Assembly (NCBI GenBank): GCA_903842065.1
Contig: CAIMKZ010000048.1
Coordinates: forward strand, 62,001-126,000
Direction: 5' to 3'
DNA length: 64,000 bases
Source of the DNA: an uncultured Acidobacteriaceae bacterium
GTDB taxonomy: Bacteria; Acidobacteriota; Terriglobia; Terriglobales; Acidobacteriaceae
The stretch's first letter is position 1, and each line of letters begins with the position of its first letter. Shown piece by piece: positions 1-64,000 of the stretch. The position numbers and the translations under genes were made by a program. The notes beneath the pieces were generated by a model. It was given only the letters and a program-made list of their open reading frames with translations. It did no database searches and was not told where the DNA came from.

Positions 1-1
1 A

Positions 2-1645
2 GCTTCTGCCGGAACTCTTGTAGGCAACGGCCTGCTGGCAACCACCGGCAACAACCAGAACTTTGCTGTTACTCCGTCCAATAAGATGACCATCGGGGGC
101 AGCGTGAACTGGATTAAGACCGGCTGGTGGGGCTCACATGAGTTCGAGGCTGGAATCTTTATTCAGCCTTCGTTGCATTTGACGACCCGGACTGTCTATC
201 TGAACGGGGGATATGTCCTCCTGGAAGAGGTCCTGAATACTCCGGGCAACCTGACTTCCGGATATAAGCCGTTCCACAAGAGATACATGGATCCCACTAA
301 CTTGAACTACACCAGCGCGGATTCAAATTCGCGGGACTATGCCGAGTACATTCAGGATAGTTGGAAGCCAGTTCCGCACCTGTCGATCGTTGCGGGCTTC
401 CGGATGGATCACATCTGGGCTTACGACAACTTGTTCAAATCACAGACCCAGTCCAGCTATGAGCCGCAGCCTCGCGTGGGTGTGACGTACTCTCTGGGAA
501 AGGCGGGCAAGAACGTGATTCACGGCAGCTACAGCAGAATCGCTGCCAAGCCGGAGCCGGCATTTCTTCCTTCGCTGGGTGGTACGGTGACCACCACTTC
601 GACAGACTATTACGACACCGCAGGCAACGGCACTTTCTCTACCGTGCTGGTCACTCCGGCGCAATCGACCGTTTCCGCTGCCAAACGTATCGATCCAAAC
701 CGTCATCAGGAGCACACAGATGAGTTTCTGGTTGGATTCCGCCGTCAGTTCCCCGCACAGATCAGCTTCGACGGTTCATTCATCCAGAGGTACTATCGAG
801 ATATGCCGGCCCAGATCGATGTGAACGGCATCTATCAAAACAATTTGTTTGTCGGATACTCCGATCCGACGCAAAATGCAATTCTCTTGCAGACCAACAA
901 CGTCTGGAACACACCGGTTTATACCGCGTTTGAATTCACTGCCCAGCAGAGAACGAGTAAGTCCCAGTTCATCATGGGTTACACGCGTACCTTCCAGCAC
1001 CTGGAAGGTACCTATCAACCCACCGACCCGGCGCTGTACATCCAGCCCAGCACATTTGCCGACAATGCCGGAATCGGCACCATTCGCGGCAACGAGAATA
1101 ACAGCCTCTCCGGTACGGCCGAGACCCGCAATCCAATGTGGATTCCTCACGTGTTTCGAGTCGCAGGTTCCTATAACCTGCCCCGTGGGTTCATAGTCTC
1201 CAGTAACTTCAACCTGATGGCGGGCGCATGGACAGGGCCGATCGTCAAGTATCTGGCCTCGCCCGATCCGGCGTTTGGTCCTTCAACCATCACCTTGTCT
1301 AACGGGCGCGTCGTCTCGAACCCGCTTGCGACTACGGTACGCTTTGCCTACTCAGATCGCGGCACAGGACAACTCCAGGCGCCGACTCTCCTGTTCTGGG
1401 ACAGCCGGTTGAGCAAGACCTTCAGGATGTCTGATTCGAGAAGTTTCGAGGTCGGCGCAAACATCACGAACATTACCAACAATGCCGCCCAGCAGGAGTT
1501 TCTTGGCGGCGGGACAACCACTGCAAGTACAGGCAGCAACCAGATCGGAAGCATCAACTTCGCATATAACGCTCAGGGCGTCTTCCAGGGACAAAATCGG
1601 CAGGCTGCCCGGGCCTTTCAAATCACAGGCAAGCTTGTGTTCTAA
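2..1645 (+). CDS. TonB-dependent receptor (Oar-like), C-terminal part; 5' end lies outside the window
   Basis: Frame is open from base 2 with no stop; beta-barrel-like sequence (ITNITNNAAQQEF..., terminal aromatic residue ...FQITGKLVF). Confidence 0.85.
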   Translation, partial: ASAGTLVGNGLLATTGNNQNFAVTPSNKMTIGGSVNWIKTGWWGSHEFEAGIFIQPSLHLTTRTVYLNGGYVLLEEVLNTPGNLTSGYKPFHKRYMDPTNLNYTSADSNSRDYAEYIQDSWKPVPHLSIVAGFRMDHIWAYDNLFKSQTQSSYEPQPRVGVTYSLGKAGKNVIHGSYSRIAAKPEPAFLPSLGGTVTTTSTDYYDTAGNGTFSTVLVTPAQSTVSAAKRIDPNRHQEHTDEFLVGFRRQFPAQISFDGSFIQRYYRDMPAQIDVNGIYQNNLFVGYSDPTQNAILLQTNNVWNTPVYTAFEFTAQQRTSKSQFIMGYTRTFQHLEGTYQPTDPALYIQPSTFADNAGIGTIRGNENNSLSGTAETRNPMWIPHVFRVAGSYNLPRGFIVSSNFNLMAGAWTGPIVKYLASPDPAFGPSTITLSNGRVVSNPLATTVRFAYSDRGTGQLQAPTLLFWDSRLSKTFRMSDSRSFEVGANITNITNNAAQQEFLGGGTTTASTGSNQIGSINFAYNAQGVFQGQNRQAARAFQITGKLVF

Positions 1646-1666
1646 AGCTTGCTGATACACGGCACT

Positions 1667-1730
1667 TCGATAGCGGGCAGGCGGGCAGCTTCAGATTATC
1701 TCTGATTTTGCCTGGCTTGCCCGCTATCGA
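1667..1730 (+). terminator. Long inverted repeat downstream of the TonB receptor, probable terminator
   Basis: Perfect 13-bp arms TCGATAGCGGGCA / TGCCCGCTATCGA after the stop codon. Confidence 0.55.
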
Positions 1731-1860
1731 GCGTTTGACGATCCTCGAAATCTCTGTGAATCACAGCTTCGATCGACGCCCAGATTGCTTCCAGCCAGTT
1801 GAATACCAGGCATTCGCGACGTTTGTTGTGATAGCCCCGCGTGAATGATAGAATTCCGGC

Positions 1861-3237
1861 GTGATCACGGAGCAAGAAGCTGCACGCTTACAAATCGATA
1901 AAATCCTTGAGAGCGAGACGTTTCGGACCTCCCCTGTTTTGCGTCGCCTGTTTGCTTTTCTCGCTGAAAAATCGCTTTGCGGTGAAGGCGAAACCATAAA
2001 GGAATACACGATCGCTATCGACGGGTTAGGCAAGCCTCATTCCTACGACCCGCAGCAGGATTCAACAGTAAGAATTCAAGTCGGAAGGCTCCGTCAAAAA
2101 CTCGCGGAGTACTACCGCTTAGAGGGTTCCGGGGATTCATTTCAGGTTGAGGTCCCCAAGGGGAGCTTCAACCTGAGGTGCGAAAAGCGGCGTCAAACAG
2201 CAGAGTCCAACCGGGCCACTCGGATGGGCACAGGCTCGGGAGCCACAGAACCCGAGGCCGATACTACGCCGCAGCCACGCCCGGCAACAGACAACTTCCG
2301 TAGTCTCGCGAAGTCACCCACTACCCTGGCTTTGGCGGCCCTGCTAGTTGCAAGCCTTGTCTGGGGGGCAATCACTACCGTACAGCTCTCGAACGAACGC
2401 TCGGCGAGAGCTGCGCAAGCTTTGTGGTCTCCTGAAATTGAACAGTTGTGGGGACGGTTCGTGGATCCGAAACGGCACGTGCTGGTTTCGATGGCCTCGC
2501 CTCTTTACATCGGCTTTCAGGGGCAGGGCGTATATCGGGACCTCACACTCGATCACTGGGACGATGTCCTCAAGTCCAAGAAGATCCAGGCAATTCAAAA
2601 GTTCCTCGGCAGCCCCCGAATCGTTCCTCGCTACTACTACACAGGATTTGGCGACGCGGAGGCGGCCTTCGAAGTTGCCAGAGTTCTCGGCGCCAGGCAG
2701 TCAGAGTTGTCGGTGGCTAGAAGCAATGAGCTTACCTGGCAGCAGCTTGCCGATAATAACGTGATCTCGCTCGGCCCGGCACGGTTCTTCGAAGACGAGC
2801 TTCAAGGCCTGTCAAAAGATCTTGAATTCTCGATGGATAGTCGAGGCATAACGAACCTCCATCCGCGTCCCGGCGAACCTGTGACTCTGCGCGATAGTTA
2901 TTCGTCGATTCAGGATGTGCAGGTTACCAAGGTGCCGGATGAGGGTGAAATCTATGTCCTCATTACCAGCACCCCGGGGCCACTAGGCAAAGGCGAGGTT
3001 CGGAGCTTTAATTGCAGCCATAACCCAGGGCTATATGCAGCGATGCAATGGTTTACGAATCCACAGTTCGCAAAAGTCCTGGTTGACAAGCTAAAAACGC
3101 CTTCGGGTAATGTACCCCATTTCTTTCAGCTGGTACTCGACGTCCAATACAAGGATTCAGTTCCCACGCAGGTTTCCTACGTCATGCATCGTGAATTGCA
3201 CATCCCCGATGCCACGCAGGACCAAGGCCATCCGTAG
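1861..3237 (+). CDS. Membrane-anchored winged-helix-type regulator (ToxR/CadC-like layout) with extracytoplasmic C-terminal domain
   Basis: N-terminal region KEYTIAIDGLGKPHSYDPQQDSTVRIQVGRLRQKLAEYY resembles acidobacterial DNA-binding domains; one TM segment (LALAALLVASLVWGAITTV); GTG start. Confidence 0.65.
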   Translation: MITEQEAARLQIDKILESETFRTSPVLRRLFAFLAEKSLCGEGETIKEYTIAIDGLGKPHSYDPQQDSTVRIQVGRLRQKLAEYYRLEGSGDSFQVEVPKGSFNLRCEKRRQTAESNRATRMGTGSGATEPEADTTPQPRPATDNFRSLAKSPTTLALAALLVASLVWGAITTVQLSNERSARAAQALWSPEIEQLWGRFVDPKRHVLVSMASPLYIGFQGQGVYRDLTLDHWDDVLKSKKIQAIQKFLGSPRIVPRYYYTGFGDAEAAFEVARVLGARQSELSVARSNELTWQQLADNNVISLGPARFFEDELQGLSKDLEFSMDSRGITNLHPRPGEPVTLRDSYSSIQDVQVTKVPDEGEIYVLITSTPGPLGKGEVRSFNCSHNPGLYAAMQWFTNPQFAKVLVDKLKTPSGNVPHFFQLVLDVQYKDSVPTQVSYVMHRELHIPDATQDQGHP

Positions 3238-3382
3238 CGGAAATCCCTCATTTTACCTGCTTTCAGATGTAACGTACTGTGAGTCACAGGCAAGCTACAT
3301 CAATTGCCTATCCACGCAACGCCGACCCATCTACACTGGGTTGGTTGGTAGTTGATTCCGGCCGGTTTTGGAGGGTGACAGC

Positions 3383-4969
3383 TTGACGAAATTGAAACTT
3401 GCTATCAAGGCAGGACACCGCCAGGGAAGATTTGCCCTGCTGCGGATTCCGGCACTCGTGGGTCTTTTTGTGACCGCATCCATCTCAGGATTGTGGGCGC
3501 AGACGGCGGACCCATGCCAGAAACTTGCTACATTGACGCTGCCCGACACCTCCATCACGCAGGCGGCCCCGGTTGAGGCTGGAGCGTTCCCTGCGCCGGC
3601 CGGTGGCGAACAGGCAGGCGCCGCTCGCGAAGCCTACAAAAAGCTGCCTGCGTTCTGCCGGGTCGCGGCTACAGTCCGGCCTACCTCGGACTCCGAGATC
3701 AAGATGGAGGTCTGGCTCCCCATCTCCGGCTGGAATGGAAAGCTTCAGGTGGTTGGGAATGGCGGCTGGTCAGGCTCTATCTCCTACCCCGCGATGGCAC
3801 GAGCCTTGGCCGCGGGCTATGCCACCGCCAGCACCAATACCGGTCACGATGGCGGGCGGGCGAGTTTTGTTCCGGGCCATCCGGAGAAGTTTGTCGACTT
3901 TGCATGGCGTGCAGTGCATCTGACCACTGTTCAATCCAAGGCGGTCGTGAAGAGCTATTACGGAAATCCCGCTCACTACTCCTACTGGAATGGGTGCTCC
4001 ACGGGCGGCAGGCAGGGGCTCAAGGAAGCGCAACGATTCCCCGACGACTTTGACGGGCTGATTGTTGGCGACCCGGTGAACAACTGGGTGCATCAGAAGG
4101 CGGCGGACGTGGCTATGTATCAGTTGACGCACGTCAAGCCGGAGAGCTTCATCCCGCTATCGAAGTATCCGATGATTCACAAGGCGGTGATGGATCAATG
4201 CGATGCCATGGATGGAGTGGTGGACGGCGTTCTTGAGAACCCGCGCCTGTGCCATTGGGAGCCGGCATCGATCCAGTGCAAGGGCGAGGATGGGCCGAAT
4301 TGCCTGACCGCGCCGCAGGTGACTGCATTGACCAAGCTCTATGCGCCTACCCGGATTCCCAAGACCGGAGAGATTATCTTCCCGGGGATGGAGCGGGGAA
4401 CGGAGCTGGCAATGGGCGTGCTGATTGGAAACGAGCCGCATCTGACGGCTACCGATCTGTTTACCTATGTCGTCTTCAACGATCCGAACTGGGACCAGAT
4501 GACGTTCAATCTGGACACGGATGTGGCGCTGGCCGACAAGATCGATGCGGTGGTAAGCGTTTCCGCAACCAATCCAGATCTCGGGCCGCTGTTTGAGCAC
4601 AACGGCAAGGTGATCCTGTATCACGGATTCAGCGACCAGATGGTAATGCCGGGCAACAGCATCGACTATTACAACAGCGTAGTCGAGAAGTTGGGCGGGC
4701 TCAGCAAGACAACAAACGCTATTCGTCTGTTTATGGTGCCCGGCATGGGCCACTGCGCGGGCGGCGAGGGCCCCAACCAGTTCGACATGGTGACGGCTCT
4801 GGATCAGTGGGTGGAGAAGGGCAAGGCTCCGGAGCGGATCGTCGCTTCTCGTATTACTGACGGCAAGGTGACACGGACGCGGCCGCTCTGCGTATATCCG
4901 CAGGTAGCCAAATACAAGGGCTCAGGGAGCACCGACGACGAAGCGAACTTCGTGTGCCGGGCCCAGTAA
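3383..4969 (+). CDS. Tannase/feruloyl esterase family protein, exported
   Basis: GCSTGGRQ nucleophile motif, HGFSDQ Asp, VPGMGHCAGGEGP His-Cys motif; RBS GGAGG upstream of TTG start; signal peptide. Confidence 0.88.
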   Translation: MTKLKLAIKAGHRQGRFALLRIPALVGLFVTASISGLWAQTADPCQKLATLTLPDTSITQAAPVEAGAFPAPAGGEQAGAAREAYKKLPAFCRVAATVRPTSDSEIKMEVWLPISGWNGKLQVVGNGGWSGSISYPAMARALAAGYATASTNTGHDGGRASFVPGHPEKFVDFAWRAVHLTTVQSKAVVKSYYGNPAHYSYWNGCSTGGRQGLKEAQRFPDDFDGLIVGDPVNNWVHQKAADVAMYQLTHVKPESFIPLSKYPMIHKAVMDQCDAMDGVVDGVLENPRLCHWEPASIQCKGEDGPNCLTAPQVTALTKLYAPTRIPKTGEIIFPGMERGTELAMGVLIGNEPHLTATDLFTYVVFNDPNWDQMTFNLDTDVALADKIDAVVSVSATNPDLGPLFEHNGKVILYHGFSDQMVMPGNSIDYYNSVVEKLGGLSKTTNAIRLFMVPGMGHCAGGEGPNQFDMVTALDQWVEKGKAPERIVASRITDGKVTRTRPLCVYPQVAKYKGSGSTDDEANFVCRAQ

Positions 4970-5243
4970 GCTGTTATCGCAGGTGGATCAGGCGAATCCG
5001 CAGGCTTGCCTTCGACTGTTCTTTGATGCAGCCGTGGACGGCGTGCGTGTATCTCGTCGGCGCAGGGTATGGGCATTGCAATCCATGTCTGTGTTTGACT
5101 CCTATGGGAGAGCCTGGAGCCTGGGCAAGAGTACGATTTACCGTCCATGCTGGGCCGTGCTACCGTTGCGTCATGACCGAGGCTCGTGGAAGTGATCTTA
5201 GGTCAATCCAAAGCAATTCACTGCATCTGAGAGGCGAACAGGG

Positions 5244-6044
5244 TTGATAATCCGCTCGATCTGCTATCTGCTTCCGCTGGTTTCGCTCGCTGTTCTGTCC
5301 AGCATCAAGGGAGTGGCGGCTGCTCCGGCAACCGATATCCAGAAGGTGCTGGCGCCGACCGGGACGCTCCGGGTGGCGGTATATACAGGCACGCCCACAT
5401 CCGTGCTGAGCGCTACGGACCTGCGCGGCGTGGGATACGAACTCGGCGTAGAGTTGGCGCGGCTGATGCATGTTCCCTTTGAGCCGATTGTGTTTTCAAA
5501 GAACGCCGATGTTCTGGCGGCCGTAAAAGAGGGGCGCGCCGATGTCGCATTCACAAATGCTTCCGTCGAGCGCGCCAAGGACATGGATTTCACGCAGCCC
5601 TATCTGCTGATCGAGTTGGGGTACCTGGCAAGGGAGAACGCGCCTGTTCGTTCCCTGGCCGATGTGGACAAGCCTGGTGTGCGGGTGGGGGTAACAGAAA
5701 AAAGCTCCTCAGAAGCAGTGCTATCACGCGACCTGAAGAACGCGAAGGTGGTTCCGGCTGAGACGGTTAAGATCGGCATCCAGATGCTGTCGTCTGGAAC
5801 GCTTGACGTCTACGCGACCAATAAGGCAACCCTGTTCGAGATGGCTGATCAACTGCCCGGCTCGCGGGTGCTCGACGGCACCTGGGGCGACGAGAAGCAT
5901 GCGCTGGCCATCCCTAAAGGGAGAGACAGCGGGCTATCTTACTTACGCGCCTTTATCGCGGACGCTGTCGCAACCGGGCTGGTAAAGTCGGCAGTCGAGA
6001 GGGCTGGATTGCGGGGCGCGGTCGTGGCGAGTTTACAACCGTAA
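5244..6044 (+). CDS. Family 3 extracellular solute-binding protein (ABC-type periplasmic binding protein)
   Basis: Signal peptide; GTLRVAVYTGTP..., GYELGVELARLMHVPFEPIVF, DVAFTNASVERAKDMDFTQPYL. Confidence 0.8.
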   Translation: MIIRSICYLLPLVSLAVLSSIKGVAAAPATDIQKVLAPTGTLRVAVYTGTPTSVLSATDLRGVGYELGVELARLMHVPFEPIVFSKNADVLAAVKEGRADVAFTNASVERAKDMDFTQPYLLIELGYLARENAPVRSLADVDKPGVRVGVTEKSSSEAVLSRDLKNAKVVPAETVKIGIQMLSSGTLDVYATNKATLFEMADQLPGSRVLDGTWGDEKHALAIPKGRDSGLSYLRAFIADAVATGLVKSAVERAGLRGAVVASLQP

Positions 6045-6128
6045 CCGAACCTGCATTTGCTAACCGTACAAGATATCTATGACTGTCCAATACAGAGTGG
6101 TGTGCTTGGCGGTCAGCTCTGGAGCGTA

Positions 6129-7439
6129 ATGTCAGAATCTTCATCACAAAACAATTCCAAACGCGAAGGACATTCCGGTTCTCGCCCTGGCAACGAGAGA
6201 TCTGCCCTGGGATGGTTCAGCCGTCTGACCAATGATGAGCGACATGCCTGGTTCGCGAGCTTTGGCGGGCTGGGGCTGGACGCGATGAACCAGCAAGCCT
6301 ATGCTCTCGTGCTTCCATCGCTCATCCTCGTCATGCACTTATCCACCGCACAGGCAGGAACATTTGCGACAGCCGCGCTGGTGGGTGGTGGACTTGGCGG
6401 CTGGGCCTTCGGACGGCTGGCGGATTTGTTCGGCCGCATTCGCATGCTGCAACTTACGATCCTGCTGGTGGCGGTTTCAACGTTTTTCTCGGCCTTTGCA
6501 ACAACCTTCTGGCAGTTGCTCGTAGCGCGATCGTTTCAGGGCATTGGATATGGCGGCGAAGCAGCAGTGGGCGCGGTACTGACGAGCGAGATCATTCGCC
6601 CCATGCTGCGCGGCCGGGTTACGGCCTCAGTGCAGAGCGGCTACGCGATTGGATACGCCATTGCCGTCGGTTTCATGGCAGTTGTGTTTCATCTCTTCAG
6701 TGAAGCAATTGCGTGGCGTGTGTTGTTTGCTCTCGGCATCCTTCCGATCTTCTTTCTGATTTACATCCGCCGCTGCGTTCCGGAATCTCCGCTGTTCGAG
6801 CAGGCCAGAAGAAAAGCGATATCCCATCACACGAAGTCAAACTTTAGCGAGATCTTTCGCCCTCCGTTGCTCAAGCGGACCGCGGTGGCAACCATGCTCG
6901 CCACGGCGATCTTCGGCGCCGCGTACGTCCAGATCACGTGGCTGCCTATGTATCTCCGCACCGTGCTTCACCTCAACGTGACCACCACTGCGGGATACCT
7001 TATTCTCAATATCCTTGGATCGTTCGTCGGCCCACTGCTGCTGGGGCCCATCAGCGACAAAATCGGACGGCGCTTGAGTCTCATACTCTTTCTCGTGTCG
7101 CAGGCTGTTGCGGTGGGCGTCTTCACGATGGCGCCGATTACGCATGGCACGGCATCGCTTCTCGGCTTCGTTGTCGGCCTGCTCCAGGGCGGGCTCGCGT
7201 CGAGTATGCTGCCGGCGTTTGCCGAGATATTTCCGACGCAGGCGCGCGGGCACGGACAGGGTTTTTGCCTCAGTGTCGGCAGGGGGCTTGGATCGCTGGT
7301 GCCGGCGACGGTTGGCATAATTGCAAAGACCATTCCGCTGGGAACGGCAATGGGCGTGTGCGCCATCGGCTCCTATGTAGTGGCAATGGCAGCCACATTG
7401 CTTTTCCCTGAAACTGTTGGAAAGAACCTACAGGACTGA
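6129..7439 (+). CDS. MFS transporter
   Basis: Repeated hydrophobic segments and MFS motif GRLADLFGRIRML; GPISDKIGRR in second half. Confidence 0.9.
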   Translation: MSESSSQNNSKREGHSGSRPGNERSALGWFSRLTNDERHAWFASFGGLGLDAMNQQAYALVLPSLILVMHLSTAQAGTFATAALVGGGLGGWAFGRLADLFGRIRMLQLTILLVAVSTFFSAFATTFWQLLVARSFQGIGYGGEAAVGAVLTSEIIRPMLRGRVTASVQSGYAIGYAIAVGFMAVVFHLFSEAIAWRVLFALGILPIFFLIYIRRCVPESPLFEQARRKAISHHTKSNFSEIFRPPLLKRTAVATMLATAIFGAAYVQITWLPMYLRTVLHLNVTTTAGYLILNILGSFVGPLLLGPISDKIGRRLSLILFLVSQAVAVGVFTMAPITHGTASLLGFVVGLLQGGLASSMLPAFAEIFPTQARGHGQGFCLSVGRGLGSLVPATVGIIAKTIPLGTAMGVCAIGSYVVAMAATLLFPETVGKNLQD

Positions 7440-7474
7440 CGATCGTTAAAGTGGTTAATAAGGAGAACAGTCTC

Positions 7475-8320
7475 TTGAAATTAACACGGAATACTCTTTG
7501 TTCGCTTGCGCTCGCCGCGGCACTTCTCCCAGTCACCATGGCAGAAGCCCAGGATCTGACGGTGATGACTTCCGGTGGATTCGCGGCGCCTGTCGAGCAG
7601 CTGACGCCGAAGTTTGAGGCATCCACTGGCTTGCATGTGGCGATCGTGCATGGCGCATCCATGGGCACTACCACGACTGCAATTCCCATGCGCCTGGCGC
7701 GCAACGAACCGGCCGAAGTCGTCATCATGGCCCGAAGTGAACTCGATTCCCTTGCCAAAAACGGCTTGGTAATTGAAGGCAGCCAGGTGGATCTGGTTCG
7801 ATCTCGGATCGGCATGGCAGTGAAGGTGGGTGCTCCGGTTCCCGACATCAGCACTGTAGCGGCGTTCAAGAGGACGCTACTGTCCGCCAAGTCCATTGCT
7901 TACTCCGACAGCGCGAGCGGAGTATATATCTCATCGGAGATGTATAAACTGCTCGGAATAGAAGTTGAAGTAGCCCCCAAGAGCAGGAGAATTCTGGGAG
8001 ATCCCGTTGGTGGAGTAGTTGCGAAGGGTGAAGTAGAGATTGGCTTTCAGCAGATGAGCGAGCTGAAGCCCATCGCCGGAATTACCATCGTGGGGCCCAT
8101 CCCCGACGACGTTCAGAAAGTGACCATCTTCTCCGCCGGAGTTGTCGCGTCAAGCCAGCATAAGGACGAGGCTCGCGCATTCATCAACTTCCTTGCATCC
8201 ACAGCAGTCTGCCCGGTGATCGTAGAAGACGCACTTGAACCAACGGCGTGCGTGCCTGACAAAATGATAGACGCGAGCAAGTCCCTGAGAAGCGGACCGC
8301 AAGTGAGTCCAGGAAAATGA
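7475..8320 (+). CDS. ModA-like periplasmic substrate-binding protein
   Basis: Signal peptide, LTVMTSGGFAAPVEQLTPKFEASTG..., C-terminal ARAFINFLAS; AAGGAG RBS upstream of TTG start. Confidence 0.75.
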   Translation: MKLTRNTLCSLALAAALLPVTMAEAQDLTVMTSGGFAAPVEQLTPKFEASTGLHVAIVHGASMGTTTTAIPMRLARNEPAEVVIMARSELDSLAKNGLVIEGSQVDLVRSRIGMAVKVGAPVPDISTVAAFKRTLLSAKSIAYSDSASGVYISSEMYKLLGIEVEVAPKSRRILGDPVGGVVAKGEVEIGFQQMSELKPIAGITIVGPIPDDVQKVTIFSAGVVASSQHKDEARAFINFLASTAVCPVIVEDALEPTACVPDKMIDASKSLRSGPQVSPGK

Positions 8321-8624
8321 ACGGATCGCTCAGTCGCTCCGTTTGCTATTGGTTGCGATTGCGGTTGCTTTCATCCAAATATTCCTGTGAATTGGAAGAA
8401 GCCGTGGCTTAGATGGAATGGAAACGCGGATTCGCTTTGAGGGAGTTGCCGCCGCTGCCGGGCGGAGACGCGGAGTTTGGCAGCCAATACAGAGGGCATC
8501 GCAGCCTGGCAACTTCCAATAGCTGAAGGAGTCATTGCGAAGTCCGTGCTGCGTGCCTTGCAATACAGGATTTGACAGTATTACAAGCACAGGACCGCGC
8601 GGGCATCCCTATAGCAGGGTTAAG

Positions 8625-8637
8625 TGTCAACTTGACA
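8625..8637. promoter_or_regulatory. Perfect palindrome TGTCAA-C-TTGACA, candidate operator
   Basis: 13-bp palindrome about 60 bp upstream of the second tannase gene. Confidence 0.35.
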
Positions 8638-8694
8638 TAGCTGTTATATAAACCATTAAATCGACCTGTACATTTTCCCAGGGTCGGAGCCTCC

Positions 8695-10383
8695 ATGAAA
8701 CCTACTTTTCTGTTGAGCCTTGCAGCCGCCGCTGCGGCTATTGTCTTCCCGGTGAACGCACTTGTTGCCCAGCAAGCCGCGGGAGGCAAGTGTGAGAGCA
8801 TGGCCCAGTTCCATGCGCCGAATGTGACCATCTCGAGTTCAGTAGCGGTTACAGCGCCGCTCAAGGTCGGCAATGGCCCGATGGTGGTGACGATATCGAA
8901 GCCGTTTTGCCGGGTAAACGGGTTTCTGACGCCGACGAGCGATTCGCATATCGGCTTTGAGCTCTGGCTGCCTGAAGCTGCGGCGTGGAATCACAAGTTC
9001 GAGGCGGTGGGCAACGGTGGCTTTGCCGGCAGCCTGAACCTGCGCGCCATGCAGCCGGGCTTCGAGCGCGGATACGCCACGATGGCGACCGATCTGGGGC
9101 ATCTGGGCCAGGGCGTCGAGGACATCACCTGGGCGCTCAATCACCCGGAGAAATTTATCGACTATTCGTATCGCGCGGCGCACCTGACGACCGAGGTGTC
9201 GAAGCAGATTATCGCGGCCTACTACGGAACGACCGCGGCGCACTCGTATTATTCAGGATGCTCGGCCGGCGGGATTCAGGGCATCACCGAACTGCTGCGC
9301 TATCCGAAGGACTACGACGGCTACATTGTCGGCGACGGAACGCCGGACCATATGGGTCAGGAGATTGGCGCGTTCTGGAATACGATCGCCGCCTCAGGCC
9401 TGATGAATGCGGCCGACGCTATCCAGCCGGCGCAGATTTCGATGCTGCACGACGCGATTCTGAAGCAGTGCGCGGGCAAAGACGGCGGACTGGCGACTGA
9501 TGCCTTTCTCACTGAGCCTGAGCTCTGCAAGTTCGACACGAAGACGCTTGCCTGCAAGCCGGGGCAGGATGCGGCTGCGTGCCTCACGCCGGGGCAGATC
9601 GCCAATGTGGACAAGATCTTCAAGGGTGGGCCGATTGATCCGGTTACGCACAAGCAGTTTCTTGCGCCGGTTTCGGTGGGCGGCGAGGCGATCTGGGACC
9701 GCTACATCAGCGGCAAGAAGAATCCGGTGGGCTTCGAGCGGCCGTGGGCGGGCTTTATGGCCTACGTTGTCGAGAGCGACGCGGATTATCTGAGCCAGCA
9801 GAAGTATCTGACCTTCAACTTCGGCACCGATCTGGCCGCCGCCCGCAACCTGAAGTTGAGCGGGCAGACGCTGGACGCGGTCTTCAATACACAAAGCCGC
9901 GATCTGGAGGCCTTCAAGGCCGCCGGTGGGAAGGTGATTCAGTACCACGGGTGGGACGACTCGAACATTCCGCCGCTTGAGGCTGTGAACCTGTTCAATG
10001 AGGTTGTGGCCGATCAGGCCAGGCACCACAAGATCACCCCCCAGCAGGCACAGGAGGCGACCGAGAAGTTCTACCGCCTCTTCATGGTGCCGGGCATGGG
10101 GCACTGCTCGGGCGGCGAGGGCCCGAACGTCTTTGGGCAGACCGGCGGAAGCGGCCTGAAGGCCGAACCCGAGTATGACACGCTGCTTGCTCTGGAAGCA
10201 TGGGTTGAGAAGGGAACTGCTCCGGAGCAGTTCATCGGTTCCCACGTGGACCAGAAGACGAAGACCACAACGATGACTCGGCCTCTGTGCGTGTATCCCA
10301 AGGTGGCGATTTACAAGGGCAGCGGCGATCCAAACGATGCCGCGAGCTTCACCTGCGGGAAGGCGTCGGCGGCAAAGCACTAG
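8695..10383 (+). CDS. Tannase/feruloyl esterase family protein, exported
   Basis: GCSAGGIQG, HGWDDSN, VPGMGHCSGGEGP motifs; signal peptide; paralogous to 3383-4969. Confidence 0.9.
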   Translation: MKPTFLLSLAAAAAAIVFPVNALVAQQAAGGKCESMAQFHAPNVTISSSVAVTAPLKVGNGPMVVTISKPFCRVNGFLTPTSDSHIGFELWLPEAAAWNHKFEAVGNGGFAGSLNLRAMQPGFERGYATMATDLGHLGQGVEDITWALNHPEKFIDYSYRAAHLTTEVSKQIIAAYYGTTAAHSYYSGCSAGGIQGITELLRYPKDYDGYIVGDGTPDHMGQEIGAFWNTIAASGLMNAADAIQPAQISMLHDAILKQCAGKDGGLATDAFLTEPELCKFDTKTLACKPGQDAAACLTPGQIANVDKIFKGGPIDPVTHKQFLAPVSVGGEAIWDRYISGKKNPVGFERPWAGFMAYVVESDADYLSQQKYLTFNFGTDLAAARNLKLSGQTLDAVFNTQSRDLEAFKAAGGKVIQYHGWDDSNIPPLEAVNLFNEVVADQARHHKITPQQAQEATEKFYRLFMVPGMGHCSGGEGPNVFGQTGGSGLKAEPEYDTLLALEAWVEKGTAPEQFIGSHVDQKTKTTTMTRPLCVYPKVAIYKGSGDPNDAASFTCGKASAAKH

Positions 10384-10403
10384 CGCAGGCCTTATACCTG
10401 TCT

Positions 10404-10431
10404 GATTCCGGCCGCGAAAGCGGCCGGAATC
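10404..10431 (+). terminator. Stem-loop with GAAA tetraloop after tannase gene
   Basis: Perfect 12-bp arms GATTCCGGCCGC-GAAA-GCGGCCGGAATC; no T-tract, so termination is uncertain. Confidence 0.45.
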
Positions 10432-10645
10432 GTTGGGTGTGGATATGCGGTAACTTGCTTGTCCGCAATGGTTTCCGCAACTCTATACCTTTGCTGGAAC
10501 AGTTCAATCTACTGTTTGCCACTTTCGCATGTCCAAAGTTCCTTGTATATTCATCCATCGATAGCGAGTCTTCCCTGGCTGTTCCCCGTTGTTCCAACAG
10601 CTAACTGTTTCAACTCGACCGTAGCAATGCGTCAAAAGGACCGAA

Positions 10646-11857
10646 ATGTCTATCAATGAAGCTGCATCTTTCCGCAACGGACTCCAGCGGCGGGACTTCC
10701 TCAAGCTGGGTGTGGCGGCCACAGCCGCCGGAATCGCCGCGCCACAGGCGTCGGCCGCCGCTCCTCCGGCCAGCCTGGCGGGCGAGAACAGCTACGCAGC
10801 CAAGCTGACCGCCGCGAGCGTAATGCCGTCGAATGTTCCGCAGCGCCCGGGCCCGCCGATTTCGATCGATGTCCACTGCCATTGGGCGCCGGAAGTGTAT
10901 ATGAAGGCGAAGGCCGATCTGGGTCGCCCGGACTTTATCAGCCCCACGAATCACGATCTGGACGCGCGGGCCAAGTGGATGGACGCGCATGGGGAAAAGA
11001 TGCAGGTGCTTACGCTGGGCGGCTTCATGCCCTGGCAGTGGGTGACGCCGGAGCAGGGAGAGCATATCGCGCAGATCACCAACGATGCGGCGATGGAAGC
11101 GCACCTGTCTCATCCCGATCGTTTTCTGTTTGGCATCGAGCTGCCGGTGGGTTATGCCGAGGGTTCGCTGAAGGAGCTGAACCGCGTGGCCGGTAAGAAG
11201 GGCATGGTGGCTGTGCATCTGCCCAACTCGCTGGCCGGGCGCGAGTACCTCTTCGAGGATCGGTTCGCTCCCGTGCTGGCGCGGATTCAGGAACTGGGCC
11301 TGCCCATCCTGATGCATCCTCTGGACGGCGAGCCGAACTGGTATGCCGGGCACAGGCTGAACGATGAGTACTCCGGTGGCTCGCCCGCTGGAGTGGGGTC
11401 GCTGTTTCCCGGACTGACGAACTCTATTGGCGAGACGTTTGAGCAGGCAACCACGGTTGCCAAGCTCATCGTCAGCGGAACCATGGACAAGTATCCGGAG
11501 TTGCAGATCGTTATCAACCACGCGGGCGGAGCGTTTCCGTATGTCGTGGGCAGAATGGATCGCAGCGGCGGCAAGCTGAAGCAGCCCGTCCACGCCTACA
11601 TCCGCCGGTTCTACTACGACAACCTGGCCTGGTATCCGCTTTCGCTGAAGTACCTGATCGACCTGGTCGGGTCAGACCGCGTGGTGGTGGGAACCGACAA
11701 CATGGGCGCTACGACCGGAGCGCAGAACGCTGCCGGAGCCGCACCGGCAGGCGGTCCCGTACCGGGGCCACATTCCGTCCTCGATCAACTCGACCTTTCG
11801 GCAGAAGACCGCGACCTGATCCTGCGAGGGAATCTGAATGCGCTCTTCCATCTGTAA
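10646..11857 (+). CDS. Amidohydrolase (ACMSD/decarboxylase-like) with Tat signal
   Basis: Tat signal LQRRDFLKLGVAATAA; metal motifs DVHCHW, HPLDGEPNWYAGH, NHAGGAFPYVVGRMD, GTDNMG. Confidence 0.88.
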   Translation: MSINEAASFRNGLQRRDFLKLGVAATAAGIAAPQASAAAPPASLAGENSYAAKLTAASVMPSNVPQRPGPPISIDVHCHWAPEVYMKAKADLGRPDFISPTNHDLDARAKWMDAHGEKMQVLTLGGFMPWQWVTPEQGEHIAQITNDAAMEAHLSHPDRFLFGIELPVGYAEGSLKELNRVAGKKGMVAVHLPNSLAGREYLFEDRFAPVLARIQELGLPILMHPLDGEPNWYAGHRLNDEYSGGSPAGVGSLFPGLTNSIGETFEQATTVAKLIVSGTMDKYPELQIVINHAGGAFPYVVGRMDRSGGKLKQPVHAYIRRFYYDNLAWYPLSLKYLIDLVGSDRVVVGTDNMGATTGAQNAAGAAPAGGPVPGPHSVLDQLDLSAEDRDLILRGNLNALFHL

Positions 11858-11917
11858 ATAGCAACCCAACAGTAACGGGGGAGACCGCACACTTCGCCCC
11901 AACTCAAGGAGTTTCGA

Positions 11918-12562
11918 ATGCAAAAAGCAGTATTCGCTGTTCTTCTTCTCTCCGGCGCGCTCGCTGTCGCGCAGGGTCCGGCGGCACGCTCGGGCCAAAT
12001 TAGCCCCGGAACCGCCGGCGCAGGCACGCACGGCGACAAGCTCTTCACGGTCGCACAGATGCAAGAGATTCTGGCCAAGGGACCGGTGAAGAACGGCCAG
12101 CCCGCCGGCCTGAGCACGCGCCTGTTTGGCACCAACACTTATAGCTGCGCGTTTATCCGCATCAGCGAAGCCGACCAGCCGCACAGCCACGGCGAGTGGA
12201 GCGAGGTCCTCGTCATTACGCAGGGCACCGGCACCATTGTTACCGGCGGCACTATGAAGGGGCCGTGGACCTCGGGCAGCGCCGTACATCAGACGCTGTT
12301 TGTGGACGCCAGTGGAAATAAGACTACAGGCGGGCAGCAGCTTGGACCTGTGGTTCACCAGGGCGATCCGCCGCCGGAGGCCGACGCTTCGGGAACTTCG
12401 ATTGAAAGCGGCAACGCGTGGGAAGTAAAGCCCGGCGATCTCGTGCTGATTCCCGCCGGCACACCGCACCAGTGGACGAAGCTGAGCGGGCCGGTTGTGT
12501 ATCTCGATATCAAGTTCCCCAAGGCGACCGAGAAGGCAGCCGCAAAGCCGGCCAGCGAATAA
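11918..12562 (+). CDS. Cupin domain protein, exported
   Basis: Signal peptide MQKAVFAVLLLSGALAVAQG; cupin motif PHSHGEWSEVLVITQGTGTI and GTPHQW. Confidence 0.85.
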   Translation: MQKAVFAVLLLSGALAVAQGPAARSGQISPGTAGAGTHGDKLFTVAQMQEILAKGPVKNGQPAGLSTRLFGTNTYSCAFIRISEADQPHSHGEWSEVLVITQGTGTIVTGGTMKGPWTSGSAVHQTLFVDASGNKTTGGQQLGPVVHQGDPPPEADASGTSIESGNAWEVKPGDLVLIPAGTPHQWTKLSGPVVYLDIKFPKATEKAAAKPASE

Positions 12563-12659
12563 ATGCGAACGGCGATCGCTCGCATCAATCAACAACGAGA
12601 TCGAAGCTCCTATCCCGCATGAAACGCGGGATGGGAGCACGCAAAGGGGACTTTTCGGC

Positions 12660-14123
12660 ATGGTCATAAAGAACTCATTTACACGGCGCAGCCTGCTAAG
12701 TAATTCAAGTTATCTTCTTGCCGCTTCTGCGTTGCCGCGATTTGCGCGCGGTCAGGCGATTACGCCGATGATGCAGCGGCTCAGCACTTATATGGCAGAA
12801 GCCAAGGACAAGGCACTGCCGGAAGAAGTGGCGGAGAAGGCCAAGCAGCATATTCTCGACACCTTCGCGGCAATGGTTTCCGGAGCGACGCTGGCTCCAG
12901 GCGCGGCTGCGTTCAAATTTGCCCGCGATTATGGTGCGAGCGGAAAGCCCTACTCGACGGTTGTGGCCTCGAATATGGTTCTCGATCCCATCAACGCGGC
13001 GTTGATCAACGGTCAGTTGGCGCACTCCGACGAGACCGACGACTCGCACGCGCCTTCGCAGTCGCATCCCGGTTGCGGGGTTGTTCCGGCGGCGTACGCG
13101 GCAGCCGAGCGGTTCGCTGTATCGGGCACGCACTTTCTACGCGCGGTTGCGCTGGGCTACGACGTGGGTACGCGGGTGACGATGACACTCGGCGCAGAGC
13201 CTTACGAGAACGAGAGCCACCGCTCGACGCACATGATCTCGCCCTTGTTCGGAGCGGCGGCCGCGGCGGCTTGCGCTGCCTCGCTCACTGTGCAGCAGAT
13301 GCGCTGGGTTCTGAACTACGCAGCCGAGCAGGCCGGCGGAATCGCGCTGTGGAACCGCGACCCCGACCACATCGAGAAGGGCTTTGACTTTGCAGGTGGG
13401 CCGGCGCGCGACGGCGTGGCCTCCGCCATGTACGTTTACTCCGGCTGGACCGGGCTCGACGATGTTTTCACCGGGCCGCACAACTTCTTTCTCGCCTTCA
13501 ACCCACATGCCGATCCCAACGGGTTGATCGACAAGCTGGGCAGCGAGTTTCAGGTTGCGCGTACTGACATCAAGCGCTGGACCATCGGCATGCCGATCCA
13601 AGCGCCCATCGACGCCATGGAGTTTATTCGCCGCGAGAACTCGTTCACGCCGGCCGATGTGAAGTCGATCGCGGTGCGCATCGCCCCGCAAGAAGGCGCG
13701 ATCGTCGACAATCGTGCATTGCCCGACATCTGCATGCAGCATCTGCTTGCGGTCATGCTGCTCGACAAGACCATCACCTTCAAGACCGCGCACGATGCCG
13801 CGCGCATGAAGGACCCTGCGGTTCTGGAGCAGCGCGCCAAGGTGAGCATCGTCAACGACGAAGAGCTGGGCAAACTGATGCCGCATCGCCAGGCCACGGT
13901 CATTCTTACGTTGAACGACGGGCGCAGCTTCTCAAAACACGTGGACTCGGTTCGGGGCACGGTATCGAACCCCATGACCAGCGACGAAGTGAAGACAAAA
14001 GCACGCGATCTGATGGCGCCCACGCTGGGCGCGGAGAAGACCACGAAGTTTATCGACGGCATCTTCGCAATTGAGAAGCTTGGCGATATCCGCGAGCTGC
14101 GAGGCCTGCTGCAAACGCCGTAA
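12660..14123 (+). CDS. MmgE/PrpD family protein with putative Tat signal
   Basis: N-terminal FTRRSLLSNSSYLLAASALPRFARGQ; INGQLAHSDETDDSHAPSQSHPGCGVVPAAYAAAE typical of MmgE/PrpD. Confidence 0.88.
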   Translation: MVIKNSFTRRSLLSNSSYLLAASALPRFARGQAITPMMQRLSTYMAEAKDKALPEEVAEKAKQHILDTFAAMVSGATLAPGAAAFKFARDYGASGKPYSTVVASNMVLDPINAALINGQLAHSDETDDSHAPSQSHPGCGVVPAAYAAAERFAVSGTHFLRAVALGYDVGTRVTMTLGAEPYENESHRSTHMISPLFGAAAAAACAASLTVQQMRWVLNYAAEQAGGIALWNRDPDHIEKGFDFAGGPARDGVASAMYVYSGWTGLDDVFTGPHNFFLAFNPHADPNGLIDKLGSEFQVARTDIKRWTIGMPIQAPIDAMEFIRRENSFTPADVKSIAVRIAPQEGAIVDNRALPDICMQHLLAVMLLDKTITFKTAHDAARMKDPAVLEQRAKVSIVNDEELGKLMPHRQATVILTLNDGRSFSKHVDSVRGTVSNPMTSDEVKTKARDLMAPTLGAEKTTKFIDGIFAIEKLGDIRELRGLLQTP

Positions 14124-14149
14124 TGAGGTACACCCGGGAGGGAAAGCAG

Positions 14150-14677
14150 ATGCTTGTTCGACCCATGAAAGTAGTCGCCGCGAGAGCCGTTTTCGCAATA
14201 CTGGTATGCGCGGCAGGGCAGGTCGCGATTTCAGCACAGAATCTCGACACGCACGGGATGCCGTCTCAACAGCAGCTATCAACGCCGGAATATCTGAAGA
14301 CGGTTCTGATCAAGGTGACGAAGCGCGAGTATGACATCAAGAAGCTGGTGTCTGCGCCGTCGCTTTCTCCCGAGGCGAAGGTGGGGCAGGCGCTGTGGCA
14401 GCAACGCTGCGGATACTGCCACGACGGCATGGGGCAGCCCACTTACAAGACCATGGGCAGCTGGATCGACTCCGACATGGTGAAGGATCTGGGCGCCGAC
14501 ACCGTGAAAGCTTTCATCTCAAACGGCGTGGACCGGATGCCTGCGTTCAAGTATGGACTCGACGACAAGCAGATCAACGCCATCGTCGAATTTCTCAAGA
14601 CGGTTTCTCCCAAGCTGAAGCCCACGGCGGCACAGCTGGCGGGCAAGCTGGATGGCCCCGGCAGCAACGCGGAATAA
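14150..14677 (+). CDS. Cytochrome c, monohaem, exported
   Basis: CGYCH haem motif, signal peptide; RBS GGAGGG upstream of ATG 14150 (earlier ATG at 14123 also possible). Confidence 0.82.
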   Translation: MLVRPMKVVAARAVFAILVCAAGQVAISAQNLDTHGMPSQQQLSTPEYLKTVLIKVTKREYDIKKLVSAPSLSPEAKVGQALWQQRCGYCHDGMGQPTYKTMGSWIDSDMVKDLGADTVKAFISNGVDRMPAFKYGLDDKQINAIVEFLKTVSPKLKPTAAQLAGKLDGPGSNAE

Positions 14678-14705
14678 CGCATCGATCCACGGCATAAATG
14701 AGGCA

Positions 14706-16601
14706 ATGATGAAGAAGTTATCTATCGCGATCGTTCTGGCGTTGGTGGTGATTGGGCTTGCGGCCTGGACCGCTGTGTACACTCGCTCAGCTGAGGCTGC
14801 CAGCGAGCACCCTGCCCTCATAGGCGCAATTCACAGCGCCGGTGGAAAGGCGATGGGCGGCGTGGCCGTATCGGCGCGCTCATCGGAGCAGACATTTAAC
14901 ACAACGGTATACACGGATGAGACCGGCGAGTATGTGTTTCCCGCTCTGGCCAGTGGCAACTACAAGATCTGGGCGCAGGCGGTGGGTTTCTCGATCGACC
15001 GCGCCGAGGTGAAGCTGGATGGAGCCGCGACGGCTCGCCAGAACTTCTCGCTCAAGCCGATCGACAACTTCGAGATGCAGCTCACCGGCTCGGAGTGGCT
15101 CGCGGCCTTGCCCGAGGACACGGCTCAACACAAGAAGATGAAGCAGGTTCTCTACGTCTCCTGCACGGGCTGCCACGGACTCGATCTGGTTCTGAACAAC
15201 CGCTTCGACGAAGAGGGCTGGCGGTTGCAGGTGAAGTCGATGGAGTCGGCCGACTACCGCGGCTATCGCGGCGCAGACGACATGCCGGCCGGCAACCTCG
15301 GCTGGGAGGGTCAGGTCATCCGGCATCATCGCGACGAGCTTGCAAAGTATCTGGCCGAGATGCGCGGCCCCGGCCCCTCACCGATGAAGCTGAAGCCCTT
15401 CCCGCGGCCTACCGGCGAAGCTGCCCGCGCGGTGATCACCGAGTACGATCTGCCTAACGAAATTATTCCGACCGAGATGGGACGCAACTACGGCGACGAC
15501 TGGACGCTTGGCCCCTCTACCGGCATGCACGGGCAGGTCGGCATCCACGATGTGGTCGCAGACAACCTGGGCAAAGCCTGGATTACGTCGAGCCGCGAGT
15601 CCTTTGAGACCAACCGCCAGCTAATCAAGCTCGATCCCAAGACCGGAGCGATGACGCTGATCAATGTTCGGAACGCCAACGGTGGTGCGATGTACTACGA
15701 GCAGATCACGCAGCCCGATCCCAAGGGATATATATGGATGCACGGCGGCGGTAACTTTGTGCGCATCGATCCGGCCACCGATACGCTCACGGCTTATCCC
15801 ATTCCGCGCGTCTATGGCGGGACGATGAATTCGATCGATCCTGACTCCAAGGGCCGGGTGTTTGCCAACGGCCACTCGGGCACGGTCGAGTTCGATCCAG
15901 CTGGGCAGGATGCAACCGGCATCATTTATCCCGGCTGGCACTACTACCAGCAAATTACGCCGGGCAACAGCACCACCTACGGAATCTCTGTCGATTCGGA
16001 AGACAATCCGTGGTGGTCTGAGAGCTATTCGAGCAAGGTGGCTGTGCGCAACATGAAGACCGGCAAGGTGACCGAGTTCGACATGCGCGATCCTGGTTAC
16101 GAGGCTCGCAAGGCGCTCTTCAAGTCCGACTTAGCCTTCTACGAGTCAATCGGCGGAGAGATCTGGTCCGGCACTTCGGGCACTCCGCTGCCGTATGGCG
16201 AGTTCCCGCGCAGGCTGGCGGCGGACAAGACCGGCGACACAGTGTGGATTCCGAACTGGGCGCAGACGAATATCGCCGAGATCAACATCCACACGATGAA
16301 GGTGACGTATCACGAGTTGCCGCTGCAAATGCATCCTTATAAGACCATCGTGGACAAGTTCCACAATGTCTATACGGACACGCAGGTGGGCGACGGGCTG
16401 TACAAGTTCACTCCTTCAACTCAGAAGTGGACTTACTTCCAACTGCCGACGCATGGATGCAGTTCACGGCACATGAGCTTCGATGACAACCTGAACGAGG
16501 CATGGATTCCCTGCGATCAGGCCGACACCGTCGATCGTGTGCAGTTCCGCACCGCCGAGCAGGTGCGTGCGCTGAAGGCAGCGGCAATTCCAGCGAAATA
16601 G
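14706..16601 (+). CDS. Carboxypeptidase-regulatory-like / cytochrome c / virginiamycin B lyase-like propeller fusion, exported
   Basis: Signal peptide; HSAGGKAMGGVAVSARSSEQTFNTTVYTDETGEYVFPALASGNYKI; CTGCHGLDLV; repeated propeller blades (WITSSRESFETNRQLIKLDPKTGAMT..., NPWWSESYSSKVAVRNMKTGKVTEFD). Confidence 0.82.
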   Translation: MMKKLSIAIVLALVVIGLAAWTAVYTRSAEAASEHPALIGAIHSAGGKAMGGVAVSARSSEQTFNTTVYTDETGEYVFPALASGNYKIWAQAVGFSIDRAEVKLDGAATARQNFSLKPIDNFEMQLTGSEWLAALPEDTAQHKKMKQVLYVSCTGCHGLDLVLNNRFDEEGWRLQVKSMESADYRGYRGADDMPAGNLGWEGQVIRHHRDELAKYLAEMRGPGPSPMKLKPFPRPTGEAARAVITEYDLPNEIIPTEMGRNYGDDWTLGPSTGMHGQVGIHDVVADNLGKAWITSSRESFETNRQLIKLDPKTGAMTLINVRNANGGAMYYEQITQPDPKGYIWMHGGGNFVRIDPATDTLTAYPIPRVYGGTMNSIDPDSKGRVFANGHSGTVEFDPAGQDATGIIYPGWHYYQQITPGNSTTYGISVDSEDNPWWSESYSSKVAVRNMKTGKVTEFDMRDPGYEARKALFKSDLAFYESIGGEIWSGTSGTPLPYGEFPRRLAADKTGDTVWIPNWAQTNIAEINIHTMKVTYHELPLQMHPYKTIVDKFHNVYTDTQVGDGLYKFTPSTQKWTYFQLPTHGCSSRHMSFDDNLNEAWIPCDQADTVDRVQFRTAEQVRALKAAAIPAK

Positions 16602-16666
16602 AGAACGAGGCTGGCGATGTATTCTCAGCTCATCGAGTTGAACATGCATCGCCGGGGAGACTAGCA

Positions 16667-17860
16667 ATGACGAAAGAAACGGGATATTTGAACCGTCGGG
16701 ACTTTTTTAAGGTTGGAGCAGCGGTAACGGCGGCCACCGCAATCACCGGCCCCGAGGCAAAGGCGCAGACGTGGGCGCAGAGCTATGCGGGCGAGAACAG
16801 CTATGCCGGAAAACCAATACCGCAGGGCACGCCGAAGCCCTGGAATGTGCCGCAGATTCCAGGCCCGCCCATTTCGATCGACGTGCACACGCACTGGTCG
16901 CCGCAGGGCTATCTGGATCTGAAGGCCAAATGGGGGAAGCCCGACAATCTGACGCCTTCCAACTACGACATGGAGAAACGCATCCAGTGGATGACGGCGA
17001 ACGGCGAGAAGATGCAGGTTCTCACGCTGGGCGGATTCATGCCCTGGCAGTGGACTTCTCCCGAGCAGGCGCTCCAGGTGGCGCAGGTTGTCAATGATGC
17101 GGCCATCGAGGTTCACGCAAAATATCCAGATCACTTTCTTGCTGGAATCGAGCTGCCGGTCAACGCGCCCGATCTGGCGCTCAAGGAACTGGATCGCGTG
17201 GCCGGCAAGCCGGGTATGGTGGGCGTGCATCTGCCTAACTCGCTGGCGGGGCGCGAGTATCTGTTTGAGCCCGCGTTCGCGCCGGTGCTGGCGCGCTGCG
17301 ACGAGCAGAAGATACCGCTGCTCATCCATCCGCTGGACGGCGAGCCGAACTGGTACGCCGGACACCGGCTTGCCGATCCCTACTCGGGACCGAATCAGAC
17401 CGGGTTGTTTCCCGGGCTGACCAATACGGCAGGCGAGACGTTTGAACAGGCGACGACGATTTCGAAGCTGATCGTCAGCGGCACGCTCGACAAGTATCCC
17501 AACCTGGACATCGTTGCGGCGCACTCCGGTGGAGCGTTCGCCTTTATCGCCTCGCGCATCGACTGGCGCGGCGGCGACAACGGCCTCAAGCACCCCTTCC
17601 TGAGCTATGTGCGCCGGTTCTACTTCGATGCGCAGACGTATTATCCGCTGGCGCTGAAGTTCCTGATCGAGTTTGCCGGGGCCGACCGCATCGTGGTCGG
17701 AACGGACAACATGGGTCCGCAGGCCAACACCAACGCCAACAACACGAACGCCAACCGGCCGCAGGGAGGACCGCACTCCCTCATCGACCAGGTAGGGCTT
17801 TCGGCAGGAGATCGCGATCTGATTCTGAGAGGGAACCTCACGCGTCTCTTCAAGCTGTAG
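16667..17860 (+). CDS. Amidohydrolase (ACMSD-like) with Tat signal, paralogue of 10646-11857
   Basis: NRRDFFKVGAAVTAATA Tat signal; DVHTHW, HPLDGEPNWYAGH, AHSGGAFAFIASRID, GTDNMG. Confidence 0.88.
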   Translation: MTKETGYLNRRDFFKVGAAVTAATAITGPEAKAQTWAQSYAGENSYAGKPIPQGTPKPWNVPQIPGPPISIDVHTHWSPQGYLDLKAKWGKPDNLTPSNYDMEKRIQWMTANGEKMQVLTLGGFMPWQWTSPEQALQVAQVVNDAAIEVHAKYPDHFLAGIELPVNAPDLALKELDRVAGKPGMVGVHLPNSLAGREYLFEPAFAPVLARCDEQKIPLLIHPLDGEPNWYAGHRLADPYSGPNQTGLFPGLTNTAGETFEQATTISKLIVSGTLDKYPNLDIVAAHSGGAFAFIASRIDWRGGDNGLKHPFLSYVRRFYFDAQTYYPLALKFLIEFAGADRIVVGTDNMGPQANTNANNTNANRPQGGPHSLIDQVGLSAGDRDLILRGNLTRLFKL

Positions 17861-17871
17861 TGCAATGTAAG

Positions 17872-17913
17872 GGCGCGGGGCAGGCGGGTCTAACGGGCCG
17901 CCTGCCCCGCGCC
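17872..17913 (+). terminator. Very strong stem-loop in cluster
   Basis: Perfect 16-bp arms GGCGCGGGGCAGGCGG / CCGCCTGCCCCGCGCC, 10-nt loop, after the amidohydrolase stop. Confidence 0.6.
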
Positions 17914-18081
17914 ATTTGCATTTACAGGTAACTTCCATGACGATGGTCACCGGAGCCAGTGGCTCCTGCGGATAAAGTGTTATGAAGCAACCAATCGCGG
18001 AGACAGCCGCGTTCTCCGGCAGGCGGATGAATCGCGGAAGCGGCTCGCGGAATTTATCCGGCCGATCACGGGAGTTCAACC

Positions 18082-19368
18082 ATGAAGTGGACACGCAGAA
18101 CACTGTTGCAACGGGGATTGACCGCAACGGCAGCGGTGGCCGCATTGCCGCAGTTTGCACAAGAGGCAACGGGCCAAAGTCCGGCGGCGCAAACTGCTCC
18201 GGGAGCTGTCACGGTAGATACGATTCCTGCCGCTGCGCGCATTGCCCTCACGGATCTGATCGACCATGGCGCGCATCTTCATTCGGGGCAGAAGGTGCTT
18301 CTTGTGGCCTACCTCGACGGGCTCTATGGCGGCGACAATCTTGTCGATCGTCAGGCCATGCTCTGGCTGCAAAGGTCGATTGAGGAACGCGGAAACAAGG
18401 TCGAGGTTCTGTGGGTCGATGAGATCACGCGCGTCAACGAGTGGAAGTTTCCCACCTACGTGCGCGCCGCTATGGACCGCGCCGACGTGGTCTTTAACCA
18501 CTCCTTCGATCTGACCATGGAGGAAGTGCTGGAGTTCCGCAGCTACATTGAGCACGAGCGCAAGGGCCTGCCCATGGTGCGCAACTTTGCCACAACAGTT
18601 CCCTTGCTGTGCACTACCTGGGCGCAGACGCCGCAGGAACTGGTGAGCGAGATTAGGTACCAGGCATCGACAAGAATCGTCTCAGGGCTCAAGTGGGAGC
18701 TGACCGACCCTAATGGCACACATCTTGAGGGAACGGTGAAGCCCGCGCAGAACGTGACTAACGCGGCGCATAGCTACGCGGTCCGCCGCGAAGACTCGAA
18801 CAGCTACTATCCCTGGCCGGAGTGGGTATGCCCGCCCATCGTGCTGGCCGGAACCAACGGAACTTTTGTCTTCGATCGTATGTTGAGCTGGTGGTCGCGC
18901 TACATCGGCATCTCGCCTTATTTCAAAAGTCCGATCACGCTCACCATTCGAGACAATCGTATAGAGAAGATCGAAGGCGGCGCTGAGGCCGACGCACTGC
19001 GGCGCTTCATGGCTTTCCTGCACAGCAAACTGGGCGACAGCACGTATGTCTTCGACACGTTGCATTTCGGAGTGCATCCGCAGGCCCGAGTTGCACCGCA
19101 GCAGTGCCCCAGCGTCCTCTACCGGCGCATGATCGAGCACTCCGACATTCACAACCTGCACGTGCACGTAGGCTCGGGCGTCGCTACAAAGGAATATCCT
19201 TACTGGCCGCACATCACCGGAGATCTTCGCCAGCCGACTTTCCGCATCGGCGACCGGCTGGTGCACGAAAACGGCCGGCTCACCGCGCTCGACGATCCTG
19301 AGGTGAAGGCCATTGCGGCAAAGTATCCCGGCCACCCTGGGCTCGATCCGGAACCGTATCAGGGGTGA
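18082..19368 (+). CDS. Tat-exported protein resembling M29 leucyl aminopeptidase / 2,5-dihydroxypyridine dioxygenase (NicX) family
   Basis: Tat signal KWTRRTLLQRGLTATAAVAALPQFAQ; LHSGQKVLLVAYLDGLYGGDNLVDRQAM, LHFGVHPQARV, HNLHVHVGSG. Confidence 0.55.
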   Translation: MKWTRRTLLQRGLTATAAVAALPQFAQEATGQSPAAQTAPGAVTVDTIPAAARIALTDLIDHGAHLHSGQKVLLVAYLDGLYGGDNLVDRQAMLWLQRSIEERGNKVEVLWVDEITRVNEWKFPTYVRAAMDRADVVFNHSFDLTMEEVLEFRSYIEHERKGLPMVRNFATTVPLLCTTWAQTPQELVSEIRYQASTRIVSGLKWELTDPNGTHLEGTVKPAQNVTNAAHSYAVRREDSNSYYPWPEWVCPPIVLAGTNGTFVFDRMLSWWSRYIGISPYFKSPITLTIRDNRIEKIEGGAEADALRRFMAFLHSKLGDSTYVFDTLHFGVHPQARVAPQQCPSVLYRRMIEHSDIHNLHVHVGSGVATKEYPYWPHITGDLRQPTFRIGDRLVHENGRLTALDDPEVKAIAAKYPGHPGLDPEPYQG

Positions 19369-19494
19369 TTTTGAGTTGAACGGTGCGGCTACATATCATG
19401 AATACGACTCATTCAACTACTGAGAAAGCGAAGCAAAGCCCTTCGCGGCTTTTGCCGGCGTTTTCCCGTCTATAAGGACAGAGGAAGATACGCA

Positions 19495-20394
19495 ATGATT
19501 ATCGATACCCACCAGCATTTCTGGAACATCGAACGGCCCTGGGCCAAAGGCGTGCAGGACTACAGGATTCTGGCCGAGCCCGAGGGCATCACGGGCACAA
19601 TTCTGCGCCTGGAAGAAAACGAGACGGCTCTTGAGATTGCGAACCAGAATCCCTTTGTCGTCGGCGTTTGCGGCGAAGTCATTCCGGGGCCGGAGTTCGA
19701 GGCCAAGCTGAATCACTACGCGGTGGACCCGCTCTATCGCGGCATTTGCCTGTTTGGGCCCGTGCTGGCTGATGTGGGCAAAGACCCGAAGATGTTTCTC
19801 GGCTGCATGGAGCAGTTGGCGGCAAAGCAACTGCCGCTCGAACTGCTGCGCGCGCTTCCCGGATTCTGGGGCGGGCCGAAGGCGATGCAGAAGTTTCAGG
19901 GGACTAAAGAATCCGTCGAAGGGCTGATCGCAATCGCCGAGGCCGTTCCCGATATGCCCATCGTGGTTCAGCATATGGGCGGGCTGCCGATCGACGGCAA
20001 GCCACTTACGCCGGAGTGGGAAGAGAAGTTCCAGATGCTGGCCAAGTATCCGCAGATCGTGATCAAGGTCTCGGGCCTGATGCGCGGCGACGCCACGCGG
20101 GCGCAGAACGAACGCTCCAGCGAGTCACTGGGCTTCTACCGGCCGGTGCTGGACGCTGTGTGGCGGATCTTCGGCGAGGACCGGCTGATGTACGGCAGCA
20201 ACTGGCCGGTCAGCGAGCACGAAGGCGATTTTATTTCTCAAGGCATGAGGCTGGTGCGGCGCTACTTCTCAGAGAAGGGCCAGGTGGCCCTGGAGAAGTA
20301 CTACTGGAAGAACTCGCTCCACGTCTACAAGTGGAAGCCGCGTATGCTGGCACAGACCTACGAAGGCAGCCCGGCGCCCATCACCGCGGCATAA
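19495..20394 (+). CDS. Amidohydrolase_2 family hydrolase (LigI/fuconolactonase-like)
   Basis: IIDTHQHFWNIERPW N-terminal metal motif, VVQHMGGLPI, YGSNWPVSE. Confidence 0.85.
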   Translation: MIIDTHQHFWNIERPWAKGVQDYRILAEPEGITGTILRLEENETALEIANQNPFVVGVCGEVIPGPEFEAKLNHYAVDPLYRGICLFGPVLADVGKDPKMFLGCMEQLAAKQLPLELLRALPGFWGGPKAMQKFQGTKESVEGLIAIAEAVPDMPIVVQHMGGLPIDGKPLTPEWEEKFQMLAKYPQIVIKVSGLMRGDATRAQNERSSESLGFYRPVLDAVWRIFGEDRLMYGSNWPVSEHEGDFISQGMRLVRRYFSEKGQVALEKYYWKNSLHVYKWKPRMLAQTYEGSPAPITAA

Positions 20395-20429
20395 CTGCCG
20401 CCGATCATTGATTGAAAGGGACGAAGACT

Positions 20430-20834
20430 ATGGCAGACGAAAGCACAGAGCAGAGAAAAGAGAAGTTGCTCGCGGATATGGCAGCCGAGAGGGGATTCCT
20501 GCCCAAGGAGTGGCAGTGGGTCGCAGATCAGGACCTGGATTATCTCGAGGCTTATAACAATCTCTGGCGTCAGGCATCGAACGAAGGCAAGTATCTATCT
20601 GTCAAGACGCGCGAGCTGATCGTCATCGGGATTCTTGCCTTCCGCGGCTCGGAAGGCGCGGTGTACTCGCACTGCCAGCGCGCGCTCAAGTTCGGCGCCA
20701 CCATTCCGGAGTTGCTGGAAGCCTTCGAGACGATGGTCGTGACCGGCGGCGCTCCGACGTTTGCCCTCGGGCTGAAGGTGCTGATGCGCATTCTTAAAGA
20801 GCAGGAAGAGCAGAACGAGCAGGCGAAGAAGTAG
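20430..20834 (+). CDS. Carboxymuconolactone decarboxylase family protein
   Basis: SVKTRELIVIGILAFRGSEGAVYSHCQRALKFGATIPELLEAFE. Confidence 0.85.
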   Translation: MADESTEQRKEKLLADMAAERGFLPKEWQWVADQDLDYLEAYNNLWRQASNEGKYLSVKTRELIVIGILAFRGSEGAVYSHCQRALKFGATIPELLEAFETMVVTGGAPTFALGLKVLMRILKEQEEQNEQAKK

Positions 20835-20863
20835 CCGGGCAGCGGTTGCGAGAGGAGATTCAT

Positions 20864-21181
20864 ATGGCGGAACAGGATGAACAAAAGCCCGGATTCATCG
20901 GCCCCGGACACTATCCGGTGAAGGTGGAAATCATCAGTCAGAAGGGCCACTGCCATCTGGGCCACAAGGTCGGCGACACATGGACCGTGAGTCACGTAAC
21001 ACCCGGCGGCATGTGCATTGGGGCGTTCCAGGCGATGGCGCTCCAGTTGAAGATGTTGGAGTTTGGAGGCGGGTTCCCGTGGGCGCCGGACAAGGACTCG
21101 CACGAGTGCGCCTGCCCGGATGGCAACAATCCCATCATCTTCAAATTAACGAGGCTCCGCGAGCAACCTCCGAAAGAGTAG
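20864..21181 (+). CDS. TIGR04076-like family protein
   Basis: YPVKVEIISQKGHCHLGHKVGDTW ... GFPWAPDKDSHECACPDGNNPIIFKLTR. Confidence 0.75.
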   Translation: MAEQDEQKPGFIGPGHYPVKVEIISQKGHCHLGHKVGDTWTVSHVTPGGMCIGAFQAMALQLKMLEFGGGFPWAPDKDSHECACPDGNNPIIFKLTRLREQPPKE

Positions 21182-21196
21182 GCAGGGAGAACGGGT

Positions 21197-22975
21197 ATGG
21201 CAGAGTCCACGGCGCAGGCTCCGCAGATCATCTGGAAGAAAGAGACGATCGGCGGTGAAGAGATCGAGGTCGCTTACCGCGAGGCCATGCGGCCCGAGCC
21301 GCTGGGCACCGCTGCCAGCCGTGCGCCGAAGGGCAAGCTGCCAACCTACGTAGTTGACGGCTGGGGCGACTTTCCTCCGCTCAATCCCCGCACGTACGAG
21401 ATCGCGCCCGGAATTATCTGCGAGCAGGACGTGGCCATTCCCATGCGGGATGGCATCATCACTTACTGCGATATCTATCGTCCGGCAAACCAGACCAACA
21501 TCCCGGTCATCATTGCGTGGAGCTACTACGGCAAGCGGCCGAGTGCGGACTCGCTGCACATCGAGTGGCAGACGCGCGGCGTGCCTTACGGCTCGCACTC
21601 GAACCACGCCAAGTTCGAAGGGCCCGACCCCGAGTACTGGTGCCACAAGGGCTACGCCATCGCCAACTACGACATGCGCGGAGTGAACAACTCCGAGGGC
21701 GATCTCTGTTTCTGGGGCAAGTACGAGCGCAGCGACGGCTACGACCTGATCGAGTGGCTCGCCGAGCAGGAATGGTGTAACGGCAAGGTGGGCATGGCTG
21801 GCAACTCCGCGCTGGCCATGGCGCAGTGGCGGATCGCCGCCGAGCAGCCGCCGCATCTGGCCGCTATCGCGCCGTGGGAAGGTGCGGCCGACGCCTATCG
21901 CGAACTCTACAACATGGGCGGGTTCACCGAGTACGGATTCCGCAAGTTTATGTGGAAGGCCTTCAAGGGCAAGAACCTTGTCGAAGATCCCTTCGCGATG
22001 ATTGAGCGCTATCCCCTGTTGAACGCCTACTGGCAGAGCAAAATCCCCGACTTCGAGAAGATCGAGGTTCCCGCATACATTACGACCGGATGGAATCACT
22101 TCCATAATCGCGGCGCGGTGAATGGATTCCGGCTCATCGGGTCAAAGCAAAAGTGGCTGCGCACGCACCGGGACTTCGAGTGGCCCGATCAGTACTCGCG
22201 GGAGGGGATCGACGACCTGACGCGATTCTTCGACCGCTATCTCAAAGGCATTCGCAACGGCTGGGAGTCAACGCCGCGTGTGCGCATCGAAGTTATGGAC
22301 GCCTACGACTTCGACGATCAAACCTCGCGGGCCGAAACCGATTTTCCGCTGGCGCGAACGGAGTATCGCAAGCTTTATCTCGATGCCGCGAAAAATGCGC
22401 TGAGCCAAGTTCCTGTCGAAGTTGAATCGCAGTGCCGATACGATGGCAACACAGGCAAAGCCACGTTCGACATCACATTCAACGAGGAGACAGAGCTCAG
22501 CGGCTATATGAAGCTGCATCTGTGGGTCGAGGCCGACGGCAACGACGAGATGGATCTGTTTGTGGCGATTCAGAAGCTTGACGCGAACGGCAAATGGCTG
22601 CCGACGAACGCACTGGGCAAGTCCCACCCCGGCACTCCCGGCAAGCTGCGCGTGTCGCTGCGCGAGACCGATCCGGAGAAGTCGACCGAGTTCCAGCCTT
22701 ATTACCCGTACAACAATCCGCAGAAACTCAAGCCGGGAGAGATCGTTCCTGTCGATATTGAAATTTGGCCGTCGAGCCGGACCTGGCACGCCGGCGAGCA
22801 GTTGCGCGTGGAAGTCATGGGGCACTACGAACGCATCGACTGGTTTGAGCCTTTTGCCTGGAATACCGACAACAAGGGGACGCACATCATCCACTCGGGC
22901 GGCCGGTACGATTCGCATCTACTGGTGCCGTATATTCCGCCGAAGTATGTTGCGGGCAACCGAGTTTATCGCTAA
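21197..22975 (+). CDS. CocE/NonD family hydrolase
   Basis: VAIPMRDGIITYCDIYRP, NGKVGMAGNSALAMAQW, C-terminal jelly-roll (SGYMKLHLWVEADGNDEMDLFVAIQKLD). Confidence 0.88.
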   Translation: MAESTAQAPQIIWKKETIGGEEIEVAYREAMRPEPLGTAASRAPKGKLPTYVVDGWGDFPPLNPRTYEIAPGIICEQDVAIPMRDGIITYCDIYRPANQTNIPVIIAWSYYGKRPSADSLHIEWQTRGVPYGSHSNHAKFEGPDPEYWCHKGYAIANYDMRGVNNSEGDLCFWGKYERSDGYDLIEWLAEQEWCNGKVGMAGNSALAMAQWRIAAEQPPHLAAIAPWEGAADAYRELYNMGGFTEYGFRKFMWKAFKGKNLVEDPFAMIERYPLLNAYWQSKIPDFEKIEVPAYITTGWNHFHNRGAVNGFRLIGSKQKWLRTHRDFEWPDQYSREGIDDLTRFFDRYLKGIRNGWESTPRVRIEVMDAYDFDDQTSRAETDFPLARTEYRKLYLDAAKNALSQVPVEVESQCRYDGNTGKATFDITFNEETELSGYMKLHLWVEADGNDEMDLFVAIQKLDANGKWLPTNALGKSHPGTPGKLRVSLRETDPEKSTEFQPYYPYNNPQKLKPGEIVPVDIEIWPSSRTWHAGEQLRVEVMGHYERIDWFEPFAWNTDNKGTHIIHSGGRYDSHLLVPYIPPKYVAGNRVYR

Positions 22976-22999
22976 AAACCGCTTTGCGGCGCAAAGAGT

Positions 23000-23040
23000 G
23001 AATCCCCACGGACATTGCGCCTGTGGGGATTCTTGTTTTC
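23000..23040 (+). terminator. Rho-independent terminator of the catabolic cluster
   Basis: GAATCCCCAC...GTGGGGATTC followed by TTGTTTTC. Confidence 0.7.
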
Positions 23041-23052
23041 TGAGCAGGACGT

Positions 23053-24369
23053 TTACGCTGCTGACAACTTTTTCTTTGCGAGGCTGCGCATCAATATTGC
23101 CATCATGCCCGCTGCGGCAAGCGCGGCGACCATCAAGCCCCGGAGGCCGATGTTGTAGTTGCCGGATGCGTCCTTCATCACGCCCATCCAGTAGGGTGCG
23201 ACGAATCCGCTGAAGATGGCGATGGTGTTCATGGCGGCGATACCAGCGGCTGCGGCAGGGCCGGCCAGAAACTCCATCGGGACAGAGAGCGCCGGACCCC
23301 AGAGCGAGTAGGTGGCGATAAAGCTTACGGCCAGCGAGATTACAACCACCCACATATTGGCGGAGTAGCTGGCGATCAAGAAACCGGCGGCCATTACGAT
23401 GCAGGGCACGATGCAGTGCAGAGCGCGCTCACGTTTATGGTCCGAATGAATGCCGTTGAGCAGCATGGCTACCGCGCCGATGAGCGAGAAGAGCGCGATC
23501 ATCCAGCCGACAGCGCCCGCGCGCTGCCCGGTTGCTTCGGTGAGGATCAAGGGCAGCAGCAGAGTGAGACCGTAGGCGCAGATGCCGACGAAGAAGAAGT
23601 AGAGCCCGACGGTCCACACGCGGGGAGAGAGCAGCGCCTTGAGGATTCCGGCATCGTGGCCGAGGTGCGCTTTCTCGCCGTCGCGGGCGAGCTGCTCATC
23701 GAGCCAGTCGAGTTCCTCGCGGGTGAGCCATTTTGCCTGCTTCGGGGAGTCGGGCAGCAACCAGAAAATTACCGGAGCGAAGAAGACAGCGGGCAGGCCT
23801 TCGACGAGGAAGAGCCACTGCCAGCCGGCGAGTCCGAGATGGCCGTTGAGGCTCATGAGCCAGCCGGTGAGGCCGCCCATCAACACGGAACTCAGCGGCA
23901 GCGCGATGTAAAAGCGGCTGGCTGCGCGGGCGCGCATCGTGATGGGATACCAGAGGGTGAGGTAGTAGATCACTCCGGGATAGAAGCCGGCTTCGGCCAC
24001 GCCGAGCAGAAACCTGAGCGCGTAGAACTCGATGGGCGAGTGCACGAACATCATCGACGTGGCGACCAGGCCCCAGACGAACATGATGGTGGCCATGATG
24101 CGCTTGGCGCCGTAGCGCAACAGCAGCAGGTTTGAGGGCACCTCGGCCGCGGCGTTACCGATGAAGAACAGGCCTGCGCCAAAGCCGTAGATGGTCGCGG
24201 TGAAGTGCAGGTCGAGGTTCATGCTGAGCGCGGCGTAGCTCACGCTGGCGCGGTCCATGAAGGCCAGTCCGTAGCCGATGCCGAGGATCGGAAGCAGCCG
24301 CCAGCTGATCTTGCGCGCGGCGTTGTGGGCCAGCGCCTCTATTGCGGTCGCCTGTGGGTTCTGCGCCAT
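23053..24369 (-). CDS. MFS transporter (ACS/phthalate-permease-like)
   Basis: FMDRASVSYAALSMNLDL, FLLGVAEAGFYPGVIYYLTLWYP, multiple TM segments; internal start MAQNPQ at 24369. Confidence 0.88.
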   Translation of the reverse strand: MAQNPQATAIEALAHNAARKISWRLLPILGIGYGLAFMDRASVSYAALSMNLDLHFTATIYGFGAGLFFIGNAAAEVPSNLLLLRYGAKRIMATIMFVWGLVATSMMFVHSPIEFYALRFLLGVAEAGFYPGVIYYLTLWYPITMRARAASRFYIALPLSSVLMGGLTGWLMSLNGHLGLAGWQWLFLVEGLPAVFFAPVIFWLLPDSPKQAKWLTREELDWLDEQLARDGEKAHLGHDAGILKALLSPRVWTVGLYFFFVGICAYGLTLLLPLILTEATGQRAGAVGWMIALFSLIGAVAMLLNGIHSDHKRERALHCIVPCIVMAAGFLIASYSANMWVVVISLAVSFIATYSLWGPALSVPMEFLAGPAAAAGIAAMNTIAIFSGFVAPYWMGVMKDASGNYNIGLRGLMVAALAAAGMMAILMRSLAKKKLSAA

Positions 24370-24503
24370 TCGCGTTCCTCTCGACCGGGAGATTGGTTGG
24401 CGACGGATTTGAGCAGTCCGCGCGTCGAGATTTTTCTCATCTGGCAGGGCGGAGAGTTCAAAGAGGCGGGAACTCCCGTCCACCCACCCCCTTAACAATT
24501 TTG

Positions 24504-24602
24504 CATGTAATCCAAAATCAATGGTTTACAGGTGTGGTATCGTTGCAACTGCCAGAAAAGAAAGAGCTTGCTCACATGTAAGCCTAAATCAACAACTTAC
24601 GG
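24504..24602. promoter_or_regulatory. Two imperfect direct repeats of an operator-like element upstream of the MFS gene
   Basis: CATGTAATCCAAAATCAATGGTTTACAGG (24504) and CATGTAAGCCTAAATCAACAACTTACGGC (24575); 21/29 identical; first copy is an inverted repeat TGTAATCCA-N7-TGGTTTACA. Confidence 0.45.
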
Positions 24603-24991
24603 CGGTTTTAGCGCCGATTTGCTTCCTGCGGCGGGGTTGAAGCGGTGGATGAGGATGCGGCATCCGGCCGTGGCGGGATCGAGAGAGCGCGGAGTTTTGG
24701 AGACTCGATCCATGACTCCAGTATGGGCAGAATTGGAGAAAAGATCGGCAAGGTGGATGTGCTTTGGAAGGAGGGGGTTGGGGGTTGGTGGGGGTTGACA
24801 GGGTTAGCGGAGTTGCTTTTTCTCTGGTCCCTAAATGCGTGGGATCTCGGGCCACCTGCGGAAGCGCCTGGTCGATGCTGTCGTGGAGATACGGAGATAA
24901 AGGTTGCCGACGAGTGCCGACGATAGAGACTTGACGCCGATACGCATCTCGAACGAAATATGGTGACAGGCCGCCGATCTATCGCAGAGCC

Positions 24992-25441
24992 TTATTCGCC
25001 GGCCATCGGAATTTGCACCTGCGGCGAGCCCGGTTTGCCGTAGCGCTTCAAGGCATAGGAGCCGGGGAGGAACGGGAAGCTGTTCAGGATGGGTTGAATC
25101 GAGCTGTAGAGGGAGTCCGCATTCGGGCCGTACATGTAGATGGTGCAGAAGCCGTCGCCGTATTCGTCGCGGTCGTATTCTCCGGTTTGCAACTCGTCGA
25201 TCTCCTCTTCGATGCGCTCTTCAAGTCCTTCGATGCGCTGCGTTTCCTCGGAACAGGCCGATTCGCCGGAAGGCAGTTTCAGCTTGAGGATCACGGCCTG
25301 ATCGTTGGCAGGATCGACGGCGGGCGGAGTTCTCCTGAAGCCGCGAAGCACACGCGTCGCTACTACGAAGACACGGAGGGCCTGAAAAAGTGGCTGGAGG
25401 CTCATGGCCTCAAGGCTAACACTGGTTTGCAGCCGGGCCAA
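24992..25441 (-). CDS. Hypothetical protein, start uncertain
   Basis: Plausible C-terminal coding half (VILKLKLPSGESACSEETQRIEGLEERIEEEIDELQTGEYDRDEYGDGFCTIYMYG); N-terminal part of ORF doubtful. Confidence 0.45.
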   Translation of the reverse strand: MARLQTSVSLEAMSLQPLFQALRVFVVATRVLRGFRRTPPAVDPANDQAVILKLKLPSGESACSEETQRIEGLEERIEEEIDELQTGEYDRDEYGDGFCTIYMYGPNADSLYSSIQPILNSFPFLPGSYALKRYGKPGSPQVQIPMAGE

Positions 25442-25503
25442 CGGGGTGAGGGTGTGCGGGAGTAAAATTCCCCGGTGTTCGTACTGCGGCTTCCCCTCAC
25501 TCT

Positions 25504-26862
25504 ATGACGAGCCTGTTTGAGATCTTCAAAATCGGAATCGGCCCTTCGAGTTCACACACCGTGGGTCCGATGGTGGCGGCGCGGCGTTTTGCGCTGCATC
25601 TGGATGAGGCTGGATTGCTTGCGTCCGCGGCTCGCATCCGCGTGGACCTGTTCGGGTCGCTGGCCCACACGGGCAAGGGCCATGGGACCGATACCGCGGT
25701 TCTGCTGGGCCTCGCCGGAGAGGTGCCGTATCTGGTGGATCCGTTGGCTGTAGAGCCTCTGATGGCCCGGCTGCACGCTACCCGCAGTCTCGAAGTTCTC
25801 GGCCGGCATAAGGTTGTGTTCGACTGCGAGTCGGACATCGTCTTCCATCTCGACCGCCAGTTGCCGCTGCATCCCAATGGAATGACGTTCACCGCCTTTG
25901 ACGCCGCGGGCAGGGAAGTCAAATCAGAAAACTTCTACTCGATCGGCGGCGGATTTGTTGTCGGCGACGAGGGACCCGCGCCCAAAGACAAGGCCGCCGC
26001 TGCGCCGCACCCGTTTGAGAGCGCCGCCGACCTGCTTGCCCGCTGCGATGCCCTGCATCTGCCTATCTGGAAGCTGGTTCTGTTGAACGAGTCGGCGCTT
26101 CGCACGGAGTTCGATGTTCTGGCGGGGATCGACCACATCTGGTGGACGATGCATGCCTGCATCGACCGGGGGGTGAAGGCGCAGGGAACGCTGCCCGGAG
26201 GCCTGAACGTGCGGCGGCGCGCGGCGGGCTTGTCCGAGCGGCTGCGCTCCAAGCCGGTCGGCGATCCGCTCATCCCTCTTGACTGGGTATCGGTCTTCGC
26301 CATGGCCGTGAACGAAGAGAATGCCGCCGGAGGCCGCGTTGTGACCGCTCCGACCAACGGCGCGGCGGGCATTGTGCCGGCGGTGGCGCGTTATTACTCG
26401 GACTTCTGCCTTGGCTCGGATCGCGAGGGGTTGCACCGGTACTTTCTTACCGCGGGGGCGATCGGCATCCTTTATCAGCAGAACGCTTCGATCTCCGGGG
26501 CGGAGGTGGGCTGCCAGGGCGAGGTGGGCGTTGCCGCATCGATGGCTGCCGGGGGACTGGTGGCCGCGCTGGGCGGGACCAATGGCGAGGTGGAGCACGC
26601 CGCCGAGATTGCCATGGAACATCACCTGGGCATGACCTGCGACCCGATCGCGGGGCTGGTGCAGATTCCCTGCATCGAGCGCAACGCCATGGGCGCGGTG
26701 AAGGCCATCAACGCCAGCCGCATGGCGATGAATGAGCCCGAGGGGCACAAGGTTTCGCTCGATCAGGTGATTGAGACGATGTACCGAACGGGGCTGGACA
26801 TGCAGTCCCGGTACAAGGAGACCTCGCAGGCAGGTCTGGCGCTGAACATTATTGAGTGCTGA
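25504..26862 (+). CDS. sdaA: L-serine ammonia-lyase
   Basis: FEIFKIGIGPSSSHTVGPMVAARRF, GCQGEVGVAASMAAGGL, HHLGMTCDPIAGLVQIPCIERNAMGAVKA. Confidence 0.95.
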   Translation: MTSLFEIFKIGIGPSSSHTVGPMVAARRFALHLDEAGLLASAARIRVDLFGSLAHTGKGHGTDTAVLLGLAGEVPYLVDPLAVEPLMARLHATRSLEVLGRHKVVFDCESDIVFHLDRQLPLHPNGMTFTAFDAAGREVKSENFYSIGGGFVVGDEGPAPKDKAAAAPHPFESAADLLARCDALHLPIWKLVLLNESALRTEFDVLAGIDHIWWTMHACIDRGVKAQGTLPGGLNVRRRAAGLSERLRSKPVGDPLIPLDWVSVFAMAVNEENAAGGRVVTAPTNGAAGIVPAVARYYSDFCLGSDREGLHRYFLTAGAIGILYQQNASISGAEVGCQGEVGVAASMAAGGLVAALGGTNGEVEHAAEIAMEHHLGMTCDPIAGLVQIPCIERNAMGAVKAINASRMAMNEPEGHKVSLDQVIETMYRTGLDMQSRYKETSQAGLALNIIEC

Positions 26863-26871
26863 GGGGCGCGG

Positions 26872-27747
26872 CTATTTTTTCTTGTCGGTGCCCGGTGGCT
26901 GAGTGGCCGGCTGCTCGCCCTTGTTGGTAACGTCCTCGCCGTCGTAGATCACCTTGATGGTCGAGCCGTAGCGCTTGTAGTCGGTGTATTTGATCACGTC
27001 GCGGATGTACACGTCCTCTTCGACATAGCCGCTGCCGAAGTGCAGATTGCCTTCGGCCTTGGTGTAGATAGGGAACCAGTATTTACCGTCGATCTGTGCG
27101 CGCCACGTCATGAAAGGCGGATGCAGGTCCGCCTGGTCCTTCCTGGTGTCGTCGGGAACCATGCGGCCGTTGCTTACCACGACTTGCAGGTCCTTCGCGT
27201 CCACCCAGACGCGCCCGTCGAAGTAGCGCTTCTTCTTTTCGATGACCTTGGGCGCCACCTCGAAGACGTAGCAGTCCAGGTCGTCCACCTTCTGGCGGCC
27301 AACGTAGTTCACGTTGTAGGCAGGCAGTTCCTGAGCGGTAAACACAAACGCGTAACCGTGCTGGAGGTCCTGCAAGTCGGAGGGTGACATCATCACCCGC
27401 GTAAGCGTGCTCGGCGGCGCTGACACCACTCTCTCCATACGCGTGCCGTCGGGAGTGAAGATCACGTCGTCCACCTCGAACCACTCGCCGTCCACCTTGC
27501 CGGTATCTTCGTTGATCGTGTCCATGCGAGCGGTGCGCCGGTAGGTGTAGTGGTTGAGCGCCTCCTGAAACTCGGTCTCTTTGGCCGCGAACTCCCGGAC
27601 GATCTCCTCGGGGGGAACCGAGGGCGGGGTTACGTCCATCCGGCCGAAGCCGGCGTCGAGCGGCATGGGCGTAAAGCTGTCCTTGCCCTGAGCGGACAAG
27701 GCAGCCGCTCCGGCAGCAAAAGCAAAAAGCAGAACAAAAGCTCTCAT
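26872..27747 (-). CDS. Exported hypothetical protein (outer-membrane lipoprotein-sorting-like fold)
   Basis: Signal peptide MRAFVLLFAFAAGAAALSAQG; NVNYVGRQKVDDLDCYVFEVAPKVIEKKKRYFDGRVWVDAKDLQVV. Confidence 0.7.
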   Translation of the reverse strand: MRAFVLLFAFAAGAAALSAQGKDSFTPMPLDAGFGRMDVTPPSVPPEEIVREFAAKETEFQEALNHYTYRRTARMDTINEDTGKVDGEWFEVDDVIFTPDGTRMERVVSAPPSTLTRVMMSPSDLQDLQHGYAFVFTAQELPAYNVNYVGRQKVDDLDCYVFEVAPKVIEKKKRYFDGRVWVDAKDLQVVVSNGRMVPDDTRKDQADLHPPFMTWRAQIDGKYWFPIYTKAEGNLHFGSGYVEEDVYIRDVIKYTDYKRYGSTIKVIYDGEDVTNKGEQPATQPPGTDKKK

Positions 27748-27896
27748 CGGCTTGAACCAGACCTCCGCGAAGCGTTCATCCCGGCCCGAAAACAGACGGA
27801 ATTCACCTCTTCTACAAACATTAGACGTTAGCCGGGCCTCCCGGGGAGTACACATTGGCAAACTACCCCTCTCGGCCTCCGTAGAATGAAATCTGG

Positions 27897-29951
27897 ATGT
27901 CTTTTTCTGAAAATTACGATGTCGTGGTTGTGGGGGCCGGTCACGCAGGCTGCGAGGCGGCGATGGCCGCTGCGCGCATGGGGCTGAGGACCGCGCTGGT
28001 CACCATGAACCTGGACTTGATTGCGCAGATGAGCTGCAATCCGGCTGTGGGCGGCGTGGCCAAGGGGCACCTGGTCCGCGAGATCGACGCGCTGGGCGGC
28101 ATCATGGGCGAAGTGGCGGACGCTGTCGGCATCCAGTTCCGGCTATTGAACGCCTCGCGCGGTCCCGCCGTCTGGAGCCCCCGCGCCCAGTGCGACAAGC
28201 AGCAATACCGCGTCAAAATGCGCGAGGTGCTGGAGTCCGAGCCGAACCTGCACATTCGGCAGGCGGAGGCCGTGGGCTTCGTCATGGAAGACAGGGAGCA
28301 GGGAACAGGGACTAAGGGACTGTGGGACTCAGGGACTAAGGAACTTGGCACAGGCGAGACTATGGGTGCCCCAGGTCTCGCTTCTGAGACCTGGGGAAGC
28401 TCGACACTAAACCAGTCCCGCCGAAAGATTCTGGGCCTGAAACTCCGCGACGGCCGCCAGCTCAAGGCTGGTGCAACCATCGTTACCACCGGCACATTTC
28501 TCAACGGGCTTGTCCACTGCGGTGAGGAGAGCTACTCGGCCGGGCGGTCGGGCGAGCCGGCAAGCGTTCTGCTTGGCGAGGCGCTGCGTGCACTTGGGCT
28601 TCGGACTTGCAGACTCAAGACAGGGACGCCGCCGCGTCTCGACGGACGCACGATCGACTGGAGCGCGTTTACCGAGCAGCCGGGCGACGCCGAGCCGACA
28701 CCCTTCAGCTTCCGCACGAAGAAGATTGAGCAGCCGCAGATAAGTTGCCACATCGCCTTCACCACGCCGGAGACGCTGGGCATTATCCGCGAAAACGTTC
28801 ACCGCTCGGCGATGTACTCGGGGCGCATCGAGGGCATCGGCCCGCGCTACTGCCCTTCGATCGAAGACAAGATCGTCAAGTTCCCGGACAAGACCCAGCA
28901 CCAGTTCTTCCTAGAGCCCGAGGGGCTGAATACGCACGAGGTCTACATCAACGGCATGTCGACATCGCTGCCGATGGAAGTGCAGTGGCAGATGGTGCAC
29001 TCGATTCCGGGGCTGGATCGCGCCGAGATTCTGCGGCCCGGCTACGCAATCGAATACGACGCGGTGGATGCGACCGAACTCGATCGAACACTGCGCGTAA
29101 AGAGCATCGAGGGTCTGTATCTGGCCGGGCAGATCAATGGGACATCGGGATATGAAGAGGCGGGCTGCCAGGGTCTGATGGCCGGAATCAACGCGGCGCT
29201 GTGGCTGAAGGGCGAGCCGCCGTTCACCATCGATCGCAGCGAGGGGTACACGGGGATTCTGATCGACGATCTGATCTCGAAGGGGACGAACGAGCCGTAC
29301 CGGATGTTTACGTCGCGGGCGGAGTTCCGGCTGCATCTGCGGATCGACAACGCCGACCGGCGTTTGACACCGCAAGGGCGGCGTCTCGGGCTGATCGATG
29401 ACAGCGCGTGGGCCGAGTATGAGCACAAGCAGGCCCGCATGGAAGCGCTTTCGGCTTTTCTGAAGGCAACGAAAGTCGATGCCGGGAAGCTGGAACGCGC
29501 CAGCCTGGGCGGACTCACCGCCATCGCGGGGCTTACATGGGCGCAGCTGCTGAAGCGTCCCGAGGTCGGCATGGGAGCACTGATCCCCGTGCTTGGCGAT
29601 GAGTTGCGCCGCGATCCTCTGCTTGCGGAGTTCGAGGCGGTCACAGAGCCGGTGGCGCGGGCGGCGCGCCGCAACGAGGCACGCGCGGTGGAGACTGAGT
29701 TCAAGTTCGAAGGGTATCTGGATCAGCAGAAGAAATCGATTGAAAAGCTCAAGGCCGCCGAGTCGGTTGCCATTCCCGAGTGGCTCGATTATGGCGCGAT
29801 CAGCGGCCTGTCTCGAGAGATGCGCGAGAAGCTGGAGCGAGTGAGGCCGGCGACGATCGGGCAGGCCGGCAAGATGCCGGGCGTGACGCCGGCTGCGCTT
29901 GGCCTGGTACACGTCTCGATCCGTCTGCAAAAGCCCCGCGGCAACTTCTAA
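27897..29951 (+). CDS. mnmG: tRNA uridine-5-carboxymethylaminomethyl(34) synthesis enzyme MnmG (GidA), with an in-frame insertion
   Basis: [78 protein letters not shown]. Confidence 0.96.
28369..28396. repeat. Palindromic element inside mnmG
   Basis: Perfect 11-bp arms CCCCAGGTCTC / GAGACCTGGGG, 6-nt loop, translated in frame. Confidence 0.7.
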
Positions 29952-31888
29952 GCGGCCTTTAACTGCTCGGTCACTGTAAATTGGGCGGCGAGGTCGTCGA
30001 GGGATTTTCCGGCCTCGATCAACAGAGCAGATGATTTGATAACGCGCTCGGCGCCGCTGGCGCTCTCTCGCGAGCTGGTGGCAACCACCTGCATGGTCGC
30101 GGTGGCGGAATCGGCCGAGCCAGCTTCTTCGCGGGCGGCGGCGGCGATGCGAGAGATGCGATCGTCCACCTCGAAGACCAGTTGCTTGATCTCATCGAAG
30201 GTGCGGCTCAGTCCGTTGACAGCCTCGGCACCCTCGACGGCATGAGCGCAGGAGCCGCCGATCTCGTCGGCGGTACGCACGGTCTCAGCCTGAATGCCGG
30301 AAATCAGACCCGAAATCTGCTTTGTCGCGTCGGCGGTGCGTTCGGCGAGTCGCCTGACTTCGCCGGCCACAACCGCAAAGCCACGCCCCTGCGCGCCGGC
30401 CCTTGCCGCTTCGATGGAGGCGTTCAGCGCGAGCAGATTGGTGCCGGCCGCGATCTCCTCGATAACGCCGACGATCGTGCCGATCTCTCTGACGCGGACG
30501 TTGAGCGCGGATACGCGCTTCATGCTCTCCTGGGTTCCTTCCGCGAGCTGCTGAATTCTCAACGTGGTCTCCGCCACCTGCTGGGATCCGCTGCGCGCCG
30601 CTTCAGCCGCCGCCCTGGCGCGCACCGAGGCATCTTCGGTGTGGCTCGATGAGTTGGCGATCTGTTGCGATAGTGCGCTAACGACAGAAGATGCATCTTC
30701 AGCGCAACGGGACTGCTCCGCCATCGCGGTCGCGGCGTTGTGCGCAAATATATTGATCTCGTTCGATCGAGAGCGGGTAGCCGATGCCGTCTGCTGCACG
30801 TCGGCCAGTGCGGCGCGGATGCGGGAGACAAAGAGGTTGAAGCTTCGTGACAGTCCGCCTATCTCGTCGCAGCGGTTGCTCTCGAATACGGAGCCGAGGT
30901 TGGCGGATTCCAGGCGCGAGGTGAGATCCAGCACCGGGCGGACCACCATTCTGTTGAGCATGAACAGTTGCAGCGCGAAGATAAGGATCAGCAGGATCAC
31001 CGTCTCGACCGTCAACACTGTCAGGGTGCGAATCGTGCGCCAGATCAGATCGGAGTTCGGGTAGGCGGTAACGACCTTGTATCCCCACGCGGGATAGACG
31101 GCTTCGAACACGCTCCAGCCTTTGGGGGACTTGACCACAGCGCTCACAACGCCGGCCTGCGCCGAGCGGCTGTGCGCTACGATCTCGCCTTCCGGCCCGA
31201 GCAGCACCGCAAAGCCGTGGTCGAGGATCTGCGCGCTTTCAATATCCTGGCTAAGGGTCTCGATGGAATCCAGCCGGTAGCCAGTGAACAGTGCGCCGAT
31301 CAGCCTTCCATTGGCGTCGCGCAGCGGCTCATAGCGGGTTGTGTAAGGGATGCCGAGGATTTTATTGACGCCCTTGAACGGCTCGCCACGCGACAGCGCG
31401 GCGTATGCGCCGCCCGCCGCATCCAGAGAGGTTCCAATGGCGCGGGAGCCATCGGCTTTCTTCACGTTTGTGCTGACGCGGGTGAAAAGCGATCCATCCC
31501 AGGCGAACAGGGTCGCCATGGCGCCGGCAACCGATTGGACTCTGTCGACGATCTCAAAGTTTCCGGCCTGCGATCTGCCGCCCATCCGCAGATCGGGGAA
31601 CGCCGCGCCTTCCACCTCTACCGTTGTCCCCCGCGCTGCCTCGCCCTGGAGTCGGCACTCCTGCTCGAGCAAGTTCATGGCGGTGTCGACACGGGCGCTG
31701 GTGAGGGTATCGATCGCTTGCAACCGGGAGACGATGTGGCCGCTTTCGGTCTCGGCCTCGCGCTGGGCGTCCTGCGCGGTCCTGGCGGAAAAATAAAGCC
31801 AGGTAAAAATACCGAATACCACACATGTAACCGCTACCAGCAACAGCGTGGCTGAAACCAGCCGGGTGCCCAGGGTGCAGATCTTCAT
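29948..31888 (-). CDS. Methyl-accepting chemotaxis protein with Cache-like sensor
   Basis: Two TM segments, HAMP-like region, hairpin signature [47 protein letters not shown]. Confidence 0.93.
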
Positions 31889-32033
31889 AACTCGCCGGGT
31901 CCTCTTCCGGGCGTGCAGCGGGCCTTGCGCCCGAGGCTACGCCCCGTTCCGTTCCTGGAGGACATATCGGCAATTAGAAGCGCGGCGGTAGGCGAGAATG
32001 GGAGGCTTCAACAAGGGCGGGGGTTAAATCGCC

Positions 32034-32591
32034 CTAATTTTTGCCGCCAAACAGGGGGAAGTGGAACGGCTCGATCGCCGGGGAGGACTTCTTCTGTTTT
32101 CCGGCCGCATCTTCCTTGAGCGCCGTGCGCTGGGAGTTGATGCACACCCAGCCGCCATGGGCCCGCTCGTAGACATGAGTGAAGATGCCTTTTTCGTCGA
32201 CGATAGCCGAGTTGACCTTGTGGCGCATCGTATAGGTGCCGTTGGCTACGGCGATATCGCCAAGCATGCGTACCGTAATCACCTTTTGTGTGAGCGCCAG
32301 CGATTTGTCGTCGCCGCTGATGACGGCCACGATCTGCTGATTGCGCGTGGTGATGTCTCCGTTGGCGGCCACATCGACGAACAGCGCGGAGAGGACGTTC
32401 TCAAGGGCGTACTGGTCGCGCTGGGTGACGGCATTCGACCACTGGTCCTCGATCTTCTGGAACTGCTGCACCTCAGGGGTTGCCGTAGTGGTGACGTTGG
32501 GCTGGGCGGCGGAGGACGGGGAAGCAATCTGGGCCGCCAGAAAATGGCTGGCCAGTACCAGGACGGCAAGGCATGCAAGAAGACGGTTCAT
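32034..32591 (-). CDS. Exported DUF4440/SnoaL-like protein
   Basis: Signal peptide MNRLLACLAVLVLASHFLAAQ; QFQKIEDQWSNAVTQRDQYALENVLSALFVDVAANGDITTRNQ. Confidence 0.75.
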   Translation of the reverse strand: MNRLLACLAVLVLASHFLAAQIASPSSAAQPNVTTTATPEVQQFQKIEDQWSNAVTQRDQYALENVLSALFVDVAANGDITTRNQQIVAVISGDDKSLALTQKVITVRMLGDIAVANGTYTMRHKVNSAIVDEKGIFTHVYERAHGGWVCINSQRTALKEDAAGKQKKSSPAIEPFHFPLFGGKN

Positions 32592-32723
32592 AGGCAAAAA
32601 AACTTCCTCCACGGGAAGGACATCAGGGAAATCATACTCTTTGACTCGATTCCTCCGCATGAGAAAGCGCAGGAATCCTCATCCGGTCGAGATTGGCAGC
32701 TGGCGGGAGTTTGCCGCAACGAA

Positions 32724-32748
32724 AAGCCCCGGCTATAAGCCGGGGCTT
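32724..32748 (-). terminator. Terminator of the Crp/Fnr-type gene
   Basis: AAGCCCCGGCT-ATA-AGCCGGGGCTT; T-tract on the minus strand. Confidence 0.7.
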
Positions 32749-32765
32749 GCTGAGGTGAGAATAGC

Positions 32766-33521
32766 TTACGCGGACAGGGTCTGGAGCCTCGCCGGCTGAT
32801 GGACGGTGACGACCGAGTCCTCGATGGTGATCCAGCCTTCCTTGCGGAACTGGCCGAGGGTGCGGGTAACGGTCTCGCGAGTGGTGCAGGTCATCGAGGC
32901 CATCTCCTCGTGGGTGAGCAGAAGCGGGAAGCTGTACTCTCCTGACTCGGTATGCTCGCCGATCTGGTGAGAAAGCTCCATAATCAGCCGACCGAGGCGC
33001 ATGGCGACGGTATCGGAGAGCGCGATGCGGCAGGCATCCTGCAAGGCGAAGCGATACTCCTGACAGATGCATTGCACGGCTCGCATCTGGGCCTCTTTGT
33101 GGCTGCGCAGAAAGCTTAGGAAGCGCTCGCGCTCGACGGGGCGCAACTGGGCCATGGTAAGCGACTCTGCCGAAACCTCGTAGACGCCGTGCGAGAGCAC
33201 GGCGTAGAGACCCAGCATGGAGCCCGGACCTGCCACGCGCACAATCATCTGTTTGTCGTCGGAGCGGCCAGCCGTCAGCTTGAGGTATCCGCCGCAGATC
33301 AGGTAAAGGCAGCGCGCATCCTCGCCCTGCGAGAACAGCGATGCCTGAGCGGGGAGAGAGATCGTGCTTGTGGCCAGCTCAAGATCGGCTAAGACCGCGC
33401 TGCCCAGAGAGCAGAACCAGCCGGGGCGCCTGTTGGAACAGGCAGCACATCCAACCGGAGCCGGGCGCGAACCAGGTGTTGGACGCAAATGCGCTACAGC
33501 CGAAATACCAGAATTAGCCAT
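32766..33521 (-). CDS. Crp/Fnr family transcriptional regulator
   Basis: Cyclic-nucleotide-binding-like fold and C-terminal HTH LTHEEMASMTCTTRETVTRTLGQFRKEGWI; N-terminal Cys cluster CAACSNRRPGWFC; start chosen at MANSG. Confidence 0.88.
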   Translation of the reverse strand: MANSGISAVAHLRPTPGSRPAPVGCAACSNRRPGWFCSLGSAVLADLELATSTISLPAQASLFSQGEDARCLYLICGGYLKLTAGRSDDKQMIVRVAGPGSMLGLYAVLSHGVYEVSAESLTMAQLRPVERERFLSFLRSHKEAQMRAVQCICQEYRFALQDACRIALSDTVAMRLGRLIMELSHQIGEHTESGEYSFPLLLTHEEMASMTCTTRETVTRTLGQFRKEGWITIEDSVVTVHQPARLQTLSA

Positions 33522-33791
33522 CTTCCAGCCTTTGTCCGTACCGCCGCCCCCACCGGTCCGGACTCGGCCCGCCTGCGAGTACAAGAAAGGAGAAGACCTT
33601 GCACTCTCTCCATCGGGCCTGCTTTTCCTGAGTTTGCCGTACGAGCGGGGTGTCTGGATGTGACGGGCCTCACGTCGATGTCGGTCCAGCGCACATTCGG
33701 GAATGTGGAGTAATTCGATCAGCGTCACAACCTGGGCTAAAAGGGGATAAAAAGACTATTTTTTCCGATTTTGAGACGGTTGCACACTAAA

Positions 33792-33805
33792 GTGACGAAC
33801 ATCAC
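33792..33805. promoter_or_regulatory. CRP-like site GTGA-N6-TCAC
   Basis: GTGACGAACATCAC in the divergent intergenic region between the Crp/Fnr gene and the decahaem cytochrome gene. Confidence 0.45.
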
Positions 33806-33929
33806 CGCCTGTCGTGCAATCAACTCTCTAACCTCACGGGTAAGTAGTGATGCGCCGCACAACTCGCGTCTTCTTCGAGCCCTTTTAGAGAAGAAAGATG
33901 TGATGTGCATAGCAAGGTGGACTTTTTCT

Positions 33930-34898
33930 ATGAATAATCAAAGGCCTGTAACGCGACTGCCGATCTGTGCGGCTCCGGACCTGTGGCCGGGACTGCGTGT
34001 GTTCTTGATCCTGATTCTGGCCGCCGGATTTTTCAGCGCAGCAGCGCTGGCATCTCCCGCGAATGAAAAGAAGGCTGCCACGCCGGCAGCGGCGGGCCTT
34101 CCCGCCGGCTACGTCGGCTCGGAGACTTGTGCCGGATGCCACGAAGCGGTGGCGAAGGGTTTCGAGGACAATCCTCATACCAAGATGGTGTTGCAGCACG
34201 GCAGCAACGGCGTCACCTGCGAGAACTGCCACGGCGCCGGACAGGCCCACGTGGAAGGCGGCGGCGACATCTCCAAGATCTTCAACCCCGCCAAGCACTC
34301 CAATAAGGAAGTGAACGCGACGTGCGAAAAGTGCCACGCGTCGACGCATCCGAACTTCGATCGTTCGCCGCACGCCAAGGCCGACGTAGGCTGCATCAGT
34401 TGCCACAGCGTGCATGCGCCGGGCAAGAACACGGAGCATCTGCTTAAGGCCTCGCAGCCCACGCTCTGCTTCCAGTGCCACAATGACCAGAAGCCCCAGT
34501 TCAACATGCCCTTCCACCACAAGGTGAACGAAGGCGCCGTGAACTGCAGCGACTGCCATGACGTGCATGGCACGTTCGGAAACAGCAACCTCCGGTCGAC
34601 CGCCGATCAGAACGCCATCTGCACCAAGTGCCACATGGAAAAGCGCGGACCGTTCATCTTTGAACATGCTCCGGTGAAGGGCGATGGCTGCATCTCATGC
34701 CACACCCCCCACGGCTCGCAGAACGCCCGTCTGCTCAACGCTCCCAGTGTGAATGCAGTTTGCCGTCAGTGCCACTCGTCGGTGGTTGCCGGTTCGATGC
34801 ACAACCTGAACGCGGCTGGATCGAGCGACGTGACACCCTGTATTGACTGCCACACCATGGTGCATGGCTCAAACCTCGATCGATACCTGAAGCGTTAG
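33930..34898 (+). CDS. DmsE/MtrA-like decahaem c-type cytochrome
   Basis: Ten CXXCH motifs (CAGCH, CENCH, CEKCH, CISCH, CFQCH, CSDCH, CTKCH, CISCH, CRQCH, CIDCH); signal anchor; start could be further upstream. Confidence 0.93.
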   Translation: MNNQRPVTRLPICAAPDLWPGLRVFLILILAAGFFSAAALASPANEKKAATPAAAGLPAGYVGSETCAGCHEAVAKGFEDNPHTKMVLQHGSNGVTCENCHGAGQAHVEGGGDISKIFNPAKHSNKEVNATCEKCHASTHPNFDRSPHAKADVGCISCHSVHAPGKNTEHLLKASQPTLCFQCHNDQKPQFNMPFHHKVNEGAVNCSDCHDVHGTFGNSNLRSTADQNAICTKCHMEKRGPFIFEHAPVKGDGCISCHTPHGSQNARLLNAPSVNAVCRQCHSSVVAGSMHNLNAAGSSDVTPCIDCHTMVHGSNLDRYLKR

Positions 34899-35000
34899 TC
34901 GGACTTCCGCCTGCCTGGTGGCCTAAGCCTCAGGCAGCGCGGAAATGCTGCCAACAGGTTTTCAGAAACGACAAGCGACTTTAAGAAGTGAGGCATTCCA

Positions 35001-37670
35001 ATGAAATATAGCTGCTTGACACGGCTACTTAGTGCTCGGAGCGCCCGCCTGGCTTTGTTTGCCGCGGGACTGGCCATCGTCCTGTCGATGACCACGAGCC
35101 TCGCAGCGGCACAGGACCCTGCGAAGAGTACTAACACCATCTCCAGCAAATTCTCAGTTCCCGAGGGGTACACCGCGCATCATTCTATCGATGCAAGTGG
35201 CCGCATAGCCGATAAAGTCGGCTCGGGCGCAATGTACGACACCATGGTTAACCTGCAATCCGGACCCCGAGTTAACAGCGAGAGTCTCGATCTGCACAGG
35301 CTGGACTCGAACAAGAAGGGCTGGGTTGACAATGCCCGCATCTCCGGTTCGGGTTTTGGCGGCGATCCGTACAACTTCCTCAAACTCACCGCGGAAAAAG
35401 GTAAGTTCTGGGAGTTCACCGGCTCCTTCCGGCGCAACCGTCAGTACTTCGACTACGACCTGCTCGGCAACCCGAATATTCCCAAGGGCCTCACCGTGGC
35501 CATCGGACCTTCGTCGGCGCCCACAGGCAGCTTCGCCTGGCCGCAGGTGCAGCACTCCTCGTCGATGACCAACTCGGTCCGCCGCATGACCGACACCCAG
35601 TTGACGCTCTTCCCGGTCTCGAAGATCACCATCCGCATCGGATACTCCCAGAACGTCATGCAGGGTTCCTCGTTGCTGCCTGCCCGTTCGGCCGGCATCT
35701 TCAAGTACGCCCCCCTCCTGCAGCAGATGCAGCGCCACTCGACCGATGAGTTCAAGGCGGCTATCGAATGGAAGCCCGTTCCCCGGACCATGATCAGCTA
35801 CGAGCAAATCGTTCTCAAGAACAAGGAGAACAGCTTCTTTACGCTCGATCCCAATGGATTCCTCGCCCAGGAAGCCGACGGAACACCCGTCTATCTTGGC
35901 AACTGGAACTTCACATCGAACGGTTCCGCGACAGCGACGACGACCCTCGCGCCCTACAGCAGCGCGGCTTGCGCCAGCCCCGCCGTCGCCGGCCAGGCCT
36001 TCAGCGGTCTGTCCAGCACCGGTGTGCCGATCATCGATCCGACCTGCGCGGTAGCCACCGGCTATACCCGCACCAACCCAACCCGCACCACGATGCCGAC
36101 CGAGACGCTGCGCATCCAGTCGACCAGCATCAAGAACCTGGCCATCAACGGACAGGCCACCTACGGCGTGTTCAACCTCAACATGCCCTCCTACTATGAG
36201 AGCACTACGGGTCTGAACGCCGCGCTCCGCCAGGAGTACTGGGCGGCTAACGGCAGCGCCAAGCGGGAAGTCTACAACGCCGATCTCGGCCTTACCTGGC
36301 AGGTGGCGCCCACGTTTACCCTCTCCGATCAGGTCAGCCTGATGTCGAGCAGGGAGCCTGGCTCCATCACCTACCCCAACTACACCAAGCTGTCGACGCC
36401 GACCAGCCCGATTACCTCCGAGTCCATCAACTACACCGGCACGCTGATCACAACCGTCACCACGCCCAGCGCCACCGCTATCACCGGCGGCGTAGTGGCC
36501 GGCACCAGCCTCGGCACCACCAACGGCTTCTACGGTGTAAACCAGTTCACCAACACCGCAACCGCCGGCTGGACGGTCTTACCCAAACTGAACCTTTCGC
36601 TCGGCTACCGCTACGGCGTCCGCGACATCGGCCACAATACAGGCTTTATGCCAGCCTATGCCGTTACCGCCTCCAACACTGCGGAGCGCGACGAGGTTTC
36701 GATCATCGAGAATGCCGGCATCTTCAATGCCGCCTATCGTGTCAACGCCAACTGGGATATCAACGGGACCTGGGAAGTTGCCTACAACAACGGGTCCTAC
36801 ACGACCGCTACCCCGCGCCAAACCCGTCGCTATCGTGTCCACTCCAAGTTCCGTCCGGAAAAATGGGCCACCATGACGGTTGCTTTCAGTGACTCCGAGA
36901 AGCGCAACAACACCGGCGATGCCGCCGCGGACGTTCTTGCCGGCACCGTAGTTTCTTACGGCCAGCTCAAGCACGAAGAGCGTACCCGCACCGCCGGCAT
37001 CAACGGCATGTTGACGCCGAACGAGCACTTCGCGATCGACTTCGACTATGCCTACACCGATGTCTACACGGCGACCAACACCTGCTACACGGGTCACGAC
37101 AGCAGCATGTTGATTGGCACCTCAAACACAGCTACCAGCGTCAGCCCGCTCTTTGCCGCGGCTGTTTCTCTCAACGCCAGCGGTGCGCCGCAGACCTGCA
37201 AGGCGCCCACGGCCACCAGCCCCAGCAACTTCTACGCTCGCCTGTTCGCCGACGCTCCCACTCAGTACGGTTCGGTGGGAGTTCTGCTGAGCCCGAACGA
37301 CAAGGTGCAGGCCGGCCTCGGCTACCGCATCAACAAGGTTGCCGGCGATCAGTTCTTCATCGATGCCCGCGACGTGAATGGCGCCATGGCCTCGAAGTAC
37401 CAGACTCCCTACCTCAACGCCAGTTGGAAGGCTACGCCGGCGCTGACCTGGAAGGCCGAGTTCAACTACTATGGCTACGGCGAAGGCGGTCCCTCCGGTG
37501 CGAAGAATTGCACGCTGGCTGGAGTCGGCAACCCCAACCTGGCTTCGACCATTGTGCCCTGCGCAACCATGAGCGTTTCGACGGGCATGAATTCGGGATC
37601 GGCCGGCATGACCGCACCCCGGAGTTTCCACGCCAACAACATTACACTGGGATTCCACTACGAGTTCTAA
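35001..37670 (+). CDS. MtrB/PioB family decahaem-associated outer-membrane beta-barrel protein
   Basis: Signal peptide; KAGLGYRINKVAGDQFF-type strands, ends in aromatic F; directly downstream of decahaem cytochrome. Confidence 0.85.
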   Translation: MKYSCLTRLLSARSARLALFAAGLAIVLSMTTSLAAAQDPAKSTNTISSKFSVPEGYTAHHSIDASGRIADKVGSGAMYDTMVNLQSGPRVNSESLDLHRLDSNKKGWVDNARISGSGFGGDPYNFLKLTAEKGKFWEFTGSFRRNRQYFDYDLLGNPNIPKGLTVAIGPSSAPTGSFAWPQVQHSSSMTNSVRRMTDTQLTLFPVSKITIRIGYSQNVMQGSSLLPARSAGIFKYAPLLQQMQRHSTDEFKAAIEWKPVPRTMISYEQIVLKNKENSFFTLDPNGFLAQEADGTPVYLGNWNFTSNGSATATTTLAPYSSAACASPAVAGQAFSGLSSTGVPIIDPTCAVATGYTRTNPTRTTMPTETLRIQSTSIKNLAINGQATYGVFNLNMPSYYESTTGLNAALRQEYWAANGSAKREVYNADLGLTWQVAPTFTLSDQVSLMSSREPGSITYPNYTKLSTPTSPITSESINYTGTLITTVTTPSATAITGGVVAGTSLGTTNGFYGVNQFTNTATAGWTVLPKLNLSLGYRYGVRDIGHNTGFMPAYAVTASNTAERDEVSIIENAGIFNAAYRVNANWDINGTWEVAYNNGSYTTATPRQTRRYRVHSKFRPEKWATMTVAFSDSEKRNNTGDAAADVLAGTVVSYGQLKHEERTRTAGINGMLTPNEHFAIDFDYAYTDVYTATNTCYTGHDSSMLIGTSNTATSVSPLFAAAVSLNASGAPQTCKAPTATSPSNFYARLFADAPTQYGSVGVLLSPNDKVQAGLGYRINKVAGDQFFIDARDVNGAMASKYQTPYLNASWKATPALTWKAEFNYYGYGEGGPSGAKNCTLAGVGNPNLASTIVPCATMSVSTGMNSGSAGMTAPRSFHANNITLGFHYEF

Positions 37671-37684
37671 GTGGATGACAACCG

Positions 37685-37722
37685 GGGCGGACCCGATTTA
37701 TGATCGGGTCCGCCCTTTTTTT
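37685..37722 (+). terminator. Rho-independent terminator after the MtrB-like gene
   Basis: GGGCGGACCCGAT-N5-ATCGGGTCCGCCC followed by TTTTTTT. Confidence 0.85.
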
Positions 37723-37839
37723 CGCAACAAGATGTACGCCGGGCGGGTTTAAGTCTCCGGGAACAGCAGAATGGCCGCGGCGGTTTCCGCCTGCGATTTT
37801 AGCGGGCTTTGAAACAGGGCACGGCAAGGAGTGGTGATT

Positions 37840-38163
37840 ATGAGCAGCAAAGCTCTAACCGGACTGACACTGGCGGCGGCACTTCTTGGTGCCGCATACG
37901 TGTCCTTCGCTCAGTCGAACGGCGCAGCCGTCTACAAGACCAAGTGCAGCATGTGCCACGGTTTGCAGGGTACGCCGAACCCGGGCATCGCCAAGAACAT
38001 GGGTACGCGTGCGGCCAGCGATCCAGCCGTCAAGGCCATGTCGCAGGCGCAGATGATTACGATCACCACCGATGGCAAGGGCAAGATGCCAGCCTTCAAG
38101 AGCAAGCTGACCGCGGCCCAGATCAAAGATTCCGTTGACTACTTCCGCCTGTTTGCGAAATAA
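37840..38163 (+). CDS. Monohaem class I cytochrome c, exported
   Basis: Signal peptide; CSMCHGLQGTPNPGIAKNMG; AAGGAG RBS. Confidence 0.88.
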   Translation: MSSKALTGLTLAAALLGAAYVSFAQSNGAAVYKTKCSMCHGLQGTPNPGIAKNMGTRAASDPAVKAMSQAQMITITTDGKGKMPAFKSKLTAAQIKDSVDYFRLFAK

Positions 38164-38352
38164 CTACGGACATAGTCCGGCGAGTAGTTTGCGGATCTCT
38201 GGCGGCTGAAGCGCCGGTCTCCGCGGGGCGGCGGATATGAACTGCCTCAGAAAACAGGCCTGAGCGTAAAAGAATGCGCTCAGGGCAACAGGCGCAACCC
38301 AACCCGGGCGGCACGAGTGGCCGCAGCCGGTAGCTCATAAGGAGTCATACGG

Positions 38353-38679
38353 ATGAACTGGAGCATTCGCAATCTTGCTATCGTTGCATTGGCGGCTTCC
38401 CTCGCCGGTGCATGGAGCTTTGCCCAATCCTCGGGCGACGCGGTTTACAAAGCCAAGTGCCTCATGTGCCACGGGGCTACTGGTGTGCCGAACCCGGCGC
38501 TGGTCAAGGCGCTGGGCGTCAAGGACGCTTCCGATCCGGCCGTCAAGAAGCTCACGGTGGATGAGATCGTGAAGGTAATCAAGAGCGGCAGCCCCACGGG
38601 CAAGATGAAGGCAATCGCCGGCGTCAGCGATGCCGATGCCAAGGCCGCGGCCACCTACTTCAAGACTCTCGCAAAGTAA
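38353..38679 (+). CDS. Monohaem class I cytochrome c, exported (paralogue of preceding gene)
   Basis: Signal peptide; CLMCHGATGVPNPALVKALG; RBS AAGGAG. Confidence 0.88.
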   Translation: MNWSIRNLAIVALAASLAGAWSFAQSSGDAVYKAKCLMCHGATGVPNPALVKALGVKDASDPAVKKLTVDEIVKVIKSGSPTGKMKAIAGVSDADAKAAATYFKTLAK

Positions 38680-38702
38680 ACGCGGGCGGGAACCATGTAA
38701 CC

Positions 38703-38732
38703 CCGGCCCGCCTCTATTGGCGGGCCGGTTTA
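38703..38732 (+). terminator. Stem-loop terminator
   Basis: CCGGCCCGCC-N6-GGCGGGCCGG followed by TTTATT. Confidence 0.6.
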
Positions 38733-38790
38733 TTCTGAGCGGAAGCAGGCAGGCAGCCGGCTTCCGTATCACTAGAGCAAGGGGGGCATC

Positions 38791-40260
38791 GTGCCTTCGT
38801 TTAAGAATATTCGCGAACACTGGGTAAGACCGGCGTTGTTCTTCGGTAACAACCCCATCAGCCTAGCCGGCGGCGCCATTACAACGGCCTCCGCTGTCAC
38901 CATGATTGCCTACTGGCTTGTCGAACTGTTCGGTGTCGCCAGTCCGAACCCTTATCTGGGCATTATCTTCCTCTTCCTGCTTCCGGCGGTGTTCATCGCC
39001 GGCTTGCTGCTGATTCCGCTGGGTGTCTACGTGCGCCGCAAGAAGCTGCTTGCGGCTGGCGCCATTCCGTCGGTGTATCCCCGCATCGATCTCAACGATC
39101 CGATCTTCCGCCATGGCATAGACATTGTATTGATCGCGACGGTATTGAACCTGATCGTGGTGGCCTGGGCCAGCTACAGGGGCGCGGCTTATATGGATTC
39201 GCCCGAGTTCTGCGGCCAGTCGTGCCACGTGATGAATCCCGAGTTGGCGGCATACCGCGTCTCGGCGCACTCCCACGTCAACTGTGTTGAGTGCCACATC
39301 GGCTCCGGCGCACAGGCCTACTTCAGCGCCAAGGTCAACGGCACCAAGCAGCTGATCGAGGTTGCCGTTCACCCGATAGCAGGCCTCGCCCCCAAGCTGA
39401 TCCCCAATTACCCCACGCCGATTCCCTCGCCGGTGACCAGTCTGCGCCCGGCGCGCGACACCTGCCAGGCCTGCCACACGCCGACGCGGTTTGACGGCGA
39501 GAAGCTGCTGGTGAAGTCGCGCTTCGCCGACGACGAGCAGAACTCAGAGAGCCAGACGGTGCTGATTCTCCACCTCGGCGGCGTCGACTCGCTATCGCAC
39601 AAGACCGGCATCCACGGCATCCATCTCGGCCACATCGAATACATTTCCACGGACGAGACGCGCACCACGATCCCCTGGATTGAGCGCGACAATCCCGACG
39701 GCACGAAGAGCACGTATGTGGCCTCGGCGCTCAACGGCGCTCAGCCGCAGGGCGAGCGGCGCGTAATGGACTGCATCGACTGCCACAACCGTGCCTCGCA
39801 TACGTTTGTGACCCCCGAGGAGGCCATCAACCGCGCCATGGTCGATGGCGCCATCAGCCCCGAGCTGCCCTTTGTTCACAAGAAGGGCCTGGAATTGCTC
39901 AAGACCGACTACGCCAGCGAAGATCAGGCCCGGACGCAGATATCCCAGAAGCTTCAGGCCTACTACGCAGCCAGCTATCCCGCGATAGCCGGCCCGAAGG
40001 CGCAGCTCATCAAAGCCGCCGGCGACGAGCTGTATGTGCTGTGGAGCCAAAATGTGTTCCCCTACATGAAGATGACCTGGGGAACCCACCCGAACCACAT
40101 CGGCCACCAGGACTACCCGGGGTGCTTCCGCTGCCACGATGGCGACCATGTGACGAAGACGGCTGAGAGCATTACGCAGGACTGCGCGGCCTGCCACAAC
40201 CTGCTGGCGGTCGAAGAGGCCAAGCCGAAGGTGCTGGCCGACCTCGGCATTCAGCAGTAA
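38791..40260 (+). CDS. NapC/NirT-like multihaem inner-membrane cytochrome c
   Basis: N-terminal TM segments, then CGQSCH (CX3CH), CVECH, CQACH, CIDCH, CFRCH, CAACH. Confidence 0.85.
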   Translation: MPSFKNIREHWVRPALFFGNNPISLAGGAITTASAVTMIAYWLVELFGVASPNPYLGIIFLFLLPAVFIAGLLLIPLGVYVRRKKLLAAGAIPSVYPRIDLNDPIFRHGIDIVLIATVLNLIVVAWASYRGAAYMDSPEFCGQSCHVMNPELAAYRVSAHSHVNCVECHIGSGAQAYFSAKVNGTKQLIEVAVHPIAGLAPKLIPNYPTPIPSPVTSLRPARDTCQACHTPTRFDGEKLLVKSRFADDEQNSESQTVLILHLGGVDSLSHKTGIHGIHLGHIEYISTDETRTTIPWIERDNPDGTKSTYVASALNGAQPQGERRVMDCIDCHNRASHTFVTPEEAINRAMVDGAISPELPFVHKKGLELLKTDYASEDQARTQISQKLQAYYAASYPAIAGPKAQLIKAAGDELYVLWSQNVFPYMKMTWGTHPNHIGHQDYPGCFRCHDGDHVTKTAESITQDCAACHNLLAVEEAKPKVLADLGIQQ

Positions 40261-40278
40261 CGCAGTTTGAACCAATCC

Positions 40279-40318
40279 TCTCCCTGGAGCCGCTCTGGCC
40301 TCCGGGGAGAGTCTGTTT
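40279..40318 (+). terminator. Probable terminator of the cytochrome cluster
   Basis: TCTCCCTGGAG...CTCCGGGGAGA followed by GTCTGTTTT. Confidence 0.6.
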
Positions 40319-40549
40319 TCAGGCCTGATATGCACACATAACAGGCTCACTTACGGCCTGCGCGCAAGAAATCCGTATCTCCTTTGCCCTTCTCGTTCTA
40401 CAATCAGGTCGAAGCACGCGTATGGGTGAATGCACCGCCCCAAAAGGGGTAGGGGCAAGGCGTTGTCTCTAGGCGCAAGATGGTTAGAGCCCATTTTGGC
40501 TCTGAGGAACGCAAACGCATGCGCCAGCACTGTAGCGCAGCTGAGGACT

Positions 40550-43500
40550 ATGAAAAACATTCCTAGCCTGAGACGGATCGCGATGCTTCTACTGGCCAGC
40601 CTGGCTCCGGCCATGGCTCAGGCCCAGTTCTCTGCAAATCTCAGCTCCCGGCTGGCCGGCGACTGGCGCACCAGCGCACCGATCCGTATCGGCAGCGCGG
40701 CGCCGCTCAGCCTGCTGGGCAGCGATCAAGGCCCCGCGGCCGGCAGCCAGTCACTGGGTAGAATGCTTCTGCTTCTTCAGGCTTCGCCAGTGCAGCAGGC
40801 GGCGCTTGATGAGAGGCTTGCGGCTGTCACGAACCCCGCATCGCCCGAGTATCATCGCTGGCTTACTCGGCAGCAGTTCGCCGCGGCTTATTCAAACTCC
40901 GCCGCCGACGTGGCTGCGGTCGCAGTCTGGCTTGAGAGCCAGGGTTTTGTGGTTGCGCCGACGCCCGCGGGCCGCGGATGGATAGAGTTTTCGGGAACCG
41001 TCTCCCAGGTCGAGCAGGCCTTTGGCGCTTCTGTCCATACCATTGCGGCAGCCGGGGCAGCGCCGCGTCCGGTTCTGATGGGCGAAATTTCGATTCCGGC
41101 CGCGCTTCGGCCTGTGATTGCAGGTCTGGTATCGCTTGACGGCGTTCTCTCCACAGCCGCTCTGACTACGCCGGAGAGTCTCTCGGCAGCCGCGGCTTCA
41201 CAGCCGTTTACTCCCGCGCAATTGTCAAAGCAGCTTAACCTGCAGCCGCTGGCCGCAGCGGGAATCAGCGGAGCAGGCCAGTCGATCGCCATCGCCTCGC
41301 GCAGCAATCTGAATGCAGCCGATATCTCCGCCTTCAGCGCCGCCTACGGACTGCAGGCTCCATCGCTTGAGGTGATTCCCGACGGCGACGACCCGGGGCT
41401 GGCCGCTGACCGGCCGCTGGCCACATTGGCCGCATCGTGGGCCGGAGCAGCCGCGCCGGGCGCGAAGATCGTCCTCGTCCCTACAGCTACAACTCCGGCG
41501 ACCGACGGCCTCGACCTCTCGCTTGCGGCTATCGTCGATGGCAAACTTGCCACGACCGTGGCCGTTGCCTACTCTGCCTGCGAGGCCGGCATGAGCGCGG
41601 CGCATCAGGCCTTCTACTCCGCCGTTTACCGGCAGGCCGCGGCGGAAGGCATCTCGATCGTAGCGGCCTCTGGAGACAGCGGGCCTTCGGCCTGCGCTCG
41701 GCCCGCTCCGGGACCTGTCACGACCGGCTTCGGCGTCAATGCTCTGGCCTCTACGCCGTGGAACACCGTCGCCGGAGTGGCCTCATCCGACGCGGGCGCT
41801 CCCGCGGCCTACCGCGCCTGGTCGCAGCACAGTGCTTCCGATGCGGCTTATGCGGGTGGCGGCGGCCTCAGCACACTTTACAGCCAGCCGAACTGGCAGC
41901 CGGCACCGCAGAACGTAGCGGACGCAGTTCGCGGCACAACGACGCGCATGATGCCCGACGTGAGCCTGCCCACGGCATTCGATGCGACATCGCCCGGCCT
42001 GGTGTTTTGCCTGAGCGCGAGCGCGGAGCAGACCTCTGGCTGCAACTTCATGCGCAGCGGAGGCAGCGGCGTCGCGGCCAGTGTCTTTGCGGGAATCGCG
42101 GCTCTCAGGGCGCAGAACTTTGGCGCGCAGGGCAACCTTGCACCTACTCTTTACCAGCTCGGCGGCTCGGGCATCTTTCACGATGTGCAACTGGGCAGCG
42201 CGGAGCTGATTTGCACTCCAGGCAGCGACGGATGCGGCAGCGACGGGCAGATCGGCTTTGCGGCGTCGGCAGGTTATGACCTGGCCACCGGCCTCGGCGT
42301 ACCCGATGCGGCGGCGCTGGTACTGGCCCAGCCCATGGTTGGTTCGACGCCGGCTTCGATCAGCAACCTGATCACCGCGGGCCAGACCATCAACCCGTCA
42401 GGCTCGGTCGTGTTATCCGCTTCGGTTGGCGGGAGCGGTGGACTTGCGCCCACCGGCACCATCACTTTCTACGACGCATCGACCAGCAGCAATATCATCA
42501 CCATTGCGCTTACGCCCGGCGGCGGCGCGACCTCCAGCGCCTCGCAGACCGTTACCGGCGCTCTGGCGCAGGGGTCGCACAGCATCGTTGCCCAGTACAG
42601 CGGCGACACTACCTACGCGACCGGCAACTCGACCGCGGTCATCGTCATTGCGACGCCCAGCAATACCACCACGACAGTCACCCCAGCCAGCAACACACCC
42701 ACGGCGGGCAGCTCGCTTATCGTCAGCGCGGTCGTCTCCTCGGCTGCCGCGGGAACAGGCGCACTTGCCCCCTCAGGAACCGTGACCTTCAGTGTCGATG
42801 GCGTGAATCAGGGCTCGTCGCACCTCGTTGCCGGGCTTGCCTCTGGCGCGCAGACGAACTCCTCCACCAGCTACACCCTCACCGTTCCTTACGGCACCGG
42901 GGCGCACAACATCGTGGGCGTCTACAGCGGCGATATCAACTACAACAACTCCACATCCACGGCCGCCGCCATCAACGTTACCGCAGGCACTCCCGCGGTA
43001 ACGCTCACGCCCTCATCCTCGTCGCCTTCGACGGGCAGCAGCCTCACGCTTTCGGCCTCCATCGCGCCCCCCGGCGGGGGATCGGGGGCTACCGCGCCCA
43101 CCGGCACCGTGACCTTCACACTGAGCGGAGTCTCCTACGGGACGGTGGCGGTTGTGCCTGGCTCGGGATCATCGACCGCCAGCGTCACGTTCAACGCGCC
43201 GGCCATCGGAACCTATTCGGCGGTAGCCACCTATAGCGGCGACGTCAACTACACCAGCGCCGCATCGAGCGCCGTGACCATCAACGTGGGCAAGACAGCG
43301 ACCGCACTGGTGGTAACGCCCGCGACAACGACTCCAACGGCAGGCAGCTCCTTGCTGGTAACGGCGTCGCTCACGCCGGCAGCAGCCACGTCGAACACGC
43401 CCTCCGGAACGGTCACCTTTACGCTCGACGGCGTAACCGTGGGCACCGCGTCGCTGGTTGGCGGCAATACCGCCACAACGCATATCAGTGTTCCGCTGAC

Positions 43501-46500
43501 GGGCTCGCATATTCTGGCGGCCAGCTACGGCGGCGACGGCAACTTCTCGTCTTCGACGGCCAACTCCGTCACGATAACCGTTGCCAAGACCACTACGATC
43601 TCCACGGCCACACCCTCGACGCTTACCCCGGCGCTGGGCAGTACGCTCACGGTCGACTCGACGATTACGCCAGCGTCGTATGTGGCCACGAATCCCACCG
43701 GCACCATGACCTATACGCTCGACGGCTCGATGCTGCCCGTTCAGGTTGTGGTTCCCGGCACGCCCTCTATTGCCACTATCAGCTTCAACGTCTCCTCGGC
43801 GGGCACACATGCGATTGCGGCATCGTATAGCGGCGACACCTATTACGGTGCCTCGGCTTCGTCAACCGCCACCATTACGGTAGCCAAGCCGACTACGACG
43901 CTCACCATCTCACCGGCAACCACTACTCCATCCGATGCCTCGCTGCTGGGCGTTACAGCCACGGTTACAGCGGCCGGAGGCGGCTCGGTTTCCATGTCCG
44001 GCGTCGTAACGCTTACTTACGACGGCGCAACCATCGGCACCGCCAATATCAGCGGGGTCTCGCCCTCCGCCAATGTGGTTTCCTTTGTGGTTCCCACGGC
44101 AGGCACGCATGCGCTCGCCGCCGTGTACTCGGGCGACCTGAACTACGCTAACTCCACGGCAACACCGGTAACGCTCAACGTCAGCAAGAGCACGCCCGCG
44201 GTTGCGGTGGTTCCCGCCAGCTCGACGCCTGCCGCAGGCAGCAGTTTGCAGCTAACGGCGCAGATCACCCCGGGAGCGGTTGGCGCCACGCCGCCCACGG
44301 GCACGGCGGCATTCTTCATTGACGGCAACTCGGTTGGTACCGGCTCGGTCATCGCCAGCTCGCCGTCCACGGCTACGCTTTCGATCCCCGCGCCCAGCGT
44401 CGGCATTCACCTTGTAACAGTGACCTACGGCGGAGACCCGAACTACAACTCGGCCAGTTCGACTGCCGTTTCGATCAACGTAGTCAAGGCCACCACCACG
44501 GTTGCTGTAACACCTGCCAGCCCCACGCCCGCGCCGAATACCTCCATGCAGGTGACGGCTACGATCTCGGCCACCACCAGCGGCTCTACCGTTCCCACCG
44601 GCACCGTCAGCTTCACCATGGACGGCACTTCTGTGGGCTCTGCTACGGTCAGCGGCGGAACCACGGCCATCATTACCGTGTCGGTTCCGGCAACGGGAAT
44701 CCACTCGCTACAAGCCAACTATAGCGGCGATGCGAACTTCAACGGTTCTACCTCGGCCATCGCCACCTACACGGTCGCCAAGACGGCCTCGACCACGGTT
44801 GTTATACCCGCCACAACTTCTCCGGCCCTCGGAGCAACGCTCCAGGTAACGGCAAACGTCTCGGCAGCAACAGGCGGTTCCACGCAGCCCACCGGCAGCA
44901 TCACCTTTACGGTGGATGGAGTGAGCGCGGCCGTTCAGCCGCTCATCGCCGGAGTTCCCTCGACGGCGACGGTGACCCTGCCGGCGATGACACCGGGCGC
45001 ACACGCCATTGCGGCGGCCTACTCGGGCGACACGTACTACTCGGCCTCGACAGCCACTGCCGTTACGGTGACCGTTCCCAAGGCCGGCACCAACATGTCC
45101 GTTACTCCGGCCACCACGACACCGCCCGGAGGCAGCACGCTGGCGGTCTCGGCCAGCATCGTTCCGGCCACTCTGGTCAGCAGCCTGCCCAGCGGCACGG
45201 TCAGCTTCACGATCGATGGAACGGCGGCAGCGACCTCGGCTGTGGTATCCGGCAATCCGGCTTTGGCCACCGCCAACATCAACCAGATCACGCCCGGAAC
45301 GCACCTGCTGGCGGCCACCTATAGCGGCGACACGTACTATGCTGCCGCAACGGCGCAGGCCGTGACGCTCACTGTAGCCCGGAGCCCGAGCACCACTTCG
45401 ATTACGCCAGCCTCCACTACGCCATCCGGCGGAGCATCGCTGGCGGTTACGGTTGACGTCACATCGATCAGTCCCTCGACAGCGCTGCCCAGTGGCACCG
45501 TTACCGTGGCCATGGACGGAGTGGCGCAGGCCACCGGAACGCTGCTGGCCGGCTCGCCCTCGACGGTCCTCGTGACCATTCCCATGGTCTCGGCCGGTAC
45601 GCACCTGCTGACCGCCACCTACACGGGCGACACGTACTACACGGGATCGAATTCGACGACGGTCGCGGTAATCGCCTCCAAGGGCGTTACAACCACCGGA
45701 GTGACCGCAACACCCTCCACGCTCACCGCCGGAACCACCGAGACGTTGAGCGCCACCATCGCTCCGGCAAACCTGATCACAGGCGTCACGTACACCCTCA
45801 CCGGCACGGTGAGCTTCTACGACGGCACTAAACTGCTTGGCGTGGCCTCAGTGGTCAAGAACACGGCCACTCTCAGTGGCCTGGCGATGGCCATCAACGT
45901 GAACCACAACATCACGGCCGTCTACGGCGGAGACGCCAACTGGAACGGCAGCACGTCTGTGATTCTGGCGTTGGCCGCCGCCACTGCTCCGGACTTTATA
46001 ACGCTGACAGCGAACTATTCCGTCGCGCCTCCCGGAGCGGCGGTGATCCTTACCGCCAAGGTGACGCCCGCCACGTCCTCGCCGACGATTTCGACCGCCT
46101 ATCCCTCCGGCACCGTCGCCTTCTACACGGGAACCACTCTGGTGGGCACGGCGACCCTGGTGGCGCAGAAGGACTCGCTCGACTACTCTTCGGTCGCGTC
46201 GCTTTCGGTGACCAATCTGCCTGGCGGAGTCAACACGCTCTCGTCTATCTACCAGGGCGATCTGAACTATACCGTCGCCACCTCGAACCAGCTCACCATT
46301 ACGGTTCAGAACTTCGCAATCGGGGCTTCGGCTACCAACCCCTCGGCGAATATCAGCATCGTGCGCGGCAGTTCGGGAGCGATCTCGTTCGACATCACCG
46401 GCTACGGCGGCTACAACAAGCAGATCCAGGTTGTCTGCCAGGTGCCCACGCAGGACAACATGACCTGCACGCCCAGCCCGCAGCTGGTAACGGCTCCAGA

Positions 46501-46870
46501 TACTGTCACATTTGTCGTGCAGACCTTCACCTCGGGCGCTGCTCAGTTGAACACGCTGCCGACGCCGATGTGGCCTCGCGCAGCGGGTGGAGCGGCTCTT
46601 GCGGGGTTGTTCTTCTTCCTGCTGCCCTTCGGCCGCAGGGCAAGAACCATGCTGCGCCTGAGCGCGCGCCGCACCCTGGTGCTGGGGTTGATGCTTGTGG
46701 GACTTGCGGGAGTGGGAATTGGCTGCACCAGCACGACGCCGCTCACCGCGAACTCCACGGGAGCAACGCCGCTTGGTGTCGCAACTCTCAAGGTGATCGC
46801 GCAGGCCAACGTGGATGCGACCACGGTAAGCCAGAGCGCTTACTTCACGGTCAACGTCGTTACGAAGTAG
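40550..46870 (+). CDS. S53 (sedolisin/kumamolisin)-like protein with pro-domain and 13 Ig-like (Big_3-type) repeats; probably catalytically inactive
   Basis: Pro-kumamolisin-like region (LTRQQFAAAYSNSAADVAAVAVWLESQGFVV), S53-like core (AAASGDSG-like IVAASGDSG, GGSGVAASVFAGIAAL), 13 Y(S/G/T/Q)GD repeat motifs. Confidence 0.88.
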   Translation: MKNIPSLRRIAMLLLASLAPAMAQAQFSANLSSRLAGDWRTSAPIRIGSAAPLSLLGSDQGPAAGSQSLGRMLLLLQASPVQQAALDERLAAVTNPASPEYHRWLTRQQFAAAYSNSAADVAAVAVWLESQGFVVAPTPAGRGWIEFSGTVSQVEQAFGASVHTIAAAGAAPRPVLMGEISIPAALRPVIAGLVSLDGVLSTAALTTPESLSAAAASQPFTPAQLSKQLNLQPLAAAGISGAGQSIAIASRSNLNAADISAFSAAYGLQAPSLEVIPDGDDPGLAADRPLATLAASWAGAAAPGAKIVLVPTATTPATDGLDLSLAAIVDGKLATTVAVAYSACEAGMSAAHQAFYSAVYRQAAAEGISIVAASGDSGPSACARPAPGPVTTGFGVNALASTPWNTVAGVASSDAGAPAAYRAWSQHSASDAAYAGGGGLSTLYSQPNWQPAPQNVADAVRGTTTRMMPDVSLPTAFDATSPGLVFCLSASAEQTSGCNFMRSGGSGVAASVFAGIAALRAQNFGAQGNLAPTLYQLGGSGIFHDVQLGSAELICTPGSDGCGSDGQIGFAASAGYDLATGLGVPDAAALVLAQPMVGSTPASISNLITAGQTINPSGSVVLSASVGGSGGLAPTGTITFYDASTSSNIITIALTPGGGATSSASQTVTGALAQGSHSIVAQYSGDTTYATGNSTAVIVIATPSNTTTTVTPASNTPTAGSSLIVSAVVSSAAAGTGALAPSGTVTFSVDGVNQGSSHLVAGLASGAQTNSSTSYTLTVPYGTGAHNIVGVYSGDINYNNSTSTAAAINVTAGTPAVTLTPSSSSPSTGSSLTLSASIAPPGGGSGATAPTGTVTFTLSGVSYGTVAVVPGSGSSTASVTFNAPAIGTYSAVATYSGDVNYTSAASSAVTINVGKTATALVVTPATTTPTAGSSLLVTASLTPAAATSNTPSGTVTFTLDGVTVGTASLVGGNTATTHISVPLTGSHILAASYGGDGNFSSSTANSVTITVAKTTTISTATPSTLTPALGSTLTVDSTITPASYVATNPTGTMTYTLDGSMLPVQVVVPGTPSIATISFNVSSAGTHAIAASYSGDTYYGASASSTATITVAKPTTTLTISPATTTPSDASLLGVTATVTAAGGGSVSMSGVVTLTYDGATIGTANISGVSPSANVVSFVVPTAGTHALAAVYSGDLNYANSTATPVTLNVSKSTPAVAVVPASSTPAAGSSLQLTAQITPGAVGATPPTGTAAFFIDGNSVGTGSVIASSPSTATLSIPAPSVGIHLVTVTYGGDPNYNSASSTAVSINVVKATTTVAVTPASPTPAPNTSMQVTATISATTSGSTVPTGTVSFTMDGTSVGSATVSGGTTAIITVSVPATGIHSLQANYSGDANFNGSTSAIATYTVAKTASTTVVIPATTSPALGATLQVTANVSAATGGSTQPTGSITFTVDGVSAAVQPLIAGVPSTATVTLPAMTPGAHAIAAAYSGDTYYSASTATAVTVTVPKAGTNMSVTPATTTPPGGSTLAVSASIVPATLVSSLPSGTVSFTIDGTAAATSAVVSGNPALATANINQITPGTHLLAATYSGDTYYAAATAQAVTLTVARSPSTTSITPASTTPSGGASLAVTVDVTSISPSTALPSGTVTVAMDGVAQATGTLLAGSPSTVLVTIPMVSAGTHLLTATYTGDTYYTGSNSTTVAVIASKGVTTTGVTATPSTLTAGTTETLSATIAPANLITGVTYTLTGTVSFYDGTKLLGVASVVKNTATLSGLAMAINVNHNITAVYGGDANWNGSTSVILALAAATAPDFITLTANYSVAPPGAAVILTAKVTPATSSPTISTAYPSGTVAFYTGTTLVGTATLVAQKDSLDYSSVASLSVTNLPGGVNTLSSIYQGDLNYTVATSNQLTITVQNFAIGASATNPSANISIVRGSSGAISFDITGYGGYNKQIQVVCQVPTQDNMTCTPSPQLVTAPDTVTFVVQTFTSGAAQLNTLPTPMWPRAAGGAALAGLFFFLLPFGRRARTMLRLSARRTLVLGLMLVGLAGVGIGCTSTTPLTANSTGATPLGVATLKVIAQANVDATTVSQSAYFTVNVVTK
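42340..46320 (+). repeat. Tandem Ig-like domain repeats
   Basis: 13 occurrences of the YSGD/YGGD/YTGD/YQGD motif at regular spacing of about 95-105 residues. Confidence 0.85.
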
Positions 46871-46892
46871 AGAAATTAGGAGTTTGCAACAG

Positions 46893-46930
46893 AAACGCGC
46901 TAAGAGCTGGAACCGGCTCTTAGCGCGTTT
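46893..46930. terminator. Bidirectional terminator between convergent genes
   Basis: AAACGCGCTAAGAGC / GCTCTTAGCGCGTTT, 15-bp arms. Confidence 0.8.
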
Positions 46931-48317
46931 CGCTTTCTTCGGCCTCGGCGGCTATCGCCAGCGTCTGCTCGCTGGCGTCGGCCATCTCGAGCAGCTTCCC
47001 GGGCAGCGCCTTGCTGGTCTTTACGCCCAGCTCGCGGAGCATCTCCACCTGACGCACCAGATTGCCGCGGCCCTCGCTCAGCTTCTTCATCGCCTGCACG
47101 TAGCTCAGGTCGGCGGCGCGCAGGTTCTTTCCTACGGATTCCAGATCGGCGACAAAGTTCACGAACTTGTCGTAGAGCTCTGAGCCGCGATCCATCACTT
47201 CCTTCACGTTACGGGCCTGCGACTCCTGCTGCCAGAGCACGTTCACGATGCGAATGATGTAGAGCAGAGTGGTCGGCCCGACCAGCAGAATCCCGCGCTC
47301 GTAGGCGTCGGACCAGAGCGCCGCGTCGTTTTGCAGGGCGAGTAGAAATGCCGGTTCGATGGGCACAAACAGCACAACGAAATCCGGCGACTCCACCCCC
47401 GGGAGCTTGTCGTAGCCGGCCTTGCTCAGATTCGTAACATGGCCGCGCACGCTGGCCAGATGCTGCTTGAGCGTGGCAGCGCGGGCGTCGTCCGTGGTAG
47501 CGCCAACGTAATCGGTATAGGCGGTGAGAGATACCTTGGAGTCGATTACGAGGCTGCGTCCGCCGGGCAGAGAGACGATTACGTCGGTCCGGGCTGTCCG
47601 CGTCCGTTCGCCGTCCTCGATGCCGGTGAAACTCTGCTGGAAGGTGTACTGCTCGCCCTCGCGCAGGCCGGACTTCTCCAGCAGGTCGCGCAGGATGAAC
47701 TCGCCCCAGTCGCCCTGGGTCTTGGAGGAGCCCTTCAGCGCCAGTGTCAGGTTCTCGGCCTTCTCGCTCATCTGCCGGCTCTGCTCGGCCAGCGCGCCGA
47801 TGAGCGTTTCGAGCTTTGTAACGCCCGTCTTGGAATCTCCCTGCGCCTGCTCTACTTTCTCGCGGAACTCTTTGATCTGCGTCTTGAGCGGATCGAGCAG
47901 CGTACCTAGTTCTTTTTTGCTGCCTTCGGCGAACATCTGCGAGTTCTTGGCCAGAATCTCCGCGCCGACGGACTGGAACTGAACTGCCAGCGTCTTCTTA
48001 GCCTCGTCGAGCAGCGTCAGCTTTTCCTGGTCGGCTCGCAGGGCGGCTTCGAGTTCTCCAATGCGAGCAGCGGACTTTCGCTCGGCCTCGATCCGGCCCT
48101 GCATCTCGGCGCGAAGGCTCTCCACGTCTGCGGTCATCCGCGAGATGGCCGAGGACCGCTCGGCGGCCAGCGCTTCGTATCCGGCTCGCGCCCCCGACTC
48201 CTGCCGCAACCGTTCGATCTCGGCTCTAGCTGCGCCCAACTCCCGGCCGCGCATCCAAAAGCCCACAACCGCACCAAGCACCAGCCCCAGAACAGCGCCA
48301 ATCACAGTCTCCAGCAT
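46920..48317 (-). CDS. rmuC: DNA recombination protein RmuC
   Basis: N-terminal TM, coiled coil, GDWGEFILRDLLEKSGLREGEQY, VIDSKVSLTAYTDYV, VLFVPIEPAFLLAL. Confidence 0.94.
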   Translation of the reverse strand: MLETVIGAVLGLVLGAVVGFWMRGRELGAARAEIERLRQESGARAGYEALAAERSSAISRMTADVESLRAEMQGRIEAERKSAARIGELEAALRADQEKLTLLDEAKKTLAVQFQSVGAEILAKNSQMFAEGSKKELGTLLDPLKTQIKEFREKVEQAQGDSKTGVTKLETLIGALAEQSRQMSEKAENLTLALKGSSKTQGDWGEFILRDLLEKSGLREGEQYTFQQSFTGIEDGERTRTARTDVIVSLPGGRSLVIDSKVSLTAYTDYVGATTDDARAATLKQHLASVRGHVTNLSKAGYDKLPGVESPDFVVLFVPIEPAFLLALQNDAALWSDAYERGILLVGPTTLLYIIRIVNVLWQQESQARNVKEVMDRGSELYDKFVNFVADLESVGKNLRAADLSYVQAMKKLSEGRGNLVRQVEMLRELGVKTSKALPGKLLEMADASEQTLAIAAEAEESETR

Positions 48318-48621
48318 CGGAAATCCTCTTCGCCGAATATACGCCTGACAGGTGTGGAATTCTGATGAAAATCGAGGTTTGGAATCTTGCGGCCCACTCC
48401 GGCCACAAATTCCTGTAGCGTCAAGCGTTTCCCGGCATCTGGGAGGCTTTACACACCCCCCCCGGGCCATTAGACTTAAAGTTCGGGACCGCGCGCGATT
48501 TTTTGCTCACGCGCAGGTTGTCCTTGCCCCCCCCGAACCGGTATCGTTAGGTTCGCGGGCAGGATAGGATTTGATCTCCCGAAGAATCGCTGGTTCGCAT
48601 ACCCCAATAGGAGAAGCACGC

Positions 48622-48864
48622 ATGGCCGTTGAAGAAAAGGTGAAACAGATTATCGTCGAGCAGCTTCAGGTGGACGAAGCCGAAGTTACTCCAGGCGCCA
48701 GCTTCCAGGAAGATCTGGGCGCCGATTCGCTCGACGTGGTCGAGCTCGTGATGCAGTTCGAAGAGGCCTTTGACATCGAGATTCCCGACGAAGACGCCGA
48801 GAAGATCAAGACCGTCAAGGACGCCGTCGAATACATTGAGAAGCATGCGAAAGGCGGCAAGTAA
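48622..48864 (+). CDS. acpP: Acyl carrier protein
   Basis: [38 protein letters not shown]. Confidence 0.96.
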
Positions 48865-48867
48865 GGC

Positions 48868-50139
48868 TTGAGCCACCGAGAATCCAACGGACCGGCGCGC
48901 AGAGTCGTCGTTACTGGCATTGGCCTGATGTGCGGGTTGGGCAACACGGCCCCCGAAGTCTGGGGGCAGTTGCTTGCCGGCACCAGCGGTGTTGCGCCCA
49001 TCACGGGCTTTGACACCACCGGCTTTCCGGTGACCTTCGCAGCAGAGGTCAAGAACTTCGACCCGCTCAAATTCATCGACAAGAAGGAAGCGCGTAAGAT
49101 GGGGCGCTTCATTCACTATGCCTTTGCCGCGGTACACGAGGCCCTTGGCCAGTCTGGCTTCCAGATCAACGAAGCCAACTCCGAGCGCGTCGGTGTGGTG
49201 ATCGGCTCAGGCATCGGCGGATTCGAGGTCATCGAGCGCGAGCATACCGCCCTGTTGAATGGCGGCCCGCGCAAGATGTCGCCCTTCTTTATCCCTGCTG
49301 CCATCATTAACATGGCGGCTGGGAACATCAGCATCTCTTACGGAGCCAAGGGGCCCATCTCGGCCCCCGCCACCGCTTGCGCTACCAGCGCCAACGCCAT
49401 CGGTGACGCTGCCCGCATCATCCTGCACGGTGACGCCGATGTGATGATCGCCGGCGGCAGCGAGGCCGCGGTCACGCCCATGTCGGTAGGTGGATTCGCC
49501 GCTCTGCGCGCGCTGTCTACGCGCAACGACGATCCCACGCGGGCCAGCCGGCCCTTCGACAAGGATCGCGACGGCTTTGTTATCGGCGAGGGCGCGGGCA
49601 TCCTCATCCTTGAGGAGTTGGAGCACGCGAAAGCGCGCGGCGCAAAGATCCTGGCTGAGATCATCGGCTATGGAATGAGCGCAGACGCTTACCACATGAC
49701 CGGCATCGCCCCCGAGGGTCAGGGAGCCCAGCGCGCCATGCGCGCCGCTCTCAAGGACGCGGGTGTGGAACCCGGCCAGGTGGGCCACGTCAACGCGCAC
49801 GCCACATCTACGCCGGCCGGCGACGGCAACGAGTCGCAGGCCATCGAGGCTGTCTTCGGCGAACAGGCCACCAGCGGCAGGCTCAAGATCTCGGGCACCA
49901 AGTCCATGACCGGCCACCTGCTCGGCGGCGCCGGAGGACTCGAGGCAGGCATCACCATTCTGTCGCTCATCAACCAGATGCTGCCCCCCACCATCAACAT
50001 CGACAACGTCGATCCCGAGTGCCGTCTGGACTACGTGGCCAACAAAGCCCAGGCTCACAGCTTCGACTACGCGCTGTCGAACTCCTTTGGCTTCGGCGGC
50101 ATCAACGCCAGCCTTCTCTTCCGTCGCTGGACGGAGTAG
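48868..50139 (+). CDS. fabF: Beta-ketoacyl-ACP synthase II
   Basis: VVVTGIGLMCGLG, TACATSANAIGDA, NAHATSTPAGDGNE, KSMTGHLLGGAGG; TTG start after acpP. Confidence 0.95.
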   Translation: MSHRESNGPARRVVVTGIGLMCGLGNTAPEVWGQLLAGTSGVAPITGFDTTGFPVTFAAEVKNFDPLKFIDKKEARKMGRFIHYAFAAVHEALGQSGFQINEANSERVGVVIGSGIGGFEVIEREHTALLNGGPRKMSPFFIPAAIINMAAGNISISYGAKGPISAPATACATSANAIGDAARIILHGDADVMIAGGSEAAVTPMSVGGFAALRALSTRNDDPTRASRPFDKDRDGFVIGEGAGILILEELEHAKARGAKILAEIIGYGMSADAYHMTGIAPEGQGAQRAMRAALKDAGVEPGQVGHVNAHATSTPAGDGNESQAIEAVFGEQATSGRLKISGTKSMTGHLLGGAGGLEAGITILSLINQMLPPTINIDNVDPECRLDYVANKAQAHSFDYALSNSFGFGGINASLLFRRWTE

Positions 50140-50160
50140 GGCAGGGACCAGGGACTAGAG

Positions 50161-50196
50161 AAACCGCTCGCAGCTAGACGCTGCGGGCGGTTTTTT
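50161..50196 (+). terminator. Rho-independent terminator of acpP-fabF
   Basis: AACCGCTCGCAGC-N5-GCTGCGGGCGGTT followed by TTTTTT. Confidence 0.85.
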
Positions 50197-50250
50197 GCCA
50201 CATTGCCCTTTTCACCAGTTTGCTCCCGGCGTTACACTCAAGCACCAGTT

Positions 50251-51486
50251 ATGACCAAAGGAAAACGCATCTTCTGGGGAGTCGCGGTTGTTCTGGGCGT
50301 CGTGTGGGTCTACCACCATTACCACCGCACTCCAGACGCGGCTGAGACATATACCAATCTGTCAAACCTCACGCCTGAACTGCTTGTAACCAACTGCGGC
50401 CCTGCCGATCAGGAGACCGCCGGTTTTGTTGTCGAAGAAGACGGCATCCGCGATCTGCGCTACAAAGACAAGTCGGGAAACCAGCTCTACTTCCGCTTCA
50501 TCTCCGACGACGACGATACCTGGCACGGTCTGGGCGCATGGGAAAACGTCAATGCGCCTGACGATCTTGGCGCGCCCATCGATGCCGTGGAAGCCGCACG
50601 CCGGTTGCCTTGCTCTATCAAAGGGGGCGCGTCGTCCTCTGCGGTTACATCGCCTTCATCGGCTTCGGCTTTGGCGGCTATCCTCCTCGGCCAGGAGTTC
50701 GGCGTCCCAGTCAGGCCGAATCCTCAGCCAATCCCGACGCCGATGCCCAGGCCAACCCCTCTTCCCACCCCCACCCCACTTCCGATGCCAACTCCGCTTC
50801 CAACCCCCATGCCGTTGCCGCGTCCCAGCCCACTGCCTATGCCAAATCCATTCCCCGGCGGCGGCGGCGCGCCCACGCCCCACACCGACGATGAGCCCAA
50901 GCCCGGCGGCGGAGGAGAAGGCGGCAGCGACGACTCGAACATGGGCGGCATGCCGGCCATCGTGCCCTGCCCGCCCGACGCCGATCCCTGCAAAGTGCTC
51001 GAATTTGCGGAGTTCGCCTTCGAGATGAACCAGGCAATTCAGGCCGAGCGGGAGAACAACTTCGAGAAGGCCATGGACATTGTGAAGCGCCAGGGCGTGC
51101 TGGTGGTCCATCTCCCCGAACTCACAGTGAATCGAGTGCAGGTGGTCAAGGCCATCTTCCAGCTTGAGGTCAAAGTCATCAACGCGGTCACGGCTCAACT
51201 GCACGCCGACGTGGTGAAACTTCAGCCCTTCCCGCAGGAGACTGCCGAGCAGAAGGCGCAGAAGATGGCGGTGGTCCAGCAGGACGATCTTGCCATGCGC
51301 CAGACGTGGCGTCAGGCGGTTGAGGAGAGCCGTCCGACCCGCCAGCAACTGGCCGAACAGCGCGCCGAGGAACGGGCCGAAGCCCACGCTGCCGCCCGCG
51401 AAGAACGCGAGTCCCGCACCATGAGCTTCCACAGCGACGCCTACAACCAGTTGGTCAACATTCACATCTCGGGCAACTGGCCGTAG
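50251..51486 (+). CDS. Membrane-anchored hypothetical protein with proline-rich hinge
   Basis: N-terminal TM (RIFWGVAVVLGVVWVYHHY), PTPMPRPTPLPTPTPLPMPTPLPTPMPLPRPSPLPMPNPFPGGGG linker. Confidence 0.75.
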   Translation: MTKGKRIFWGVAVVLGVVWVYHHYHRTPDAAETYTNLSNLTPELLVTNCGPADQETAGFVVEEDGIRDLRYKDKSGNQLYFRFISDDDDTWHGLGAWENVNAPDDLGAPIDAVEAARRLPCSIKGGASSSAVTSPSSASALAAILLGQEFGVPVRPNPQPIPTPMPRPTPLPTPTPLPMPTPLPTPMPLPRPSPLPMPNPFPGGGGAPTPHTDDEPKPGGGGEGGSDDSNMGGMPAIVPCPPDADPCKVLEFAEFAFEMNQAIQAERENNFEKAMDIVKRQGVLVVHLPELTVNRVQVVKAIFQLEVKVINAVTAQLHADVVKLQPFPQETAEQKAQKMAVVQQDDLAMRQTWRQAVEESRPTRQQLAEQRAEERAEAHAAAREERESRTMSFHSDAYNQLVNIHISGNWP

Positions 51487-51573
51487 GCGTAAGAGAGTTG
51501 AGCGCAGGTTGTTTCCCGGTCCCCAAATGCTAGGGACCGGGGGCACCGGCAGTTACGGCGGGTGTTTTTCAAC

Positions 51574-52728
51574 CTACTTGAATGCGGTTTGCACCCACTG
51601 GACAAAGCAGCGGCGGAACGAGGGCCAGCCGTGCACGCCGTCGGTGGCGTACGTCGCTACTTTATAGCCGCGCTTTGTCGCTTCCTCGCCCAACTTCTTT
51701 GAGGCCGACATCGAAGCGTCGTTCCGCCCGTCGCCGAGGAAGAAGCGTATGTTTTTGATGTTGGCCGGATCGTCGAAGCGGCCCGGATACTGCTTCATCA
51801 AGGCATCGAAGTTGTCCGGGTCAGTACCGCCGCTGACGAAGAAGATGGTTCCGAACTTGCCCAGCGTGGGCCACACCACATCGGGCAGCATGGCGCGCCC
51901 GGCTCCGAGTCCGCCGATGGCGCGGTTCGACGCCCCGGGGAGAGCGCGTAAGTGGCTTTCGACCCAGGGGACCACGTCGCCCACTATGTCCTGCCAGAAG
52001 AGCTTTTCGTTCTCAGCGGCTTTACCGGCCGGGATCGGCGGGCCGAGGACATACAGGCTGGGCATCACGACGATCATCGGTTTGGCCTTGCCTTGGGCGA
52101 TGAGGTTGTCGAGCGCGAAGTTCGCCCGGCCGATATCGGTCCAGCCAAAGTCCTGCTCACCGCCGCCGTGGAAGAGATAGGTCACCGGATAGCGGAGCTT
52201 GCTCTGGTCGTAGTTGGGTGGCAGGTAAACATACATCCTGCGCGTCGTACCAGCCGTCTTCGACGCGTAGTAGACTACGCGCACTTCTCCATGCGGCACG
52301 GGCTTGCGCTCGTAGACATCCTCCTCCGGTCCGGGAACCGCAAACATGCTTTGTACCGGTGCATTCCCAGGCTTGATCCAACTGTTCACCGGGTCGGGGA
52401 AGCGTACCCCATCCACCGCGAACACGTAGCTATAGACATCGGGCGGCAGAGGGGCGGAGGTAAACGACCACACTCCGTCCTCGCTCTTCGTCATCTTGAT
52501 GCTCCGGCTCGCTTCTTCTGAAAAGTCTCCTGTAACCGTCACTTCGCCAGCCTTAGGCGCGCGCAGGCGGAAGACGACGCTGCGATCGGAGAGAACCTCC
52601 GGCGACACAACCGCGGGCAGCACGGCCGGCCGGGGATTCTGCGCAGGGGTTTGGGCAGGGGACTGGGCAGGGGGCTGAGCCACCGCCGCTACAGCAGACA
52701 GCAATGCAAAAACCATGAATAAACGCAT
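51574..52728 (-). CDS. Esterase-like alpha/beta-hydrolase (Esterase D family) with N-terminal Ig/CBM48-like domain; nucleophile Ser apparently replaced
   Basis: RVVYYASKTAGTTRRMYVYLPPNYDQ, YLFHGGGEQDFGW, NRAIGGLGAGRAM, DGVHGWPSFR; signal peptide MRLFMVFALLSAVAAVAQ. Confidence 0.82.
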   Translation of the reverse strand: MRLFMVFALLSAVAAVAQPPAQSPAQTPAQNPRPAVLPAVVSPEVLSDRSVVFRLRAPKAGEVTVTGDFSEEASRSIKMTKSEDGVWSFTSAPLPPDVYSYVFAVDGVRFPDPVNSWIKPGNAPVQSMFAVPGPEEDVYERKPVPHGEVRVVYYASKTAGTTRRMYVYLPPNYDQSKLRYPVTYLFHGGGEQDFGWTDIGRANFALDNLIAQGKAKPMIVVMPSLYVLGPPIPAGKAAENEKLFWQDIVGDVVPWVESHLRALPGASNRAIGGLGAGRAMLPDVVWPTLGKFGTIFFVSGGTDPDNFDALMKQYPGRFDDPANIKNIRFFLGDGRNDASMSASKKLGEEATKRGYKVATYATDGVHGWPSFRRCFVQWVQTAFK

Positions 52729-52862
52729 GCAGGAATAGTACTCCAATCGGCAACGGTTTCCAGTCAGCGAACGCTGGAAAATCCGCCAGGTTCCGGGCAA
52801 GCCCGATCTAACGCGGCCGATCAAGATAAGTGCGTAAAAAGTTCGTCGAGAACCGGAAATCT

Positions 52863-53720
52863 TTACAGCTCGAGCAGAAACTCACCGAGCAGATTCGCGG
52901 CGACGCGGCGGCGGTACTCCGCCGTCGAGCGAATGTCGTCGATCGGTCGCACCTCATCGATCAGCGTTCGCCGGGCTTCGGCGACGGACTCGTGCGTCAA
53001 GTGTCTGCCCAGCAGCGCGGCTTCGGTCTTCGGCATGCGCGCCGGATACGGCGCAAGACTCGCCGCGGCGATGCGAATCTCAGTTACGACGCGGTCTTGC
53101 AACAGCGCCGTTCCGGCGAGCGCAACCTTTGAGATCGCCATCGCCCGCCGCGCTCCCACTTTCCGCAGATACTGCTGGTGCCCGGCGAAACGCCGCGGCA
53201 GATGCACGGCATATAGCAGCTCATCGGCCGCCATCACGTTCTTCTTGTAGCCGGTGTGGAACTCCGCATAGGGAATCATCCGCCGCCCGCGCACCGAGAC
53301 CAGTTCTATCTGCGCGTCGTAGACCAGCAGCGCCGGAGCCGAGTCCGCCGCCGGCGACCCGTTCGCCAGATTTCCCCCCAGCGTCGCGCGGCCCTGATTC
53401 GCAACCGCTCCAATCCAGCCCGCAGCCTGCGCCACCAGCGGCAGCTCCGCCGACAGAACCTCGTGCCTGCGCAGATCGAGAAACGTCGCCCCCGCTCCGA
53501 TCACAATGCTCTCGGGATTTGCATCGATGAAGCGCAGCTCATCGAGGCCCCACAGGCTAATGAGCTTTTTTGCCGCCAGGTGACCGGCAGAGAAGGCAAC
53601 CATCAGCTCGGTGCCACCCGCAATCGGCGTCCATACGCCCGGTTCGCGCGCCATCAGCTCCAGCACCGCGTCCAGAGTCGCGGGCGCGATCATCTCGTGG
53701 GCCAGGGCGTTACCGCGCAT
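52863..53720 (-). CDS. Xanthine dehydrogenase-type FAD-binding subunit
   Basis: VWTPIAGGTELMV, GAGATFLDLRRHEVL, GAVANQGRATLGGNLANGSPAADSAPALL. Confidence 0.92.
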   Translation of the reverse strand: MRGNALAHEMIAPATLDAVLELMAREPGVWTPIAGGTELMVAFSAGHLAAKKLISLWGLDELRFIDANPESIVIGAGATFLDLRRHEVLSAELPLVAQAAGWIGAVANQGRATLGGNLANGSPAADSAPALLVYDAQIELVSVRGRRMIPYAEFHTGYKKNVMAADELLYAVHLPRRFAGHQQYLRKVGARRAMAISKVALAGTALLQDRVVTEIRIAAASLAPYPARMPKTEAALLGRHLTHESVAEARRTLIDEVRPIDDIRSTAEYRRRVAANLLGEFLLEL

Positions 53721-54204
53721 CGGTCTTCTCCTCTTTGCGCGCGACAGCAGCCGCGACCGAATCAAAGATGCGCGTGAACCCCGTGCACCGGCAGAGGTTT
53801 CCGGCCAGCGCCTCGCGGATAGCATCAAGGTCCGGACGTGGATTGTGCTCGAGCAACTGCGCCGAAGCCATCAGCATCCCCGGCGTGCAGGCTCCGCACT
53901 GTGAGCCGCCCTGCTTGAGAAAGGCCTCCTGCAACGGATGCAGCTCGTTGTTCCGCGTCAGACCTTCGACGGTTTCGATCTCCGCTCCCTCGGCATGAAG
54001 CACGGGAATCAGGCAACTATTTACCAGCTCGCCGTTCATACGCACGGAGCACGATCCGCACTCGCCCTCGCCGCAGCCCTCCTTAGTGCCGGTCAGACGC
54101 AGATCCTCGCGCAGCACGTCGAGCAGACGCTTCATGGGAGGAACATCTACGGTGCGCGCGACGCCGTTTACCTTGAAGCGAATCGCGGGCCAGTGCGTGC
54201 TCAT
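53710..54204 (-). CDS. Xanthine dehydrogenase-type 2Fe-2S subunit
   Basis: GCGEGECGSCSVRMNGELVNSCL, QCGACTPGMLMAS, NLCRCTGFTRI. Confidence 0.95.
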   Translation of the reverse strand: MSTHWPAIRFKVNGVARTVDVPPMKRLLDVLREDLRLTGTKEGCGEGECGSCSVRMNGELVNSCLIPVLHAEGAEIETVEGLTRNNELHPLQEAFLKQGGSQCGACTPGMLMASAQLLEHNPRPDLDAIREALAGNLCRCTGFTRIFDSVAAAVARKEEKTDAR

Positions 54205-56450
54205 ACAGTCGCTTCCTCCCGCGTATCAATAAGCGTCATCAAATCTTCGGGCAGCAGCGGCACGAAATTGACGGGCACTCCAATTGCATTGCGGATCGCG
54301 TTTCCGATCGCCGGCGGCGGTCCGTCGTGCGGCAGTTCGCCGATGCCCTTGGCCCCGTAGCCCCCGTATGCAAATGGCAGTTCGTGAAACGTAACGTGAA
54401 TCGGCGGCATATCTTCGGCGGTGGGAACGATGTAGTTCGTCATCTGGTTGTTCGCCATCCGTCCGCTCTCGTTCAGCACTTTCTCGTAGAGCGTGTAGCC
54501 GATGCCCTGCGCCACTCCGCCCTCGATCTGCCCCGGCGCCAGCACCGGATGCAGCACACGCCCTACCTCCTGCACCGCCCAGAACTCTTCCACCTCGGCC
54601 GTGTACGTAACCCGATCTACCGCCACCTGCGCCACATATATAGCCCACGAGTAGGCCCCATAGGCTTCGCCGTGATACTTCGCATCGTCCCAGAAGATTC
54701 CGGGCGGGGCCTCGTATCGCGCCTCTGCTTGCACCTTGCCGTGTTTAGCGCGATAGCGCTCGCAGGCCGCGAAGAAATCCTTGCGCGTGTAGCGCTCGCC
54801 AAGGCTCGCTTCTTCGCGCAGCTTCGTGAGTAACTGCCCACCGGCGCGCTCGACCAGCCTTCCTACGACCATCGAAGTGCGCGAAGCAACCGTTGGCCCG
54901 CTGTTCGGCACTGTCGTCGTGTCCGGCATTGCAATCGTCACATCGCCATACTCCAGGCCCAGTGCCTCGGCGGCGATCTGCGCCAGAATAGTGTTCGACC
55001 CCTGGCCAAACTCGGTGTTCGACACGAGCAGTTGCACGCGGCCCTCGGGCGTTACTACGATGCCTGCCAGCGAGTTCAGAAAAACCTCGCCCGACCCAGT
55101 AAATCCCGCGCCGTGATAGAAGGCCGCGAGGCCGATCCCGCGTTTCACATCGCTCGTCGCATTCTCACGGGCGAACTGCTTGCGCTTTGCATAGAAGTCG
55201 CTCTCGGTCAGCGCGCGGTCGAGCAGCTCATCCATCGGCACCGGCTCGCGCATCAACTGCTCGGTTGCGTTGGTATCGCCCGCGTGAAGGAAGTTTTTTC
55301 GGCGCAGTTCGACAGGATCGATTCCCAGTGCGGCGGCGATCTCGTCCATCTGCCGCTCCATGGCAAAGATCACCTGCGGCGCGCCGAAGCCGCGAAACGC
55401 GCCATACGGAACCTGGTTCGTCGCCCAGGCGCGGGACCGTACGCGAATGTTCGGGCACTTGTACGGCCCCGTCGAGTGCAGCGTGGCCCGCGAAAGCACT
55501 GTGGACGACAGCGTTGAGTAAGCTCCGCCATCGATGTCGAGCGTGATCTCGATGGCGAGCAGTTTGCCATCGCTGTCGAGCGCGGTTTTGTGCCGCACAC
55601 GGGCAGGATGGCGCTTTGTGGTGGCTGCCATGTCTTCGGCGCGGTCGTAGATCATCCGCACTTTGCAGCCGCTCTTTTTTGCAAGCAGCGCGGCGTGGCA
55701 GGCCAGCATCGACGGATAATCTTCCTTGCCGCCGAAGGCTCCGCCCGTCTCGGTCTGCGCCACGCGAATCTTTTCTTCCGGTAGCCCCATCACGCCCTTG
55801 AGCGACTTCAAAACGTAGTAGGGGCACTGCATCGAGCCGCGCACTGTTATGCCCGTCTCGTCGCTCCACTCGGCGATCACGCCGTTCGGCTCGATGTAAA
55901 GATGCTCCTGCGCTCCGGCCCGGTACTCGCCTTCGACAATATGCGCCGCGCCGGCCCACGCCGAGTCCACATCGCCCTTTTCAAGCAGGAACTTCTTGAG
56001 AATGTTTCCCCCGTCCCAGATGATCGTCTCCTGCTGCTCGCTCTCCTCAATGGAAAGCACTGCAGGCAGCGGCTCGTACTTGATCTTCACCGCATCCATT
56101 GCCGCGCGCGCCTTCTGCCTGTCGGCGTGGGCCAGCAGCACGATCGGCTCTTCGCAGTGGCTCACCTGATCCTCGGCGAGGCAGGGCTGGTCGGCAATGA
56201 TCAGTTGGATGCGGTTCTCTCCCGGCACATCGGCAGCGGTCACAATAGTGAACTCGCTCCAGTCGATTGCGGGGTCGAAGGTGATGGAGCGGATCAGTCC
56301 GCGGGGAATGGTGCTGCGGACCGTGAATCCATGCAACATGCCGTCAGCGGCGATGTCGTCAACGTAGCAGGCTCGGCCTGTGAGCTTGGCGAGGCCTTCC
56401 TTCCTGAGAACGGAGGCGCCAACCACGCGGGTTTCCTGCTTAGGATTCAT
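54201..56450 (-). CDS. Xanthine dehydrogenase-type molybdopterin-binding subunit
   Basis: GGAFGGKEDYPSMLACHAALLA, AFRGFGAPQ, KGIGELPHDGPPPAIGNAI. Confidence 0.94.
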   Translation of the reverse strand: MNPKQETRVVGASVLRKEGLAKLTGRACYVDDIAADGMLHGFTVRSTIPRGLIRSITFDPAIDWSEFTIVTAADVPGENRIQLIIADQPCLAEDQVSHCEEPIVLLAHADRQKARAAMDAVKIKYEPLPAVLSIEESEQQETIIWDGGNILKKFLLEKGDVDSAWAGAAHIVEGEYRAGAQEHLYIEPNGVIAEWSDETGITVRGSMQCPYYVLKSLKGVMGLPEEKIRVAQTETGGAFGGKEDYPSMLACHAALLAKKSGCKVRMIYDRAEDMAATTKRHPARVRHKTALDSDGKLLAIEITLDIDGGAYSTLSSTVLSRATLHSTGPYKCPNIRVRSRAWATNQVPYGAFRGFGAPQVIFAMERQMDEIAAALGIDPVELRRKNFLHAGDTNATEQLMREPVPMDELLDRALTESDFYAKRKQFARENATSDVKRGIGLAAFYHGAGFTGSGEVFLNSLAGIVVTPEGRVQLLVSNTEFGQGSNTILAQIAAEALGLEYGDVTIAMPDTTTVPNSGPTVASRTSMVVGRLVERAGGQLLTKLREEASLGERYTRKDFFAACERYRAKHGKVQAEARYEAPPGIFWDDAKYHGEAYGAYSWAIYVAQVAVDRVTYTAEVEEFWAVQEVGRVLHPVLAPGQIEGGVAQGIGYTLYEKVLNESGRMANNQMTNYIVPTAEDMPPIHVTFHELPFAYGGYGAKGIGELPHDGPPPAIGNAIRNAIGVPVNFVPLLPEDLMTLIDTREEATV

Positions 56451-56590
56451 AGAAATCCTGCCCGCATCCGCAAGCGGGTTATCGCCTAGCATACAACTCG
56501 CGGGAACTCCCGGAAAGTCTCTGACGCACACATCTCGGCGCACGCCCGATTTGCCGAACCACGCCCTCGCGCCGCAGACTTGAGGAAGCA

Positions 56591-57325
56591 GTGACACCAA
56601 TCGCGCAAACATGGATCGCGGGCCTCGGCACCGCAGCCGGTCTCGGCCTTGCCGCCGGGGGCTGGGCCTACGCCTCGCTCTATCCCGGCTCGCGCATCTT
56701 TGGCTCGGCGCTCATCGCCCCCAACAACCCCAAAGAGCTTGCCCTCACCTTCGACGACGGGCCCAACCCCGAGTTCACGCCTCGGCTGCTCGACATGCTG
56801 GCCGAACACGGAATCCCGGCAACATTCTTTTTGCTGGGCCGACACGCCGCCGCTCAGCCTGGGCTGGTACGGCGCATCGCTGCGGCAGGGCATCAGATCG
56901 CCAACCACTCCTTCAGCCATCCCAGCCTGGCCCGCAGCTCGGAAGCCCGCATCCGCCAGGAGCTGACCCAGGCCCGCGACACCCTGGAGCAGATCACAGG
57001 CGCACCGGTGAAGTTCTTCCGCCCGCCCTTCGGCGCGCGTCGGCCGGCAACCTTTCGGATCGCCCGCGAGTTGGGCCTTACGCCCGTCCTCTGGAACGCC
57101 ATGACCTCGGACTGGTCTTGCCCCTCCGCCGACCAGATCGCCGCCAAACTCACCGCCAAAATAGAAAAACTCAACCGCCGCGGCCGCGCCGCCAACATCG
57201 TCCTCCACGACGCAAGCCATCTGGACCAGACGGCCCATCGCGCGCCATCGCTCGAGGCTGCACGGCTGCTGGCCGAGCGCTACAAACCCACGCGCACCTT
57301 CGTTCGCATCGATTCGTGGGTCTGA
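56591..57325 (+). CDS. Polysaccharide deacetylase family protein
   Basis: LALTFDDGPNPEFTPRLLDMLAEHGIPATFFLLG, NHSFSHPSLA, FFRPPFGAR; GTG start. Confidence 0.92.
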   Translation: MTPIAQTWIAGLGTAAGLGLAAGGWAYASLYPGSRIFGSALIAPNNPKELALTFDDGPNPEFTPRLLDMLAEHGIPATFFLLGRHAAAQPGLVRRIAAAGHQIANHSFSHPSLARSSEARIRQELTQARDTLEQITGAPVKFFRPPFGARRPATFRIARELGLTPVLWNAMTSDWSCPSADQIAAKLTAKIEKLNRRGRAANIVLHDASHLDQTAHRAPSLEAARLLAERYKPTRTFVRIDSWV

Positions 57326-57495
57326 ACTCGAACCCTTGTCCCCAACCGCGTTAAAATAGGAACAGCCATGGCTCTCCATCAGCCCATTCCGGCTCTTCTC
57401 TAGCGGCCCCGCCGCACATACCCTCTCCCTGCCATTTTCAAGACAAGAACCGCGCGCGGGCTGGCGCTTAGATTTACGAGCCCCAAGAGAACACC

Positions 57496-58569
<1,074 letters not shown>

Positions 58570-58573
58570 CGCT

Positions 58574-59422
58574 GTGACTCTGAAGAACTGGCTCGAACAG
58601 GGCGAGGCCCGCCTCCGCCAGGGGCCGCATCCGGAGCGCGCCCGCCTCGACGCCGAGGTGCTCCTGCTCCACCTCATCGGCCGCGACCGCGCCTTTCTCA
58701 TCGCTCACTCTAGCGATCTGCTCACCGCGGAATGCACGCTCCGCTACTACGCGATGATCGACCGCCGCCTCACCGCCGAGCCCATCCAGTACATCGTCGG
58801 CGAGGCCGAGTTCTACGGCCTGCCCTTCCGCGTCAACCGCGACGTGCTGATTCCGCGGCCCGAGACAGAGCACTCGGTTGAGAAGGTCCTGGAACTGGCC
58901 CGCGAACTGGAAAACCCGCGCATTGTGGATGTAGGAACAGGTTCGGGCGCCATCGCCGTAGCTCTCGCCGCACACCTGCCCAGCGCAGCCATCACCGCCA
59001 CAGACATTTCTCCCGCCGCCCTCGCGCTTGCCCGGGAGAACGCAGCCGCAAATACTGTCAGTGAGAGGATTCGCTTCTTAGCCGGAGACCTGCTTGCACC
59101 TGTTGCAGGCGAGCAGTTTGACGTCGTCGTCTCGAACCCGCCCTACGTCGCCGAGACCGACAACATGGGTCTCTCCGCGGAGGTTCGCGACTTCGAGCCC
59201 TGGCAGGCTCTCTTTGCAGGAGCGGATGGTCTCGCCATCTACCGCCGCCTCATCCCTCAGGCGTTTAACGTGCTCGTCCCCGGCGGCTCGATCGTTCTGG
59301 AAATCGGCTACGGCCAGCAGGAAGCGGTCGCCGAGCTCCTCGCCCAGGCCGGCTTCAGCGATCTTGCCTTCACGCCCGACCTGCAAGGCATTCCCCGCGT
59401 CGCCTCAGCCCGCCGTCTCTGA
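58574..59422 (+). CDS. prmC: Peptide chain release factor N(5)-glutamine methyltransferase
   Basis: RDVLIPRPETEHSVE, VDVGTGSGAIAVALA, VVSNPPYV; directly after prfA. Confidence 0.96.
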   Translation: MTLKNWLEQGEARLRQGPHPERARLDAEVLLLHLIGRDRAFLIAHSSDLLTAECTLRYYAMIDRRLTAEPIQYIVGEAEFYGLPFRVNRDVLIPRPETEHSVEKVLELARELENPRIVDVGTGSGAIAVALAAHLPSAAITATDISPAALALARENAAANTVSERIRFLAGDLLAPVAGEQFDVVVSNPPYVAETDNMGLSAEVRDFEPWQALFAGADGLAIYRRLIPQAFNVLVPGGSIVLEIGYGQQEAVAELLAQAGFSDLAFTPDLQGIPRVASARRL

Positions 59423-59427
59423 AATGC

Positions 59428-59463
59428 GCAAAGCGCCGGCCCCCCTGGGGACCGGCGCTTTGC
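59428..59463. terminator. Bidirectional terminator between prmC and ndk
   Basis: GCAAAGCGCCGG / CCGGCGCTTTGC 12-bp arms between convergent genes. Confidence 0.7.
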
Positions 59464-59477
59464 AATAGAAAAAAACG

Positions 59478-59894
59478 CTACAGCAGCTCGTAACCCGCGA
59501 ACCAGTAGCCGATCTCGAACGCCGCCGTCTCTTCCGCGTCTGAACCGTGGATCGCGTTCTCCGAGATCGACGCGGCGAACATCTTGCGGATGGTGCCCTC
59601 TTCGGCGTTGGCCGGGTTGGTTGCGCCCATCAGCTTGCGCAGGTCGGCGATGGCATTATCCTTTTCCAAAACCAAAAGAATAATCGGGCCTGAAGACATG
59701 AACGTGGTCAGCTCGCCAAAGAACGACCGCTCCTTGTGAACGTAGTAGAAGCCCTCGGCCTGGGTCTTCGAGATGGACTGCTTCTTGATGGCCACGATCT
59801 TGAACCCGGCCTTGGCGATCTCGGCCAGAATGGCGGCGGAGTTGCCCGCGCGAACCGCGTCGGGTTTCAGAATAGAAAACGTGCGTTGCGGCAC
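59478..59894 (-). CDS. ndk: Nucleoside diphosphate kinase
   Basis: [64 protein letters not shown]. Confidence 0.97.
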
Positions 59895-59948
59895 TGGAAT
59901 ACTCTCCTTGGGGAATCATGTTCCGCATTTCATTCTAATGGCCTGGTG

Positions 59949-59990
59949 CCCCACCCTCGCCGCGTATTTGTTTTTGCGGCTAGGGTGGGG
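59949..59990. repeat. Palindromic repeat element in ndk-alaS intergenic region
   Basis: CCCCACCCTCGCCGC ... GCGGCTAGGGTGGGG (14/15 complementary); begins GGTGCCCCA like the element inside mnmG. Confidence 0.55.
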
Positions 59991-60028
59991 TGGGGTCCAC
60001 CTCCGCCGCCCTTTACACTGAAAGAGCC

Positions 60029-62731
60029 ATGCAAAACCGAACTGGAAACGAAATCCGCGAGCTATTTCTGCGCTTTTTTGAGACGAAGGGCCACCGCCGG
60101 GTGCACTCCTCCTCGCTGGTGCCTGCCAACGACCCCACGCTGCTGTTCACCAACGCGGGCATGAACCAGTTCAAGGACCTCTTCCTTGGCGCCGAGAAGC
60201 GCGAGTACAGCCGCGCCACCACGTCGCAGAAGTGCGTCCGCGCCGGCGGCAAGCACAACGATCTTGAGAACGTCGGCTTCACCCGCCGCCACCACACGTT
60301 CTTTGAGATGCTGGGCAACTTCAGCTTTGGCGACTACTTCAAGCGCGATGCCATCAACTACGCCTGGGAGCTCATCACCAGCCCCGAGTGGATGGGAATC
60401 CCCAAGGACCGCCTCTACGTGACCATCTTCGAGGGCGACCCGGCCAACAACGTCCCCCGCGACGACGAGGCCGCCAACTACTGGATCGCGGCCGGCGTAC
60501 CAAAGGACCGCATCCACCAGTACGGGCTCAAGGACAACTTCTGGCAGATGGGCGAGACCGGCCCCTGCGGACCCTGCTCGGAAATCTTCTACGACATGGG
60601 CCTCGAAGCTGCCACAACCCCCGGCGTCGATCTGCCCTTTGGCAAGGACGATGCCCGCTACGTCGAGATCTGGAACCTGGTCTTCATGCAGTTCGACCGC
60701 TCGGCCGAGACCGGCGCGGACGGCAAGACCATCTACAAGCTCGCTCCTCTGCCCAAGCCCTGCGTCGATACCGGCATGGGCCTCGAGCGCGCCGCCTCGG
60801 TCATCCAGGGCAAGGCTTCGAACTTCGAGACCGACATCTTCACGCCGCTGATTGCCGCCGCCGCAGAGCTTACCGGCGCAGCCTATGACCTCCAGAACGC
60901 CAGCCTGCGCATTATTGCCGACCACGCCCGTGCCGCCACCTTCCTTATCTCCGACGGCGTCCTGCCCTCAAACGAAGGCCGCGGCTACGTCCTGCGCAAG
61001 ATCATGCGCCGCGCCATCCGCCACGGCCGTTTGATCGGCCAGGAAAAGCCCTTCCTCTGCCAGATGGTCTTCGCCGTCCGCGATCTGATGCAGGGTGCTT
61101 ATCCCGAACTCATCGATTCGGCCGCCCGCGTCGCCAAGGTCGTCGAGGCAGAGGAGCGCCAGTTCGACCGCGTCCTCAAGTCCGGCCTCACCCGTCTCCT
61201 CGAAGAGATGAAGGGCGACTTCACCGGCGACAAGGCCTTCCACCTCTACGAGACCTTCGGCCTACCTCTCGACTTCATGACCGATGCCGCCCTTGACGCC
61301 GGTGTCGCATTCGACATGGAAGGCTTCGAGGCCGCCCGCAACGAAGAGCAGGCCCGCGCCCGCGCAAGCTGGAAGGGTGGCTCGCAAAAATCCGCCTCCC
61401 CCGCCTTCCGCGATCTCGCCCCCACGGCCTTTGAAGGCTACCGCCAGCTCAACTCCACTAACTGCCAGGTCCTCGCCATCGTCAGCAACGGCGCAGGCGT
61501 ACCCGCTGCCAAGGCAGGCGACGAGGTTGAGGTTGTACTCGACCACACCAGCTTCTACGGCGACTCCGGCGGCCAGACCGGCGACACAGGCCTTCTCCTC
61601 ACCCCCGACGGCAATGCCACCATCGCCGAGGTCATCGGCTGCACGCTGCCGGTCCAGGGAGTCCGCGCCCACAAGGCTCTTCTCAAGCAGGGAATTGCAG
61701 TCGGCGACCACGTTACCACCGCTGTTGACGCCCCCCGCCGCGACGCCATTCGCCGCAACCACACCGGCACGCACCTGCTCCACGCCGCGCTGCGCGAGGT
61801 TCTCGGCACCCACGTCAAGCAGGCCGGCTCGGCCGTCCACCCCGATCGTCTCCGCTTCGACTTCTCCCATTTCACGCAGGTGGCCGATGAAGAGCTTGAG
61901 CAGATCGAGACCATCGTCAACCAGCAGGTGCTGGCTAACTCCCGCGTCGACACACTCGAAGACGTGCCCATCGACGTGGCCGTCAACGAGTATCACGCCA
62001 TGGCTCTCTTCGGCGAAAAGTACGGCGACAAGGTCCGGGTCGTAAAAGTCGCCGGCGGATTTTCGACCGAACTCTGCGGCGGAACCCACACCACCGCCAC
62101 TGGCGAGATCGGCCTCATCAAAGTTACGGCGGAGACCTCGGTCTCCTCCGGCGTGCGCCGCATCGAAGCCATCACCGGCCTCGGTTCGCTTTCGGCCTTC
62201 CGCACGAACGCCGAAGTCGCTCACATCGCCGCTCAGGTAGCCGGGCCGGCCACTGCCGACATCAGCCTCTCCGACTCCCTACGCGCACGGCTTGCCGGTC
62301 AGGAAGACGAGCTCAAGCGCCTCCGCCGCGAGCTCGAAGAGATGCGCATGAAGTCCGCCGCCGGCGGTCTCGACGAAGCCATCGCGGGCGCAGTCGAGGT
62401 CAAGGGCGTCAAGCTCATCCGCCACCGGGCTGACAATTTGGACCGCGGCCAGCTCCGCACCCTCGTCGACAACCTCCGCCAGAAGGCCGGCGAATCCGTC
62501 ATCGTCCTCGCTTCGGCACAGCCCGAGGGCAAGGTCGCAATCATCGCCGGAGTCACACCGGGCCTCGTCAAGCGCATCCAGGCCGGCAAGCTGGTCGGAG
62601 CGGTGGCCAAGCTGGTCGGCGGCTCCGGCGGCGGCAAGCCTGACATCGCCGAAGCCGGCGGCAAGGACCAGTCGCAGATCGACGCCGCGCTCAAGGCCGC
62701 GCCAACGATCCTCTGCGAGTTGCTAGGCTAA
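60029..62731 (+). CDS. alaS: Alanine--tRNA ligase
   Basis: [83 protein letters not shown]. Confidence 0.98.
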
Positions 62732-62766
62732 TCAAACCGACTCAGGCGCACATCGCCGCAAATAAC

Positions 62767-62798
62767 AAGGGCCGCTCCCCCAAGGGAGCGGCCCTTTT
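62767..62798 (+). terminator. Rho-independent terminator of alaS
   Basis: AAGGGCCGCTCCC / GGGAGCGGCCCTT followed by TTCA. Confidence 0.8.
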
Positions 62799-62813
62799 CA
62801 ATTGCCCGTCAGG

Positions 62814-63686
62814 CTATCTGAATCCGAAGCTATAGCCCACGCCGAACGAGACGATCGGGTAAAACGGATATGGGTTCAGGCTGTTTCTATACTTGATGAT
62901 CTGCGCGCTCAGGTTCTGTTGCGCGGTGGCGTTGGTTGCCATGTTCACGCAGGTGGAGCCGTTCGTTGCGGCATCGGACGAGGTCAGGCAGGCGTTTCCG
63001 CTCAGCGTCATGCCCAACTCCGGCACTCCGGTATACACAATGCCGAGTTCAACCGGGAACGACCAGTGCCCGCCGGTGCGCGAGATCAGGTTGCCCCAGC
63101 CGATCGTCGCAGTGGGCAGAAGTTGATTTCTGTTCAGGCCCAGGCTCGCGACTATGGTCAGGGGATTCACGGCGTCTGAGTAGTACTTCTGCGATCCCAG
63201 GGAAAACGAACTTCCTGGCGAGGCCGTTCCGTTGGCCATGATGAGGTTCTGGTTGTAGAACTGCATGCCCGGGCTTAGCCGCAAGCCGTGTCGCGACCAC
63301 GGGTAGTAGTCCAGCGCTACACCGCCCGTGGCAAAGTTCAGGTTGCCGTTGATGGCGATGCCGTTTGCGCCGCCGCTGCCATTTACGGTGATGTTGTTGA
63401 CGTTATAGGCAAACACGGTGCCGATGCCGCGAATGTTCAGGTTCTTGGTGGCGTTCACTGCGATCTGCGCGCTGACGCCCATCGTAGAGACGCCCCCGCT
63501 CACGCCGATGCGGGAGAAGGGCGGAATGCCGCCCTTTCGGTTGGGATTCTGGTATCCGATCAGGTTACCTCTGTGGTCCGGCTGCTGGGGGGCGGGGATG
63601 TCGGTGGCCGATGGTGTTATCTGAGCCACAAGCAGGGGCGCAGCACAAAAAACGCCGAGCACAAGACGGGAGAGAAGTCGTTGCAC
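62814..63686 (-). CDS. Outer-membrane beta-barrel hypothetical protein
   Basis: Signal peptide VQRLLSRLVLGVFCAAPLLVAQ with RBS GGAGG before GTG; ends SFGVGYSFGFR. Confidence 0.75.
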   Translation of the reverse strand: MQRLLSRLVLGVFCAAPLLVAQITPSATDIPAPQQPDHRGNLIGYQNPNRKGGIPPFSRIGVSGGVSTMGVSAQIAVNATKNLNIRGIGTVFAYNVNNITVNGSGGANGIAINGNLNFATGGVALDYYPWSRHGLRLSPGMQFYNQNLIMANGTASPGSSFSLGSQKYYSDAVNPLTIVASLGLNRNQLLPTATIGWGNLISRTGGHWSFPVELGIVYTGVPELGMTLSGNACLTSSDAATNGSTCVNMATNATAQQNLSAQIIKYRNSLNPYPFYPIVSFGVGYSFGFR

Positions 63687-63954
63687 GGGAAAGCCTCCGA
63701 TACAAGTTCGATATTCACGTATGCACCTGACCATGAAATCATCCTGGTCCGGTTTCCCCACCTCCGCCTGCTGGATGCAGCGGTGTCAAGGCAGCGCACA
63801 GTTAAATGAATCGTACAATGCTCTGCCGGATGAATTGGAAGTAATTGCCGGAGGAATCAATGCTGGCACCGGGCAGTCTTGCCTGACTTCCCGCCGGGGG
63901 GGGCGAAAGGTTCGCATTGTCCACCCTTGGCGTGGTCGGTTAAGCTTTAGGGTG

Positions 63955-64000
63955 ATGCGTCATACCAAAATAATCTCAATAGTTGCCAGCCTGCTGGCAG
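63955..64000 (+). CDS. Possible start of an exported protein, truncated by window end
   Basis: ATG CGT CAT ACC AAA ATA ATC TCA ATA GTT GCC AGC CTG CTG GCA: signal-peptide-like. Confidence 0.35.
   Translation, partial: MRHTKIISIVASLLA

Follow-up and report, generated by a model that had tools for sequence, protein, structure and literature searches.

The window analysed here is a 64,000-nt stretch of contig CAIMKZ010000048.1 from an uncultured Acidobacteriaceae bacterium (all coordinates are positions in this stretch, forward strand). It contains a run of genes that begins with a TonB-dependent receptor and ends with a CocE/NonD family esterase (Table 1). The original prediction placed twelve co-directional genes at 8695-22975, and this is borne out, all twelve ORFs being intact and on the plus strand; the run extends further upstream, on the same strand, through two solute-binding proteins flanking an MFS transporter (SBP3-MFS-SBP11), a tannase, a regulator-like ORF and the receptor, to a total of eighteen genes. 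Among the twelve ORFs, Pfam and NCBIfam profiles identify a tannase, three Amidohydro_2 proteins, Cupin_2, both the N- and C-terminal MmgE_PrpD domains, cytochrome c, CarboxypepD_reg with a weak Vgb_lyase match, CMD, TIGR04076 and CocE. The intergenic gaps are 11-12 bp in the SBP3-MFS-SBP11 module (5244-8320), at most 97 bp within 10646-17860 and at most 17 bp within 19495-22975, whereas the M29 gene is flanked by gaps of 221 and 126 bp; given this difference, the run is likely to comprise two or more operons. Promoter and terminator scans of the run yield no excess over shuffled sequence. Contamination is ruled out by MnmG, which on this contig is 79-82% identical to that of congeners and marks the contig as belonging to the genus. 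None of the four proteins checked matches an anti-phage defence profile.

Table 1. Genes of the run and the bordering transporter gene (positions in the 64,000-nt window)
Feature	Position	Strand	Evidence or remark
TonB-dependent receptor, 3' part (982 aa in full)	1..1645	+	Begins 1.3 kb upstream of the window; locus L121
Regulator-like ORF	1861..3237	+	No Pfam match
Tannase/feruloyl-esterase family protein 1, exported	3368..4969	+	PF07519, E 5e-115
Family-3 solute-binding protein (SBP3)	5244..6044	+	Family profile
MFS transporter	6057..7439	+	Family profile
Solute-binding protein SBP_bac_11 (SBP11)	7451..8320	+	Family profile
Tannase/feruloyl-esterase family protein 2, Sec-type N-terminus	8695..10383	+	PF07519, E 3e-97
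Tat-type ACMSD-family amidohydrolase 1 (putative metal-dependent decarboxylase/hydrolase)	10646..11857	+	Amidohydro_2
Exported cupin (Sec)	11918..12562	+	Cupin_2
Tat-type MmgE/PrpD-family lyase	12660..14123	+	Both MmgE_PrpD domains
Small c-type cytochrome, CGYCH	14123..14677	+	Cytochrome c profile
CarboxypepD_reg, CTGCH heme site and Vgb-like beta-propeller fusion	14706..16601	+	Profiles, CXXCH
Tat-type ACMSD-family amidohydrolase 2	16667..17860	+	Amidohydro_2
Tat-type distant NicX/M29-fold protein	18082..19368	+	Profile and fold search
LigI-like amidohydrolase, probable lactonase, signal-less	19495..20394	+	Amidohydro_2
Carboxymuconolactone-decarboxylase-domain (CMD) protein, signal-less	20412..20834	+	CMD profile
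TIGR04076 family protein	20846..21181	+	NCBIfam
CocE/NonD (S15) family esterase, signal-less	21197..22975	+	NCBIfam
MFS transporter bordering the run, opposite strand	23053..24498	-	Membership uncertain

Both tannase-family proteins match PF07519 over the full profile and, when read by eye, display exported-type N-termini and the CS-D-HC residues (GCSAGG...GMGHCSGG and GCSTGG...GMGHCAGG) that we take to be the catalytic motif of the tannase/feruloyl esterase family. Elsewhere in the genome, contig C21 encodes a bona fide gallate dioxygenase (NCBIfam equivalog PRK13367, 706 bits against a cut-off of 412; structure match to 3wku, E 3e-184), which fits a tannin/gallate lifestyle. The two esterases and the dioxygenase agree with the predicted plant-polyphenol-like substrate, but the ring of gallate itself is probably cleaved in the cytoplasm. 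An aromatic substrate of the run is suggested mainly by the tannases. The run has tannase-family esterases in common with gallate/tannin catabolism (tannase, DesB/GalA, GalB/C/D); however, it contains neither a gallate dioxygenase nor a recognised GalB, GalC or GalD, and the majority of its enzymes bear export signals.

The two Tat-type amidohydrolases are paralogues (63% identity) with ACMSD-type profile matches in PDB (E 3e-37). In alignment A2, H74, H76, H221, D347 and H286 (H-x-H, His, Asp and catalytic His) are invariant; by analogy with ACMSD, the first four are presumably metal ligands and H286 catalytic. These proteins share the family, the metal ligands and the catalytic histidine with nonoxidative decarboxylases such as ACMSD and the gamma-resorcylate and 5-carboxyvanillate enzymes, but carry a Tat signal and are paired in some genomes; decarboxylation is a putative activity. 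Using an RRx motif followed by a hydrophobic residue close to the N-terminus, together with its conservation in relatives, as the criterion, the twin-arginine motif is found in 23/23 acidobacterial relatives with a readable N-terminus (in one of these, only by reading the N-terminal sequence), whereas the betaproteobacterial members of the clade are signal-less (0/14). All ten PrpD relatives with a readable N-terminus also possess the motif, as do the M29 proteins of the window and of congener G083, and a TatC gene is present in the genome. Export of the Tat-type enzymes, as originally predicted, is therefore well supported at the sequence level.

The start of the PrpD gene is placed near 12660, a longer ORF beginning at 12495 being in overlap with the cupin gene. 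The PrpD protein shares both domains with methylcitrate dehydratase and cis-aconitate decarboxylase, but has a Tat-type signal and scores far below the cut-off of the NCBIfam 2-methylcitrate dehydratase equivalog (32 against 950 bits). The original prediction also included periplasmic oxidation with electrons passing to cytochrome c; this part finds no counterpart in the gene content, since the run encodes no identifiable dehydrogenase to feed the cytochromes. Downstream, the signal-less LigI-like and CMD proteins are present as predicted, but both fall below curated functional cut-offs (60 bits against 400 for fuconolactonase, with weak PDB matches to 4dlf and 2ffi, and 24.7 bits against 155.7 for PcaC, TIGR02425, respectively). 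The CocE/NonD protein exceeds the cut-off of TIGR00976 (228.7 against 66.3 bits). The barrel profile score of the TonB receptor is slightly below its cut-off, and no ABC permease is found near the two solute-binding proteins.

The best reading of these features is a polyphenol-ester (or polycarboxylate) island assembled from acidobacterial extracytoplasmic modules; that the run is an accessory island for the catabolism of an ester-linked (poly)phenolic acid from plants, or of a similar acid, has about an even chance of being correct. Under this reading, the TonB receptor would carry the substrate across the outer membrane and the two exported esterases, assigned by family, would free acids from it. 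Freed gallate would pass to the dioxygenase encoded elsewhere, and the Tat enzymes (the paired amidohydrolases, the PrpD-family lyase and the NicX-fold metalloenzyme) and the Sec cupin, whose predicted location is outside the cytoplasm, may act on a product other than gallate by decarboxylation, rearrangement or hydrolysis. The c-type cytochrome and the Vgb-propeller/cytochrome fusion might assist the Tat module in a redox or binding role, the latter as an acidobacterial module that appears to travel with Tat-PrpD in Acidobacteriaceae. Uptake of the product would fall to the solute-binding proteins and the MFS transporter, and its breakdown could be completed by the lactonase-like, CMD, TIGR04076 and CocE proteins, which are signal-less. 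The order of these steps is a proposal, and the genes may belong to several operons. Of the extracytoplasmic pathway originally proposed, what stands is a catabolic cluster with several exported enzymes, two tannase-family esterases and a partly conserved neighbourhood (Tat-PrpD, Vgb-cytochrome and TonB, in one case together with a Tat-amidohydrolase). Aromatic and polyphenol catabolism is usually described as cytoplasmic once the esters are hydrolysed, and acidobacteria are abundant in peat and forest soils; if the proposed scheme is true, these bacteria perform part of polyphenol breakdown extracytoplasmically, with intermediates shared or exposed.

Subsets of the neighbourhood recur in other genomes, but the complete cluster is present in no other genome searched. 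Tat-PrpD and the Vgb-cytochrome are at most 10 kb apart in three other members of the family (G023, G125 and G135), that is, in 3 of the 4 loci with enough flanking sequence, against 0.02 expected. Locus L163, from another family, combines Tat-amidohydrolase, Tat-PrpD, Vgb-cytochrome and TonB genes within 9 kb; in L162, TonB, Tat-amidohydrolase, Vgb fusion and cytochrome c genes follow in direct succession; and L164 encodes a cupin with 34% identity to that of the window. The amidohydrolases at L162-L164 are 30-33% identical to those in the window. Vgb-type genes are massively expanded in some acidobacterial genomes, and because they are so numerous, the association of PrpD with Vgb outside the family is marginal (4/30, 1.4 expected, p 0.04) and that of the amidohydrolase with Vgb, at first striking in L162-L164, is at chance level overall (3/35, 2.1 expected, p 0.36). 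These proximity tests use hand-read coordinates, treat gene placement as random and set the copy number at 40 for genomes with at least 30 copies listed. Congener G083 encodes a 65%-identical Tat-M29 protein near one tannase and two TonB receptors. Plasmid searches reveal no near relative of M29, one weak match for the Vgb fusion and at best 32% identity for the amidohydrolase. A literature search, which covered few subscription papers, found neither a description of such a gene cluster nor an assigned function for the Tat-PrpD and Vgb-cytochrome families; the scheme proposed here gives these large families a testable role.

It is possible, although somewhat unlikely, that the run is a mosaic, in which the SBP-MFS, tannase, Tat-PrpD/Vgb-cytochrome/amidohydrolase and M29/lactonase/CMD/CocE modules came to lie side by side by accretion and serve no common pathway. 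Every module is also found without the others, some are set apart by gaps of 221-375 bp, and the run is missing from sampled congeners (amidohydrolase in 0/13, M29 in 1/78 others, PrpD in 0/7). Against accretion, all eighteen genes, receptor and CocE included, share one direction and are very closely spaced within modules, and three modules (amidohydrolase, PrpD and Vgb-cytochrome) are also found together at L163, in another family.

A rather unlikely alternative is that the substrate of the amidohydrolase/PrpD core is aliphatic instead of aromatic, either a polycarboxylic or an oxo/hydroxy acid, and that the tannases do no more than deliver an acid side chain. The PrpD relatives of known structure include cis-aconitate decarboxylase and IDS-epimerase, and the amidohydrolase relatives in Betaproteobacteria lie close to PrpD in 10/14 loci. 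Because these genomes hold 38-99 PrpD genes each, 2.2 such loci are expected, and since the loci are mutually related and their counts not independent, this proximity is suggestive only. Neighbours there also include numerous Bug-type binding proteins, along with D-2-hydroxyacid dehydrogenase, Ldh_2, GMC oxidoreductase and FAA hydrolase; relatives of SBP3 are found near the amidohydrolase in 7/14 loci. On the other hand, ACMSD-family members of known structure mostly decarboxylate aromatic or muconate-type acids, and the genome encodes gallate dioxygenase.

Gallotannin use only, with gallate freed by the tannases, imported and cleaved by the dioxygenase while the exported enzymes are incidental or process by-products, is unlikely. 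The two tannases and the dioxygenase are compatible with it, but the latter is encoded on a different contig, where no pathway genes are evident around it (locus L176), and the Tat enzymes, which dominate the run, are left without a role. An antibiotic inactivation cluster of the streptogramin lyase type can be dismissed as extremely improbable: the fusion protein shares propeller repeats with virginiamycin B lyase and weakly matches the Vgb_lyase profile (PF24684, 21.7 bits), but this is below the gathering score of 50, its regulatory domain and c-type heme site are unexpected in a lyase, and the neighbouring enzymes are catabolic.

Within the run, the M29-like protein has no match in Pfam or NCBIfam. 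A profile search gives NicX as the top match (E 0.028), and Foldseek identifies 7cn3 (E 1.9e-13) from a low-confidence AlphaFold model (pLDDT 55), from which the fold match alone is taken. The modelled similarity indicates a distant NicX-fold protein, in agreement with the fold originally suggested, but the substrate residues of NicX, a 2,5-dihydroxypyridine 5,6-dioxygenase, are not conserved, and its exact Fe ligand set appears not to be. An H-x-G strand resembles the His265 site and, with respect to the NicX Fe ligands His265, Ser302, His318 and Asp320, H328 and H377 can be placed, whereas Ser302 and Asp320, the latter being the carboxylate of H-x-D, are out of register; several other histidines are invariant; identity is about 19%, and unlike NicX the protein has a Tat signal. 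The NicX substrate residues His105, Glu177 and His189 (PMC7910607) are not conserved in alignment A5. A role as the gallate dioxygenase is weakened by the bona fide enzyme on contig C21. It is improbable, although conceivable, that an aromatic or lactone ring is opened extracytoplasmically by this Tat-exported metalloenzyme and that the Tat decarboxylases and the PrpD lyase act before or after it, which would make most of the aromatic route periplasmic. In the same genome, NicX-fold paralogues adjoin either PrpF/aconitase-type/methylisocitrate-lyase-like genes (in cluster L116, the PrpF/oxalomesaconate-tautomerase-like protein scores 322 bits against a cut-off of 440) or dienelactone-hydrolase/lactonase genes, neighbourhoods compatible with a ring-opening role for the family.

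The twelve co-directional genes of the original prediction are intact ORFs on a single strand, and profile searches bear out the families named for them. Their contig is 195 kb long, in a genome of 4.09 Mb. The run exceeds these genes: same-strand genes upstream encode a TonB receptor, a regulator-like ORF, a second tannase-family esterase and the closely spaced SBP3-MFS-SBP11 group (SBP, solute-binding protein). Gene spacing suggests several transcription units (see the table), and all genes of the run may form a single pathway. Elsewhere in the window, unlinked to the run, are molybdenum hydroxylase-like genes.

Coordinates of the features discussed (window positions unless a locus, L, is given; C, contig of the same genome)
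Feature	Location	Strand	Content
Original twelve genes	8695-22975	+	
Putative transcription units	5244-8320; 8695-10383; 10646-17860; 18082-22975		
Amidohydrolase 1	10646..11857	+	
PrpD	12660..14123	+	
Vgb fusion	14706..16601	+	CarboxypepD_reg, heme site, Vgb-like beta-propeller
Amidohydrolase 2	16667..17860	+	
M29-like protein	18082..19368	+	
Molybdenum hydroxylase-like genes	52863-56612	-	CoxS/M/L-type, three subunits (ORFs judged by eye)
M29 paralogue cluster, C5	L116:4009-14793		signal-less M29 paralogue; PrpF/oxalomesaconate-tautomerase-like; aconitase large and small subunits; methylisocitrate-lyase-like; OYE; metallo-beta-lactamase; PrpD; MFS
Other M29 paralogue, C5	L118:14142-19901; L119:1050-7376		adjoins lactonase-fold propeller; esterase-like; radical SAM; Tat-type dienelactone hydrolase; TonB-type receptor
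Tandem PrpD genes, C13	L177:3663-8157		two Tat-type PrpD; MFS transporter; isopropylmalate-synthase-like gene
Gallate dioxygenase, C21	L176:9218-10537	-	
Molybdopterin-binding protein	L167:7138-9426		Tat-type, xanthine-dehydrogenase-like; Vgb-cytochrome gene on either side
Family-3 SBP	L102:13766-14545		near amidohydrolase; no evident signal

A twin-arginine motif opens both Tat-type Amidohydro_2 proteins, the PrpD-family protein and the M29-like protein. The motif is present in 23/23 acidobacterial amidohydrolases with a readable N-terminus and in 10/10 PrpD relatives, and is kept by the sole M29 relative from a congener (a genome of the host's genus), G083; it is absent from all 14 betaproteobacterial amidohydrolase relatives and from both M29 paralogues of the host genome. 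Such conservation across relatives is a stronger basis than signal prediction from one sequence and, together with the TatC encoded in the genome, supports the predicted export of these enzymes well.

The two amidohydrolases (63% identity) belong to the ACMSD family, with H-x-H, His, His and Asp invariant in an alignment of relatives; their best relatives of solved structure are nonoxidative decarboxylases. The PrpD-family protein, whose relatives of solved structure are IDS-epimerase and cis-aconitate decarboxylase, does not reach the curated methylcitrate dehydratase cut-off, and the lactonase-like, CMD (carboxymuconolactone decarboxylase) and Vgb-like proteins score under the curated cut-offs of named functions. 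Searches of Pfam and NCBIfam with the M29-like protein produce no match; NicX is the top PDB match of its profile (E 0.028) and ranks first for its low-confidence model (E 1.9e-13), followed by M29 aminopeptidases. Comparison with the NicX ligands and substrate residues (PMC7910607) gives a partial match: H328 and H377 can be placed, Asp320 and Ser302 cannot be brought into register, and the alignment of the M29-like protein shows no conservation of the substrate residues.

A search for a conserved neighbourhood recovered the complete set from no other genome covered. Relatives of the amidohydrolases (45-56% identity) are absent from the 13 congeners sampled and occur in other families of the class in varied settings, some with exported-type oxidoreductases nearby (a Tat gluconate-dehydrogenase subunit and a GMC protein at L064, an FMN-dependent dehydrogenase at L059, a PQQ-type protein at L066). 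The M29 gene is present in 1/78 other congeners, beside a tannase and TonB receptors. Of the two M29 paralogues in the genome itself, the one at L116 lies in what looks like an unnamed catabolic pathway.

Tat-PrpD and Vgb-cytochrome genes co-occur in three genomes of the host's family, G023, G125 and G135; amidohydrolase and Vgb genes are, overall, linked no more often than by chance. In these genomes, two of which (G023 and G125) belong to one genus and are not fully independent, the Vgb-cytochrome fusion lies <10 kb from a Tat-PrpD of 51-54% identity. TonB-type receptors are close by in all three, and G023 and G125 also have an MFS transporter there; random placement predicts 0.02 such pairs among the four loci whose flanks are long enough. 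In the rest of the class, the Vgb-cytochrome family has undergone a huge expansion, two genomes having at least 30 copies, so that proximity to Vgb genes means less: PrpD-Vgb proximity is seen in 4/30 vs 1.4 expected (p 0.04), and amidohydrolase-Vgb proximity in 3/35 vs 2.1 (p 0.36). Vgb-propeller/cytochrome c fusions number 17 to at least 30 per genome in G155, G262 and G241 (e.g., L164-L165), several of them arrayed together with small cytochromes and further propellers. Two loci of G155 stand out: within 9 kb, L163 combines a Tat-amidohydrolase with Tat-PrpD, Vgb-cytochrome and TonB, and in L162 a TonB gene is followed directly by those for a Tat-amidohydrolase, a Vgb fusion and cytochrome c. 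At 30-31% identity to the window's family, these amidohydrolases are related to it but do not qualify as close orthologues. In Betaproteobacteria, PrpD adjoins the amidohydrolase in 10/14 interrelated loci vs 2.2 expected, a figure that accounts for the very large MmgE/PrpD expansion of these genomes (L086-L108; 38-99 genes each). A relative of SBP3, which is also found upstream of the window's run, is nearby in 7/14; the family-3 SBPs with no evident signal (L102 and relatives) are possibly binding-protein folds reused as enzymes. The island is accessory and its combination new, the parts being recurring acidobacterial modules.

Two c-type heme sites are encoded in the run, but profile searches recognise no dehydrogenase of the flavin, PQQ or molybdenum type in it. 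The proposed transfer of electrons from a periplasmic oxidation to cytochrome c is for this reason a possibility that lacks support, unless the oxidoreductase is the Vgb fusion itself. The molybdopterin-binding protein at L167 is a candidate electron donor of a related cluster.

As for the substrate, the two tannase sequences point to ester-linked phenolics. The genome encodes a bona fide gallate dioxygenase (NCBIfam 706 bits; PDB 3wku, E 3e-184) on a contig other than the window's, which fits a tannin diet; that locus has no obvious pathway neighbours. The exported enzymes are therefore unnecessary for gallate, and their target would be another released acid, with ellagitannin-type or quinate-ester products, and also polycarboxylates, as candidates. 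Tat-type PrpD genes also occur in tandem in this genome, at L177.
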